Assembly (NCBI GenBank): GCA_003313425.1
Contig: NHZP01000051.1
Span: forward strand, 248,001-312,000
DNA from: Pseudopyrenochaeta lycopersici
Taxonomy: Eukaryota; Ascomycota; Dothideomycetes; Pleosporales; Pseudopyrenochaetaceae
Reading direction: 5' to 3'
Length of the DNA stretch: 64,000 bases
The notes under the pieces were generated by a model that did not search any database, was not told the origin of the DNA, and was given only the letters and a program-made list of their open reading frames with translations. Positions 1 to 64,000 of the stretch are shown piece after piece. A program made the translations under genes and the position numbers. Numbering within the stretch: position 1 is the stretch's first letter; each line of letters opens with the position of its first letter.

Positions 1-2606
1 TCAATATGCTTAGTACGGGCGTGAAATTGAGGGTTCTTCGCAAGTGCAATAGCGCCTTGGTTATCGCAGTATATAATCGTCGCTTGCGCCTGGTTTGCTG
101 CTTCAGGTTGTATTTCGTTGAGTAGTCGTCGTAACCAAATTGCCTCTTTTGTAGCGTTCGTTTGGCCGATGTATTCAGCCTCGCACGATGACAGTGCAAC
201 AGTTGATTGTAGCTTTGAGGACCAGCTAATCACCGCACTTCCTACGTTGAAAACGTAGCCTGAAGTTGATTTCCGAGTGTCATAGTCTCCTGCCCAATCA
301 GAATCACTATAGCCAGACAGCGCTGCTAGTGGCCCTTTGAAGACAAGCACATAGTCGATTGTCTTACGGAGGTATCGGAATATTCGAGTGACGGTGGCCT
401 TGTGCGCTTGCGTAGGTCTTGCGGCGAATCGACTGACGACTGAAACAGCGTAGGCGATATCCGGTCGGGTTCCCAGCATGGCGTACATGAGGGAGCCTAC
501 AGCACTCTGATACCATTTGATATCAGCTGTCATTGGTTCAAACTCAGCCTCTGCTTTCTGTAGCTTCGTGTGCGCGTCAATTGGCGTGTCATGCTTCTTA
601 TTGCAGTCCCACAATCCAAAGTCGCGGAGTACTTTCTCAAGGTAGCTTCGCTGGCTCAGCTTTAGGGTTCGGCTTTGTCGATCCCTTATTACTTCCATTC
701 CAAGGTAGTACTTGCAGGGGCCTAGGTCTGTCATACGAAAGCGCTCGCTCAGCTTTGCTTTGATCGTAGAGATATTAGCCTTAGATGGGCCAACTATAAG
801 GAGATCATCGACAAAGACTGCAATGTATGTACCCTTGCTGTCGTGGAATATGCAGTTGTCGGCGGTAAGGGGTTCGAAACCGAGTGTTTTAAGGTAGGTC
901 GTAAGGGTGAAATACCAGACACGCGGTGATTGCTTTAGGCCGTAAAGTGCCTTATTTAGCTTACAGACCTTATGCGATTCTCCGACAACTCCCATTCCTT
1001 CAGGCTGCTCCACGTAGATTTCAGTGTCGATATCGCCATAGAGAAAGGCTGTTTTAACGTCCATTTGTTCAATCTCAAGGTCGTTTGCTGCCGCAATCGC
1101 GAAGAGTAACTTATAGCTCATTGGCTTGACGACTGAGGCAAAGGTCTCATAGTAATCAAGGCCTTCTCGCTGTTCGAAGCCTCTTACTACCCATCTCGAT
1201 TTATATCGTAGGATCTCGCTATCTGAGCCGCGCTTGTGCCTGTAAACCCATTTACCGGTCAACACTGCTCTGTCTTTTGGTCGATCAACTAGGTCCCAAG
1301 TATGAATTTCAGTCAAAGAATTAACCTCATCTTCCATTGATTTCTCCCACTGCTTCGCATTCCCTCCACTCACAGCTTGTCTGTATGTTCGTGGTTCGTA
1401 GGGTTCTGAGCTGTCTGCGTTTGCGATAAGTGCAATAAAGCAGGGCTCATCAATTACGGCAGACTCATCAGCTGCGGCAAGTAATGCTCGTTCAAGCGGG
1501 TGATATGTGGTTCCTTTTGCAATTCGTGGACGAGGTTCTCGTGCTGGCGCTGATACTGGCGCTGGTACTGGCGCATGAGCTTGTCCAGGTAAAGGCTCTC
1601 TGTCTGGGCCAGGAGTGACCTGAATTATCTCATCATCCCCCCATAAGTCGGGCACGGGATATGTCGACAAGTGTTGTCTTTTAGTCAAGGGCTCAGATGC
1701 TCCCACATCATTGAGACCTCTCTTCTCGGCTGCGAATTGTACAGATGACGCCCGGATTAGTCGTCCAGTGGTGGTAACAAGTCGGTAAATATGATCGCCC
1801 TCGTAGCCAAGGAGCGTACATTCAACCGCATTGTCCTTGTCTTTTGAGCGGAGTCTTTCCAGAGCCAGACACTTTGTGCCCGGTGTACGCATGTGTCGGT
1901 AGTGGGGATCATGTCCATACCAGGCTCGATATGGTGTTGTCAGAAGCCTTGATTGGAGAGTACGCATTCGGACGTAATTTGCTGTGCGTACCATTTCCGG
2001 CCAATATGCCCATGGTAAGCCAGAGAGCTTTAGGAACGTTTTAGCCTTGTTCCAAATGATATGTCCAAGCTTCTCCGCAGCACCATTCTGTTGTGGGTTT
2101 CCGGGAACCGTGAACTCTGGCGTAACGCCTGTGAGAAAGAGATATCTCAGCATAGCCTTTGACGTGTATTCTCCGCCGTTGTCAGCTCGTAGCCGATGGA
2201 TTCTACGATCTGGTCGTTCGTAGTGCTGCTTAAAGTTTTTAAAACAGTCGAATACGTCGGCCTTGGCCTTGATACAGTAGGTGACTGAGAGTTGAGTTGC
2301 GTCGCAGAGGAACGTGACGATAAATCGGGAGCCATCGAGTCCAGTCTTGAACGGTCCTAGAACGTCTGAGTGGATGAGATCCATAGGGGCTTCTCCCGGT
2401 TGGATGTGGCTCTTGTGGGGTTTGGAACGTAGTGTAGATATTCCGCATGTCTCGCACGGAGTAATTTCGGGGATTGGCTTTGTAAGATCGATTTCCTCTG
2501 TCATCTCGGCCATCCTGAGCAGTGTGCTCTCAGCGATATGGCCTAGGCGGTTGTGCCAAACTCGTAAGGTGTCGGGGTTAATCTCGGCAGAGAGAAGGGC
2601 TAGTTG
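1..2606 (-). CDS. Copia-1 Pol (integrase, reverse transcriptase, RNase H), partial
   Basis: Continuation of the Gag-protease frame after UAG, at least 868 codons with no further stop as far as I can read by eye. In order it encodes GAG_pre-integrase (VWHNRLGHI), the integrase core ending near a PQQNGAAEKLGH motif, a proline/alanine-rich linker (around 1560-1620), the RT with KWVYRHKR, RWVVRGFEQ, DVKTAFLYG, ALYGLKQSPRVWY and the catalytic FVDDLL, and RNase H with the DSDWAGD and SSCEAEYI motifs. It runs off the window at the conserved ARTKHI motif, so roughly 60 C-terminal codons and the 3' LTR are missing. There is no sign of heavy repeat-induced point mutation. Confidence 0.88.
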
Positions 2607-2609
2607 CTA
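2601..2609 (-). promoter_or_regulatory. Candidate UAG readthrough site of Copia-1
   Basis: On the minus strand the codons are CAG UAG CAA CUA. UAG followed by CARYYA is the established readthrough context of tobacco mosaic virus type. The frame after the UAG continues open with a GAG_pre-integrase motif (VWHNRLGHI). Function is inferred from the motif and the open frame. Confidence 0.65.
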
Positions 2610-3908
2610 CTGGAGGCTCGTGTCTAGGAACCAGCATCCATTTCTGCTTGTTGCCGTGATTATGCTCTTTCCTGTTTTGATCTTACAGTATTCCTTTGAG
2701 AATCGAATATCTGCGCCAACCTTGAATAGTTGCGCAACAGAGACCAAGTTGACTGCGCAGTCAGGCACGTGATAAACGTTGGTAAGATGAATTGATCGAG
2801 ATTTGCCCTTGATTTTGCATCGCAGTTTGACTGTTCCTCTACCAATAGGTGCGCATGATGTTCCTCCTAGACCCTTAATATGTGCAGAAGATTCGGGGAT
2901 AGCTTCGTAGCTAATAAAGTGTTCCCGGCTGTGGGTAATATGACGGGAGCATCCGGTGTCAACAGCCCACTGGGTGTGTAAGAGATTGCCAGTATCATCA
3001 TTGGCTGTCATCCCAAAATGTGCAATAAGGCCCACAGGATCGTCTGACTCATCGTCATCCTCGCGAGTCTTCCTCCTTTTGGTAGATGGCCCACGGCGTC
3101 CCTTCCCGGCCTTGGCTTGCTGTTTCAAGTGTGGATATAGAGTCCAACACTTCTCCTTGGTATGGTAGGACTTGTGGCAGTGCGTACAATAGGGAACCTC
3201 AATGTTCCTGGTGTCGCCAGTTGCTGCAAGTGCAATGCCGGTCGTTGCGATGGTTGTCGAGGCCGTAGATGCTGCCAGCGCAGCCACGCTTTCCTCTTGA
3301 GCTAATGTACGCTCATATCCCTTGGCCTTAAGCGCTACGAAGTCGAAGTCAACCTCGCCTCCATCGTCACCAGGGAGTATCTGATTATTGGTGGTGAACG
3401 AAGTATAGAAGATGCTATACGCCGACCCTAGGCCCTGCAGATATCGTAGAATCACTAGTGGCGCTGGGATAATGACTCCCAACTGGACCAGCTGATTTTG
3501 AAGCTTCTTGGCGGCTTCGGTATAATCCTCAATGTTCTTGTAGTCGGTCAGAGAGATAGTAAAGAACCGATCAGAGAGATCACGGAAAGTACCGTCCCCT
3601 TGAGGTTTGTAGTTCTTTTCCAGAGTCTCGTAGGCCGTGTAGTAGTTGCTTATTCCGTCGATCATTTGCTTGGCGTTATAGTTGCACCGAGCTCTCATGG
3701 CGTATACGGCAAACTTGTGCTTCTTCTTCCACTCTGCTGAAGGATTGACTGGCGTATTCCTATGATCCTCCAGCCAGTCGAGTTGGTTTCCCATAATTAG
3801 GAAAGTTTCGATACCGTCAGAGAAGTCTAGCCAATTGTCGGCTCCGTCGAGGAAAGGTACCATAGCTAGGCTATAGCCACCTTTTATTTCAACTTGTGCG
3901 TTTGCCAT
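2607..3908 (-). CDS. Copia-1 Gag-protease (433 aa)
   Basis: Retrotransposon capsid, nucleocapsid and aspartic protease. Residues 1-200 are a UBN2-like copia Gag. A zinc knuckle CX2CX4HX4C lies at residues 241-254 (CTHCHKSYHTKEKC), followed by a basic stretch. The protease active site DTG is at residues 317-319 (WAVDTGCSRHIT). The frame ends at UAG (2609-2607), directly before the GAG_pre-integrase domain. Gag and protease are thus made without readthrough, and the downstream enzymes only if the UAG is decoded. The ATG at 3908 is the first in frame after the leader. Family membership is certain; expression is not known. Confidence 0.9.
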   Translation of the reverse strand: MANAQVEIKGGYSLAMVPFLDGADNWLDFSDGIETFLIMGNQLDWLEDHRNTPVNPSAEWKKKHKFAVYAMRARCNYNAKQMIDGISNYYTAYETLEKNYKPQGDGTFRDLSDRFFTISLTDYKNIEDYTEAAKKLQNQLVQLGVIIPAPLVILRYLQGLGSAYSIFYTSFTTNNQILPGDDGGEVDFDFVALKAKGYERTLAQEESVAALAASTASTTIATTGIALAATGDTRNIEVPYCTHCHKSYHTKEKCWTLYPHLKQQAKAGKGRRGPSTKRRKTREDDDESDDPVGLIAHFGMTANDDTGNLLHTQWAVDTGCSRHITHSREHFISYEAIPESSAHIKGLGGTSCAPIGRGTVKLRCKIKGKSRSIHLTNVYHVPDCAVNLVSVAQLFKVGADIRFSKEYCKIKTGKSIITATSRNGCWFLDTSLQ

Positions 3909-4380
3909 AATGTTGTAGTGTTGAGGAAGGGTAATAGGTAGCTTGTAGAGTCAGTGTTAGACGTCCCAAATCCTGTTCTAAAAGCTATGTAAATAGCAAT
4001 TTTGGCTGGTATGACTTTAGTCCACCTATACGGACTCGCCGACGGTGTCTCCGTCAGTCTCTCCGCATAATATCCCTTTGCGGACATCGCCGCGCCTATC
4101 AACAAACAGCATATGAGAATAACTGTTGTGATAGGGTTCGTCTTAGCAGCTGTCGGAGTAGGATTTGCAACCCCGCTGAAGAGATCGTCATATCTCTCGT
4201 CGTCAGCCCTGGCCTAGGCTCTTCTGATTCGACGCCGGCCAGTCCAGCCCTCTCCTTATGTCGCTAGGAGCTGTCTGTGCTGCATTGCAATATCTGGAGC
4301 AAACGGCGATGCCGAAAGAGTTATCAGGAGATCGAAGAGGTTGGCGGGGTAAATGTCAGACTTAGCTTAGTCAGCGCCCT

Positions 4381-4489
4381 TCCGGGCTCATAACCTGATG
4401 TTTTTGGAGCTCTGATTGGTTGACCATCATGTTCTTGTTTTTTCTAGAATACAGGAGGGGATCGCTGACTATATACCCAGTCTCGATCA
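4381..4489 (-). repeat. Copia-1 putative 5' LTR (4396-4489) and primer binding site (4381-4395)
   Basis: The primer binding site on the minus strand begins GGTTATGAGCCCGG. This is complementary to the anticodon stem-loop of initiator tRNA-Met, as in copia elements primed by a half-tRNA. The sequence before it ends in ATCA, and 94 bp further out a TGAT begins exactly where the interrupted reductase frame stops, so the LTR is proposed as TGAT...ATCA with a TATATAG box. The other LTR is outside the window, so the boundaries are provisional. Confidence 0.55.
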
Positions 4490-5011
4490 GGGGCTTGCAG
4501 TACTGACAAATTCAACAATGCTTGCATGGACGAGCGCCTGAACGACTGCAACCCGCCCCATCCATCGGTGCGCCTTTGCATATGTTTCATATCGGATGCC
4601 TAGCACGTTAGTGATTGGGTTGATTCTTCCACCGAGAAAGAGCGGGATAGTATTGATAACTGATAAATGCGCCGTCCGCTGCAGCAGGTGTGTAGAGCTC
4701 TTGACGCCAAGAGCTATGCAGGTAGCATTGCCTACAAGGAAGACGCCGATAGCGACAGCCCCAGGTAATGTAGTCTCGCTTCCGCCTCCAATGTGTGGAT
4801 TGATCTGAGGGTAGAATATGTGCTTGAGCAGGAAGACTGGTAGGCGGGCGCGGACATGCAGAACAGCCAGTACAAGCGCCGCAAGGGTGCCGAGAGCAAC
4901 GCCGTACCACTGCGTGATGTTCATGGCTGCGCTGGCCAGCATACAACGAAGTGAGCGTCCTTCGTTAAATATAGTTCGAAGGTCAAATACCAGCCAAAAC
5001 GAGCGGTTCAT
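4490..5011 (-). pseudogene. Ferric reductase-like transmembrane protein, N-terminal fragment cut by Copia-1
   Basis: An open frame of about 173 codons starts at the ATG at 5011. It contains several hydrophobic segments and the motif AHRWMGRVAVVQALVHA, the first heme-ligand helix of the ferric reductase/NADPH oxidase superfamily (two His 14 residues apart). A full FRE protein has 600-700 residues with a second heme helix pair, FAD and NAD(P) domains; these are missing. The stop codon TGA is provided by the first bases of the Copia-1 LTR. The rest of the gene would lie left of the window. The family call is fairly safe; the gene is interrupted. Confidence 0.75.
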
Positions 5012-5169
5012 ACGCTAACCAATAATAGCACGCCGCACGATGCGCAGCAGCAATATGAGTCCATCGACAGCCGGGAAGAAATGCCGCGCTAAACTTAGAC
5101 CAATTCTGCCAAGCTATAAGTTTCTAATAAGCAACCGAAAGCTACTTGTTTCGGACTTCAGATGTTCAC

Positions 5170-5730
5170 ATGCTGAGCGCCGGGATGGCAGCGAAGGGCA
5201 AAGTCACGAACATTACCAAAGACGATCAGACTTCGCGAAGAAAAAGGACCAAAGGACTCATCGGCAAATCACATGAGCTTGGCATAAGACCTAACTGCAA
5301 GGTCTTCACGTTTGTGCTTTATACAGATACTGGTCAGATCCACTCGTACGATTCCACCGGCGGCGCGATCTTGTGCGAAATTGAGGCGGTATTGGATCGA
5401 CTGGTGAGTTGCACATATTCCTTCAAATCTGCTTACTTACAGAACCCATAGCGACACTATCCTACAGATTGGCAAAAGTCTGATCCATCATCTTTTATCA
5501 ACAAGGCACGGGTCGCGAAGTCGGCTAATCGTCAAGCAAAAGTTCGAACCGTAGCGCAGGAGCAGACTAGACCAAGACAAAGCCTTCGGCCTGCGCCTGT
5601 GTTTGACGTGAAAATGCTTCCCATGTACTGTGGGCAGACAAACATGTCTACAGAGCTGCGGCGCACTTCTCAACGGCAAGAGTCCTACAGCGAGAAGGAA
5701 GGAAACATGTGTGTTGAGACTGCTACTTAG
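5170..5730 (+). CDS. Small MADS-box-like protein (170 aa, two exons)
   Basis: Exons 5170-5403 and 5452-5730, with a 48-nt GTGAGT...TAG intron that keeps the frame. Residues about 10-60 (NITKDDQTSRRKRTKGLIGK, then SHELGIRPNCKV) follow the pattern of a MADS/SRF DNA-binding domain: a basic helix rich in R/K, a KS.EL turn, then a beta strand (FTFVLYTDTGQI). The second exon is basic and low in hydrophobics. The ATG at 5170 is the first in frame. Small divergent MADS-like proteins are common in Dothideomycetes. It is convergent with the gene ending at 5750, with 19 bp between stops. A transcription-factor role is only inferred, because the domain is divergent. Confidence 0.6.
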
Positions 5731-5749
5731 TTTTCCTCTGGCTCTGCAT

Positions 5750-6130
5750 CTAATTGTCTTCAAATTCATCATGCTCTGCCTTTATATCCTTCTGACTCTG
5801 CACATGGGTGATGATGGCCATTCTAAGCCGCTCAAGAACATATCTCACCTCCTCTTCGAGCTTGTCGCCCTGAAGACGCATCCTGTGTTCGTAGTCCCAC
5901 TCTCGCCTCAACCGGCCATTCTCGCGCTTTTCTTCGTATATGATTTCCGCTAACGAGGGCGTCACGGCAGTCTTGGACGCTTGCATGTGTTCTCTGGTAG
6001 CCTCTATTGCTACGGTTGTTCCTCTTCTCCTGGCGATCTCCACATCGATGCTCGTCAATGGCGGCGGCGTACGTTGGGATGCTATCTGGGGCGAGAGGGT
6101 TTGATTTTGCTGTCGTGTCGAATGCAGCAT
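5750..6130 (-). CDS. Hypothetical coiled-coil protein (126 aa)
   Basis: Single-exon frame with ATG at 6130. The first half is polar and Thr/Pro-rich. The second half (residues about 65-126) is a charged helix with heptad spacing of Leu/Ile/Met (RENGRLRREWDYEHRMRLQ, then EEEVRYVLERLRMAI). I do not recognise a family. Two other small coiled-coil proteins of unknown function lie nearby (6817-7801 and 7882-8217), so this could be a locally expanded type. Coding status rests on composition and length only. Confidence 0.45.
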   Translation of the reverse strand: MLHSTRQQNQTLSPQIASQRTPPPLTSIDVEIARRRGTTVAIEATREHMQASKTAVTPSLAEIIYEEKRENGRLRREWDYEHRMRLQGDKLEEEVRYVLERLRMAIITHVQSQKDIKAEHDEFEDN

Positions 6131-6816
6131 GATGGCTACAATGTGTTCGTTGAAGGTGAACTGCGGCAGTTCTCCCTCTTTACTTATAGGCTTTCCATAC
6201 CTTCGATGCGAGAGTGAAGCCCGTTCGGGCTACTGATCATATTATATTCTTAGATCTGCTGCGCAAGCCCAGGATACGTTACACGTCGTGCGTATGCTAC
6301 GTTAGTACGCACAATCACCCTCCAGAGTCTTTGTGGCCCATTTGTACATAGCAATGGAAGCTCCAACGGATGGAAAGCAGATTCACCACATGACTCTTCT
6401 GTTGCTATATAGAAAAAGCAGGCTAGCTTATTCGAGACAAGCGTGGCACACCACTTGGCGGTCTAACCCTTCACCCCTTCTGTCTTCAGCCTAGGATTCA
6501 CTTTCCATTGTGAGCCTAGGGATGCTAATTACCTCTAGCCAATGAGAGCGAAGACTTGCTATAGTCTATAAATAGAGCATATAGTATAGTGACAGATTTC
6601 CAAGGTTTTCCTTACGCTTGCGGCCGGAGATGGCTGCCGAGTGCAGCGTCTTTGCTTCAGAGCAGGTACCGCCCTAAAATAGAGTATGTGAACTCTTTTG
6701 AAACCGCCAAAGACGGTCCTCCCGCGGCGGCTTGCGCGACATTGCATCCTCCTATATCATACAATAAAAGCCATAAGTTTCGTCCGCAACCAAAACGTGC
6801 CTGAACAACCAAAGCG
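6131..6816. other. Intergenic region, no gene recognised
   Basis: AT-moderate sequence between two divergent small genes. I see no convincing reading frame, RNA gene or repeat. Confidence 0.5.
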
Positions 6817-7801
6817 ATGGCCAGCTCATACCAATCATGGCTTCTCTGCAACAACGGTAGCCAAGGAGATTTTGACCATCTTCTATCCAATCCTAGCTTA
6901 AGTACATACCCAGGGAGTCTCCCAATTCCATCGTATCCCGACCCTTTCCTTCATCTGAATTTCAGCACGTTACCCCTTCCGCAAGATTTCAGTTCATTTC
7001 CTCTTCTTCAAGACACCAGCAATTTTCCTTCTCTTCAACACGACGTCCAATTTCCTATCTCTCAAGCCGAAGAACTATTTCCTCTCCTCCAAGCCTGCAA
7101 TCCAAACCCTTTCCTTCAGAACGGCAGTTCATGTTCCTTCTATCAAAACGTAGAACCACTCCCTCCCAGCCAAAGCATCGGCCCAATTCTGATAAACCAG
7201 GATAATGCAATCTGCCAGCCACATCGTCAGCAAACTGAGTTGCAGTCGCAGCCGCAGCTGACGCCACTCTGCGATCATCATGATCTAGAGCTCTCTGTAG
7301 TGGAGCCACAATCTCCGCTAAATTGGAACGAACAACCACAAGAATCATGGAAGCCGACATGTGCTCTGGATCTCACCGAAACAGTACGTCATCAAGACGA
7401 AAAACTGAACGAGCTAGAGATCACCGTGCAGCAGCTAAAGCAAGCTGGCGAAATGATGCCCCAAAGGTCAGTAATCTCTTCAGCAAGGTTCATAGCTGGG
7501 ATGGAATATCGGAGGAATATGCTAACATCAGTCGTACAGAATAAGTGACATTCCAAGGTACCATTACAACAACCAGACTCCACAAGCTCGATTCTGACGT
7601 TGGTGTAGGCAATTTACCGATTTACAGACTAGCCTCGAAAATTATCTCCGGGATTTTATGGAGTGGGCCACGGATCAACGACAAGCTACAGCAGAGCTTG
7701 AAACAAGAGTAGAAGATACTTCCAGGTTGAGAGAAAGGATACAAGAGCTAGAGTCTGAGGTAATGGTGTTGAAAGGAATGGTCTATGGCGCAAATAGATA
7801 A
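6817..7801 (+). CDS. Hypothetical protein with Phe/Pro/Gln-rich N-terminus and C-terminal coiled coil (280 aa, two exons)
   Basis: Exons 6817-7466 and 7609-7801, with a 142-nt GTCAGT...TAG intron containing a CTGAC branch site; the splice restores the coiled-coil frame. Residues 40-110 carry irregular repeats of the type FP-LLQ (SSFPLLQ, NFPSLQ, LFPLLQ), probably disordered. Residues about 185-275 form a heptad-rich coiled coil interrupted by the intron (KLNELEITVQQLKQ, then RERIQELESEVMVLKGMV). The ATG at 6817 has a good context (gcgATGG). No family is recognised. The intron is long for this region, so an extra small exon cannot be excluded. Confidence 0.6.
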
Positions 7802-7881
7802 AAATAAAATGTATCCAATTCTTATAATGCTCTCCCAGACGGTGTCAATAGCTCTGGAGCAGATTCTGGTCAAGTTTCAGC

Positions 7882-8217
7882 TCAAAATGCAGTCGGTGGA
7901 CCGCCCTTGGGTTCATTCCGGACCCCCCAAAAGTCAAGCCAATCGCTAGTAGCCGCCGAGATCTCGTTCATGTGTCTCGTAAGTATATCATACAACAACA
8001 ACATGACTTTGTAAGCTTCTTCAACCAGGAGCGTCGTTCGTGCTTGCGCATCTCTGCAGTCACTGATTTCTTGCCTCATCTTCTGGTTATCTCGCTGTAA
8101 TTGGTGGATAGTATCTAGGTGCATGCTTTCCTGGAACTCCTCGACTCGCTCTATGAGTAGCTCGATCGAGAACGGCTCCTGTGCGAAGGTTGGGACAGTC
8201 GTAGGAAGAGCACTCAT
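7882..8217 (-). CDS. Hypothetical small coiled-coil protein (111 aa)
   Basis: Single frame with ATG at 8217. The centre (residues about 20-95) is helical and amphipathic (LLIERVEEFQESMHLDTIHQ, then RDNQKMRQEISDCRDAQ), and the C-terminus ends GGPPTAF. It is convergent with the preceding gene (stop at 7801). No family is recognised. It resembles its neighbours only in being small and coiled-coil. Coding status is inferred from composition. Confidence 0.45.
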   Translation of the reverse strand: MSALPTTVPTFAQEPFSIELLIERVEEFQESMHLDTIHQLQRDNQKMRQEISDCRDAQARTTLLVEEAYKVMLLLYDILTRHMNEISAATSDWLDFWGVRNEPKGGPPTAF

Positions 8218-8884
8218 GGGTACTGTAAGAGACTATTGTTACGCAACATGAGCTTGGAGTCGCCATGACAAATAGTGGTTGTGCGATGTCTTAAAGCGTC
8301 AGCTGAGAGGGACCATTTGGGATCCGAGGTCTCGTTCGGGACCCTTCGGATCTTGTTTGGGCTCCAGTGCAATTTAACCAAAAATGGCTGGCCTAGGCCA
8401 CCAGACATTCTGGTCCGTGCAACGTGATCTCAGATGGCATCCTCATTACTACTGTAACTAACTCTACGAAGCGGGTAATTAGTCATGACGAGCCTCCCGC
8501 GTCGGCCTTGAATGTCTTTTTTTACGGTGCTAAGCGCAGCCGCTGGCGTAGGTGGGCATGGCACGCTGTCCGTTCTGAGGACTTCGCAAATGCCAAGGTG
8601 GGCTCTATCACAAAGCAAGGATCGATACACCAGAGGCGAATGCAGGCAAAGATTCAGTTGGAGCATTCACCTATCTATTGCATGCTTCCTTTGTAGTACT
8701 TTCCAACCTTCTGTGCATGCTGATATTGCAATTTCTGCCATGACATCTCTCTCAAGCAACACATGCTACAATAGTTCCAAGGTAACAAATGTTGTACGTA
8801 GAGACCAAGATACAGTGCTATTGCAGAGCTTCATTGTCGCTTGTGGTACCTTCCTACCGCCGCTTTCTCAGTTAGAGCTGGAGG
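8218..8884. other. Intergenic region, no gene recognised
   Basis: Several short overlapping frames on both strands have no domain-like composition. Nothing is supported here. Confidence 0.5.
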
Positions 8885-9520
8885 CTACAGAAACACGCCA
8901 GAGACCAAAGATGTCAAGGCAGGAAAGATAAAAGTGAACCAGCTCCATTCATATTGCCTGGCAGACTTGCTGGAGAGGCTCTGCAGTGAAGGGGCGGCAA
9001 ATGTGAATGAACGGGAGATGTTCAACCCTGTCGAGTTAAGCCCTCCGGTCACGCTAGAAATACCGGTAGCCCTGGGAGGGCGGAACAGTTCCGCAGAGGA
9101 GGAAGAGAAAATAACTTCAGTTGTGTTTCCTGGACACGAGTCGCACGCAAAGCATGTCGAGGAACCTGCACCATACCCTTGACCCGTCAGCAAACCACTA
9201 AGGCTCATCACGCCAGAACCGCTGAGGTTACCGATACGCAGCTCGACTGTGACTAGAGTCTGGTTGGTAACTGTAAGGCTAGCTGGAGGGTTATGGTCTG
9301 TAGATGTTGGTCGAATAGGATAAGGGCCTGTGGACCGAGAAGAAGCCAGTCTAGCATGCAGTATACTGGACAGCATCTGATCCGTACTCTCAGCACCCGT
9401 TGATTTCGTTATCGTGAGCGGAGATAGCTGCAGCGCATCGAGAACATCTCCGCAGACATGTTTGGGCTGAAATAGGCCCAGGTAGAAAAAGAGCGCCAGA
9501 ATACTGATACCCATCATCAC
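8885..9520 (-). CDS. Putative secreted or GPI-anchored protein (211 aa)
   Basis: The frame starts at 9520 with three Met codons in a row. Residues 1-24 form a hydrophobic signal-peptide-like segment (ISILALFFYLGLF) followed by HVCGD. The middle is Ser/Thr-rich with several N-glycosylation sequons (NQT, NLS, NTT, NST, NIS) and a small Cys cluster (CFACDSC). The last about 20 residues are hydrophobic (WFTFIFPALTSLVSGVFL), as in a GPI-attachment signal. This points to a cell-surface protein. I do not recognise a family. It is transcribed away from the J-like gene at 9735, with a shared promoter of about 215 bp. Confidence 0.55.
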   Translation of the reverse strand: MMMGISILALFFYLGLFQPKHVCGDVLDALQLSPLTITKSTGAESTDQMLSSILHARLASSRSTGPYPIRPTSTDHNPPASLTVTNQTLVTVELRIGNLSGSGVMSLSGLLTGQGYGAGSSTCFACDSCPGNTTEVIFSSSSAELFRPPRATGISSVTGGLNSTGLNISRSFTFAAPSLQSLSSKSARQYEWSWFTFIFPALTSLVSGVFL

Positions 9521-9734
9521 GGTACTGTAATATCGTTGTGGTTTGGGGCAAAGAAGGATGGAAACATCGGGATAAATGGTCTAGGAGGAGCCTGATCCAG
9601 CCGCAAGCGACTCTATTCTAAGTGCATAGGGAGCCTATATCGTCCTGACTAGCCGGAATGGGCTCCCTACCTGGGCTATAAGAAATCTACTTCGACATTC
9701 TTTCCATCAACATCCTCGAAAAGCAGTATCAAAG

Positions 9735-11850
9735 ATGCCAGAAGAGCATTCCAGGAAGAGGAAATCACCTAACGACAATCCAAAAGGCACGATTGTGGAT
9801 CCAGCAAATTCAACAACAGCAGAAGCCGGCAGCGCCATGGGCACGCCCGGTCAAGAACCGGGAGAGTCCATGGACGGCGTTTCCAACTCCAAGGAGCCTA
9901 TGTCTAAAGAGGAAACAGATGCGCTAACCTATACGCCGGACCAGAAGAAGAGAGAGGTTCTCAGAATATTGAGATGGCCGGAGTGGGCATACTACGAGAT
10001 CCTCGGGGTTGAAGAGAATGCATCCGAAGATGCTGTCAGGAAAGCCTACCATCAAAAGTCCAAACTGACTCACACTGACCGGAACGACGATGTGCAGGCC
10101 AAGGAGGTTTTTCAGAGTAAGTAGGCCACCGCGAGGGACGTGCAGCTACTAAAATAGTACCGCAGGAGTCAAGAACGCGTTTGATATTCTATCGGACAAA
10201 AACAAACGTGAGAAATATAACAGTGAGCGAGAGGCGTTTAAAGCGGATGGTTTGCTTGTGGAAAAAGAATTTGACGAGACCTTTACAAGGTCAGCATATG
10301 TCGAAGACGGATCTGGCAACGATAGCGAAGCTGAGGGAGACGATGACGACAAGCCAATGAGTAAGGAGAAGGAAGCCATTATCCGAGAGATGGGGCCGTG
10401 GGTCAAGAAAGTACTCGAGTCGGGAGACAAAGATGCGTCTGCCGAACTCAAAACACTTGAGCAGAAGATGAAGGAGCAAAACAAAAAGGAGGGCATTTTC
10501 GCAACCAAGCACTGCCTCCCAATGAAGTTCTTCAAGACGACGTGGGAGACTCGGCAGAGTCTGCTCAAAACTTTCCAGAAGAGCCCGCAATCTGGCGAGG
10601 ATGTCAAAGAGATTGAACAGGCAGAGAAAAGTTTGAAGGCATTGCAGAAAAGAGTCAGAGAAAGGATGGAAGAGGACGAATTTCCGGTCACCTGGACATT
10701 TGACATTCCTCCAAAAGCGCAGCACGGACAAACCGGAGGGCCATCTAATACGCAGAACGCCTCCGGCTCTCAAAGGCAGAATAGAGGACCTGGGGGGCCA
10801 CCAAATACGCAGAACGCCTCCAGCTCCCAGGGAAGAGCACAGTTCAATGATAGGCCTGAAGCCCCGACTTCTGATCCAATGGATATCGATCGCAAGTGGA
10901 GCCCCGGAGAGACCATTTGGGGCGAGGAGATACTAGGACATAGGCCAATAAGGGGATGGGCTCCGGAGAAGGGCACTGGAAGAATGATAGAGACAGAGAG
11001 AACGGACGATTTTATAATCAAAATCGAGGGGCCTAACCCAATCAAGATAGTGAACGCCGCCCGCGTGGGCCTCGAGGCTGTGCAAGCCTACCTAGCATTA
11101 CCCAATGACAAGAAAAACAGTATTGCATGGATCGATCGGCTCTATAACAAGAGCCATGGGCCTTACATAAGAAAAATCCTGGGTTTTGCAACTAAAGAAT
11201 CCGGATTCATGTCCGAGAGACGTCCTTGGGGGGTTGTCCTAATCGATTACAATGGAGAGCATCGATTGATCAACCGAACAGCATTGAAAAACGCTCTGGG
11301 CAACCTTGCTGAGCGCCTAGTCGAGCAGTTCCTCGTTGATGTCGGCGAGGCGCCGGAGCCACCCAAGTACCACCGCCTGCTTGCGAAACGCGAAATGGCC
11401 AATCATCAATTATGGCGGGAAGAAAACCAGTTCGCGAGAGGGCAGCTTACCAATAGGCATGGCTCCACAGGAAGGTGGGTTCCCAGGGCCTTGCCTGCAG
11501 AGGAAGGATCGGCTTCTGAGTCGGCTTCCGAGTCGGCTTTATTTGTTCCTGAACGGCGACATGCGTGTGCTCACAATAAGTACCACAGCAGTCGCGGCAT
11601 CAGTGAGGGCAATGTTGGGCATGGTCGCACAGGCAGATTCATCAACACTCCTAGGCCACACCACAATCTTCTACCGTCGACGCATCGTGGAGATCCTCGT
11701 GAAAGACGGTCGAGTCTAATGCCGAGTGGTGACGTGGTCACCCATGGCGACCTCGCAAAGATGATGCAGCAGATGATGCAGCAGATGACGGCGCAGATAA
11801 CAGACCAGCTTGGAAAGCTGCAGTTGTCCGCCCCCCAGGGAAGCGCGTGA
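9735..11850 (+). CDS. J-like domain protein with long disordered C-terminus (688 aa, two exons)
   Basis: Exons 9735-10116 and 10166-11850, with a 49-nt GTAAGT...CAG intron; the splice joins the two halves of a J domain (about residues 84-150: YYEILGVEENASEDAVRKAY ... VKNAFDILSDKNKREKYN). The signature HPD tripeptide that stimulates Hsp70 reads HTD (residues 113-115), so canonical co-chaperone activity is doubtful. The rest is charged and largely disordered, with a short Asn/Gln/Gly-rich imperfect repeat (GPPNTQNAS) around residues 290-330 and a Met/Gln-rich helix near the end. A conserved-looking globular part lies around residues 365-490. No wider family is recognised. Confidence 0.75.
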
Positions 11851-12774
11851 GCAGGACTATTGGGCTTTTCACTTTCTTTAACGCACAATTCTGCTCTTCA
11901 TGCCTTGTCTCGCTCTCAGTACGCTTTTTAAACCTTGTTTTTGGGCTTACGGATGCTTATTTGTTGCGAAACGTTATCATCTTTCACTTTTAGCAGAAAA
12001 GACACTCGCTTGGGAATTATAACTTTGGGGTTGCTGCGCAACTACATTAAGATGTTGAATATAACTAGTTAGTATAACTCAATACACCCAATTGATTCAG
12101 AAGCACTTTCCGGCTTGACATTACCCCCTAAAAGTGGAGGCGAGCTTGACGAAGAGTTGTCGACTGAATGACTTAACTTAGCAATTAGTGCCCCCCCCCC
12201 CCCGGGCACTGCAGCCATCACGCAACCAGAACGATCCATGGGTTATAGGAGGGAATAATGGTGCAAAAGAGGCCATTTGCACCAATAACCATGGAAGAAC
12301 ATTACGAGGCGTGAATAAGCACAGACAACTACTTGTAGCTGCTTAAGTAAATGGACATTAACTTCAGAATAATCTTTACCCACTCGACCCGGGTGATCCA
12401 TAACCAATACCTTCAGCTTGGCACCTTCAAAAAACCCTCCGAGAGCGTGAGTGTCTCAATTGATGCTCACGCGGAACTAAGCGTAGACGAAGCAAGGCTT
12501 ACTGTTGAATATAGGCTCATTCGCCTCGGTTTCTCGACTGACGCTTGACGTGTTAAAAATAGCAGGAGCCCAAAGTAGCTGCGCATTCAAGTTTATTTAT
12601 ACAGAGCTTAACATAGGTAGGAGAGCCAAATTCGGCGGCATGGAGCTATCATCTTGCTTCCAAGTTACATGCCTTTTTCATGGTCGTTTCCGCCCACGCA
12701 GATAGAAGAAACAGAAAGTGACAAAGGATTTCTGTCTCTGCAGTTCTTGCATTAGATCAAGCCTATACTACATC
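11851..12774. other. Intergenic region with a poly-C tract
   Basis: Contains a 14-base C run near 12190, which could be length-variable. I see no gene. Confidence 0.5.
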
Positions 12775-13530
12775 ATGGCAAACCCGCAACCCTCAGGAGA
12801 CTCCAAATCCCAAGACGCGCGGGCAATGTGCAAAGCAGGCGAACGGCAGGCCCAACTGATCGATAAGGCGACCCGCGCATCCTACAGCACAATGGCTCAA
12901 TGGGGTGACATTGACGAGCTACTCTTCACGGCCGATGTGAGGCTTTATGAAGCCCTGCAGACCATAGAATCTTCTCGCGCACACGTGCACCGTGCCCGAG
13001 TCCTCCTCGCAATGCATCAGCGTACATGTCAAGTCGAGCGAAAGAGCCACTATCGGTATGTCAATACAAGCAGCATGTTTAGCGTGCAGTGCCTCTACTT
13101 ACAAGAGATAATCCACAGCGAAGGATCTGAGATGCACGAGTGTCAGTGGTGTCCGAGTAGCACCACGCCAGGCGATAACAATATGCATGACGCGGGTACC
13201 GACTACCAGAGTGCAATTAAACGTGCAGCTGCGCAGCAGAGAGAGCTGGAAGCTAGAATCGCCGAGCTTGAAGCTGAGAATTCCAGCATGGCGGAAGAAC
13301 AGCGCACTGCGCTGGTCAACGCCGCCAATCGCATCATCGCCGCTGAGAGAAAGATTAGCGAAGTTGAGGAAGCAAGTCGCATAGCAGATACTCCTGGAGT
13401 CTCTTCTCCCAGTCAGCCGGTAAACATGGAGGTCGTCGACTCTTCTCACATCGGGGAACGAAAAAGGGGTGGAAGGAGCATTGATCAGCAGCGCGTGGGC
13501 TTCAGGAGGAGCCAGAGGCTCATGAAATAA
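12775..13530 (+). CDS. Hypothetical coiled-coil protein (251 aa)
   Basis: Open frame with ATG at 12775. Residues about 1-95 are helical and polar. Residues about 140-205 form a strong coiled coil (KRAAAQQRELEARIAELEAE, then EEQRTALVNAANRI). The C-terminus is basic (ERKRGGRSIDQQRVGFRRSQ). A canonical GTATGT donor followed by a TTACAAG acceptor lies inside the frame (13053-13102), but its removal (50 nt) would shift the frame away from the coiled coil, so I leave it unspliced. No family is recognised. Confidence 0.55.
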   Translation: MANPQPSGDSKSQDARAMCKAGERQAQLIDKATRASYSTMAQWGDIDELLFTADVRLYEALQTIESSRAHVHRARVLLAMHQRTCQVERKSHYRYVNTSSMFSVQCLYLQEIIHSEGSEMHECQWCPSSTTPGDNNMHDAGTDYQSAIKRAAAQQRELEARIAELEAENSSMAEEQRTALVNAANRIIAAERKISEVEEASRIADTPGVSSPSQPVNMEVVDSSHIGERKRGGRSIDQQRVGFRRSQRLMK

Positions 13531-13728
13531 GGTTGAGAAATCCGGGTTAGACAGACGGAGACGGGTGTTGGACATGAGTACATTCTGGGTAAGCGCAGCG
13601 TAAGTTGGACGAGGGGATCATCACATATTTTAACTAGCCTCTTGTTAAATGTCGCATCAAAAGATACAAGTCAGGAACAAATGCTTTACTTCAAATCCAG
13701 CATCCACTGCACTCTGCTGCATCATGAT

Positions 13729-15024
13729 TTAATAGCCTTCGCGAATTTCCAGGCCTGTAAGCAAGATGCGACGTACCTCTTGCAGATACGCTGTAACAAC
13801 TTCGGCCTCGTAAAAGGCCTTGTTATACCATATGGCCACCGTCAGCCGTCCCTCAAAGGACCATACATATGTGGTGACGTCGGCTGTAACAGATCCGGCA
13901 CCGATCCAGAAGTCATCAAGCTTGTGGCGGACGCGCTGTTCGACAATCCCAAGGCTGGAAAATAAGGACTGCCGGCTTCCAGCAGCTGCCAAGGCAGGAC
14001 CAAGTGCCTTATATAGCGGCTCGTGTAGGCGTGTGGTGCTGGCCACGCTGAATTGGGTGTAGCTGTCCTTTAGGTGATGGGCGAGATGGAGGAAGTCTTT
14101 CGAGCAGCTGCGACGTAGTACGGCTGGCATAGCCGTAAGATGTACAGATACTGGCGAGTGTTCACGGTCAATATCGGGAGGGAGGCTCTGTCGGAGGTTG
14201 ATGAAGAACATGCTGACATGTGCGGCGGTTGCGTCGACAGCTGCAAGGTTGTCCAGTGCCTGTATCATGCTGCTGTGGGAAGCATGCGTAACGGTGATAC
14301 CGCGATATCTAGCTTGACGGCGGATGTCATGAGTAGAGGCTGAGGAGAACTCTATTCGCTCCATTCGTACGGCATGAGCCGTGTTTGGGTTTTTGGCCTG
14401 GCGAAGACTCAAACCAGGGAGACTGCCTGCTAAGTCTTTGACCATTCTTTGAGCTCTTTGAACATCCGCCTTGCTTGGGTTTCCCAGGTTGAGAGAATGG
14501 GCCAGGCTGCTTGACAGATTTCGATGCTCGTCCCCGAATTCGACGTCCTTGGGATCCGCAAGAGCATCGATCAGATGGTTCAGAAACATCATCGCGCCCA
14601 CGCCGTCGATGTGGTCGTGAGAGATTTGGAAAAAGAGTTCGCGACGTTTTGGGATTAGCACAAGAACTCCCATCTTGGACGATTTTAGCGTACTGAGTAT
14701 GTCGAGTCCAGAGGCTCCTGAACGGTCGATGATAAGGGATTTTGCAAGCCAGTCCTGCACTTCCCTCTCGCCCGGAACAGAGTAGTACAGGCTGCCGTTG
14801 GATATTGAACAGGCGATCCGTGGATGCGCATATCGCAGGCCTTTCCATGCTGTTCGGACGTTGTCCATGGAGTACGCTAGTGTCATGGGCAGCGTTGCTC
14901 CAACTGACACCATGCCGTGCACGATACCAGAAGGTGACGTCATGGAACACGCTGCGTGGAAGAAGCTTTCGATAGCATCTAGCCGTCGGGTCCAGTGTCT
15001 CGGAGCAATCTCGTACCATTCCAT
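13729..15024 (-). CDS. HxxxDG acyltransferase, trichothecene 3/15-O-acetyltransferase-like (431 aa)
   Basis: Predicted transfer of an acyl group from acyl-CoA to an alcohol of a small molecule. The condensation/BAHD-type catalytic motif HDHIDG is at residues 136-141 (His136, Asp140, Gly141), in the usual position about one third along. The C-terminal half is typical of Tri3-like fungal acyltransferases (THASHSSMIQALDN; WSFEGRLTVAIWYNKAF). The ATG at 15024 (MEWYEIAPRHWTRRLDAIES) is the natural start, and the length fits the family. Residues 1-231 occur again at 56741-56050 in a near-identical, truncated copy, part of a segment of about 1.9 kb. No biosynthetic cluster core gene is visible nearby, so the substrate is unknown. 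Confidence 0.8.
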   Translation of the reverse strand: MEWYEIAPRHWTRRLDAIESFFHAACSMTSPSGIVHGMVSVGATLPMTLAYSMDNVRTAWKGLRYAHPRIACSISNGSLYYSVPGEREVQDWLAKSLIIDRSGASGLDILSTLKSSKMGVLVLIPKRRELFFQISHDHIDGVGAMMFLNHLIDALADPKDVEFGDEHRNLSSSLAHSLNLGNPSKADVQRAQRMVKDLAGSLPGLSLRQAKNPNTAHAVRMERIEFSSASTHDIRRQARYRGITVTHASHSSMIQALDNLAAVDATAAHVSMFFINLRQSLPPDIDREHSPVSVHLTAMPAVLRRSCSKDFLHLAHHLKDSYTQFSVASTTRLHEPLYKALGPALAAAGSRQSLFSSLGIVEQRVRHKLDDFWIGAGSVTADVTTYVWSFEGRLTVAIWYNKAFYEAEVVTAYLQEVRRILLTGLEIREGY

Positions 15025-16258
15025 TCTGAGCTCTTGCGTTGTCGGTGAGTGCTGCTGAAGAACCTCCCTTGCAGCGAAAGCCTGGTGATTCGGGCGGTGT
15101 AGAGACTAGAAGACTATTCTCTTGAGCTTTTACGAGTGAGGGTCGGTTTCGTTAATCAGAAATAGAGCACCAGGGGTTTAGGAATGCGGGAGTGGAGCAC
15201 GGCTGGATCGGCTGGAACATCACGAAATACAGTACAGTAGTGCGTCATGATGAAACAAATAGATTCAGTTCCAATCGGCGTCAACAAGGTGCGAATACTG
15301 AGCGATACCTTCATTGGTGGGTCCAAAAAGCGCCTGGTCTCGAGAGCGTTGACACCACTCGGCATCACCACCCACCATCACTCGGCATCACCACCCACCA
15401 TCACTCAGCATCGACGCGACTCAACATTTCATGCCAGCCGCCCTTTCAACACTACCAAAGTCGGGTTCCAATCCAAGGCAGCCGGTTCGCATGTACCTAC
15501 TGCAACGTTGGCAATGCCAATATGTGTCTCCTCGATCTTTTTTGCATCCGATTCTTCTCGCGTCCATCTGGTGCCCATAAGGAAGGACATTATCGCCCAA
15601 ATACAAGCCACAGGACGGATCATTCCCGTCAGTCGAAGCATAGGAGCCATAGGTCACACCGCAAAAGAGAACATGCTGGTCGAGTCGTCCTTATTATACA
15701 CTACGATCATTGTTACAAATCGCCCTGCTTGTCCACGGCACAACATCTAACTCGAGACGACGTAATCACAAATATTCCCGAACTAGAGAGCGTTAAGCAA
15801 AGCGCAGCATTATACCACGCAGTAACATGCCCCAAAGACACCGCGATATAAACATCACTCGCATCCTCGACCGCCCCAGCCAAAACTGCGCTGCGCTGTA
15901 ACTGAGAGAGATTCGGAGGTAGCACGGACACGTCCTGATTTATCAGACACCTCGAAATCTTCGCTCAAGGATGCCTGGGAATGCCTGGGACTTTCCAGAA
16001 ACGAGGTATCAGTTTCCATGGACATGCAAGAACCTGGGTTGTGTCTAGACTCGAATTTGGCAGTTCTTACCATGGTACGTATGCTAGGTAGTATGGAAAC
16101 AGTCAGGGTCATCGGTTGTTCTGATCAGTTGGGCGTTCATTATTTTAGAATGCATCCTTGCGTTTGCGTATTTTTTTGCTCTACATGATTGCTTTCTCGT
16201 GATCCCCACAGTCAGCTACTTCACACGGGCAAGTCGCAGCAAGTGGTCCTTGCATGAA
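14333..16258 (+). repeat. Segmental duplication, copy 1
   Basis: This stretch is near-identical to 56050-58037 in the same orientation, 41.7 kb away. The stretch from 14333 to about 16170 pairs base for base with an offset of 41,717 apart from a few substitutions (for example A/G at 15272 versus 56989). Further right an insertion of about 60 bp appears in copy 2 before homology resumes to 16258. It covers the 5' part of the acyltransferase gene, its promoter and about 1.2 kb upstream. Several overlapping frames at 15156-16112 exist on both strands; none has recognisable composition, so I annotate no gene there. Confidence 0.9.
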
Positions 16259-16682
16259 TATCTTCGCCTCCCACGCGACGACACGGCTTCTGGGTTGTGT
16301 GGAACTCCTGCGCAGGCGTTCTCTTTTGTAAACGACTTCTTAAAAACTGCTTTAAAGGCTGGGAGGTAGGTTTCTTTTGTTAATGTGGTGGAGACGGCGG
16401 CGTGCCAATGCTGAGATCTCGTCGCCATACTTGGGGCGAGAAGCAGGCGGCGTCAAGTGGCTGCAGCAGGTACGACGAGTGTGGCGGCATGTAGATAGTA
16501 ATTATCTTCTTCTCCTTACAGCGATCCTGGAAATCCAAGGAGCAGTGGCTCTCATAGCCGTCAATAATGAGCAGCCTATACGCTCCGACAGGCTTCGCAT
16601 GCGTGTCGAAGTGTACAAGCCAGGAAAGCGCCAGATCGTTGTTACTATCGGGACAGCACCACTGGGCAACACTCGGCACCAC
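16216..16682 (-). pseudogene. Degenerate pogo/Fot1-type transposase fragment
   Basis: Reading leftward, the translation shows LLIIDGYESHCSLDFQDRC and IYMPPHSSYLLQPLDAACFS, the DDE_1 core of pogo/Fot1 transposases (DGH-type Asp and the LQPLD Asp). After a frameshift near 16385 it continues with TYLPAFKAVFKKSFTKENAC. The N-terminal DNA-binding domains and the terminal repeats are missing. It overlaps the end of the duplicated segment. Confidence 0.75.
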
Positions 16683-17168
16683 TCAGCATGTCACCACTCT
16701 CTGCATATAGCATTCAGTCTGAGCCACTATACCCTGCTCAAATTCAACGAGCTCTACCAATGCGTTGTCGACCAAGGCCTACACTCCTGTTAATGACCTT
16801 TCTGTGCTGGTCGAAATAATTAATAGCACGACTAAGAGCATATATTATTTGTTACAGGCAAGTATATTAAGGACGTAGTATATTAAGAGAATTAATTTAT
16901 AAGTGACAAGTTTATACACATCTGAATGGGCCCTGAAGGACAAGTTTCGCACCCCGCAGGGTAACATTAGTAGAGAACTAGGATTCAAAACGCTTATATT
17001 TCTCTATCCTGCTTAATTTCATTAATAAACAAGCTTTTCCCAATCGTCTTCTATTGCAGATGTGGTTGGGCTAACTGCTTGGGGATTGAAAATTGAAGCA
17101 ACGAGCCTTTTGATTCAATCCCCCCTACACGTTTGGATCCTCTTGCACTCATACCATACACTTCAACA
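16683..17168. other. AT-rich intergenic stretch
   Basis: Contains repeated TATATTAAG-type motifs around 16860-16890. I see no gene. Confidence 0.45.
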
Positions 17169-18151
17169 ATGTCGCCTACTTCGGATTCTAAGGGTTGGGT
17201 GTTTCGCCGGCGTTACATTGGTGCGATTCTGGTACTGCTGTCCGCACTTGCCGTTAGTGAGTTGTTCTCCTGCAAAACTGCTGGCGGCGGGCAGCTCTTC
17301 CTGACTTGTCGACAGGCATCATTGCCAGCAGCGATGGCCCGGCACCATCGGTTGAAGCCTACTACGGATCGTGGGAATCGCGCCTCGGATATCGACTCGT
17401 CCTAAGGAACAAAAGACATTGTGGATTATACGCCAAGGGCCAGATTTCACCTTTTCCCATTTCTACAGCACAGCGAGCTATGGAAGAGAAGCTGTACGAG
17501 CGACTTGGCCTGAAGCCGGGAGCGAAAGTACTCGATGCAGGGGCGGGTTCAGGCTACGTTGCCATGACCATGGCCCGATACGGTCTACAAGTGCAGGCTA
17601 TCGATATCACGCCACATCATCTTACTGACGCACGGAAAAATGTCAAGAAGTACGGTCTCGAAAGCAAGATTGCAGTGGACTACGGAAATTACCATGACCT
17701 CAGTGCGTTTCCTGATGAATCTTTTGACGGCATCTACACCATGGAGACGTTTGTACATGCCGACGATCCGTTCAAAGTCCTCAACAACTTCAAGCGTCTG
17801 CTCAAGCCAGGCGGTGTTCTGGTTCTTCACGAAGCTGACTTTGACCGCGACTCGAAGACACTGCAAGACGTACTTCGGTTGTCCCACTGTCAAAACATGC
17901 TTCCTCAAGGCAGTTATCAGGAACTTCTAGAGAAGACGGGCTTCAAGGACTTTTCGCTTGAGGATCTTACGGAAGAAGTGTTGCCAATGTGGAGACTATT
18001 TGGAATCTTAGGATATGTGCCTTACCAGATTTTCAAGCTCCTTGGTATTCAAGATCGCTTCATCAACGTCATGGCCGGGGTTGAGGCGTGGCTGAATTGG
18101 GGGGATGGCCGCTACATCTCAGCTAGGGCTGTAAAGCCATTACGTTTGTAA
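17169..18151 (+). CDS. Membrane-anchored class I SAM-dependent methyltransferase (307 aa, two exons)
   Basis: Exons 17169-17256 and 17316-18151, with a 59-nt intron (GTGAGT, CTGAC branch, GACAG). Exon 1 encodes a basic N-terminus and one transmembrane helix (IGAILVLLSALAV), suggesting anchoring in a membrane with the enzyme on one face. The SAM-binding motif I (LDAGAGSG, residues about 102-109) is followed by an acidic motif II (QAIDIT), a motif around YTMETFVHADDP, and a post-motif KPGGVLVLHEADF. The arrangement resembles the Erg6/cyclopropane-fatty-acid-synthase group, but the C-terminal sterol-methyltransferase domain is not obvious, so the substrate is unknown. Confidence 0.8.
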
Positions 18152-19030
18152 AAGATGCTTTGTTATTTTTGATAAAGGTTGAGATGTATATTGTAATATT
18201 TCTCCTGAAGACATCTAAAGATATCGATATCTTCTCTATCCCACCAATGTCAGCTGAGGCGGAGAGAGTGCTCAGCGGACCGCGGAGAACAATAAGCTGG
18301 GAGAGAGCAAGGCTGTCAGCTCGTACGATTGAGCGTTTAGAGTGTTTGAATTGGCTGACGAGAAAAGTGAAAGGGGAGATAAACACACCTTTTTCGTCAA
18401 CGGACGCTCCCTCCAACTCTGATAGCGATGAATGCAGGATCTTGAGATTACCACGGTAGTCCATTGAACGATTTCGGTCTGATGCAGATGGCAGCCCGAA
18501 CAGGCTTCAGCGCAAACGCCGAAACTGGCCTTTGTCCACAATTAGATCTAAATTTAGAAAATCACTGCGCTGTTTCGAGTAGAGCTTGCAAACCTCCGTC
18601 TCGCTTTCATATTACTACTATATACTTAGATTTTGTCAAGTCTGTCCAAGCTCGAGCGATTGTGTAAAAGTAGATGAATTTACTCTGGCTTTTACGTCGA
18701 GGTCTTACCGCAATAACCTGCAACAAAGAGGGAAAACGAAGATAAAGGGCGAGCGCGGCTAGATCAGTGTAGTTGAAGGGAACCTTGGAGTGGAAGGTGG
18801 AGAGGAGGGTGCGGGCTGCGAAAAGGGCTCCGCGCAAACGTCGAAAGTGGCCTTCGTTTATACACAGATCTAAATTTAGACGCTTCCATGGCTTACTCCG
18901 CTATTTCAAGTATCGCTTGCGAACGCGCCGCAACGACTGATCACTGCGGGTCTCCATTTCCCTTTTTGCGTCCTTCACAGGTGTGAAACTTTAACTCTTC
19001 ACTATTTAACTGCGGCGCGCCACCGAATAG
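18152..19030. other. Intergenic region with a duplicated motif around a 12-bp palindrome
   Basis: Two related blocks of about 80-90 bp (about 18508-18592 and 18832-18922) share CGCAAACG, GGCCTT and the palindrome TCTAAATTTAGA, followed by a similar CGCT-TTTC-AGT...GCTTGC stretch. No gene is seen. Confidence 0.4.
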
Positions 19031-19275
19031 ATGAGGGATAGTGGACGTACCGAAGAGCCTATAAGTCCAACAAAGAGCACCCGCAAAACTGAGTCAATGC
19101 TGATGATCGAGGAAGGGAAAGACTACGACGATGTCGACGAGTCGAAGCTCCCATATACTCATGTACGCAACCTAGGCCATGGCCATAGCGAGACAGTAGA
19201 AAAGGTGAAAGGTTCGCACACCAAGAAGTCATACGCACGCAAGACGATTCGAATTTCCTATCAAAACTTTAGGGG
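19031..19275 (+). pseudogene. Protein kinase N-lobe fragment, cut by a copia LTR
   Basis: The frame from ATG 19031 encodes a short charged N-terminus, then LPYTHVRNLGHGHSETVEKV and YARKTIRISYQNF, matching the glycine-rich loop (LGxGxxxxVEKV) and the VAVK-type lysine strand (YARK) of Ser/Thr kinases. At 19276 the sequence changes into a TG-starting LTR. The rest of the kinase domain is not found within the window. A disrupted gene is the most economical reading. Confidence 0.6.
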
Positions 19276-20410
19276 TGTAAGAGTTATCTCATTAATCAAG
19301 CTGAGCCTGAGACTAAGTAATGACGCTAATTAGTCATGTAGACAAGGTCACATGACCACTGCCTTCATCTCCCATCTTGACACTCCCCCTCGATGAGGGC
19401 AGTGCTCCCCCTCAATTGCCGCTATGCACGCACACGTCGTTCATGCTCTGGAGACGTTGCCCTACTCATCGATCCTTCGCAAGCCAACCATTCGCCGAAA
19501 GGACTCAAACTTCGTCTTGCTCAACGGCTTAGTGAGTCCATCCGCTGGGTTCAACTCGCCTGCGATCCATTCCATCCTAACAAGCTGCTCCTCTACCTTC
19601 TCTCGTACAAAGTGGTACCGGATGTCCACGTGCTTCGTTCTCGCATGATACATCGGGTTCTTGGCCAGGGCCAGGGCCCCTCGATTGTCTCCGAGTATGG
19701 TTACTGGCTCAGGCCCGCTCGGCTGAGAGAGGTCAACTCGCAGCTGACACAACAGTCGCTGCAGCCATATCGCTTCCTTCGCGGCCTCTGACTCCGCGAT
19801 GTACTCAGCCTCACAGCTGGACAGCGCCACTGTAGCCTGACGCTTCGATTTCCAGCTGATGGCGGTGCCGGCAAATGTGAAGACGTAACCCCCAGTTGAT
19901 CGGCGATCATCATCTCTTCCCCAGTTCGCGTCTGTGTAGCCCGTCAGGATATCTGGCCGATCTTGCGTATCTATTACCAGGCCGTAGTCACTGGTACCCT
20001 TTATTGTTATGAGTACTCAAATACGTGGCACATGTGATGCAATTCTCAATAGACTTAAAATTATCTCTATTTTGAGTTGTCTCCCTCTCTTCTACAGAGC
20101 GCAACCTGCTCCTTTATATCTACGGCCTTAACTTCAGCTCTTCGGTCTGGCCGACGGTGAATCCGATATTCTCGGTCTCACCGAAAGTATGGAATTTCGG
20201 TCTCTCCGATCAGATATCACCGTACTTTCTAGACCTGTCAACACCCTTCAGGTACCGAAGAAGCCTCTTCAAGGCCGCATGGTGTTTTTGTGACGGATTG
20301 GCGGCGAAGCGACCTAGCTGACTGACCGCATATGAAATATCCGGGCGAGTACAGAGCATCAGATACATGAGGCTCCCAACCGCTCGCTGATACCATTTCC
20401 GGTCCTACAA
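19276..20410 (-). mobile_element. Copia-2: 3' fragment of a copia element with a short LTR
   Basis: Reading leftward: the end of the RT (WYQRAVGSLMYLMLCTRPDI), then RNase H (SSCEAEYIAESEAAKEAIWL ... ARTKHVDIRYHFVREKVEEQ ... NPADGLTKPL), a stop at 19462, a GA-rich polypurine tract (rc of 19383-19391) and a putative 107-bp LTR at 19276-19382 beginning TGTCAAG and ending CTTACA. A solo LTR of another family (20002-20243) splits the fragment. Everything 5' of about 20410 is missing. Confidence 0.8.
20002..20243 (-). repeat. Solo LTR of the Copia-5 family, 5-bp target duplication CCCTT
   Basis: The 242-bp sequence closely matches the minus strand of the Copia-5 3' LTR (50768-51010). It is flanked by CCCTT at 19997-20001 and 20244-20248. 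It lies in the RT/RNase H region of Copia-2. A solo LTR is the usual product of LTR-LTR recombination after insertion. Its outer U5 end reads AATA rather than AACA. Confidence 0.9.
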
Positions 20411-20915
20411 GTCTGACGCCTCTTTACTGTAAGCCTTAAAGGGTGCACAAAGAAATTGTTCATAGAAGTGCATATCATATTGATTGTCTGTTTAAGATGG
20501 AGGGTGGCCTGCAGCTATATGTTCATGAGAGATTACTAATTCTCGAATCATGTGACCAATACTGGCTTACACACCCTCTCAGCTTTTGAAGTTCTTCAAA
20601 AGATGCACTTAAAAGGTAAAGATGGCTGCCTAACGCTTAGGACTTCTACCAATGTACTGCTCTCATTTAAAGAGACTCAAGCACAAAAGATGTGCTCCAA
20701 GACGAAGACTTTATATTAATTGTAGATGGCTGCCTAAAACTTAGGACTTCTGCCAATAAACTGCTCTCATGTAGAGAGACTTCCGTCAGTTAGTATGAGA
20801 TTTTGAAACCTTGAGCTATTGAATTAGAGTTGATATTTCTCAAGGAAGTTGTCTGCCTCATCTTGAGGACTTAGTCTGCCTCATCTTGAGGACTTAGTCT
20901 GCCTCATTTTGAGTA
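20411..20915 (-). other. Left part of the Copia-4 3' region, with 23-bp tandem repeats
   Basis: Non-coding, and interpreted as the continuation of Copia-4 across the TIR element. Its right end (20845-20915) is an array of a 23-bp unit (GACTTAGTCTGCCTCATTTT plus GAG) that continues at 30304 on the other side of the TIR element. Two imperfect copies of a GATGGCTGCCTAA..TTAGGACTTCT motif lie at about 20620 and 20727. Confidence 0.6.
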
Positions 20916-22075
20916 ACGTCCCCCACTGCGTAGCGAGACACACTGTGTGGCGAGACAAATGAGGGGTACTTTGACTTTCAGCAACAAGAAAACCCATGCG
21001 CACAAAGAGTATTGCTATAATTCGATGAAAATAATCTGCTGTAGCTAATCCTGAATGTTCATGATGCACTGTTTCCTAAAAATTACGATCGCATCGTCGC
21101 CTCCGAGCTGGATTTGTACAGCGCCTTCTTTCGTGGCGTAGCAGACCTTCCTCCCCACAGTGCCAACGTCAAGTCTTTATCGCTCCAAATTTTCGTAGAA
21201 TAGCCTTGTCCGAGCCTCAGAACCTCCCTCTAATGCTCAGAAGCCATCATCAGCCTAGTGCGCGCTGTCGCGCGGCAAATTCATGCAGGGCCGCCATGTT
21301 GATTGGTACTTCCACGGAAGCGAATCCCTAATTCTGGCTAATGCGAGATGACCCCGCACTTCTCAGCTCATACATCCGTGGGTAAGGTATGTGGCTGTGC
21401 GGGTCGCACGTGCGCTCGGAATATGATTAAATCCGGCTTGGGATTAGGAGCAGTGCCAAGACCTGCACGGCCACGGCGCTTGTCAGTTAGCTAACGTGTT
21501 TCCAGCGTCGAAGCGGCTTTGGCACAGCTATCCTACACACTTCGAGATGCGGTCCAACGCACGATGACCTCGATGTCTTCCTCGCCCTCAAGCTCCGAAA
21601 CCCACTGTTGTCCCTCCGCTGATCGAACGAAAGGCCTCTAGTCTCGGCTCGTAGAAGGGGAATACAATTATAAGATAGGATAGAGTGGGACGGCCCTAGT
21701 GGTGATACAGCTGTCGTATGGTCAAACGATGAACGGCTCCCTACATGAGCACTGCAATCTTTAGGGTTGTAGAGACGTGCTTTACTTTGACATGTGAGGG
21801 ACATGAGGGGTTTGGATCGTTCATGTTCGCGATGTATAGCAGAGCTGTAATGGTAGCTATGCTTGGCAAGGCACTACACTATCTAGGGCTCCATGCCGTT
21901 CTGTCACCGGAAACGATGGTTATATCTCTTCCTAACGCCATTCATTCTAGACGTTCACGGCAAGGGTGTGGCCGGAGCGGGTCGGCCGTCCTCCCTGCTA
22001 GCGGTGGCGAGTCGAAGTATTCTATGCTTTAATTGTCTGCCTGTAAATACCGCTAATTATGTTGCCGCTGAACCC
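20916..22075 (+). repeat. Left terminal inverted repeat (1,160 bp)
   Basis: Begins ACGTCCCCCACTGCG and ends with GCCGCTGAACCC. Near the tip GCGAGACA occurs twice around the palindrome CACACTGTGTG, a possible transposase-binding arrangement. Short frames on both strands have no recognisable composition. Confidence 0.88.
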
Positions 22076-22344
22076 ATGCTAGTAATCCCCTAATATCCCA
22101 ATGTTTCTTTTGTTTTTTTGGGGGGGGAGGGTTGCCGGGGTGTGCATATGCAAGGAAAAGCATCAGCTGACACCAGTCGAGGACGACCACGTAGGCAGCA
22201 GCCGATTTAACTGCCCCGCCTTCGCAAACACAGTTTGAGCATCAAAGCCCAGCCATAGCATAATAGTGCAACTGAAGTTAAGACCGCTTAGTGTAACAGT
22301 TATCTTATGCTACCTTGTGCAATATATCGTTCTCTCTATTAGCT
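22076..22344 (+). promoter_or_regulatory. Presumed promoter of the HET gene
   Basis: Unique sequence between the left inverted repeat and the HET start codon. It contains a T-rich stretch, a run of eight G followed by GAGGG and CCGGGG (22121-22140, possible G-quadruplex), and pyrimidine-rich CGTTCTCTCTATT just before the ATG, a common arrangement at fungal start sites. No TATA box is obvious. Confidence 0.4.
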
Positions 22345-25300
22345 ATGGCTGAACTTATCCCGATAGCTCAAAAAACCTGGGAGGATTACATGTTTACGGT
22401 AGGCTTTAGCGAACTAGGCAATGATATATTAGCTAACGGTGTAGGCATAGAATGTAAATGTTCATATAATATATTCTAAATATTCTACTAACATAACTTA
22501 TTATAGGAAGTTAGTAGACCTGCGAACACTGCCATGTGCAACTGCTGCTAATCTTGTCTTGTTTGTTGGTGTAGGAAGTAAGTAGACTTGCGAATACTGC
22601 TATGTGCAACTGCTGCTAACCTTGTCTTGTTTGTTGGTGTAGGAAGTAAGTAGACCTGCGAACACTGCCATGTGCGGCTGCTGCTAATCTTGTCTTGTTT
22701 GTTGGTGTAGGAAGTAAGTAGACCTGCGAATACTGCCATGTGCGGCTGCTGCTAATCTTGTCTTGTTTGTTGGTGTAGCGAGTAAGTAGACCTGCGAACA
22801 CTGCCATGTGCGGCTGCTGCTAATCTTGTCTTGTTTGTTGGTGTAGCGAGTAAGTAGACCTGCGAACACTGCCATGTGCGGCTGCTGCTAATCTTGTCTT
22901 GTTTGTTGGTGTAGCGAGTAAGTAGACTTGCGAACGCTGCCATGTGCAGCTGCTGCTAATCTTGTCTTGTTTGTTGGTGTAGCGAGTAAGTAGACCTGCG
23001 AACACTGCTATGTGCGGCTGCTGCTAATCTTGTCTCGTTTGTTGGTGTAGGAAGTAAGTAGACCTGCGAACACTGCTATGTGCGGCTGCTGCTAATCTTG
23101 TCTTGTTTGTTGGTGTAGGAAGTAAGTAGACCTGCGAACACTGCTATGTGCAACTGCTGCTAATCTTGTCTTGTTTGTTGGTGTAGTTTGTAAGTAGACT
23201 TGCGAACACTGCCATGTGCAACTGCTGCTAATCTTGTCTTGTTTGTTGGTGTAGGGAGTAAGTAGACCTGCGAACACTGCCATGTGCGGCTGCTGCTAAT
23301 CTTGTCTTGTTTGTCGGTGTAGTTTGTAAGTAGACCTGCGAACACTGCCATGTGCGGCTGCTGCTAATCTTGTCTTGTTTGTTGGTGTAGGAAGTAAGTA
23401 GACTTGCGAACACTGCTATGTGCAACTGCTGCTAATCTTGTCTTGTTTGTTGGTGTAGCGAGTAAGTAGACCTGCGAATACTGCTATGTGCGGCTGCTGC
23501 TAATCTTGTCTTGTTTGTTGGTGTAGCGAGTAAGTAGACCTGCGAATACTGCTATGTGCGGCTGCTGCTAATCTTGTCTTGATTGTTGGTGTAGGTCGTA
23601 AGTAGACCTGCGAATACTGCCATGTGCGGCTGCTGCTAATCTTGTCTTGTTTGTTGGTGTAGGAAGTAAGTAGACCTGCGAACGCTGCTATATGCAACTG
23701 CTGCTAATCTTGTCTTGTTTGTTGGTGTAGCGAGTAAGTAGACTTGCGAACACTGCCATGTGCGGCTGCTGCTAATCTTGTCTTGTTTGTTGGTGTAGTT
23801 TGTAAGTAGACCTGCGAACACTGCCATGTGCGGCTGCTGCTAATCTTGTCTTGTTTGTTGGTATAGCGAGTAAGTAGACCTGCGAACACTGCTATGTGCG
23901 GCTGCTGCTAATCTTGTCTTGTTTGTTGGTGTAGGAAGTAAGTAGACCTGCGAACACTGCCATGTGCGGCTGCTGCTAATCTTGTCTTGTTTGTTGGTGT
24001 AGGAAGTAAGTAGACTTGCGAACACTGCCATGTGCAACTGCTGCTAATCTTATCTTGTTTGTTGGTGTAGCTCGTAAGTAGACCTGCGAACGCTGCTATG
24101 TGCAACTGCTGCTAATCTTATCTTGTTTGTTGGTGTAGCTCGTAAGTAGACCTGCGAATACTGCTATGTGCGGCTGCTGCTAATCTTATCTTGTTTGTTG
24201 GTGTAGCTCGTAAGTAGACTTGCGAATATTGCCATGTGCAACTGCTGCTAATCTTGTCTTGTTTGTTGGTGTAGGGAGTAAGTAGACCTGCGAATATTAC
24301 CATGTGCAACTGCTGCTAATCTTGTCTTGTTTGTTGGTGTAGTTTGTAAGTAGACCTGCGAACATTGCCATGTGCGGCTGCTGCTAATCTTGTCTTGTTT
24401 GTTGGTGTAGGGAGTAAGTAGACCTGCGAACACTGCTATGTGCGGCTGCTGCTAATCTTGTCTTGTTTGTTGGTGTAGGAAGTACGTAGACCTGCGAACA
24501 CTGCCTTGTGCGGCTGCTGCTAATCTTGTCTTGTTTGTTGGTGTAGCGAGTAAGTAGACCTGCGAACACTGCCATGTGCGGCTGCTGCTAATCTTGTCTT
24601 GTTTGTTGGTGTAGCGAGTAAGTAGACTTGCCAATACTGCCATGTGCGGCTGCTGCTAATCTTGTCTTGTTTGTTGGTGTAGCGAGTAAGTAGACCTGCG
24701 AATATTGCCATGTGCACCTGCTGCTAATCTTGTCTTGTTTGCTGGTGTAGCTAGTAAGCAGACCTGCGAACACTGCCATGTGAGGCTGCTGCTAATCTTG
24801 TCTTGTTTGTTGGTGTAGCGAGTAAGTAGACTTGCGAATACTGCCATGTGTAACTGCTGCTAATCTTGTCTTGTTTGCTGGTGTAGGAAGTAAGTAGACC
24901 TGCGAATACTGCCATGTGCAGCTGCTGCTAATCTTGTCTTGTTTGTTGGTGTAGCTCGTAAGTAGACCTGCGAATACTGCTATGTGCGGCTGCTGCTAAT
25001 CTTGTCTTGTTTGTTGGTGTAGCGAGTAAGTAGACCTGCGAACACTGCCATGTGCAACTGCTGCTAATCTTGTCTTGTTTGTTGATGTAGCGAGTAAGTA
25101 GACCTGCGAACACTGCCATGTGCGGCTGCTGCTAATCTTGTCTTGTTTGTTGGTGTAGCGAGTAAGTAGACCTGCGAATACTGCTATGTGCGGCTGCTGC
25201 TAATCTTGTCTTGTTTGTCGGTGTAGCGAGTAAGTAGACCTGCGAATACTGCCATGTGCGGCTGCTCCTAATCTTGTCTTGTTTGTTGGTGTAGGAAGTA

Positions 25301-28300
25301 AGTAGACCTGCGAACACTGCCATGTGCGGCTGCTGCTAATCTTGTCTTGTTTGTTGGTGTAGCGAGTAAGTAGACTTGCGAACACTGCCATGTGCGGCTG
25401 CTGCTAATCTTGTCTTGTTGGTTGGTGTAGCGAGTAAGTAGACCTGCGAACGCTGCTATGTGCAACTACTACTAATCTTATCTTGTTTGTTGGTGTAGGA
25501 AGTAAGTAGACCTGCGAATACTGCTATGTGTAACTGCTGCTAATCTTGTCTTGTTTGTTGGTGTAGGAAGTAAGTAGACCTGTGAACGCTGCCATGTGCA
25601 GCTGCTGCTAATCTTGTCTTGTTTGTTGGTGTAGCGAGTAAGTAGACTTGCGAACACTGCTATGTGCAGCTGCTGCTAATCTTGTCTTGTTTGTTGGTGT
25701 AGCGAGTAAGTAGACCTGCCAACACTGCCATGTGCGGCTGCTGCTAATCTTGTCTTGTTTGTTGGTGTAGCGAGTAAGTAGACCTGCGAATATTGCCATG
25801 TGCAACTGCTGCTAATCTTGTCTTGTTTGTTGGTGTAGCGAGTAAGTAGACTTGCGAACGCTGCCATGTGCAACTGCTGCTAATCTTGTCTTGTTTGCTG
25901 GTGTAGCTAGTAAGCAGACCTGCGAACACTGCCATGTGCGGCTGCTGCTAATCTTGTCTTGTTTGTTGGTGTAGCGAGTAAGTAGACTTGCGAATACTGC
26001 TATGTGCGGCTGCTGCTAATCTTGTCTTGTTTGTTGGTGTAGGAAGTAAGTAGACCTGCGAACACTGCCATGTGCGGCTGCTCCTAATCTTGTCTTGTTT
26101 GTTGGTGTAGGAAGTAAGTAGACCTGCGAATACTGCCATGTGCGGCTGCTGCTAATCTTGTCTTGTTTGTTGGTGTAGGGAGTAAGTAGACCTGCGAATA
26201 CTGCTATGTGCAACTGCTGCTAATTTTGTCTTGTTTGGTGGTGTAGTTTGTAAGTAGACCTGCGAACACTGCCATGTGCGGCTGCTGCTAATCTTGTCTT
26301 GTTTGTTGGTTTAGCGAGTACGTAGACCTGTGAACACTGCCATGTGCGGCTGCTGCTAATCTTGTCTTGTTTGTTGGTGTAGCGAGTAAGTAGACCTGCG
26401 AACACTGCCATGTGCGGCTGCTAATAATCTTGTCTTGTTTGTTGGTGTAGCTCGTAAGTAGACTTGCGAACACTGCTCTGTGCGGCTGCTGCTAATCTTG
26501 TCTTGTTTGTTGGTGTAGGAAGTAAGTAGACCTGCGAATACTGCTATGTGCGGCTGCTGCTAATCTTGTCTTGTTTGTTGGTGTAGGAAGTAAGTAGACC
26601 TGCGAACACTGCCATGTGCGGCTGCTGCTAATCTTGTCTTGTTTGTTGGTGTAGGAAGTAAGTAGACCTGCGAATACTGCTATGTGCAACTGCTGCTAAT
26701 CTTGTCTTGTTTGTTGGTGTAGCGAGTAAGTAGACTTGCGAACACTGCCATGTGCGGCTGCTGCTAATCTTGTCTTGTTTGTCGGTGTAGGAAGTAAGTA
26801 GACCTGCGAATACTGCCATGTGCGGCTGCTGCTAATCTTGTCTTGTTTGTTGGTGTAGCGAGTAAGTAGACCTGTGAATGTCTTTTACACGCGACCACTT
26901 GAACCAGCACTAATCTGAATCTAGCGCGACGGCTGGAACTATACCTTTGACAAAAACTTTGCTCTAGATTTCTTTATAAGCTTGCCGTCGAGCGCGCTAC
27001 CGAGCCAGCTTGCCCCAGTCCAGTGTTGTACCCTCTGTAATTCCGTTGTGGCCGCGGATTGCATCGTTAGTCTTTCTAATATCCGTGCTACTGAAAAAAG
27101 TTGTCGGCTCTGCGCTCTACTCCTCCGTACACTTAAGCGCCACATCAATGATGATGATCCCAATGTTCGAATCGTTCATGAAGGGTCAGCGTTGAAAATA
27201 GGAAGCGGCGGGCCACGTATTCTCTGGTTGTGTTCTAATCCGAGTTAGTACTCCTAATTCATATATATTGTGCAAGAAGACCATTACTTACTGCATATAC
27301 TTACCACAGAGGATTCGGTCGATACACAGACTCACATCGGGACGGGCCTCCCAGATCTTCCCGAATATATAAGTTCTGCACGTTTTGATCTACTTCGTGC
27401 ATGGTTTCGTTGGTGCGATCAATCCCATAATTGCAACAAGCATGACGGTGAATCGAATCAAACATTACCAACCAGGCTCCTCTGGGTCGGGGACCCAGAT
27501 GATCAACATTACGATCCTGATATCTTGCGTCTCAGTGCCACTACGGATAAAAGTGGAGGAAAATACATTGCTTTATCCCATTGCTGGGGCAAACTTCCGG
27601 ATGAGGCTAAGCAACAATTCTGCACGACCCAGGATAACATTGACCGCCGAAAGGAAGGATTCAGTATCTCAGAACTGCCAAAGACTTTCCAGGACGCTGT
27701 CAAAGTAACTCGTGAACTTCGTGTACCATTCCTCTGGATCGACTCACTCTGCATAATACAATACGGGGATGATAGCAAAGATTGGGAACACGAATCTCGG
27801 CGTATGGAATACGTCTTCTCTTCAGCTTACTGCACAATTGCTGCAACTTCGGCTGTCGATTCGAACGCGGGATTCCTTGAGCGGAACGTAAGCGATGAGT
27901 ATGTTTACGTTCAAGATACCTCAGGCAATCAATTCTATATCTGTGCTGGTATAGATAATTTTGTCAATGATGTGGAGGAGGGTCCGCTCAACACGCGAGC
28001 ATGGGTAATGCAAGAAAGGGTTTTGTCACGACGGACTATCCATTTCAGCGCTAATCAGACATACTGGGAATGCGGTAAAGGGGTTTACTGTGAAAACCTT
28101 ACTAGACTAGAAAGGTAAGAGCTCGACAGTATCTGACCGCTTAATGTTTTCCTAACTTGGGCATTTCGCTTAGCTCATTTCGAAAGGAGTTCTTTATGCT
28201 CGATCCAGACTTTCCGAACCGGCTCCTTGAATCAGGCTACGAACGTACCATGGAATTCATTCACTTTCTTTCCCAGAACTACTCAAAGCGTGGGCTTACA

Positions 28301-28921
28301 AAGGAGACTGACAGATGTGTGGCAACATCTGGGTTAGAGGTCCGTATTACACGTGCCTTAGGCTGCAAAAGCAGATGTGGTATCTTTGAGACGTACCTTC
28401 ACAGGAATCTCCTCTGGCAGCCGTCTGATATTAAGATGGAGAAGATTGTGTACGAAACCCGGCATGTGCCGTCGTGGTCATGGATGGCATATAATGGAGG
28501 CATTCAGTTCATGGAGATCACTTTTGGCGAAGTTGATTGGATCGACAACCTCCGATTTGATAAGGAGCGGGAAGTTGCATTAATGGCCGACGTAGGTGGT
28601 TTCCGGGATTGTACGATGGAACCTGCGATGGAACCGGATGGGAAACATGCGATCTTGGATTCCGGTGGAATGAAAAGAGGTTGGATACAGTATGATGTTG
28701 AGGAGGGCGAGGAACTTAGTAAAGAACGATGTGTTGTCATCGGGAAGAAGTCTAACGAAGATAGGGATAAGATTAAGGGTGGAAATAGATTGGATGTTAA
28801 GGAGTACTACATACTGCTTGTTAGGTCGACTAGTGTGGATGGCGAGTATAGGAGAGTTGGAGTTGGGTTGATTCAGAATGGCTACGTGGTGAAACAGAGC
28901 GTCGAGGTGCGAGTTGTGTGA
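22345..28921 (+). CDS. HET-domain protein with a 65-unit intron/micro-exon array (model 722 aa)
   Basis: HET-domain proteins act in heterokaryon incompatibility. The HET core is clear: CTLC and SCRLCALLL near the N-terminus, YIALSHCWG (model residues 291-299), FLWIDSLCIIQ, WVMQERVLSRRTIHFSA and the C-terminal HVPSWSWMAYNG. The HET exon opens at 26925 directly after a TAG acceptor; no in-frame ATG exists between that TAG and the core. A good start lies at 22345 (agctATGG) in a 32-codon frame to 22440. Model: exon 22345-22440, intron 22441-22506, 65 three-nucleotide exons every 68 bp (22507-26861), intron 26862-26924, exons 26925-27216, 27277-28114 and 28174-28921. The sum is 2,169 nt, exactly 723 codons. 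If the array is instead one large intron, the protein has 657 residues and stays in frame. The 27217-27276 donor (GTATTC) is the least certain. Confidence 0.7.
22441..22506 (+). other. First intron of the array (66 nt, unique sequence)
   Basis: GTAGGC donor after GGT (phase 0), a perfect TACTAAC branch site (22486-22492) and a TTATAG acceptor. It is unrelated to the 68-bp unit except in length. The next three bases are the first GAA micro-exon. Confidence 0.55.
22507..26861 (+). repeat. 68-bp tandem array, 65 three-nucleotide segments separated by intron-like 65-mers
   Basis: I read all units. The three-nucleotide segment starts at 22507 + 68n for n = 0 to 64, without a single insertion or deletion. 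Each is followed by a donor: GTAAGT in 60, GTTAGT in unit 1, GTACGT in units 30 and 57, GTAAGC in units 34 and 51. A TGCTAAT-like branch site lies about 24 nt before a TAG acceptor in every repeat. The segments are GAA 21, CGA 27, TTT 5, CTC 5, GGA 4, CTA 2 and GTC 1. Elsewhere the units vary mainly by C/T and G/A at a few fixed sites. Frames of 60-65 codons on the opposite strand are a by-product of the repeat. Confidence 0.95.
26862..26924 (+). other. Last intron of the array (63 nt, hybrid)
   Basis: It starts like a repeat unit (GTAAGTAGACCTG) and then turns into unique sequence with a CACTAAT branch site and a CTAG acceptor. The TAG of the acceptor is the in-frame stop just upstream of the HET exon, so the exon is only readable after splicing. 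Confidence 0.65.
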
Positions 28922-29143
28922 ACGACATCGCGTTAGAAAAATCTGGCAGAGTAACCGTGCATACATGGACTCAATTTCAATTTATGAGCATAATCTGCAT
29001 ATACGCTTCGTTTACCTGTATGACGTTTGACTATGGGTAAAGCTCACTGCCAGGACTGCTGCCTGATGTGAATCTGAGCAGTTTTGCCACATGCTTGGCT
29101 GCGGGGCGACCATCTACCAACGCACTTTTTCTTTGCACGAAAG

Positions 29144-30303
29144 GGGTTCAGCGGCAACATAATTAGCGGTATTTACAGGCAGACAATTAAAGCATAGAAT
29201 ACTTCGACTCGCCACCGCTAGCAGGGAGGACGGCCGACCCGCTCCGGCCACACCCTTGCCGTGAACGTCTAGAATGAATGGCGTTAGGAAGAGATATAAC
29301 CATCGTTTCCGGTGACAGAACGGCATGGAGCCCTAGATAGTGTAGTGCCTTGCCAAGCATAGCTACCATTACAGCTCTGCTATACATCGCGAACATGAAC
29401 GATCCAAACCCCTCATGTCCCTCACATGTCAAAGTAAAGCACGTCTCTACAACCCTAAAGATTGCAGTGCTCATGTAGGGAGCCGTTCATCGTTTGACCA
29501 TACGACAGCTGTATCACCACTAGGGCCGTCCCACTCTATCCTATCTTATAATTGTATTCCCCTTCTACGAGCCGAGACTAGAGGCCTTTCGTTCGATCAG
29601 CGGAGGGACAACAGTGGGTTTCGGAGCTTGAGGGCGAGGAAGACATCGAGGTCATCGTGCGTTGGACCGCATCTCGAAGTGTGTAGGATAGCTGTGCCAA
29701 AGCCGCTTCGACGCTGGAAACACGTTAGCTAACTGACAAGCGCCGTGGCCGTGCAGGTCTTGGCACTGCTCCTAATCCCAAGCCGGATTTAATCATATTC
29801 CGAGCGCACGTGCGACCCGCACAGCCACATACCTTACCCACGGATGTATGAGCTGAGAAGTGCGGGGTCATCTCGCATTAGCCAGAATTAGGGATTCGCT
29901 TCCGTGGAAGTACCAATCAACATGGCGGCCCTGCATGAATTTGCCGCGCGACAGCGCGCACTAGGCTGATGATGGCTTCTGAGCATTAGAGGGAGGTTCT
30001 GAGGCTCGGACAAGGCTATTCTACGAAAATTTGGAGCGATAAAGACTTGACGTTGGCACTGTGGGGAGGAAGGTCTGCTACGCCACGAAAGAAGGCGCTG
30101 TACAAATCCAGCTCGGAGGCGACGATGCGATCGTAATTTTTAGGAAACAGTGCATCATGAACATTCAGGATTAGCTACAGCAGATTATTTTCATCGAATT
30201 ATAGCAATACTCTTTGTGCGCATGGGTTTTCTTGTTGCTGAAAGTCAAAGTACCCCTCATTTGTCTCGCCACACAGTGTGTCTCGCTACGCAGTTGGGGA
30301 CGT
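29144..30303 (-). repeat. Right terminal inverted repeat (1,160 bp)
   Basis: Reverse complement of 20916-22075, ending ...CGCAGTTGGGGACGT before the TA. Near-identity of the two ends implies recent insertion or ongoing homogenisation. Confidence 0.88.
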
Positions 30304-30305
30304 TA

Positions 30306-32349
30306 CTTAGTCTGCCTCATTTTGAGTACTTAGTCTGCCTCATTTTGAGGACTTATGATTCTTAACGAAATTGTCTACCTCATATGAGGACTTACGACTG
30401 AGGATTATGAGACTTGCGATCTAGGGCTTGATCTTCGGCTGACTGAGATCTCTTTCTCCTGACAGCTCGAGGAGACTTAAGTCCAGAGAGTTGTAGAGAA
30501 TGCAGCCATTGCTCATGCCTCTGAATTGGAAGAATTTTGGTTAAGCCGTCAGCTAATTGTCCCATTGAAGGAACCCACTCCGCGTCAATTCTGCCTTCTA
30601 GGACTTCTTGGCGGAGCCAACTCTGATGTATATCTACGTGACGTAGGCTAGTCTTGAGCTTTGGTGTTGATGAACTGACGATCCTAATTGTTTGTAAGTT
30701 ATCGCATAGAAGTAATTTCTTACTAGCTGGATCGAATCCGATCTCTTTAAATAGTCTCCACCACCATTCCAATTCGGTGGCGGCAGTAGATAGTGCCAGA
30801 AGTTCTGCCTCCGTAGAGGACTTAGTGACTGTCCTTTGAATGTTGGCCTTCCAATCGATTGGTCCGCCAAAAAGAAAGAAGATATAGCCTTGAGAGGACT
30901 TTCTTGATGCTCGGTTGTCTCCGTATGAGGAATCTGATGCGCCAAAGAAGACTGGTGGATCCGGGTTGTTTTCAAATGCCATGAATTCCAGCGTCTCGCT
31001 ATGTGAAATAAACTTGACTCCGACATTCAGGGTATTGATAATATATCCGAGTAGTGAATAAGCACCATTTAGGTGTTGTTGAGAAGGATTTATGAGGAAC
31101 TGGGCAAGCTTTGAGTGAGCTTTTGCCACATCTGGGCGAGTGCAAATGGCCAGGTAACCGATGGATCCTAAGATTTCTGCGAATCGGAGCCTTCTCGACG
31201 GATTCGGCTCTCCATCATATTCATCAATTTCGGTTCCTGGTAATGGGTTGTCACGCTTCCATTGCTGCCAGTCATCCTCGGCTTTTGGAAAGAATCTCTT
31301 CCGAATATTCTTAATATACGAGTCTTGTTGCAATGTGATGGTGTAGTTTTCTCTGTCTCGGATGATCTTTATACCGCAAAAGTAGTCCAGCTCTCCTAGC
31401 GAGTGCATCTCATATACTGCAAGGAGCTCCTTCTCGAAGAGATCAACTTGCTGGTGTTTCTCCGGCGGATTGAAGATTAGAATGTCATCCACAAAGAAGA
31501 AGAACAACACGGATTCATTTTTGAATAGACATGGGCAGTCAGGGACTGGATGAAGACCAAGGCGCCTGAGGGTTGTTGTGAGTTCCTCATACCATAGTAG
31601 AGGTGATTGGCGGAGTCCATATAAGGCGCGCTGAAGCTTCCAGAGAAATCCGTCAAGTTCGAAACCAGGTGGTGGAATAAGATGTAGCTTTTCATTGATG
31701 AGCGCATTGGTGAAGGCGTTAACTGCATCAAATTGGCGAATATCCCAGTTGAAAGCGGTGGCTAGTGAAACGAGGGCTCTGAATACCCGAATAGAAATCG
31801 CCTCTCACACAGAGTCTTGCCTTGAATCTTGTAAGATATCCACCGCTGTCGAACTTGTATTTGTACACCCATGTAAGAGGAAGAGACTTGATCTTAATCT
31901 CCTGTTTCAAGACGCGCTTAAATACTCCCTTATCTTTAAGCTTTGAGATCTCCTTTCCTCATTGCCTGCAAAAATCCTTCTTTGAATGGGTGATTGCGTA
32001 GATCAGACTGATATCTTGGTTCTGGTGGAAGACCCCGCTGGTGTCGTCGTTTTGATACCTCTCTCGTAGTTGAAGAAGTGAATGCAGTGAAATATGCCAA
32101 ATAAGGGTTGGTAGCCAATGCGAGAGCTTTCTTTAGAGCTCTCCGAGATCTCCGAGATCCTTCTGGTAAAACATGAGATGGAAGGACATCTCCTCGAATC
32201 TCTTCTGCTCTAGGAGTGTTGTGATGCGGTGACTGTTGATGTCTTTGTGATTGAATGGTTCGCTCACACTCGTCCTCTGATGCGCTCTCCTGACTAGATT
32301 GACTCGAATCGATAGAGAGAACTGATTCATCATCTGAATCCAAAATCAT
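30306..32349 (-). pseudogene. Copia-4: degenerate RT/RNase H of another copia family
   Basis: Reading leftward, 32349-31936 encodes the pre-RT linker. The RT follows (LTWVYKYKF, FKARLCVRGD), a frameshift near 31810, then DAVNAFTNALINEKLHLIPP, ALYGLRQSPLLWYEEL, the catalytic FVDDILIF and a complete-looking RNase H (ASDSSYGDN, SSTEAELLALS, CDNLQTIRI, LRHVDIHQSWLRQE, LADGLTKIL) with stop at 30392. Gag, protease, integrase and clear LTRs are missing on the right. The 3' non-coding part is split by the TIR element and continues at 20411-20915. Confidence 0.8.
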
Positions 32350-32663
32350 TGGCTGATTTTGAAACCCTGGTTGCTCGATAGAGACTTACTTTGCCGTTCC
32401 TTGGCACCCAGATTCGGTAGATATTTGTATTATAAGTTCTTAGTATCTTTTATATAGTTAAGTTCTTCTTTCTTAAGTCTTTTATATATTATATATGTTG
32501 GGGGTGGTGTGATTTTGGTGTGCGGGAAATTATTGCGCCCGCGTGCCAAGCACGTGACGTGTCACGCTAGCTGGCGTCATGTCACGCCTGTCACGCTTGT
32601 CACGCCTGTCACGCCTGTCACGCTGTCACGCCAACTAAGCAACACCCATCTTTGGCCGCCGCA
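32350..32663. other. Intergenic region with GTCACGCCT short tandem repeats
   Basis: AT-rich until about 32500. Then 32578-32632 carries about six copies of a CTGTCACGC-type unit of 9-10 bp, directly upstream of the next gene. Confidence 0.55.
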
Positions 32664-34148
32664 ATGCGTGCAGAGGAGAGAAGACGGCGCATTGAGGAAG
32701 GGCTCTGCACAGCAAGCACGGCTTGTAAAGCGCTAGCTGACAGCGATAACAACACATGTGCTTGCTGTCGCACTCACAACACGGCCAAGAAGCGAAGGCT
32801 GCGGGCTCATCACAGTCTCCAGGCTGCAGCCCGCAATCCTTGCCCAGACCAGCCTCTGCGAAACGAGCAGCGACAGCTTTGGCGACAGCTTGTATGGGTC
32901 ACGCACAAAGACGACCCGCCCTTCGACACCACCCCAACGCTGTCCATCCAGCTGTTCCCGAGCGACCATCAGTGTCTTCGGCACGATCCGTGGTTAGCTG
33001 GTGCTGCAGGCTTGGGAACGAAAGAGACTGTGGTTGAAGATGATGACGCACATGGAGGCATACGCATCCACCAAAGCTTTGTCGTCTATCTGGCCTTTAG
33101 AGCCCTAAGTAACGGCCGTACTGTCTCGCACACGTGGGACTGGCTCAAGCAACACATGGACCACGACTTGCTCTCCGACGGCATCGATGGCCTGCTTCCG
33201 ACAGTTTTGTTCCTCCATTGGACGACCCAAGAGCCAAAGAGCCCAACGCTAGAAGACGTGTACGCTACGATCCGCACACTAAGACACAAACTCGAAGCTC
33301 CGATTCGAGCATATCCGAACGACACAGAAAGTTGGCAAGAAAGAAACAAGCTTGGAGATATCCGCGCGCTGGACAGCATCGCGCACGCGCAATCAGCTCC
33401 GAAAGCGTACGCCTTCCGACCGAAGACCTGTTATGGACTGGGCCCATGTCAATTGGACGATCACGATCTCACCTACCACAAAAGGACACACAGTGGCTGT
33501 GGCGTTCATACTAAGCTTGAAAAAAGCTCGTCCAGAGGCGAGCTTACTTGTAAACCATCGCCCACGGCGCTGCAACAGTCGAAGTCAACAAGAACCAGAC
33601 CAAAGAAGAACCCACAGAGTCTAAGGATCAAAGAATCATTAGATACGAGCACGAGCTCTAAACATTCTTCCTGGTTTCATCAGGAGTATATTCCGTCCTT
33701 ACGCGAGAATGAGTTCCGTGTTTTCATAGCTACAGTGCGCGATAGTTCGGGCTTGAGGGGTCGCAGTGGTCAAATCATAGCTACAGCGAAGACTGCTTTC
33801 AGTAAATATGACGAACTTGCATCACGCTCAGTTGTAGAGCAAGATCTGGGGCCTTCGCTTACCATCTCAGACCTGAACCGCTTCTCGCTTTGGGTCTTTG
33901 ATCGTCTTCGTGAAAGACCCGACTCTATGACCTGCTTTGAGTCACTTGAGGTTGGCCTTCGCCTAGACATAGGTATCGCCACTGTGCCTTCGGGTGACCC
34001 ACGATTCTTTGTGAATGAGCTGACGAGGTGGTACGGAGCACATTACTTCTCGCATAACATCTGCCCAGAACCAAAGACTCAGATATGCAAAGCTTTTGCC
34101 GACGCCTTCCACGACTATTATCGTAACAGTATGGCGAACATCTTTTGA
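32664..34148 (+). CDS. Hypothetical protein (494 aa), possibly repeat-associated
   Basis: Uninterrupted frame with ATG at 32664. The N-terminus is Arg/Glu-rich and then has several Cys and His (CACCRTHN). The middle is polar. The C-terminal 150 residues look globular (NEFRVFIATVRDSSG, LNRFSLWVFDRLRERP, GDPRFFVNELTRWYGAHYFS, CKAFADAFHDYYR). I do not recognise a family. High GC compared with the flanking AT-rich copia sequence and the absence of introns leave open a captured or multicopy gene. Confidence 0.5.
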   Translation: MRAEERRRRIEEGLCTASTACKALADSDNNTCACCRTHNTAKKRRLRAHHSLQAAARNPCPDQPLRNEQRQLWRQLVWVTHKDDPPFDTTPTLSIQLFPSDHQCLRHDPWLAGAAGLGTKETVVEDDDAHGGIRIHQSFVVYLAFRALSNGRTVSHTWDWLKQHMDHDLLSDGIDGLLPTVLFLHWTTQEPKSPTLEDVYATIRTLRHKLEAPIRAYPNDTESWQERNKLGDIRALDSIAHAQSAPKAYAFRPKTCYGLGPCQLDDHDLTYHKRTHSGCGVHTKLEKSSSRGELTCKPSPTALQQSKSTRTRPKKNPQSLRIKESLDTSTSSKHSSWFHQEYIPSLRENEFRVFIATVRDSSGLRGRSGQIIATAKTAFSKYDELASRSVVEQDLGPSLTISDLNRFSLWVFDRLRERPDSMTCFESLEVGLRLDIGIATVPSGDPRFFVNELTRWYGAHYFSHNICPEPKTQICKAFADAFHDYYRNSMANIF

Positions 34149-34617
34149 TCAGGGAATGATGCAGATAGCTCCCAAAATCATGCTAATGAGTTGCCCTGTT
34201 TGCAATTAACTATCACTCGAAACCCCAAGATAGATTTTTCAGGACTTTGAGGAGGAATTTGTCGTCGCTAATCACTGCCACCCTTTGTCAAATCTGGTGC
34301 CTATACCGAGAAGTTCGTGTGCTAATTCCAAACCTGCTGGACGTAATCATCCAGGTTCGCCTAGCGGGAGATCAAGCGGTTCATAAAAGACAAGATGCTG
34401 CGTGCTCGCACCACCTTCGCTGATCGACCCAGTTTCGGAATCCGCGTGTTTAGTGTGACCTGTGGATAAGACAAGGTGCCTTGCCTTGCACGATTCCAAA
34501 CACTCGCCGCACGGGAAGTAGCCTGGATGCTCCAACATCCTTGTCAAAAATGAGTGGTGTCAGACGAGCGTAAGCCGTGGACCTTTGGCGGTCACTCATC
34601 CACATGCCATCCTTAAA
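34149..34617. other. Intergenic region
   Basis: No gene is recognised. Confidence 0.45.
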
Positions 34618-34954
34618 ATGCAGTCAACCCAGCCTGCGCCTGTTCATACCTGCATTTCCTCTACTCATCCGACCGACGACAACTCAATCATTGCCATTTT
34701 CGTGATGGAATTCCAAGCCGTAGCCAAGGCGAAGCATCTGTACCAGGTATCTCCAAACAACTCTCAGCCCTAAGCCTGACACTCACTCCTCTTGACAGCT
34801 TGACTCTCGACAATTTGACACAGCGCTATATAATGCGCTGCTTTCCATCGATGCGAGCCGAGCACGATTGTACTACATGGAGTGCAGCAGGAACTCTCGG
34901 TTAGTGCAAGCTCAATTCAGGAGGCAGCGGAACTGCACAAGCATCATGAGATGA
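34618..34954 (+). CDS. Possible small two-exon gene (94 aa)
   Basis: Exons 34618-34746 and 34799-34954, joined by a canonical 52-nt intron (GTATCT donor, CTGAC branch, GACAG acceptor) in phase 0. Exon 2 has a helical, coding-like composition (DTALYNALLSIDASRARLYY). A different frame overlapping its end (34882-35097) is also coding-like (ELHKHHEMRNSLAIATNRYE) and ends in a basic tail. A one-base frameshift may therefore have split a longer gene. No family is recognised. Confidence 0.35.
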
Positions 34955-35097
34955 GGAATTCACTTGCCATTGCCACAAACCGCTATGAGTTGGCCACTAG
35001 TATGCTTCACAGCTGGGAGGATGGAGCAAATTTGGATGAAGCGAAAACGGATAAGCCTAGGCGAGGAAAACGAACAAGGCGTGGAACTGGCAAATAA

Positions 35098-35741
35098 GTA
35101 ACATCATCAACAGAAACAGCAATTTTTCAACGATGGCAAGTTTTGACAAGGCTGCTATTCACTGTTCGGTTGTGCAATGTTGTGAGCTGAGCTGTGCTGA
35201 AGGCGTGAATGTCTCCAGGTTTGATTGATTGATTGATTCTTACGCCACAGGGTGCCCAGAAGGCCCATAGGCTGACTATCCCATCTGACCTAATCGCTTA
35301 GACCTCGGTACGCCCACGCTTCATTCCAAGCCCAAAGCAGCTTCGTCCCTCTCGACTCTGACCTCTCTACTCCTTGTAGTTATACCGTCCAGGACCTGCC
35401 TTACTCTTGTCCCCACGGTCCTCCGTATCCGAGAGCCGTTTCCCGACCGTCGACCTTCTCATTACCGGCTGGCCAACTTCGAGTCCGCGAGGATAATCCC
35501 TGTGGTGGCCTGGAGGGTCCTACAGTATCGCGTTCACCTAGGCGTCCAGTGGCTATAACAAACTCGACAGTCCTGTTGAGCACATTGATCTAGTTTCAGT
35601 TAGATTCTGCCCTTAGCACTTTCTCGCATAACGTAAGAATTGGCTGGATTAGTATATTTCAGGTGTGGGCGTAGGCGAAGGAACGGGGCAGCCGAATAGC
35701 ATCCATCTGGAAATATGCAAGCTCGACTAAATTAAATGCTA
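35098..35741. other. Intergenic region with a short TTGA tract
   Basis: TTGATTGATTGATTGATT at about 35221-35238. No gene is seen. Confidence 0.45.
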
Positions 35742-38251
35742 TTACTTTAAAGTGTCTATGTCCTTCCTCGCCTGCTGAAGAACAGACTTCATGCGAGAAT
35801 AGAGTTGCCGATCCTCCCCTATTGACCGCTTTCCGCCTGGGAATACCACTCTGCGCAGTTGTCGTATACAAGGGATTAGTACTTTGCAATGAGCCGTAAA
35901 ATTTTTGTCCACCTCTTTATCGAACTGCTCTTGCTCAAGCACCTTTCCTGCCTTGACTTCCGCAAGTTCTCTAGTATCTTTGTAATTCCAAGACTCGTAC
36001 TCGGTCCTACGCCTTGGAAGGCCTGGTCCATTCCAATGAACGCAAATCCAAAACAGCACCCAGAAGAAAGACTCCAGGTCATGCATGAAATTGTGATCCT
36101 CGTCGCCGTAAAGCGCACCGATCGCCATGAAGACTTTGGTGCCGGTTTTGCTCGGCGCTCCGGATGCATTTTCGCGGTCGATTTTAATGGCCAAGTCCAG
36201 ATCGATCAAGAAACCATCATCCTCCGCCATGGTTAACATTGCATTGCCGACGGATACATCTCGGTGGAGGATCTTTGCATCTAAGAGCGACTCGTGCCCT
36301 GACAGATTAATCACAGACCAAAGAGCATCGCGCGGTACTAACCTTTTATGCCTCCAAGCAGTCCTGTCAACAGCGCTTGCGGAGAACTCGCCTCATAAAT
36401 ACTCTTCCCAACATCCCGCATGATGAGCCGACGATGCACACGATTGCTTTGTCGTTGCATGTCTTGCTTGACCGGTGAGTCCGAGCATGACCGTTTGGGA
36501 GGCGGCATCGATGTCTGGATGCAGCTTGATGATCTCTTTCGCGTCATGGTTCTGCTGGTCCTGGTGCTCCTTCCTCTACCCCTGCCTTGACATGAACTGC
36601 TAGACAAGACTTCGTTGGTGCCAGCCTCACATAGCGTTGGTCGTCGTTGTTGAAACGGATTCCTTCCCCCGGCGTCGCTTAGACCCTTTCGCACGTTGCC
36701 CAGGACATCGTCAACCTCACCACCGGTACGTACAGTCTCGTGATAGTAGTATCGTGCCACATTCTTAACGCCGGCTTCTGTCGCCTCTTTGAGTAGAAGA
36801 CCCTCTTCAAGCCGTTCTTCATACTCCCACGAATCCTTGATCACAAGTCCGCCTTCCGATTCGTCTCCCAGAGAACCTCTCCAGCAAGTGGTTGCCCGAC
36901 CAGCGACCGAATGCTGTCTCTTCATGAGCTCTTTCAAGTAAACTTGCTCCATTTGGCCACTCCGCTGAATGTATGTGTACCTTCCTCCGTCGTCCACTAT
37001 AGTAGGGTCGAAACCCAATTCTTCCTCAGACATCCACAAGTACCCTAAGATCACCGAAATAAACATCTCGGCGTCCTTGTTGATATCAAATGGCGTAGAT
37101 CCCACCACTCCTAGTCGGTCAAATTCCCATAACCGCATGACCGACCCGCAGAGGGTAAAGCCCAGGACGAACCGCCGGGTATCTTGCGCGCTGAATATCT
37201 CCCGTGCATATCTCACGAGATCGAGCCAGGTACTGCTGTGGTTGTCCTCTCGTGGATTGCTCTTCAGCTCACCAGGGACGAGAATGTGAGACCAGTCATA
37301 GCTTTGTCGACCACTCTCCTCCAGCTCATTATTTGAATTGTAAGCTAGACTGACATCCAACTTTCGCTTGCTGATCGATCCAGGAATAGGCTTGTTCGGG
37401 GTGGCAATGCAGCGTCGACGCTTCGAAGGACGGAAGTCGTGATCATTCGCAAATCGCAGAAACCGGTCGATGTGATGGCAAAGGAATTGTAATACCACTG
37501 TCTCCTCGCAGCTATCTGGCCAGGCCACCCAGCCGACCTCCTCTTGAAACAGCGGCGGCTCCGCGTCTCTGCAACTTTGTAATACCGCCATCGTTATCTC
37601 ATGAAGCCTCGGAATCTGTCCAAAGAACGTACCAAATACGTCCGGATGGTCAATCCTGAGGTTATCCTCCACCTCACTCTTGAGTATGGGATCCACATTC
37701 CTCCTCAAATCAGATGTGTCTGCGAAGCTGCCCGTGTTGAATGACCAAGGCGTCTGCTGAAAGGACGTGGTATGCGGAGGATCCGATGGCGGAGGTGTCG
37801 ATGGCTTGTCGGTCGTTGTAGGTATCGATCGTACAATAGTACCGTAGACTCCCTTCCACACAAGTTCATCGCGTTCGTTGTTAAGCACTATTTTCAGAAG
37901 GGGTATGACCTGCTTGACGTCAAAATCGTCGGAGCCGATAATGGTAGGGAATCGCAATAGGTCGCCAAACAGGTTTTTACTGCCGCTTATGGAATGTAGC
38001 AATCGAGACGCTGGGAGCGTTTGCAGCGCCGACACGAGGCTGAGCGCGAGGTTTTGGAGGCCTACACCGGTTAGAGGCAAACTCATAGGTAGTGCAATCA
38101 GCTGACCTTCGTTGCCTATCTGATCCAACGACGCTATATCCTCAGGAATACCTAGATCATGACACGCCAAGGTAAAAGAGTCGCGAAATGCGTCCAGCCC
38201 TCTCCCAATGGGCTTTGCCTTGATTATCTCCGTTGTAGATTCGTCTGCCAT
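35742..38251 (-). CDS. FunK1-type fungal protein kinase (821 aa, two exons)
   Basis: Exons 38251-36343 and 36298-35742, with a 44-nt intron (GTTAGT...TCAG) whose removal joins the kinase domain in frame. The N-terminal 200 residues are family-typical. The kinase part starts around residue 280 with WDLVRYAREIF-like and VLGFTLCGS segments. It has the N-lobe lysine in LVIKDSWEYEERL, and after the splice the catalytic loop HRDVSVGNAML and a DLD in place of DFG (FLIDLDLAI), followed by TGTKVFMAIGAL and HDLESFFWVLFWICVHW. These are hallmarks of the FunK1 family (expanded in fungi, roles largely unknown). A basic Ser/Arg stretch (RKRSSSCIQ...) precedes the C-lobe. It appears complete. Confidence 0.85.
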
Positions 38252-38512
38252 GTTGGCAAAGCGCGAAAGACACTGCGCACAAGCGGCCGACGCAACAAGC
38301 TACTATATGAGGGAACGTCCATAGATGTGTGGTTACTGAGACAGCGCGTACGGAGGCGAAGGAACGCGGAAGTAGGACTTTGGGTGTGATGTGATATGCT
38401 TTTGAGGAGGTTGAAGGTGGTAGGAGCTTAGGAGGGTGGACGCGCGCTAACGGAGAATACCGCCAAGCCGGAATTTCTGCAGGCGCGCAAGGTAACGTGT
38501 TCCACCACCTGA

Positions 38513-38649
38513 TGTTGGGATTACATAAACAGACAGACCCCTGCTAGCGCCATCTCTATATGTAGCACCCAACCGACTAGAATGAAGACAATACCTATCA
38601 TGTCGATAGTCTCCTCTCCTCATCGTGCTGAAGAGCCTATAAATCCAAC
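38513..38649 (+). repeat. Copia-3 5' LTR
   Basis: TGTTGGGATT...AATCCAACA, 137 bp, directly followed by the primer binding site. Confidence 0.9.
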
Positions 38650-38664
38650 AGGTTATGAGCCCGG
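38650..38664 (+). other. Copia-3 primer binding site for initiator tRNA-Met (half-tRNA type)
   Basis: GGTTATGAGCCCGGG is complementary to the anticodon arm of fungal initiator tRNA-Met (CGGGCTCATAACC), not to its 3' end. Confidence 0.75.
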
Positions 38665-38705
38665 GTTCTGCGCCCATTTTCATACCTGATTCGAGCTTGG
38701 CCCCC

Positions 38706-39095
38706 ACTCGCAGCAATCCTCAAGCCTGCCACTCGCAGCAATCTCCAAAGCCTGCCACTCGCAGCAATCTCCAAAGCCTGCCACTCGCAGCAATCTTCAA
38801 AGCCTGCCACTCGCAGCAATCCTCAAGCCTGCCACGCGCAGCAATCTTCAAAGCCTGCCACTCGCAGCAATCCTCAAGCCTGCCACTCGCAGCAATCTTC
38901 AAAGCCTGCCACTCGCAGCAATCCTCAAGCCTGCCACTCGCAGCAATCTTCAAAGCCTGCCACTCGCAGCAATCCTCAAGCCTGCCACTCGCAGCAATCT
39001 TCAAAGCCTGCCACTCGCAGCAATCTTCAAAGCCTGCCACTCGCAGCAATCTCCAAAGCCTGCCACTCGCAGCATTCCCAAAGCCTGCTCCGGCA
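38706..39095 (+). repeat. 25/26-bp minisatellite in the Copia-3 leader
   Basis: About 15 units of CACTCGCAGCAATC plus TTCAAAGCCTGC (26 bp) or CTCAAGCCTGC (25 bp). In the middle the two lengths alternate, giving a 51-bp (17-codon) higher-order unit. A frame on each strand therefore stays open: 38655-39125 forward with HSQQSSSLPLAAIFKAC repeats, and 39049-38720 reverse. I regard neither as an established gene. Confidence 0.85.
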
Positions 39096-39861
39096 GCAAC
39101 ACCAAAAACCCGTGCGCAAACTTAGCTCTGTACAGACGACCAAGTCGTACCTCAGACAGGAGCCTTAGTACCCCTGAGCAACGAGCATGTTTCCCGGCAC
39201 TCCACCGGCACCCCACCTGGGGACCGCACTCAATTTCCTTTTGCTCTGCACAGACGTTCATCTCACAATTCAAGCAGGAACCTTCTGAGAAATAAACAAA
39301 AAAAAAATCTCCTAGCAAACACCACAAAAAATTGAAACTATTACGACCCAATTCCTTAGACGATCACGTCATCCAAGTTTTTTTTTTTTTTCAACGGCCA
39401 GAGGCCATTGCAAGGCCCACCATAGAGGAACGTGGCCCTCGAGACATAAATGCAACAAGACCCTTTCGAGCCAAATCCAGCGCCGATGGCACCCCAGACA
39501 CGAGCCCAACAACGCGGTTCCGGTACCACCAATGACGTTCCAAGCTCCTCCGGCACGATCAACGTATCCACCAACCAAACACTCCAACCTCTATCTCATC
39601 GTCAACAGCCTCTACATGGTCCCCCTCAACGAAGACTCGAACTCGAAGAACCTGCCGTTGAAGTTGAAGTAGCCAGACTCTTCGGCTCCGGCAGCAACTA
39701 CACACACACCAAGTTTCCTCAATCAACCGTGGGCTTTCCTAGAAGACATCAAAGACCGCATCCACCAACTCGACCTCCCGCCACTGCCGTCCTTCCCACT
39801 ACTTGAACAATGCAGACCTAGGAGTTGCCGACAGCTAGCTATAGAAGCCTTCCATGCCGCC

Positions 39862-41463
39862 GTGCCCTTTGACAACAACGATCTCGAAGCATACGGCAAT
39901 ACAGTCCAAGGCCAGCTGCCTGAACCCCTTGAACCCCAATCCTGCGAGCAGGCAATAAACGGTCCATATCGAGACCAATGGATCAAGGCAATGGAAGAAG
40001 AAATGAAATCCCTAAGCCTCAATTGCACATGGGACGAAGTTCCTAAGACCCAGCAGATGAACGTACTCAGTGGCAAATGGGTATACAAGATTAAGCGAGG
40101 CCCTGACGGCGAAATCAGCAGATTTAAGGCTCGTTGGGTCGTCCGCGGGTTTGAGCAACAACAAGGCATCGACTTCTCAGAAACCTTTGCGTCAGTAGTA
40201 CGACAGAAAACCTACCGCGTGCTGTTCGCACTGGCAGCCATTCATGACTGGGAAATTGAGCAAATGGACGTTAAAACCGCCTTCCTCTACGGGCCCATTG
40301 ACACCGAAGTCTTTGTAGAGCTCCCCACTGGATTCACCAAGAACGGAACAGTCTGCCGACTACGGAAGGCCCTGTACGGTCTGAAGCAAGCCCCAAGAAT
40401 CTGGTACCAAACACTCCAGAAAGCGCTACAAGAGATGGGGTTTAAGAGGTCAGCATACGACGAGGCCGTTTTCTTGAACGGAGACACCATCCTGGTAGTC
40501 TACGTGGACGACATGCTACTGTTTGGCCCCGACAAGGAACGCATTCAACACACCAAGAATCAACTACACTCACGATTCGAAATGAGCGACGAAGGTCCCT
40601 GTAGACACTTCCTAGGCATGCAGATCTACCGAGATAGGGAGAACCGGAAGATCCGCCTAAGCCACAGCACCTACCTACGAAAGGTACTCACACGCCTAGG
40701 CCTTGACAACCTCAAGAAGAACGCAGTGCCAATGAACCCCGGGATGTTCCACAAGCCACCTGAGGACAACTACATCTGCGAGAAGAGATTACGCTACGAC
40801 TACCAATCTCTGATTGGCTCTTTAATGTTCGGCATGATCGGAAGCCGACTAGACCTAGCCTACCCGGTATCTCTGCTGAGCCGGTTCATGGTCAACCCTA
40901 CACAACAGCACTATGACGCGGCAAAGAAGGTACTGCGATACGTCTCTGGAACCCTAGACCTTGCACTAGAATTCGACGGTAATAAGGACCAAGAAATCAT
41001 AGGATGGTGCGATGCTGAGTGGGGATCCGACTGTACTGACAGCGTTTCGACAGAATGCTATGTCTTCACTCTAGCAGGAGGTGCAGTCAGCTGGAAGAGC
41101 CGGAAGCAATCTGTAGTGTCGGTCTCTAGTACGGAGTCTGAGTATATGGCGCTGTTTACGGCAAGTTTAGAAGCAGCCTATCTCAAGGGACTGCTGGAAG
41201 AGCTTGGACATCCGGTTAGTCAAGGCATACTAATCTGCAGTGACAACCGAGGAGCCAAAGACTTGGTCGACAACGCCAAGCACCATGAACGCACAAAGCA
41301 TATCCGGATACGATACCATAAAACCCGGGAGCTTCAAGCCGACGGCACCGTCAGAATCAAATGGGTGCCACGGGAAGAGAACATGGCGGACATGGGAACC
41401 AAGGCATTACCACGCGAGCCACTAGAACGCTGGCGACTAGCCGCAGGCCTCGTGCCGCTCTAA
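39862..41463 (+). CDS. Copia-3 reverse transcriptase-RNase H (533 aa from the first ATG)
   Basis: Complete RT: WIKAMEEEMKSL, GKWVYKIKRG, RFKARWVVRGFEQ, DVKTAFLYG, ALYGLKQAPRIWY and the catalytic YVDDMLLF. RNase H follows with WCDAEWGSD, SSTESEYMALF, CSDNRGAKDLV, ERTKHIRIRYHKTREL and NMADMGTKAL. The frame is open upstream to a TAG at 39670; before that the linker lies in another frame (39450-39806). No integrase or Gag is encoded. The catalytic residues appear intact, so enzyme activity is possible. Confidence 0.85.
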   Translation: MPFDNNDLEAYGNTVQGQLPEPLEPQSCEQAINGPYRDQWIKAMEEEMKSLSLNCTWDEVPKTQQMNVLSGKWVYKIKRGPDGEISRFKARWVVRGFEQQQGIDFSETFASVVRQKTYRVLFALAAIHDWEIEQMDVKTAFLYGPIDTEVFVELPTGFTKNGTVCRLRKALYGLKQAPRIWYQTLQKALQEMGFKRSAYDEAVFLNGDTILVVYVDDMLLFGPDKERIQHTKNQLHSRFEMSDEGPCRHFLGMQIYRDRENRKIRLSHSTYLRKVLTRLGLDNLKKNAVPMNPGMFHKPPEDNYICEKRLRYDYQSLIGSLMFGMIGSRLDLAYPVSLLSRFMVNPTQQHYDAAKKVLRYVSGTLDLALEFDGNKDQEIIGWCDAEWGSDCTDSVSTECYVFTLAGGAVSWKSRKQSVVSVSSTESEYMALFTASLEAAYLKGLLEELGHPVSQGILICSDNRGAKDLVDNAKHHERTKHIRIRYHKTRELQADGTVRIKWVPREENMADMGTKALPREPLERWRLAAGLVPL

Positions 41464-41578
41464 CCACGACCCTTGCTGCTACTCTTTTTCTTCCTTGGAT
41501 GACTTGAGAAGTTTTTTAACGAGAGCAGCATATGTACGATTGTCTCTTCCACCTTTACGGGCTCTGTCTGAGGGGGCG

Positions 41579-41739
41579 TGTTGGGATTACATAAACAGAC
41601 AGACCCCTGCTAGCGCCATCTCTATATGTAGCACCCAACCGACTAGATGTCAACGATACCTTTGACAATAATGAAGACAATACCTATCATGTCGATAGTC
41701 TCCTCTCCTCATCGTGCTGAAGAGCCTATAAATCCAATA
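41579..41739 (+). repeat. Copia-3 3' LTR
   Basis: 161 bp, TGTTGGGATT...AATCCAATA. Its outer end reads AATA where the 5' LTR has AACA. It is followed by the target duplication CCTGA. Confidence 0.88.
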
Positions 41740-41868
41740 CCTGATGCACGTCCCCACCTGCAACCAGCAAAATAATTGAAGCTGTACAGCCACCAACAAA
41801 AGCTATTATTTCGAGATTTTCTAGAGTCATAATTAAACCACCATATAGAAGATTTACGCAGGCTTATA

Positions 41869-43170
41869 TTACGTAATAAATCCTTGTGGCGGTCGAATAG
41901 TTCGCCCGGAGCGAGAGCTTGCATGAGCAACTACGTCAACCTCAGCAGGATCCTCATTAACCACAACAGTCTCTGAAGCTTCAATAAGCTTGAGGCTTCG
42001 TCTCTTGCCTAATTTGAACAACTTGAGGTCGTTGTTGAGCTGTTTTTGAAGCTCACGAGCGACCTTTTGCTCCTCGCGATAGGCAGCTTTCTGGAGCTTC
42101 AAATGCTCGCGCTCTTCCTTAGCTGTAACCCTCATCAATCGTCTCTGTTCAAGCTGCTCTGCCTTGAGAAGTTTCTGTTGCTTCCGTAGCTGAATACCCT
42201 CACTTTTTGGTGCTGGAGCTCCTCATCTTCATTATCCTTCTGCTCCTGCCGTATACGAGCTTCTTGAATCTTCTTAGGTGACCAGAAAACAGCTCCACTA
42301 TGGTGTTCCTTTGGAGCTTAAAGCAGTAGAGCTTTGCCACGCTTACGGCGCTTCTTCTCATTGATTAGAGCCTCTCTAAGCTGCTCATTTTCGTGTTGAA
42401 GTAAGGTATTTTGGACTGAGATTGTGTGGAGCGCTCGGCTAAGCTTCTGTGCCTTCAAATCGTATATATCCTCTATAGCACGCTGTAGCAATTGCTCAAT
42501 CTTTCTCTAATCGCTAGCGCTGAGTACAGAGGAACTGCTGCTGCTCGAGGATGGCCGCTCATTGCGTGGTGTTGCAGATTTGAACCTTTTGAGTATAACG
42601 CTTGGATCAAAAGGTGAGAGCCCTGTGACCTCAAACGCCTTCAAAATCGTTGTTTTAGTGAACGGTGAGTGCCAGGCGCTATAGAATAACTTGAAGAAAT
42701 CGCGTTTTGTGATCGAGGTAAATCCTTGAGCTTTGTGCATAAAGATATCGAGTTCGTCGCGGTAGGCAGCTGCGAGAGGAGCGAAGAGGCACACATCGAG
42801 CGGCTGAAGCGTATGCGTTGAATGAGGAGGTAGTACAGCGAGGAGTATCTTGTTGTTGTCGCAAATATCTATAAAATCCATGGTTACTTGAGATCCGTGG
42901 CCATCGAGGATGAGCAGCCGCCACGAGCTGCGCGGCTTAGCTTTAGTCTCGCGATTGAAGACTTGTTTGAGCCAGCTTAGGCCAATATAATTGCTTGTCC
43001 ATCCACCTGATGATGAGGTAAAGAAGGCTTCGTGTTGTGCAGCCTCAAAATCCTGTAACCAGGTATCTTGTATAGCACCAGAGGCAGCCTGGATGAGCGC
43101 TGGCGAAAGAGCTGTACCATCCGCACAGATGCAAGCTATAGTAGTAATCCACTCGCGATTACCATCCTAG
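41869..43170 (-). pseudogene. Pogo/Fot1-type transposase remnant, C-terminal half
   Basis: Reading leftward from 43168: GNREWITTIACICADGTALS, GGWTSNYIGLSWLKQVF, RLLILDGHGSQVTMDFIDIC, LAVLPPHSTHTLQPLDVCLF (the DDE_1 core), then a Ser run, stops and a charged coiled-coil C-terminus (EEREHLKLQKAAYREEQKV) ending IRPPQGFIT. The N-terminal helix-turn-helix domains are missing, and the right side abuts the hAT remnant abruptly at about 43170. In-frame stops around 42200-42500 break the frame. Confidence 0.8.
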
Positions 43171-44713
43171 ATGATATGCCTCAGTTTTCACCTTGATGAA
43201 AAAGGCGAGATTAATGAGTACCCAATTTCGCTACCCCAACTATCAGGTAGACACACTGGAGTTAGGATTGGAGACGTGGTGCATCAGACCCTACAGAAAT
43301 TTGGGATTGATGAAACGCGAGTTGGATTTTTTGTACTGGATAACGCGGAGCCAAACACAACTGCTATTCAACACCTTGGAGAGCTATATGGCTTTAACCC
43401 AAAACACCAGCGATTACGATGTGGGCCCCATATAGTTAACATTGTTGGGCAAACAATTATATACGGAATCGACAAGGAAGCCTTTGAAAACAATGCATCG
43501 AAACTTGTAGAAGAACTACAGCTTCTTAAGGAGTGGCGACAAGAAGGCCCTCTTGGTGAGCTTATGGACGTACTCAACTCTATCCACACATCCCAGCAAT
43601 ACGACTTGATTCAAGGCTTCCATCTGGAGGACGCTAAGCAATTGTCTAGAGAGGATTTCGATGAAAAGACGTTCAAGCCTTTATCAATCGTTAAGCCAGT
43701 ACCCACCCGCTGGAACTCCTTTTGCACAGCCTTCGAACGAGCTTCAGAGATCGCCTCATAAATCGATTCGTACACGCAATATCATATCGAGAGACATAGG
43801 AAGGAGACTCGCGTCGCGCGAAAGGATCTGAAGCGAAAGAGCCTACAGTACCTTTATGGATGAAAGGCAATGGACTTTCAGCAGCAGATTGGGCAGTAAT
43901 TACTGACTACATCCGCATCTTAAAGCCATTGAAGGATGCGACTCAGAGGCTTGAGGGCAGAGGGAAATGTGGCCGATTCGGTGCAATACACGAAATTATC
44001 CCTACATTTGAATACATCCTACGCTCGTACGAAGCAATGGTTGAAGGCCTTGCTAATGTTGATTATAATGAGCCAGATGCGCCAGAGGATCACCAGGAGT
44101 ATCATATCAAGGCTGCTTGGAAGAAGCTTCGCAAGTTACTCAAAGCTTGACGATCCGCCAGCTTACTACGCCGCGACTATCCTGCATCCGTACTACAAGT
44201 TCTACTGTGATAACTCTTGGCGGAAAAACCAGGTTTGGCTTGATAACAATGAGGCCGCCTTTATGAAGCTCTGGGCTACGTACAAAGGCGATTCGGATTC
44301 AACGACTCCCCCAAAGAAAAAGGTAGCGCTTTCCGATATACAGGACCAAATTGAGCAGCTCGCGAATCCCCAGAAGAGCTCTGTCGACGATACAGACCTT
44401 GACGAGTTCGCGCGCTGGAAGAGAGATGAGCCAAATCTACCCTGGGGCCACCCGCATTCGATTAATCCGTTTGCCTATTGGATGTCACTACGTACGACTT
44501 ACCCCCAGCTCTCAAAGATGGCCCTTGACATACTATCAATTCCAGCCTCAGGCTGCGATTGCGAGCGCATGTTTTCAGAGCTTGGCGATATGTTGGAGCC
44601 ACGGCGGAGGAAGCTATCTGCACATCTAATTGCAGCAATTCAATGCGTACGGGCGTGGAGGAAACACAGATTCAGGCGTTTGTACATCCGCGAGGCTTAT
44701 GTTACATATAACT
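43171..44713 (+). pseudogene. hAT-family transposase remnant
   Basis: Pieces in different frames: 43171-43761 (core with FVLDNAEPNTTAIQHLG, RLRCGPHIVNIVGQTI, VPTRWNSFCTAFERAS), 43860-44150 (ITDYIRILKPLKDATQRLEG) and 44150-44713 (YYAATILHPYYKFYC, then the dimerisation domain NPFAYWMSLRTTYPQLSKMA and SGCDCERMFSELGDML). The BED zinc finger and the 5' end are missing, and the 3' end is cut by the Copia-5 LTR at 44714. At least two frameshifts make it inactive. Confidence 0.85.
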
Positions 44714-44959
44714 TGTTGACAGGTCTAGAAAGTACGGTGATATCTGATCGGAGAAACCGAAGCTTTAGACTTTTCGGTAAAACCGAGAATATCGGACTGA
44801 CCGTCGGCCAGTCCGAAGAGCTGAAGTTAAGACCGTAGATATAAAGGCTAGGCTGCGCTTTGAAGAAAAAAAATAAGAGACAACTCAAAATAGAGATAAT
44901 TTTAAGTCTATTGAGAATTGCATCACATGTGCCACATTAATAGAGTACTCATACCAACA
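44714..44959 (+). repeat. Copia-5 5' LTR
   Basis: 246 bp, TGTTGACAGG...CATACCAACA, with a GATATAAAGG promoter-like box. It differs from the 3' LTR at roughly a tenth of positions, mainly in the first 150 bp. Confidence 0.9.
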
Positions 44960-45044
44960 GGTTATGATGCCCGGCAGCACTACTGCTACGCCCAACCAAT
45001 TGAATCTACTTCTATTTTGATTCCACGATTCTACGATCGTCAAT

Positions 45045-46031
45045 ATGTCTTACGATGAGAAAGCACCGAAAATCCCTCGGCTCACTGGCCCGCTGAACTA
45101 CCGCACCTGGGCTGAAGAGGTGCGATCTTTCCTGGAGTCTAGGGGTCTACTTGACTTGGTCCTTGGCGACGAACCAAGGCCTGATGATACTCCTATGACG
45201 TCAAGCTCTCGACACATAGCTAGCGCAAGAGCTAGAGGGGGTATGCGGCCACAACCAAGATCAGCTGACACTGAGGAGGGGACGGGAGTACCTGGATTAT
45301 CAGTGCATGAAGCCTGGAGACGCAAGAACGCTAGGGCGAGGACTTGTATCATGGGTTACTGCTCCCTGACGATGAAAAACAAGATTATTGACTTGCCGAC
45401 TGCAAATGAGCAATGGGAGGCTTTACGAAAAGACTGCCGGCCGTCAAACGACATCTCATTAGCCATGTATACAAGTCAGTTCTACAGCTACGAGCCGAAA
45501 CAGGGCGCTACAGTTGACACAATATCAAATGATCTGCGCGACCTGCAGGCCTATATATTCGCTACAGACCCTGATGAAACTCCAACTGAAAAATCGAAGA
45601 TTAGCGCGCTCTTACGTGCTGTCCGGAAGCTAGGAACCGAGTACTCAACTAGGATTGAGATCCTTGAAGACAAGATATCAACGTTAGACTACGAACCAGT
45701 AGTTATAAGTCTAAAGGAAACTGAGCAACGCTTGAAGTTGAGAGATACGAAGAATGCTACGAATGCTACAGATGAGCAAGCTCTTGCAGCTAACGATCGC
45801 TCAAACAAGCGCCCAAAACGGTCCGGGAAAGGCGCTGGCCGGAACCAAAATAGTCAGTACCAAGGGGGACAGACTAGCCAGAAACGAAAACGGACCTGCT
45901 GGTGCTGTGGAGACGAAGGACATATAAAATTCGACTGTTCTGTCTGGCTTCAGACTATCGACGGAAAGGAACATGCTAAGCGCCAGAAGACCTCCTCTAC
46001 CGGCCGGTTGCCTACGCCAGGAACTAGCTAG
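45045..46031 (+). CDS. Copia-5 Gag (328 aa)
   Basis: Capsid/nucleocapsid protein. It starts with PRLTGPLNYRTWAEEVRSFL, the typical copia Gag N-terminus, followed by a UBN2-like region and a basic linker. A zinc knuckle CX2CX4HX4C lies at residues 285-298 (CWCCGDEGHIKFDC). The frame ends in UAG at 46029-46031, and pol continues in the same frame. Unlike in Copia-1, the protease lies downstream of the UAG. Confidence 0.9.
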   Translation: MSYDEKAPKIPRLTGPLNYRTWAEEVRSFLESRGLLDLVLGDEPRPDDTPMTSSSRHIASARARGGMRPQPRSADTEEGTGVPGLSVHEAWRRKNARARTCIMGYCSLTMKNKIIDLPTANEQWEALRKDCRPSNDISLAMYTSQFYSYEPKQGATVDTISNDLRDLQAYIFATDPDETPTEKSKISALLRAVRKLGTEYSTRIEILEDKISTLDYEPVVISLKETEQRLKLRDTKNATNATDEQALAANDRSNKRPKRSGKGAGRNQNSQYQGGQTSQKRKRTCWCCGDEGHIKFDCSVWLQTIDGKEHAKRQKTSSTGRLPTPGTS

Positions 46032-46037
46032 CAATCA
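46029..46037 (+). promoter_or_regulatory. Candidate UAG readthrough site of Copia-5
   Basis: UAG CAA UCA, a match to the UAG-CARYYA readthrough context. The downstream frame is open into the protease (WMIDSGATRHM). Confidence 0.65.
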
Positions 46038-49000
46038 AAGTCAGAGCCAAAGCTAGCTTCATACGAACTGGAGTACGATGAAGAAGCGAACTTGGCCACA
46101 AATCTGGCTGAAGAGGTCCCATCTGATATATGCTGGGGTGCTTTAACCGGAAAGTACAGTAGCAAGCAGACAGTCTGGATGATTGATTCTGGAGCGACAC
46201 GACACATGACCTATTCTAGGGATGTCTTCTCTGAATATGTTCAACTGAAGACGCCTAAAATAGTCAAAACGGCTAACAGCAGTCTTGTTTACGGATTCGG
46301 GATTGGCAATGTACAGGTGCTAGTGTTTACAGATGACCTACAGGTGAAAACGCTAGTTCTTACGGATGTTCTCTATGTTCCAGACCTGGCTGGGAACCTG
46401 ATTTCGGTTTCACAGTTGCAAGATGAGGGAATCTCAGTTCAGACGACAGCTGGACAGAAGCATCCGATGGCCCTGACCCGAGACGGCTCTACTGTAGCCC
46501 ATGCTGCCCGTATCGGCTCACAGTACATCCTAGACTCAGTTGCTACTGAAGCGACATTAGCCGCAGCTAAAGGAGACCCTGATATTGACTTGTGGCACAA
46601 GAGGTTTGGCCATATAGGGGTACAAGGGCTTAGGGGGCTACACCGTGTAGTCTCTGATCTTGATGTACCTATTTCGGTCCCGCGCGGCCATAACTCGGAC
46701 CAGTGCGAGCCATGTATTATGGCGAAGCAGTTACGAGTAGTCAATCGCCAGAAACCTGAAAAATCGGACGAACCGTTAGGCCGAGTATTCTCAGACTTCT
46801 GGGGGCCGTATAGCATACAGTGCCCTTCCAAAAGTTCTCGCCGCGCTAGTGCGACGCGCCCCATCACAACAACACCACCTCAACTTTGCAGTATTATAAT
46901 TATGCCACCACAACGCCAAATTCTTCAAGAAATAGACCAAAATACGCGCAGACGTCCTAATTTAACAGTCCAGCAGCGGAATCAAATTATTGGCATGCTG
47001 CATGGTGGTGCTACAGTCGCTGAAGTTGCTGACGCGTTTGGCCGCAGTGAACGCGGTATACGCGACATTAGGAAAAGATATCAACAAACTGGCAAAACAA
47101 CAGATAAACCTCGCAGCGGTAGACCACCTATACTATCGCTTCATCAGAAGAAGATCATCTATCGCAAAGCACGCGCACAGCCAAAAATTACGTACAAAGA
47201 GCTAGCTGAAGAGGCAGTAGTCATGAATCCAGATAGCACCACTTTGAAGCCACCTAGCCATTCCACATTGCGGCGGTATCTCAAAGGACAAGGCCTCACT
47301 AAATCTCCTTGTAAAAAGCGTCCAAAGCTTAACAAATCGCGTGCGTTGCGGCGGCTCAAGTTCTGTAGAGAGTACTCTTCTTTCCCGTGGCATCGACGCA
47401 CTATGCGCTTCTCAGATGAGTGCTCCTTTCAGAAGGGCTCAGGGCAAACACAAGAGTGGGTATTTCGCAATTCACAAGAGAAATGGAAGACAATAATGCT
47501 TCAAACCTATAGCTGTGGTAAGAAGGTGGCACAGATGGTGTGGGGTTCAATATGGCTGGATGAACGTGGGTGTGCGCAGAGGAGCCCTCTGGTCATAATG
47601 GAGCGCGATCCTGATGCTCCAAACTATGGATACTCCGCCAAAAGTTACATCAAGGCTTTGAAGAAAGGCCTCTTACGATCATGGCGTCGTTCACAGCTTT
47701 TCATGCAGGACAACGCGCGCGTACATACAGCTGCAGCCACAAGGAGATTTCTGGCTGAGCACCACATCAGTACTGTTGACTGGCCACCCTACTCACCTGA
47801 TCTCAACCCAATTGAGCACCTCTGGTGGTATCTCAAAAAGCTCATGTATAGATCCTATCCTCAGTACAACAATTATAGTCAAGCTATAGAGGAGTGGGAT
47901 GGCTTTTGCGCTGCATTGAAAAGTTGCTGGCGTCGCATACCAGCCAGCCTGATTCGGCGCCTCATCATGAGCATGCCACGACGAATTGATGCATGCAAGA
48001 AAGCGCGAGGGTGGCAAACGAAATATTGAACCCGTGCGCAACTACTGGTTCAAAAAAAATTAAATTATATTATATATTGGCTGAGATTCATGGTGTTGAA
48101 GTTTTGTGCCCATGTGCTGGTGAGGGTGGCTCGTGCGTGCGCGGCGAGAACTTTTGGAAGGGCACTGTACCTACTCTATTTGGAGAACGATATGTATGGA
48201 CCCTGACAGACCAGGCAACCCGAAAATCATGGGTCTTCCTAACTAAGAAGAGAAGCGACTTCCGCGACATGCTTTTGAAATGGAAGAAGGAAGTCGAACT
48301 ACAGACAGGCCACCAGCTAAAGGTCTTACGGCTTGATAACGCTGGTGAATTCAAGGCTGTTGAAGACGAGCTTCGTACGAACTACGGTATCCGGGTCGAA
48401 TGGACTACTCCATATACCCCAGAGCAGAATGGCGTATCCGAGCGGCTAAATCGGACCCTGATTTCTTTGGCCAGAGCTATGCTTATCGACGCGCAACTAC
48501 CATATAAGTTCTGGGGGGAGGCCGTAAAAGCGGTATGCTACATCCGGAATCGTACGAATATAGGGCCAGGAGGCCTTACCCCAGAAGAAGCATTTACAGG
48601 CAAGAGGCCTGGAATCATGCACCTGAAGCCATGGGGCTGTTTAGCCTTCCATAGGGTGCCTGATAAGACGCGGCTCAACCTTGAGCCGGTGTCAAAAAGG
48701 ATGTGCCTTGTAGGGTATACCGAGACTACACAACAATATCGGTTATACGACCCTATAAATCAGCGAATTATTATATCCACACGACCAAGGTTTCTTGAGA
48801 GAAGACACCTGAAATGGAAGTGGAGTACTAAGACTCCAGCTCCAGAGCTTGATAGTGAGTCAGATGACTCAAGCTACGAAGAGCTTGAGGGGAATAGGCC
48901 AGTTGAAGAGCCTAGGGTACTTGGTGTACCTGAACTACCGCTAGTCGACGGGAGAGAGTCCCGCACGCCTGATCAGCGTGAAGACAGTGAACCTAGCCAT

Positions 49001-50650
49001 GAGGCTCCATTGGGCCGTGGGCTCCGCGTACGCAGGCCCCGGAGGTTCTTTGACGGAGACACAGCCTGGAGTGCTGATGCCCAAGAAGAAGGGATACGTC
49101 TCCCGAAGTCGTACGATGATGCCATTAGCGACCCTCAGTACGCTCAGCAGTGGAAAGATGCCATTGCTGATGAGTTAGCCAAGCTCCAGGCCCTTGGGAC
49201 CTGGGAGTATGCTGAACTACCGGCTGGGAAAGCTACAGTTGGCACGAAGTGGGTCTTTACAGTGAAGTACACTTCAACTGGGTTAATAGACCGCTTCAAG
49301 GCCAGACTTGTAGCCCAGGGGTATAGCCAGCGACTTGGTGACGATTTCTATGAGACGTTCTCACCGACTATACGCTATGAGTCAATCAGGGCTCTACTAG
49401 CTATTGGGTGCGCTGAGGACCTAGAGATTCACCAAGCTGATGTGGAATCGGCTTATCCACGAGCTAAGCTACATGCAGAGGTATATATTCGTGGAGTACA
49501 AGGCCTCACGTTACCCTCTGGCATTGCGCTTAAGGTGCAGAAGGCACTGTATGGCCTGAAGCAATCTGGAAGAGAGTGGTATATCGAAGCTTGCAATGGC
49601 CTAGCCAAGCTTGGACTTACACCCTCTTTCAGCGATCCAAGCGTGTTTATCAACAAAGACAGAACCCTGATTATTGGCCTGTACGTCGATGATATGCTTA
49701 TACTAGGACGATCCTTGGGCGCGGTAAACGAGTTCAAGGAACAGTTCGGCAAGATGTATAAGATCAAAGACTTAGGCGAAGTCAGAACGTTTCTTGGTCT
49801 CGAGGTTGCACGGGATCGAGCGTCGCGGACGCTAACTATTAGCCAGATGAGCTATACGCTCAAGCTAATAGATGAATATCTAGGGGGCAGTGATCGAACG
49901 GATCCTACTCCAACTGGCGGAATACAGACGCTAGGAAAAGCTCAGCAAAATGAGCCACGAGCTGATATCTCCCTATACCAAAGAGCGATCGGAAGTCTAA
50001 TGTATCTACAGAGAGGCACGCGACCTGATATCACGTTTGCAGTGTGTCGGTTAAGCCAGCATTGCTCAGATCCTACAATACGGCACTGGAACTGCGTTTT
50101 ACGCGTCGTCCGATACTTAAGAGGCACATCTAGCTACGCTATTCGATATGGCAACAGTGAACGATTACAAGCCTTAAAAGGTTACTCGGATTCCGACTAC
50201 GCAGGCGACCCTGCGGACCGATTATCAACTTACGGATACATTTTCAAGCTGTGCGGAGGATCCGTAGCTTGGACGTCCAGAAAACAACGATCCGTATCTA
50301 CATCAACAACTGAGGCGGAGTACGTAGCTTTGTGTCAGACTAGCAAGCAGGCTATCTGGTATTGTGGGCTGCTACGAGATATTGGATATTCGAAATACCT
50401 GAAGGATAGATTCACAGTGCCACTGCTCTGTGATAACCAGTCAGCTATAGCGCTAGCCGATAACCCTGAGAACCATGCTAGGAGCAAGCACATCGATGTC
50501 CAGTTCCACTACGTACGACAGTTACTAGCGTATAACAAGATTTCGGTCGAATACTGCCCAACGTCTCATATGGTTGCAGACGCACTTACGAAACCGCTAC
50601 GATTATCAGTCTATCGGACTTGTATTAAAGGGATGCTGTGGACTGGGTAA
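46032..50650 (+). CDS. Copia-5 Pol (protease, integrase, RT, RNase H), split by a Tc1 insertion
   Basis: Left part 46032-46817: protease (WMIDSGATRHM), GAG_pre-integrase (LWHKRFGHI), and the start of the integrase core at FSDFWGPYSI. The insertion lies at 46818-48167. Right part 48170-50650: integrase (LRLDNAGEFKAV, PEQNGVSERLNRTL), an acidic linker, RT (TKWVFTVKY, FKARLVAQGYSQR, ALYGLKQSGREWY, YVDDMLIL), and RNase H (YSDSDYAGD, TTEAEYVALCQ, CDNQSAIALADN, ARSKHIDVQFHYVR, VADALTKPL). The two parts are in frame once the insertion and one TA are removed. With the insertion the integrase is destroyed. Confidence 0.9.
46818..48167 (+). mobile_element. Tc1-like DNA transposon (1,350 bp) nested in Copia-5
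   Basis: TIRs of about 29 bp (CAGTGCCCTTCCAAAAGTTC and onward) at both ends, a TA target duplication at 46816-46817 and 48168-48169, and an intact transposase frame. All features of an autonomous, recently inserted element are present. Confidence 0.95.
46902..48029 (+). CDS. Tc1-like transposase (375 aa)
   Basis: Cut-and-paste transposase. The N-terminal paired-type helix-turn-helix is visible (LTVQQRNQIIGMLHGGATVA, GRSERGIRDIRKRYQQTG, then the GRPP hook). The DDE catalytic core has Asp in MRFSDECSF, Asp in LFMQDNARVHTA and Glu in SPDLNPIEHLWWYLK. I count 34 residues between the second Asp and Glu, i.e. the DD34E signature of the Tc1 clade. The ATG at 46902 follows the left TIR by about 55 bp, and the stop is at 48027-48029. 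The interrupted copia pol frame happens to run open into this gene from the left. No disabling change is seen. Confidence 0.92.
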   Translation: MPPQRQILQEIDQNTRRRPNLTVQQRNQIIGMLHGGATVAEVADAFGRSERGIRDIRKRYQQTGKTTDKPRSGRPPILSLHQKKIIYRKARAQPKITYKELAEEAVVMNPDSTTLKPPSHSTLRRYLKGQGLTKSPCKKRPKLNKSRALRRLKFCREYSSFPWHRRTMRFSDECSFQKGSGQTQEWVFRNSQEKWKTIMLQTYSCGKKVAQMVWGSIWLDERGCAQRSPLVIMERDPDAPNYGYSAKSYIKALKKGLLRSWRRSQLFMQDNARVHTAAATRRFLAEHHISTVDWPPYSPDLNPIEHLWWYLKKLMYRSYPQYNNYSQAIEEWDGFCAALKSCWRRIPASLIRRLIMSMPRRIDACKKARGWQTKY

Positions 50651-50767
50651 ACAGGAACTTACGCCTAGGTTTTTATGCCAATTGGGCTTTTCCTAGGAGC
50701 TACGTATACTGTTTTTTTATAAAGTTTTTTTTGACGTAGCTGTTGTTAGATATAACCGTAAGGGGGC

Positions 50768-51010
50768 TGTTGACAGGTCTAGAAAGTACGGTGATATCTG
50801 ATCGGAGAGACCGAAATTCCATACTTTCGGTGAGACCGAGAATATCGGATTCACCGTCGGCCAGACCGAAGAGCTGAAGTTGAGGCCGTAGATATAAAGG
50901 AGCAGGTTGCGCTCTGTAGAAGAGAGGGAGACAACTCAAAATAGAGATAATTTTAAGTCTATTGAGAATTGCATCACATGTGTCACATTAATAGAGTACT
51001 CATACCAACA
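50768..51010 (+). repeat. Copia-5 3' LTR
   Basis: 243 bp. It is much closer to the two solo LTRs in the window (20002-20243, 55419-55660) than to the 5' LTR of the same element. Confidence 0.9.
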
Positions 51011-51077
51011 CTGAGTATGTGCTTACTGGGGTCCTGCCCACGAAGCAGGTGTAGTATGCTTAGTGTGGTGTACTGAT

Positions 51078-52757
51078 TCATGCTTCGGTATCGGAATCGA
51101 TGTCCATCTGCTGTGTATTCTCTTGTGTCGACCGTGTGTTGTTGCGAATCGATTCCAGTGCTCTCCTGCTGGGTACAATGTTTCTTTGTGGCCTCTGGCT
51201 GCTAGTGCCCTGCGGTGGTTGATTTTCTTGGTTGATTGGGTCGATTGTGGTTCCGGTGTTGGTTCTCTTCTGTCCTCTTCCGGGTTGCGATCGGTTCCTA
51301 GCGATCTGGATGGCTGGCGGGAGTGTCGCATTCTGGCTGGGCCGGCTCCTTCGCGCAGTGGCCGGTATCTCTAGTTGAGTTGTTCGGCTACTCGTTTCTA
51401 CAACATGATGGTATCGGGGTCGCATCTCATATGCAATCTTGGCCTTGGCTATCTCGCCCTTCCTGGTTGGGCACTGGCGGTTCCACGATTCGTGCTCGCC
51501 ACGGCAGGTCGCACATTTCCTTGGTGCGCTCCGGTCCGATTTCGATGGGCAGTTCCGGGTATCGTGCTCCTGCGCACAGTAGCCACATGCTGTTGATGCC
51601 TTGCACTGGGTTCCTATGTGGCCGTATTTTTGGCACTTGAAGCATTACTTCACTCGGCACTGTCGCTCGTATCGCTCGCATTGGAAAACCTCACCCTGCC
51701 AGATCAGGCCCTCGTCTATGATCTTGTTTGCATCCTCTGGCTTGGTGAACTCAATGGTGATAGTTGATGCAGTCTTTGCAGACGCGTCTCTAGTTAGCCA
51801 TCCTATGTGTCTGATCTCTGCCTGGGGTATGAACGGTCTATTATCCTGTAGAATTTGGGCTCTGTTATCTTCGAACTTGTCCATGTCCATTGTTCGGGTG
51901 CGGATGCCATGTACGAGGACGCCGTACGTCGGAATCTGCACTGTGGCCCCGCTCCCGATGCGGTCGGCCCAGTCATCCGCAAACTGTCTCAGTGCCTCGA
52001 CCTCGCTGCTGCTAGCTGTCTTAATGCTCAAGTCTCCGCTTTTCAGCTGGTTAGAGGAGACGATCTTCACGTCGGCTATGTTCTCATTTCTGCTCTGTTC
52101 GATGGCTCGCTCCACATGGGCTTTCAGATTACGTGGATTCATTGCCCGCAGGTTCTGTATAGTGAGTGGATCTCTGATATTCACGATGATCTCACGCTGC
52201 GTCTGCATGGAAGATGTCTTGTGATTTTGTGCATTGTATGTAGCTGCTAATGGGACGCCTCTGGCTGCAGCTGCAGCGTAGCTCATTGGCCCATTGGACT
52301 GCTCCTGAGGACTCTTGTTCTTGATTTCCCTTGTCATCTCCAGTGTTGTTCTGCACACTTCTGTTGCCTCCTTTGCGGCTGCTCTCGCCTCCTCCGCCGT
52401 GTTGCTGTTCTGTTGTATGTTCGCTGTGGCTCGTTGGATGCCCTCGGTATTGTTCTTCAGTTCGGTCGTGATCTCTTCGAGGGTGTGCGCCGTGTGTTCT
52501 GCTGTCGCCTTGGCTTCGGTCTGTACAATTCTGAGGGCGTCGCTGATGGAGGTGAGGTCAGGGGTATGCTGCATCTTAAGGACGAACGTCAATGAGCCGC
52601 GGATGATATCACCAACGAGCTCTGCTGGCAGAGACAGGCTACCCGTGCGTTCGATACGGTGCAGTACGTCGTGAAGGGAAGCTGCTGAGGCATGTAGCGT
52701 GCTCGCGAATTGGGCTTGGCCATGTCTCCCTTCGAGGCCACGGTGTCGCCATGGCAC
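51078..52757 (-). pseudogene. LINE (Tad1-like) ORF1 with an in-frame stop before the zinc knuckles
   Basis: Reading leftward from 52757: a long helical region (LEEITTELKNNTEGIQRATA), AAAARGVPL, and an RRM-like part (VKIVSSNQLKSGDLSIKTAS, TITIEFTKPEDANKIIDEGL, WQGEVFQCERYERQCRVK). Then comes a TAA stop (51647-51645), and in the same frame three CCHC-type knuckles (CFKCQKYGHIGTQC, CGYCAQEHDTRNC, CATCRGEHESWNRQC) and a basic tail to 51078. This is the ORF1 architecture of fungal non-LTR retrotransposons. ORF2 (endonuclease/RT) is missing, because the sequence ends at the Copia-5 LTR. Nonfunctional as it stands. Confidence 0.82.
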
Positions 52758-53159
52758 CTCAGTCGCAGTGGGCGCTGCGCCTGGGTTCTGGCTAGTCGAT
52801 TGGCGTCTAAAGCGGACCTTTCTGTGCGATAAAATGCGCTAATTCCAAAAATTGAGATACGTTACTCGCTGTTGTCGTGTTTTTCCGTATTCCCTCATGC
52901 AAGGTCGCCACGCGGGTCGGTACTTCCAATCAAAGCAATTTGCCAAACCCGGCTAGTGCAAAACGACCCCGCACCTACATACCGGTAATCGTCACGGTAA
53001 TTACCAGTAAGCCTGTGGTTGTGACTGTGGCTGCTATGAGGGGACATTTGTCACGCGATTGATATGCCCCACTCACGCCTTTCGACTCGCCTATCGTCCG
53101 ACGACGATCGTGTGGCTACATTCACGATATTCTCCTACCACATATATGTATCTCAGACA
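52758..53159. other. Intergenic region
   Basis: Probable 5' end of the LINE and the promoter of the next gene. No further gene is seen. Confidence 0.45.
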
Positions 53160-53961
53160 ATGTCATTTACCCCAAGTCAGATTGATGATGCTAATTTGAA
53201 TTTTTGGTACAACGCAGAACAGCATCCAAATGGAGTGTACTATCGTGTGAAACCCGGAGCACCAACCGGCTTTCCGGCCGGTTTCTGGGCCACCGAACGG
53301 TAATGAAACTCGCATTCCACCACAGCTCGCATCCTTACTTGGTTTAGTCAGTCTTCGCAGATACAGCCGCAGCAGCAAGGTACTACGTCTGTTGTTTCAC
53401 AGTCACAGGCTGCGCCAAGCTACCATCAGTGGGTTCTTCGTACCTTCCGAATTGTTGCACATACTCTCGGGCCGGTCATACCAGGCGGCGTCTTAAGTGC
53501 AAATCACTGGACAATCTACTTACTCGTTGGTGATGGACGTTCCGTACAAATCAATATGAAGACGAATCTCAATCCTGGTGAAACTCAGGGGATTTATCAA
53601 GTCACCGAACGAGCTTACGAACGTTCCAATACCGCTGTGCAATTTTTCGATTTCCCAGCCAAGGATGGTATAACAGTCGGCTATGTTTTGGGTGAAATTA
53701 CAAGGCAACGATGGCACAGGTACAATATGACGGATGGTGGAGTGGGATGTCGATGGTGGATGTAAGTTTCTCCTGAATATACATGCTGGATAGTGACTAA
53801 CTTGAAGATTGGGCAGCCTTACCGTCATGCGAGGACTCGCCCAATATTGTCTTAGAGATGCAGATAGCATTGAAAATGTCCTAGCTGTGAATCTCCAATA
53901 TTCCTGGCACCAGAATAACCCACCAATCGCGCTGCCAATACAGAAGGGAACATTCTTTTGA
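53160..53961 (+). CDS. Conserved fungal hypothetical protein, DUF7770-like (232 aa, three exons)
   Basis: Exons 53160-53299, 53348-53761 and 53817-53961, with canonical introns of 48 and 55 nt (GTAATG...TTTAG; GTAAGT, GACTAAC branch, GGCAG). The protein begins with a polar segment. It then has a domain with VLRTFRIVAHTLGPVIPGG, NHWTIYLLVGDGRSVQINMK, ITVGYVLGEITRQRWHRYNM, GVGCRWW and LTVMRGLAQYC, a pattern I associate with the uncharacterised fungal DUF7770 family. That assignment is from memory and tentative. It is convergent with the APH-like gene at 54067. The function is unknown. The gene looks intact. Confidence 0.7.
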
Positions 53962-54066
53962 GGCTAGGGACAGTGTTGGTGTGGCTAGATAGTGGCCGGC
54001 TATGTGTGACAGTTGATGAAGCTTTGTTCTATATTATTTCTTTGATACTGAAAACCTCAGTGATAC

Positions 54067-54870
54067 TTACGAGTATCTCATATTTACGGAAGCTATTATT
54101 CCAAGACTTCGCAGAATTTGCTCATCACAATCGTTAACCTTCGGCCACAGATCTATAAGCTGTTGAAACCAGTCTTTGTCTTCATAGAATAACTCTCGAA
54201 AGTTGTAGGTCTCAAAGAGAGACGGAAAGAATCCAGCAAAGGCCCAATCCACAAAACATAGCGAGGAGTTCGGAAGTAGAAGGATATTCCGTCTGACTAG
54301 GTCCATATGGCACATGCGAAGAGGGTGGTGGGCCAGAGATATAGGTGGCTGGTTGACAGCTTTAAGTCTCGTGTTCAGCCATTCGTCCATGTCCTCTACG
54401 CAGTTGAACGTTCTTCCAGCCCCATCATCTGACCAGAGGTAGCCGTAAGGTGATGCACCACCAACTGGACCAGGACCTTGTTGAGGCATCGGTATCGTGG
54501 CCAGATGTTGAATCGCCTCGACCGTGCGCTTTGCTATATCAGGTCTGTCTTGGACATTGATGCGCTCCAAGTTAGTTCCGTTTACGTACTCCATAACGAG
54601 GAATCCCATTTTACATTCAGAGAATTGGGCTTCAAAGAAAAGATGCACTTTTGGGATGTACAGTTTGGTATTGTCCACGAAGCGACGCGCGTAGATTTGG
54701 TTGTCAGCTTCTTGTATTCGTACGCCAAGCCCGAATTTCACTACCAAATCCTCCGAAATCCTGATCAGCCGGTTTCCGTATTCATTGCCGGCGAAATGGG
54801 GAGTGCTCTTGCACAAATTAATGATATCGTGACTTTGAAGGGGTCGATGCTGAGCTCCTGGAAAAGCCAT
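54067..54870 (-). CDS. Aminoglycoside/choline-kinase-like phosphotransferase (APH fold, 267 aa)
   Basis: ATG at 54870. The N-lobe contains the nucleotide-binding strand with Lys (NRLIRISEDLVVKFG) and Glu in the following helix (RIQEADNQIYARRF). The hinge region is MGFLVMEYVNGTNL. The catalytic loop reads MCHMDLVRRNILL (the HxDxxxxN motif) and the metal-binding Asp lies in CFVDWAFAGFFP. This is the APH (PF01636) family, widespread in filamentous fungi with mostly unknown small-molecule substrates. A perfect GTAAGT lies across the stop codon, so a further short exon to the left is possible, but it would overlap the neighbouring gene. No antibiotic-resistance role is implied. Confidence 0.8.
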   Translation of the reverse strand: MAFPGAQHRPLQSHDIINLCKSTPHFAGNEYGNRLIRISEDLVVKFGLGVRIQEADNQIYARRFVDNTKLYIPKVHLFFEAQFSECKMGFLVMEYVNGTNLERINVQDRPDIAKRTVEAIQHLATIPMPQQGPGPVGGASPYGYLWSDDGAGRTFNCVEDMDEWLNTRLKAVNQPPISLAHHPLRMCHMDLVRRNILLLPNSSLCFVDWAFAGFFPSLFETYNFRELFYEDKDWFQQLIDLWPKVNDCDEQILRSLGIIASVNMRYS

Positions 54871-55418
54871 GATTGCGCAGATCTAACTGCAGACGTAGGC
54901 CAGCTAGTAACCCTCGCAGGGTGAGTATGGGTTAGCGGAACTGCTAAGAGTCGAGAAGTATGGTGGCGGATTAGGTGTGGGACTGTATATGAGGTGGTTG
55001 CAGCGCTGGTGATGAATTTGCGGAATGCAGGCTGTCGCAGGGTAAGGTGCCGGGTGAATTGATTGGTTGATTGATTGATTGATTGATTGATTGATTATTG
55101 ATGATGATGAATTCGCGTTGGCTGTGAAGAGCCTTCGAATTGATTGATACTCGGTTTCAGCCGCGATTTCTCCGCAGTTATGCCCGGTGTGGCCAACGTG
55201 TCAGAAGCCGACGCCGACTCGGATACTTATTGTTCCGCTCCGCACCGTTCACCCTGCAAATAAGGCCAGCCTTATCTCAAGTCTCAGAGCTAGTGCAGCC
55301 TAAGGGTGTCCTGTCGTCCGCCTAGGACGCGTCCACATTGGCTAGCCTAATGGAAACGTCGATCATGGCAATGGGCGAGCGCAGGGCAACCAAAATGTCC
55401 CAGAAGCCGAATTGCCTT
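54871..55418. other. Intergenic region with a (TTGA)n tract and a gene-like fragment
   Basis: TTGA repeats at about 55057-55095, then ATGATGATGA. From about 55140 a frame (ARCGQRVRSRRRLGYLLF) looks like a decayed gene and has a stop at 55323-55325. It may continue beyond the solo LTR (see 55661). Confidence 0.4.
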
Positions 55419-55660
55419 TATTAGATTGAGTACTCAAATACGTGGCACATGTGATGCAATTCTCAATAGACTTAAAATTATCTCTATTTTGAGTTGTCTC
55501 CCCCTCTTCTACACAGCGCAACCTGCTCCTTTATATCTACGGCCTTAACTTCAGCTCTTCGGTCTGGCCGACGGTGAATCCGATATTCTCGGTCTCACCG
55601 AAAGTATGGAATTTCGGTCTCTCCGATCAGATATCACCGTACTTTCTAGACCTGTCAACA
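55419..55660 (-). repeat. Solo LTR of the Copia-5 family, target duplication GCCTT
   Basis: 242 bp, flanked by GCCTT at 55414-55418 and 55661-55665. Nearly the same sequence as the solo LTR at 20002-20243, including the AATA outer U5 end. Confidence 0.9.
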
Positions 55661-56049
55661 GCCTTCAGTTTCCGTAAGCGAATTGCAGCTGAGACCACCA
55701 AGCGAAGCAATGCTTGCCATACTTGCACGGCTCAGTGATTATTCTGGAGAAGCTGGCAATGCTGCTGGGGCCGAGGGCAACACACCAAACAACCAACCGG
55801 ACTCCACCTCCAGCACTTCCAATCAGATGGAATGCTGAAATGCGCTTAGCAGAAATTGATGATTAAGATGATAGATAAGGTGTCGAAAAAATGATCATTC
55901 TCTTGTTCGTGTCCTGTCCAACGCTTTTTCCTATATCTCCTCTGCTTCCGGAGGTTCCGCAGATCGTAGTAGTCATCAGTCCTACTATTGATAGCTCGTT
56001 CCTATGCAGTACATCTAAGCTTCTCCTTGTATGACGGAGGAGGTCGTGG
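55661..56049 (+). pseudogene. Possible 3' fragment of an unidentified gene
   Basis: A frame from 55667 to 55839 (SVSVSELQLRPPSEAMLAIL ... STSNQMEC, then TGA) has coding-like composition with amphipathic helices. It is cut on the left by the solo LTR. I cannot name the family. The remainder up to 56049 is non-coding and joins the duplicated segment. Confidence 0.3.
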
Positions 56050-56741
56050 GTAGAGGCTGAGGAGAACTCTATTCGCTCCATTCGTACGGCATGAGCCGTG
56101 TTTGGGTTTTTGGCCTGGCGAAGACTCAAACCAGGGAGACTGCCTGCTAAGTCTTTGACCATTCTTTGAGCTCTTTGAACATCCGCCTTGCTTGGGTTTC
56201 CCAGGTTGAGAGAATGGGCCAGGCTGCTTGACAGATTTCGATGCTCGTCCCCGAATTCGACGTCCTTGGGATCCGCAAGAGCATCGATCAGATGGTTCAG
56301 AAACATCATCGCGCCCACGCCGTCGATGTGGTCGTGAGAGATTTGGAAAAAGAGTTCGCGACGTTTTGGGATTAGCACAAGAACTCCCATCTTGGACGAT
56401 TTTAGCGTACTGAGTATGTCGAGTCCAGAGGCTCCTGAACGGTCGATGATAAGGGATTTTGCAAGCCAGTCCTGCACTTCCCTCTCGCCCGGAACAGAGT
56501 AGTACAGGCTGCCGTTGGATATTGAACAGGCGATCCGTGGATGCGCATATCGCAGGCCTTTCCATGCTGTTCGGACGTTGTCCATGGAGTACGCTAGTGT
56601 CATGGGCAGCGTTGCTCCAACTGACACCATGCCGTGCACGATACCAGAAGGTGACGTCATGGAACACGCTGCGTGGAAGAAGCTTTCGATAGCATCTAGC
56701 CGTCGGGTCCAGTGTCTCGGAGCAATCTCGTACCATTCCAT
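56050..56741 (-). pseudogene. Truncated copy of the HxxxDG acyltransferase
   Basis: The first 231 codons match the gene at 15024-13729, including the HDHIDG motif. The homology ends at 56050, and an unrelated tail of about 60 codons follows to a stop at 55863. The C-terminal half, which forms part of the active-site tunnel in this fold, is missing, so activity is unlikely. The near-absence of changes shows that the duplication is recent. Confidence 0.88.
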
Positions 56742-58037
56742 TCTGAGCTCTTGCGTTGTCGGTGAGTGCTGCTGAAGAACCTCCCTTGCAGCGAAAGCCT
56801 GGTGATTCGGGCGGTGTAGAGACTAGAAGACTATTCTCTTGAGCTTTTACGAGTGAGGGTCGGTTTCGTTAATCAGAAATAGAGCACCAGGGGTTTAGGA
56901 ATGCGGGAGTGGAGCACGGCTGGATCGGCTGGAACATCACGAAATACAGTACAGTAGTGCGTCATGATGAAACAAATAGATTCGGTTCCAATCGGCGTCA
57001 ACAAGGTGCGAATACTGAGCGATACCTTCATTGGTGGGTCCAAAAAGCGCCTGGTCTCGAGAGCGTTGACACCACTCGGCATCACCACCCACCATCACTC
57101 GGCATCACCACCCACCATCACTCAGCATCGACGCGACTCAACATTTCATGCCAGCCGCCCTTTCAACACTACCAAAGTCGGGTTCCAATCCAAGGCAGCC
57201 GGTTCGCATGTACCTACTGCAACGTTGGCAATGCCAATATGTGTCTCCTCGATCTTTTTTGCATCCGATTCTTCTCGCGTCCATCTGGTGCCCATAAGGA
57301 AGGACATTATCGCCCAAATACAAGCCACAGGACGGATCATTCCCGTCAGTCGAAGCATAGGAGCCATAGGTCACACCGCAAAAGAGAACATGCTGGTCGA
57401 GTCGTCCTTATTATACACTACGATCATTGTTACAAATCGCCCTGCTTGTCCACGGCACAACATCTAACTCGAGACGACGTAATCACAAATATTCCCGAAC
57501 TAGAGAGCGTTAAGCAAAGCGCAGCATTATACCACGCAGTAACATGCCCCAAAGACACCGCGATATAAACATCACTCGCATCCTCGACCGCCCCAGCCAA
57601 AACTGCGCTGCGCTGTAACTGAGAGAGATTCGGAGGTAGCACGGACACGTCCTGATTTATCAGACACCTCGAAATCTTCGCTCAAGGATGCCTGGGAATG
57701 CCTGGGACTTTCCAGAAACGAGGTATCAGTTTCCATGGACATGCAAGAACCTGGGTTGTGTCTAGACTCGAATTTGGCAGTTCTTACCATGGTACGTATG
57801 CTAGGTAGTATGGAAACAGTCAGGGTCATCGGTTGTTCTGATCAGTTGGGCGTTCATTATTTTAGAATGCATCCTTGCGTTTGCGTATTGTTCTGTTCTA
57901 CATGATTGTCTTGCTCGTGAAGAATCCAGCAAATGAATACCATCCTACTTTGTCAGTGACGAGACGAGTCTGACACTTTCCCCACAGTCAGCTACTTCAC
58001 ACGGTAACACAAGTGGCAGCAAGTGGTCCTTGCATGA
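56050..58037 (+). repeat. Segmental duplication, copy 2
   Basis: Counterpart of 14333-16258, same orientation. It starts abruptly inside the acyltransferase coding sequence. Confidence 0.9.
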
Positions 58038-58572
58038 AAACAACCTTGGCAGAGTGATATCCGGCTCTTGATTCGCTGTCGTCTAGGGACTCAAAAGGGT
58101 GAGGGCACGAGAGATCCAGTTCCGACGATTCTACTCCATTGGCATCTGCTTCGAAGCCGAATTTGTTACCGGTCTCTGAGCAACTGCGCTTCGTCCGCTC
58201 CACGGCCGCGTTGTTAACGTCGTCGAAGCTATTAGCTTCCACACAGCCTTCGAAGTCTCCTAAGTGATCAGTAGAGTTGGAGCACTCGGAATTGTCTGAG
58301 CATTCAGACTCTCCATCAATATCTGAGCATTCAGACTCTCCATCAATATCTGAGCATTCAGAATCTCCAGACTCTTCATTGTAGTCAGAGTAGTCTGAAT
58401 CATCAGACTCGTCAGGCTCGTCCAAGTCGGGGTCGTCGGAATTGCCAGAGTGCTCGGCCATCAAAGCGTCGTCAAAGTCGTCCGAAATCTCGGTATCGTA
58501 ACTATCACTCTCCGACCCAATTCCTGACGACTCATACTCCGACCCAGAGCCGACATATGACGTTTCCTGCAC
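57997..58572 (-). CDS. Acidic Ser/Asp/Glu-rich repetitive protein (about 190 aa), start uncertain
   Basis: The frame encodes a low-complexity acidic N-terminal half, with a 9-residue repeat (SECSDIDGE) present at least twice followed by a variant, then a mixed region (KFGFEADANGVESSELDLSC). The frame opens at a GTG (58572-58570) rather than ATG. An upstream exon starting at the ATG at 58699 (MATKQKLERIDESPLESEIS) with a GTAATG donor is plausible, but I could not find an acceptor that fits the frame. The 3' end overlaps the duplicated segment. No family is recognised. Confidence 0.35.
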   Translation of the reverse strand: MQETSYVGSGSEYESSGIGSESDSYDTEISDDFDDALMAEHSGNSDDPDLDEPDESDDSDYSDYNEESGDSECSDIDGESECSDIDGESECSDNSECSNSTDHLGDFEGCVEANSFDDVNNAAVERTKRSCSETGNKFGFEADANGVESSELDLSCPHPFESLDDSESRAGYHSAKVVFMQGPLAATCVTV

Positions 58573-58699
58573 CTTGTTCTCTGGTCAGTAAGGCAACTGT
58601 GCGTCATTCTACATTACTTGCATGAATCAGATCGAGGTCCGAGATCTCGCTCTCCAAAGGAGACTCATCAATACGCTCCAGTTTTTGTTTGGTTGCCAT

Positions 58700-59761
58700 G
58701 TCTTGAGTTTGGGGCGTAGCCTTAGACTTGTGTTGGCTGGGCGATGGAGTGGTCTTTGGTGAGACGTGAACCTTTATTTCTTTAAGTTATAGTATTGTCT
58801 GCTTTCAGATGATCTCACCTAGCCTTGCGCAGCCCGTTCCAGAAAGGCTGAATCAAGCATGGCTGATCTCATACCATTTGCACGCTGCTAAATATAGAGT
58901 CTGCAAGATGTCCGCAACAGGCGTTCAAGGTGACCATCCAACACCACTTGCATTGGAGTCTACTGTCACTGATTGGCCGCCACTTCTGGCTGCCTATATA
59001 TACTTACTTGCACAGATGAGCCGCTTAAGGATTTTGGATTCCGTTTTGGGCAGGATATAGAGCTTTCACATGGAGGAGATCAGCTCTAGAATATCCTGGA
59101 CATGGGTGCAATGCACGGTTGGAATGCGCGTCATAGCGGACGCCTTACGTTCGACCGCTTGACAAGGCGGTTGTTGTCGTGGACATGGCACCATAAATGT
59201 TCGATGGTGGGGCACGACCGCAGCACCAGCCGCCAGAGAGTCTTTCATATGATTTTATCGTCGCATAATGGCACCAAGTGGGATGAGGACTGCAAGAACT
59301 CCCCTAGGGTTTTAGACGTAGGGTTCTTCTTGTACCACTGAGCTGATGTGTCTACTTCAGCAAACAACGCTCCGCAACGACACTAGACAAATACACAGTT
59401 CGCGCTTGGTGCCACAGCTTCCTCCCAGCTGCCGCGATGTCTAGCTACAGGCTGTATCAACCAGAGCGCAGTCCCGTATCTTATCCATGTAGCAGTAGCT
59501 TTAGACGGGGCATAGTTTCGACCCGCAGTATAGCCCTCTGAGTGGCAAAGACTCATTGGCCGTTCTATGTGCTCTCGGCCATGCTTACCGGTCTCCAGTA
59601 ACTCCACTAGGTAGAGGAACCCCGTCCGGGAATTAAACCGACGTCACATCGTACGGAGTGTGTGGTCAATGACGTCCACAGTCATGACTGCTCAATAAGA
59701 CGCGACTCACTTTTGGGCGTCAGAGATTGTCCCAGCAAATCTCCGTCGGTTGAATGCCATA
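58700..59761. other. Intergenic region
   Basis: Upstream region of the P450. No convincing gene or RNA is found. A block around 59560-59640 resembled a tRNA arm but does not fold as one. Confidence 0.45.
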
Positions 59762-61560
59762 ATGCTAACATCTACTCCATTCTTACTCCTGATCTTACTT
59801 TTTGGCTACCTAGGCGGATTGTACCTTTGTCGAAAGCGCACAGTGAGTACATATGCAAAGGCTTGCAAAGAAGAGTATTGAAAGAAGAGTTGCCAGGCAA
59901 ACAAAGCTTTCGCCGCCTGCTATGGCTGTCTTCCCGCACCAAGGCTGCGTAATCATAGACCTGTTGGCGTAGATCGGCTCCAGCAGATCTTTCGAGCAGA
60001 TGCTGAGCATCGTTTGATGGAACTTTTTTCATTTCACTTTCAAGAGACAGGGAACACGCTCGAGCACAAATTTCTCGGAACACTCGCGTATGGTACAATA
60101 GACCCAGCCAACCTTGAAGCTATTCTCTCTACCAAGTACAAAGGTGCAACGAGCGTCTCTGTTCACTCCAGCTACTCTCAAAAGCTGATCTCTTACTAGA
60201 TTTCGACATGGGCCACCGACGGTCCATTCTCCTGCCAATACTTGGGGAGGGCATCTTCACGCAGGAAAGAATGGCGGCGGAGCACTCTAGGGCCGTGCTT
60301 CGACCGTTGCTGCAACCAAAGCAACATGAATGGCTTGAAGTATTCCAACCCGCTGTTAACGATCTGATCAACATCGTCGAGCACAGCAGCGGCCTGGTCG
60401 ACCTTCAACCGCTCTTCTTCCGCTTGACTCTCGATACAACCACGGCTTTTCTTTTCGGCGAGTCAGTACGTAGCTTGAGTACCCCAGAAGTCTTCGGTGA
60501 ACAGAGCTTTGCGGACGCCTTCAACAACGTCCAAAAGTGGGCGATCAGACGACTTCGACTTCCCAACCTTTACTGGCTTGTGAATGGCAGGCGATATCAG
60601 CAAGCTTGCAGAGATGTACACAGATTTGCAGATCAGATCCTTGACAGAAGCCTTATGGACAGTCTTGATGGATGTGACCGATTGAAAGGACCTACTTTGC
60701 TACATAGTGTAGCCCAGCAAACCTCCAGCCGGACTGCCCTAAGGGGCCAGGTCATCAACATGCTGGCTGCTGGGAGGGGTACAACAGCATGTCTTCTCTC
60801 TTGGACTATGTGAGCTTCGTACCGCGTACACATCTCTTTCGCTCAATAAAGGTATTTGCTTGTCCGTCATCCAGCGGTTATGGGTAAGCTGCGTGCTGAA
60901 ATCGCTTCCCAACACACAACCCATCCCAACTTTAGCCGTGAGTCTCTGAGGAAGATGGGCTATTTGCAGAATGTTCTCAAGGAGAGTCCGTATTGACGGC
61001 TCCATCCATTTTTATTTGTTTCTGCTTATCGACGCATGGCAGCTCTCAGACTTTATCCCCCTGTGCCCATCAATGTTCGCACAGCCGTGAACAACACCGT
61101 CCTTCCTACAGGCGGAGGACGATATCGAACAGCTCCTGTCTTCGTCCCTGCAGGAAGCGCCGTGTCTTTCAGTATATACTCGATGCACAGACGAGCGGAT
61201 CTTTATGGGAAGGATGCGAAGCTGTTCCGTCCAGAGAGATGGTATGAAGACATACCTATGAGGCACAATTCGACAACGTCTAAATGGGGTTTCCTTCCCT
61301 TCCATGGAGGGCCGCGAGCCTGTCTCGGAAGTGAGTACTCGAGCCCTGCCTTGGACGAACCCAAAAACGCTAATCTGACGCGCCTGGTTCTAGTGGATTT
61401 CGCACTCACAGAAGCTGGGTATACAGTTGTGCGACTTCTTCAAAGGTTCCCAAATATTAGGCTTCCTGAAGATGAAGCTGTAGAGTCGGTCGGGACTGAA
61501 AAACAGGTGATGACACTGGTGATTTCGATTAAGAACGGTTGCATGGTGGAGATGTGTTAA
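59762..61560 (+). CDS. Cytochrome P450, CYP52-like (508 aa, six exons)
   Basis: Exons 59762-59842, 59897-60143, 60200-60809, 60852-60985, 61043-61330 and 61394-61560; all introns are 42-63 nt GT-AG and keep the frame (sum 1,527 nt). An N-terminal membrane anchor ([17 protein letters not shown]) suggests an ER enzyme. Family features are [40 protein letters not shown] and [20 protein letters not shown], then the K-helix ExxR (Glu357-Arg360, [10 protein letters not shown]) and the heme loop [10 protein letters not shown] with Cys451. CYP52 enzymes hydroxylate alkanes and fatty acids at the omega end. In the I-helix the usual AGRDTT reads AGRGTT: the acidic residue is Gly303 (GGT, one base from GAT), so normal oxygen activation is doubtful. 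The ATG fits the family start. Confidence 0.85.
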
Positions 61561-62255
61561 GCAGGAAGTAGAGCCCTGGTCAACGCGCGGTTTTGCAATG
61601 TGAGATTCTTGTCGAATCAGGCACTACGTCGCTCGCTACTGGTCATAGATCTGTGCAGGTCCTCACCAGATTAATCATATGCTTGAGTATAAGAAATTGA
61701 TGAGAGAAAATGATAAAATATTGTAAGTATTGAGACTCACTCGCGAGAAATCATGAAAACTACAATGCGTTGGGAGGGTCTATGCGAAGCAGCTGTATCT
61801 TTGCTGTGTGAAAAGCATCAACGATCGCATCCTGACCAAAGCGCTAGCGACAGCCATAACCCTTTCCTACCCTGGTCCGCTAGGCCAATAATTCAGCCAA
61901 GGCCGAGTCGCTCATCTGCCGACAGGGGCTCGAGCGGCGTGGTTCTATCCGCCAAGACCCACCACTGGGCGTCAGCCTCGAAGTAACGATGTTCCGCATG
62001 CAAACACTAATCTTATTGGAGGTCCTTGCTGTCCTCGATTGGACGCACATGCCCAGGAGCTAGTGTGAGCCCATATAGCAATATGTCAAACCAGCCGATC
62101 CTCTTTGATAGCGGTTCTTTCGATCACATGCTGGCACGGCTGCGGCGATCACGATATTGCCCCTACTGTCAGAGAAACCTTAGGAGGGTCTCGTCGCGCA
62201 TCCTTTGGCAGCTTATACTCAGCGGCACACCGCTGACTGATGGGTCTCAGCATCA
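61561..62255. other. Intergenic region
   Basis: No gene is recognised. It includes the promoter of the glycosyltransferase gene. Confidence 0.45.
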
Positions 62256-63604
62256 ATGGGTCCCCAACAAATCCTACGCCGCCGTTCGACCAGGCGGGTG
62301 CTCATCCTTGCTTTCGCGCTGTTTAGTATCTTCGAGGCTACTGAAGTATTGCGCTGCACCGCTGACCTTCAAGCTACACCCGTTGTCCAGCGACCTGAAC
62401 GGATTTACATTGCCGGCCTACACTGGAATAACGAACAGATTTTACGAAGTCACTGGAATGATGCTATAGTAGCTCTGGCTAAAGCACTCGGTCGAGACAA
62501 TGTTTTCGTCACCGTGTATGAGAGTGGGAGTTGGGACGATAGTAAAGGTGCTTTGATGGAGCTCGACATGGCGTTGGAGGCGCACAACATCCGACGGAAC
62601 ATAACGCTATCAGAAACCACTCACTTCGATGAGATGTCTGTGGTTGATAGAGGCTCTGGCTGGATCGACACGCCTAAACGGGTGAGGGCGCCCAGGCGGA
62701 TACCATATCTTGCTCGACTCCGCAATTGGACTTTAGAGCCTCTGCAAGAGCTGGCTCGGCAAGGGGAGAGATTCGATAAAATTCTTTTCCTAAACGACGT
62801 CGTGTTCACTGTACGCCCGTTGAGCCAGTTCTCCGACCGGAATGATTGCAGTAGCTGACAATATTGCAGACGGATGATGTCTTCAGACTGCTTAGCACAA
62901 ATGACGGAGACTTTGCTGCCGCTTGTGCACTCGACTTCAGTCGGCCCCCCCAGGTCTATGATACATTTGCACTCAGGGATGCGGAGGGTCACGCGGTGCT
63001 CATGCAGACCTGGCCTTATTTTCGCGCCAGGGAATCTCGCCGGGCGATACTAGCGAACAGCCCAATTCCAGTGACTAGCTGTTGGAATGGTATGGGTAAG
63101 TGTCGAAAACTGTCGGCAAGTTTTATGATTTGTACTTTCTCTTCTCATATGCCGTGCTAAAATGGCTAACTCGACGTGTACTATTGTGTAGTGGCGATGC
63201 CTTCTGAGCCATTCGTTTCGACTCCTCCGCTACGCTTTCGGGGCATACCAGATTCTCTTGCGACTTCGCATCTCGAAGGATCCGAATGTTGCCTCATACA
63301 CATAGACAATCCTCTCGGCACCAAGAAGCGAACATATATCAATCCGCAGGTGCGTGTAGGCTACAGCAGCGAGGCATACGATGCTACAAATCCACAAGAA
63401 TCATTGCTTTCGTGTTGTCGGATAACTAAAAGTGTGTGGGAAAATCGCATTCGCCGATGGGTCACATCACCTTGGCTCAAGGAGTGGAGGATTCACAGGA
63501 GCGTTGGAGAGTGGAGAAGATCAAGCAAACAAGAGGAATCTGGAGAGATTTGTCTTGTCGATGAGATGCAAGTACTTGTTGAGAACGGTTGGGCACATGT
63601 TTAG
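62256..63604 (+). CDS. CAP59/CMT1-type alpha-1,3-mannosyltransferase, GT69 (397 aa, three exons)
   Basis: Exons 62256-62810, 62870-63095 and 63192-63604, with introns of 59 and 96 nt; the second has a GGCTAAC branch site and a GTGTAG acceptor. The product is a type II Golgi membrane protein: basic N-terminus, one transmembrane helix (VLILAFALFSIFEATEV), then the luminal catalytic domain. Family motifs run in order: ERIYIAGLHWNNEQILRSHW, SGSWDDSKGALMELDMAL, RIPYLARLRNWTLEPLQEL, KILFLNDVVFT, ACALDFSRPPQVYDTFALRD, MQTWPYFRA, CWNGM, LRFRGIPDSLATSHLEGSEC and NPQVRVGYSSEAYDA. The family is PF11735, named after Cryptococcus capsule genes, with cell-wall or glycolipid roles in other fungi. It appears complete. 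Confidence 0.88.
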
Positions 63605-64000
63605 GAGGCCGGTGCGCCGCACAAACCAGGGAATGTCAGAGTGAACGCTGAATACGACTATGTGCCATGGACAGCCACAAGTCAACCGTGTCTAACCAGC
63701 TAGGATCTAAGCCGGCCCAGGAGCGCAAGACAACGGGGTGCTTAACGAGGAATAATTGATGGACTACGATCAATCGCAATATAACTGTCGCAGGCCAGGC
63801 ATGGCCTTCGAATCCAAACAAAGATGAACTGCATTAGTAATCTTGTCGTGGGGTTCCTGTAGATAAGCTAGGCTAGAGTGCTCGACACATTACAGTCATT
63901 AGCGATTGCGGCTTCACCCCTGCAGGGAGCATTCCAGAAACCAGTCATCATTAGATCAACGATTGACCAATCACATCGACTGTTTTGCGGCAGACATAAA
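63605..64000. other. Intergenic end of the window
   Basis: No gene is recognised. Confidence 0.45.

Follow-up and report, generated by a model that had tools for sequence, protein, structure and literature searches.

Tandem intron-like repeats separated by putative codon-sized micro-exons ahead of HET domains in Pseudopyrenochaeta lycopersici

The HET gene and its 68-bp array

The window analysed in this work, a 64,000-nucleotide stretch of the Pseudopyrenochaeta lycopersici genome (assembly GCA_003313425.1, contig NHZP01000051.1, positions 248,001 to 312,000), includes on its forward strand a HET gene modelled as exon 1, 66 three-base micro-exons and three HET exons, separated by 69 introns. 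The modelled coding sequence (2124 nt) forms one open frame of 707 codons up to its stop. Exon 1 (22345..22398; 54 nt, MAELIPIAQKTWEDYMFT, phase 0) is followed by intron 1 (22399..22450; GTAGGC ... GCTAAC ... ATAG), by a first micro-exon located outside the 68-bp repeat (22451..22453; AAT, Asn) and by intron 2 (22454..22506), which is 53 nt long and carries no repeat unit. The array (22507..26861) comprises 65 micro-exons of 3 nt, with 64 introns of 65 nt lying between them, and is followed by a last array intron of 63 nt (26862..26924). The coding sequence continues in the first HET exon (26925..27243; beginning RDGWNYTFDKNFALDFF...), in the second HET exon (27310..28114), which contains the HET domain PF06985 at 27564-28016, and in the last HET exon (28174..28921), which extends to the stop codon; relatives, including P0001 and P0002, read straight through the junction. 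The HET domain of the modelled 707-aa protein scored 103.6 bits (cut-off 22.5), and no other Pfam family was found at E 0.01, NACHT and ankyrin being absent. To judge from its family, the gene likely acts in self/non-self recognition. It lies between the arms of a 1164-bp inverted repeat (left arm, 20912..22075, forward strand; right arm, 29144..30307, reverse strand), which are 99.9% identical and belong to a family of dispersed repeats that has 62 matches.

In the full gene model, each of the 69 introns is bounded by GT...AG, and 64 of them are 65 nt long. CTAAY was found 10-45 nt from the intron end in 68/69, and 23 nt follow the last CTAA in 63. The micro-exons are preceded by a TAG acceptor in 66/66 cases and followed by a GTAAGT donor in 60/66. 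With GT...AG ends, a donor and a branch site, the introns of the array gene may be classed as putative U2-type introns. The 65 codons of the array are CGA (27), GAA (21), TTT (5), CTC (5), GGA (4), CTA (2) and GTC (1).

The original prediction of an array of intron units with 3-nt micro-exons in a HET gene was confirmed by Tandem Repeats Finder (a single 68-bp array, 22509-26878, 92% matches, no indels), by the exact 68-bp steps of the micro-exons (22507 to 26859, without an indel across the 64 unit steps) and by the splice signals. Its count of 65 micro-exons holds within the repeat; the AAT at 22451-22453 had been overlooked, and the model totals 66 micro-exons and 69 introns rather than 65 and 68. 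Two exon boundaries were revised: exon 1, previously taken to 22440, ends at 22398, where it meets the GTAGGC donor at 22399, with its GCTAAC branch site, this donor also being the first one in four other paralogs (L011, L019, L020, L023); and the first HET exon, previously ended at 27216, runs to 27243, as judged from relatives whose reading continues past the earlier end.

Sister arrays and related proteins

The micro-exon array architecture was found in at least 18 places in the genome, a lower bound, as one set of pairs comprised only first micro-exons ending in G or C. The first HET exon of the window has 14 matches in the genome, all of them with an array directly upstream (14/14), and 13 of the 14 are free of internal stops. 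The double-site pattern TAGNNNGTAAGT-N40-70-TAGNNNGTAAGT has 271 genomic occurrences versus 0 for the reversed control, the chance expectation being about 0.06 (calculated for 18 fixed bases and 31 possible gap lengths on the two strands of 62.7 Mb, all bases taken as equally frequent). With a 4-nt exon, this pattern has 0 genomic matches (reversed control, 2); with a 6-nt exon it has 3, which are three copies of one other sequence; and double sites with GTATGT donors were absent from the genome. A higher-order repeat period was sought in five arrays, and no dominant lag appeared.

The repeat units fall into three dissimilar groups, of 68 bp, 70 bp (C4, C27) and 71 bp (C13), with z-scores of up to 3.7 between groups and of 3.0 to 14.7 within them; exactly 3 bases are left between introns in all three. 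Inspection of array genes by eye gave 13 candidates for exon 1, all of whole-codon length (13/13); an ending of the W[ED]D..[FM][TEQ] type recurs in five of them, that of the window included. The first micro-exons after exon 1, also assigned by eye, encode Asn-Glu in the window, L020 and L010, Lys-Glu in L019 and Arg-Glu in L023 (AAT in L020 and L010, AAA in L019, AGA in L023, with GAA next in each; the AAT of L010 has a GC donor behind it). Near-identical array copies carry 32, 32 and 9 units, and the two 32-unit copies differ in one codon, synonymously (CTG/CTC). Some copies are damaged: C68:177k is broken, its HET part being interrupted by 3 stops and its array reduced to a 3-unit remnant; C64 and C68:150k are, by eye, severed from a complete HET gene; and C43:195k has, by eye, no exon 1 within the 330 bases before the array.

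Related proteins of other fungi include gene models P0005 and P0009 of Phaeosphaeriaceae sp. PMI808, which appear to translate the introns of an array whose repeat looks the same: they hold blocks such as EAAANPAVFGGV and EAAANAGVLGGV, while the unit consensus of L010 and L011 reads, in one frame, EAAANHAVFGGV and EAAANAGVSGGV. P0005 starts MDQETWKDSLFW-NE, comparable to the Asn-Glu micro-exons of the window, and P0009 has in common with C46, C78 and C115 the exon 1 MENKWSFT. In P0003 (Lepidopterella palustris), exon 1 is joined straight to HET, consistent with an array that is skipped or absent. P0039 lacks both HET introns and P0021 at least the first; these two look like the products of spliced RNA. 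They have about 58 (P0039) and 43 (P0021) residues between the exon-1-like motif and HET (ends set by eye), and the composition of these segments is weakly array-like (log-odds of +1.9 bits for P0039 and -0.3 for P0021, above at least 99.8% of random HET-body segments). Both segments may come from ordinary exons. No clean micro-exon string was found in the gene models of the relatives; a protein query made of exon 1 fused to HET returned 4 proteins, with no new exon 1 among them, and the N-terminal part of P0009 that reads through the introns, when used as a query, matched only P0009 itself.

Coding signal in the micro-exons

There were no stop codons among 389 micro-exons from 14 arrays (0/389). 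This set excludes the near-identical copies L021, L024 and L043, as well as L044, the AAT of L010 (GC donor) and four false first units (L010, L013, L019, L020) located at the exon-1 boundary or first intron, that of L013 reading TAA. When bases were shuffled within the micro-exon columns, array by array, the mean was 18.2 stops, and each of the 5000 shuffles contained at least 8. Since the units are copies of each other, the 389 micro-exons are not independent tests, and counting each codon once per array is safer: for the resulting 132 types, 6.2 stops were expected and zero was reached in 7 of 20000 shuffles. Ten of 69 control offsets within the unit are also stop-free, 7 of these adjoining splice signals; the codon offset is set apart by the absence of stops combined with the most types.

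The most variable of 63 columns is a micro-exon column in all eight arrays of at least 20 units, and the codon columns of the 68-bp unit rank 2, 1 and 5 of 63. Mean entropy in the window is 1.22 for the codon versus 0.14 for the intron, and transversions account for 0.73 of the codon differences versus 0.13 of the intron ones; pairwise diversity is 0.51 per codon base versus 0.058 per intron base. The codons differ in 33 of 48 unit pairs with identical downstream introns, and are shared in 0.44 of the pairs with identical upstream introns (0.28 expected), indicating partial linkage. Not all of the small arrays follow this trend: codon variability is below that of the intron in L019 (0.90 versus 1.06), one of the codon columns comes 37th of 63 in L013 and 46th of 63 in L023, and transversions are not enriched in the codon of L023. 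The stop avoidance and the codon hypervariability speak against a plain minisatellite without coding constraint.

Helix or heptad order in the spliced peptides of eight arrays was compared with shuffles (hydrophobic moment at 3.6 residues; opposite charges at i,i+3/i,i+4). Only 2 of 16 tests were below 0.05 (L020, 0.015; window charges, 0.036), and helical order is not claimed, as the other 14 were above that value. Ser, Thr, Cys and Met are rare in the micro-exons (5/389), not significantly so versus column shuffles of types; against the same shuffles, Glu, Phe and Trp are high and Val is low.

Splicing of the array and comparison with known systems

The splice signals could be read in several ways. 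The array might be removed as one large intron (22398 spliced to 26925), being itself an intronic minisatellite made of intron copies. The direct join is indeed in frame and open, exactly such an exon 1-HET join is seen in P0003, and the 64 unit steps are free of indels, as in a young minisatellite; we nevertheless consider a large intron improbable, as it predicts neither stop-free micro-exons, nor codons that vary more than the neighbouring intron bases, nor recurring Asn-Glu micro-exons, nor a 3-nt spacing common to three dissimilar unit groups. Another reading is recursive splicing, in which AG-NNN-GT would be a stepping stone, its 3 bases being removed again and the array remaining absent from the protein. 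A ratchet point is a zero-length exon, in which AG is directly followed by GT. The layout of the array is ratchet-like, with a new donor at each step, but 3 rather than 0 bases separate acceptor and donor in the micro-exons of the window. A ratchet needs neither a sense codon nor a multiple of three, whereas the micro-exons hold no stops and no match is obtained when the double-site pattern is given a 4-nt exon, which makes recursive splicing very improbable.

The broken copies described above (C68:177k, C64, C68:150k, C43:195k) are what would be expected if the arrays were decayed, non-functional satellites in pseudogenes. This seems hardly credible for the family as a whole, in view of the 13 of 14 HET matches without an internal stop, the window gene open throughout and the counted micro-exons free of stops.

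The reading that we prefer, and hold to be quite probable, is that the array consists of true introns removed one by one, so that the 66 codons, once spliced together, would form a hypervariable and mostly charged stretch at the N-terminus of a HET-domain protein with a likely role in self/non-self recognition. Because arrays recur before related HET genes without stops in the micro-exons counted, the front of the protein would likely be encoded one amino acid per exon. The original proposal, which takes each unit as an intron and each set of three bases as a codon, gains strong support within this genome, at the DNA level: the architecture, phase 0, the stop-free micro-exons (0/389), the recurrence upstream of HET paralogs, the recurring exon 1 and first micro-exons, the three unit groups and, in large arrays, the higher variability of codons than introns are read directly from the sequence. 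Its further claim that no equivalent had been described does not stand, given the truffle genes discussed below.

Recognition of each intron of about 65 nt would rest on intron definition, with the introns removed in order, since two spliceosomes could not fit next to each other across a 3-nt exon. The near-identical introns may act as recombination spacers, so that codons would be added, lost or reshuffled and the frame never shifted, and the spliced segment, located before the HET domain, could set or tune the specificity of recognition. The frame is kept however many micro-exons are skipped, and a range of protein lengths per gene is thus expected. A more tentative proposal, which we regard as possible rather than probable, is a two-layer diversity generator, in which intron recombination would shuffle codons and the spliceosome would join subsets of the 66 in-phase codons, yielding a large family of recognition segments per mycelium. 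It would have had up to three origins in this one genome, as suggested by the three dissimilar kinds of unit, in parallel to the truffle NLR micro-exons.

The NACHT-ANK (nank) genes of Tuber melanosporum are reported to harbour tens of codon-sized 3-bp micro-exons, alternatively spliced, as a diversification mechanism (Iotti et al. 2012, cited in PMC3689799, PMC4986451, PMC10197012). This was the only match to emerge from a literature search for equivalents, as far as the passages retrieved describe their systems. As portrayed in those citing papers, the truffle genes resemble the present ones in having many exons of exactly 3 nt with complete splice signals (here, 14 arrays and 389 micro-exons at the DNA level) and in belonging to a recognition-type family (here HET, the role being that ascribed to the family). 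They differ from them in that the HET family lacks NACHT and ankyrin, the array lies 5' of the HET domain, codon divergence is visible at the DNA level and three dissimilar unit groups coexist in one genome; alternative splicing is a reported truffle feature and would be a prediction for the window array. Arrays of codon-sized micro-exons are therefore already known, and the HET case is a variant in a different family.

The HNWD genes (Podospora het-d/het-e) contain highly conserved tandem repeats, with a WD40 unit of about 42 residues. As in these and other fungal NLRs, the array gene combines a recognition gene, a repeated DNA backbone and few hypervariable positions per unit; in HNWD, however, the unit codes for a whole repeat fold, whereas here it codes for a single residue, its backbone being intron. 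Highly conserved tandem repeats have been described in fungal NLRs (PMC12222747, PMC2873952).

The stwintrons of Xylariales are fungal U2 introns, repeated and sequence-similar, that are removed stepwise (PMC12403724). As described there, they are nested, one intron lying in the donor of another; an assignment to stwintrons (an intron interrupting a splice element of another) was rejected for the present array, whose introns are in tandem with a codon of 3 nt between them. A 1-nt exon in Fusarium CYP621A (PMC12940212), a 3-bp exon in Drosophila homothorax (PMC7392893) and a micro-exon in Trichoderma virens Xlr2 (PMC11121469) indicate, as presented in these sources, that exons of 1-3 nt or of very small size are usable by fungal or animal spliceosomes, with one per gene and no array. 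Schistosoma micro-exon genes likewise produce proteins from many short exons (3-81 bp), but with long introns of up to 5 kbp and no tandem intron repeat mentioned in the passage cited (PMC10526429).

Should the codons be spliced in, part of the protein would be written one residue per exon, the introns serving as frame-proof recombination spacers, and this would explain how a recognition gene can change fast in sequence and length without breakage. It would also test the limit of intron definition, with 66 successive 3-nt exons. The two-layer generator, if true, would represent exon shuffling at the finest grain known. Such genes can be hidden by gene prediction, as the models of another species seem to translate the introns, and the parallel with the truffle NLRs suggests that the same trick may have been reached in different fungal recognition families.

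Architecture of the array gene and recurrence of arrays

The HET-domain gene of the window (genome of 62.7 Mb, 188 contigs) extends over 22345-28921 of the forward strand, with its PF06985 domain at 27564-28016. In our in silico model, exon 1 (forward strand) comprises the first 54 bases from 22345, and is followed by 66 three-base stretches (micro-exons), each preceded by a TAG acceptor and followed by a GT donor. Exact 68-bp steps are kept by 65 of the 66, and a 63-nt intron separates the last one from three large HET exons. In silico splicing gave 70 exons, 69 introns and a single 707-codon frame with a lone stop at its end, and omission of micro-exons left the frame intact. The intron-like array inside a HET gene described in the original prediction was borne out with small corrections (66 micro-exons instead of 65 units, 69 introns instead of 68, an open 707-codon model); the ends proposed for exon 1 (22440) and the first HET exon (27216) need correction.

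The pattern of two successive TAG-NNN-GTAAGT sites had 271 matches in the genome, and the reversed pattern none. The 4-nt-exon version was absent from the genome (its reversed control had two matches), and the 6-nt-exon version had three matches, all copies of one other sequence. Arrays with at least three parsed micro-exons were found at no fewer than 18 places of the genome: contigs C2, C4, C12, C13, C27, C43 (three), C46 (two), C51 (the window), C54, C63, C64, C68 (two), C78 and C115; C42 carries a fragment of two units. All 14 genome matches to the window's first HET exon had an array immediately upstream, including one pseudogene with a remnant of three units; the C4 and C13 arrays, missed by this query, lead into PF06985 exons too. 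Counted against the array list, array genes account for 12 of the 150 scored HET-domain places (520 candidates).

Other repeats of the window were: a 1.9 kb direct duplication (14315-16202 and 56032-57920, 99.5% identical, about 42 kb apart); a dispersed 240-260 bp repeat in four copies, 87-97% identical (19998-20257, 44714-44959, 50765-51010, 55415-55674); and 15 copies of an about 26-bp tandem unit (CCACTCGCAGCAATCTCCAAAGCCTG) at 38704-39088. A block like GGCAGCAGCCGATTGAACTGCCCCGCCT, perhaps a shared promoter element, lies upstream of exon 1 at about 22170-22230 and at the same place in four other array genes (loci L010, L019, L020, L023). In L010, the intron behind the AAT micro-exon seems to have a GC donor (GCAAGT), the window having GTAAAT there.

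Micro-exons as probable, diversified codons

The 389 micro-exons of 14 non-redundant arrays comprise 47 kinds and no stops, compared with 18.2 stops expected from base shuffles within the columns of each array (zero stops in 0 of 5000 shuffles), or 6.2 with each codon counted once per array (zero stops in 7 of 20000). Of the 70 offsets tested, the codon triplet had the greatest diversity (132 array-codon types; runner-up, 101). As 10 of the 69 other offsets were also stop-free (seven of them held by splice signals), the lack of stops alone is less telling than its combination with diversity. Exon-1 candidates, picked by eye, had whole-codon length in 13 of 13 cases (L012 and L015 being the least sure), and the first residues after exon 1 were Asn-Glu in three paralogs and Lys-Glu or Arg-Glu in two others. 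In the predicted segments, e.g. REEERRRGREELKLLRELELLQERQELLREIEF (C4) and AEAYRDDRADDARYRRALDDLDDDALDPGADH (C46), R, E, L, D and G abound. Base composition explains part of this: comparison with column shuffles of types left a clear excess for E, F and W alone and a clear deficit for V and stops.

Codons and introns of the window differ in entropy (1.22 in codon columns vs 0.14 in intron columns) and in pairwise diversity (0.51 vs 0.058). Unit pairs with identical downstream introns shared the codon at a frequency of 0.31, hardly above the 0.28 of random pairs; where the upstream introns were identical, it rose to 0.44. A micro-exon column was the most variable of 63 columns in all eight arrays of at least 20 units, and codon variability exceeded intron variability in 11 of the 12 arrays tested (exception, L019). 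Such values suggest that selection favours codon differences or counteracts homogenisation of the codons, the backbone meanwhile being kept uniform; codon-targeted hypermutation may be an alternative source of the same contrast. Array length is unstable, since three near-identical copies carry 32, 32 and 9 units.

The intron consensus of 12 arrays formed three groups: 68-bp units (the window and most loci), 70-bp units (C4, C27) and 71-bp units (C13), with alignment z-scores of 3.0 to 14.7 within groups and up to 3.7 between them. Because between-group scores reach 3.7, the C13 units may be faintly related to the 68-bp group. The sequences are compatible either with up to three separate array origins at the same HET-gene place, or with units that diverged while keeping the 3-nt spacing.

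Probable arrays in other species and the truffle precedent

Among the best relatives of the HET body, those with a name are ascomycetes, including Lepidopterella, Bisporella, Phaeosphaeriaceae and Mytilinidion. The paralogs at C46, C78 and C115 have MENKWSFT as exon 1, and protein P0009 (Phaeosphaeriaceae sp. PMI808) starts with exactly these residues before continuing with blocks such as EAAANAGVLGGV; one frame of the unit consensus at C46:190k reads EAAANAGVSGGV. P0005, from the same fungus, has MDQETWKDSLFW-NE followed by EAAANPAVFGGV, the C46:92k unit giving EAAANHAVFGGV. Given this resemblance to translated units, arrays very likely exist in Phaeosphaeriaceae sp. PMI808, concealed by gene prediction. 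In P0003 (Lepidopterella palustris), exon 1 is joined straight to HET. The contigs that encode P0021 and P0039 measure about 2.2 and 2.5 kb, and their source is tagged lgn, which we read as assembled public reads. Both HET introns are missing from P0039 and at least the first is missing from P0021; P0084, from another source, apparently keeps the second. The exon-1-like motif and HET are separated by 43 residues in P0021 and about 58 in P0039, which suggests, short of proof, that micro-exons are included in mRNA.

The intron/codon interpretation of the units is supported by the sequence; the accompanying claim of no described equivalent was too strong, codon-sized (3-bp) micro-exons being reported for the NACHT-ANK genes of Tuber melanosporum, a case that seems little known. 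The window array differs from it in gene family (HET) and in the position of the micro-exons in the protein, and literature searches of open-licence papers brought up no codon-sized micro-exon array in a HET gene. What is new beyond the truffle, at the DNA level, is direct evidence of codon diversification while introns stay uniform.

Inverted repeats and a putative recognition role

Inverted repeat arms of 1164 bp, 99.9% identical (20912-22075 and 29144-30307), enclose the array gene and belong to a dispersed family with 62 matches in the genome (other inverted-repeat places: C25:387833-394736, C14:185262-192283, C2:1421584-1427911, C51:71617-76983). Among seven other inverted pairs, examined by sampled stretches inside each, four contained recognition-type genes with tandem repeats (HET-NACHT-WD40; TPR; DUF7104 repeats; an NPHP3_N/NACHT-type ATPase beside ankyrin repeats), and the remaining three an HNH protein, an ORF without Pfam match and a stretch without an ORF of 110 codons. 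The pairs resemble a cassette that carries recognition genes and moves or recombines, and enclosure by this family supports, by association, a recognition role for the window gene. Near-identical WD40 repeats with few variable positions are known from fungal recognition genes; the HET-NACHT-WD40 gene at L045 (300-1600, reverse strand) likewise has almost identical WD40 repeats with few variable positions.

Anatomy, phase, stop avoidance, codon diversity and length change were observed directly in the DNA. In the mechanism that we propose, the introns would be removed stepwise via intron definition, and mixed isoforms are predicted, since micro-exon skipping keeps the frame. Codons would be gained, lost and shuffled by recombination between introns, and the segment encoded by the micro-exons may have a role in recognition.
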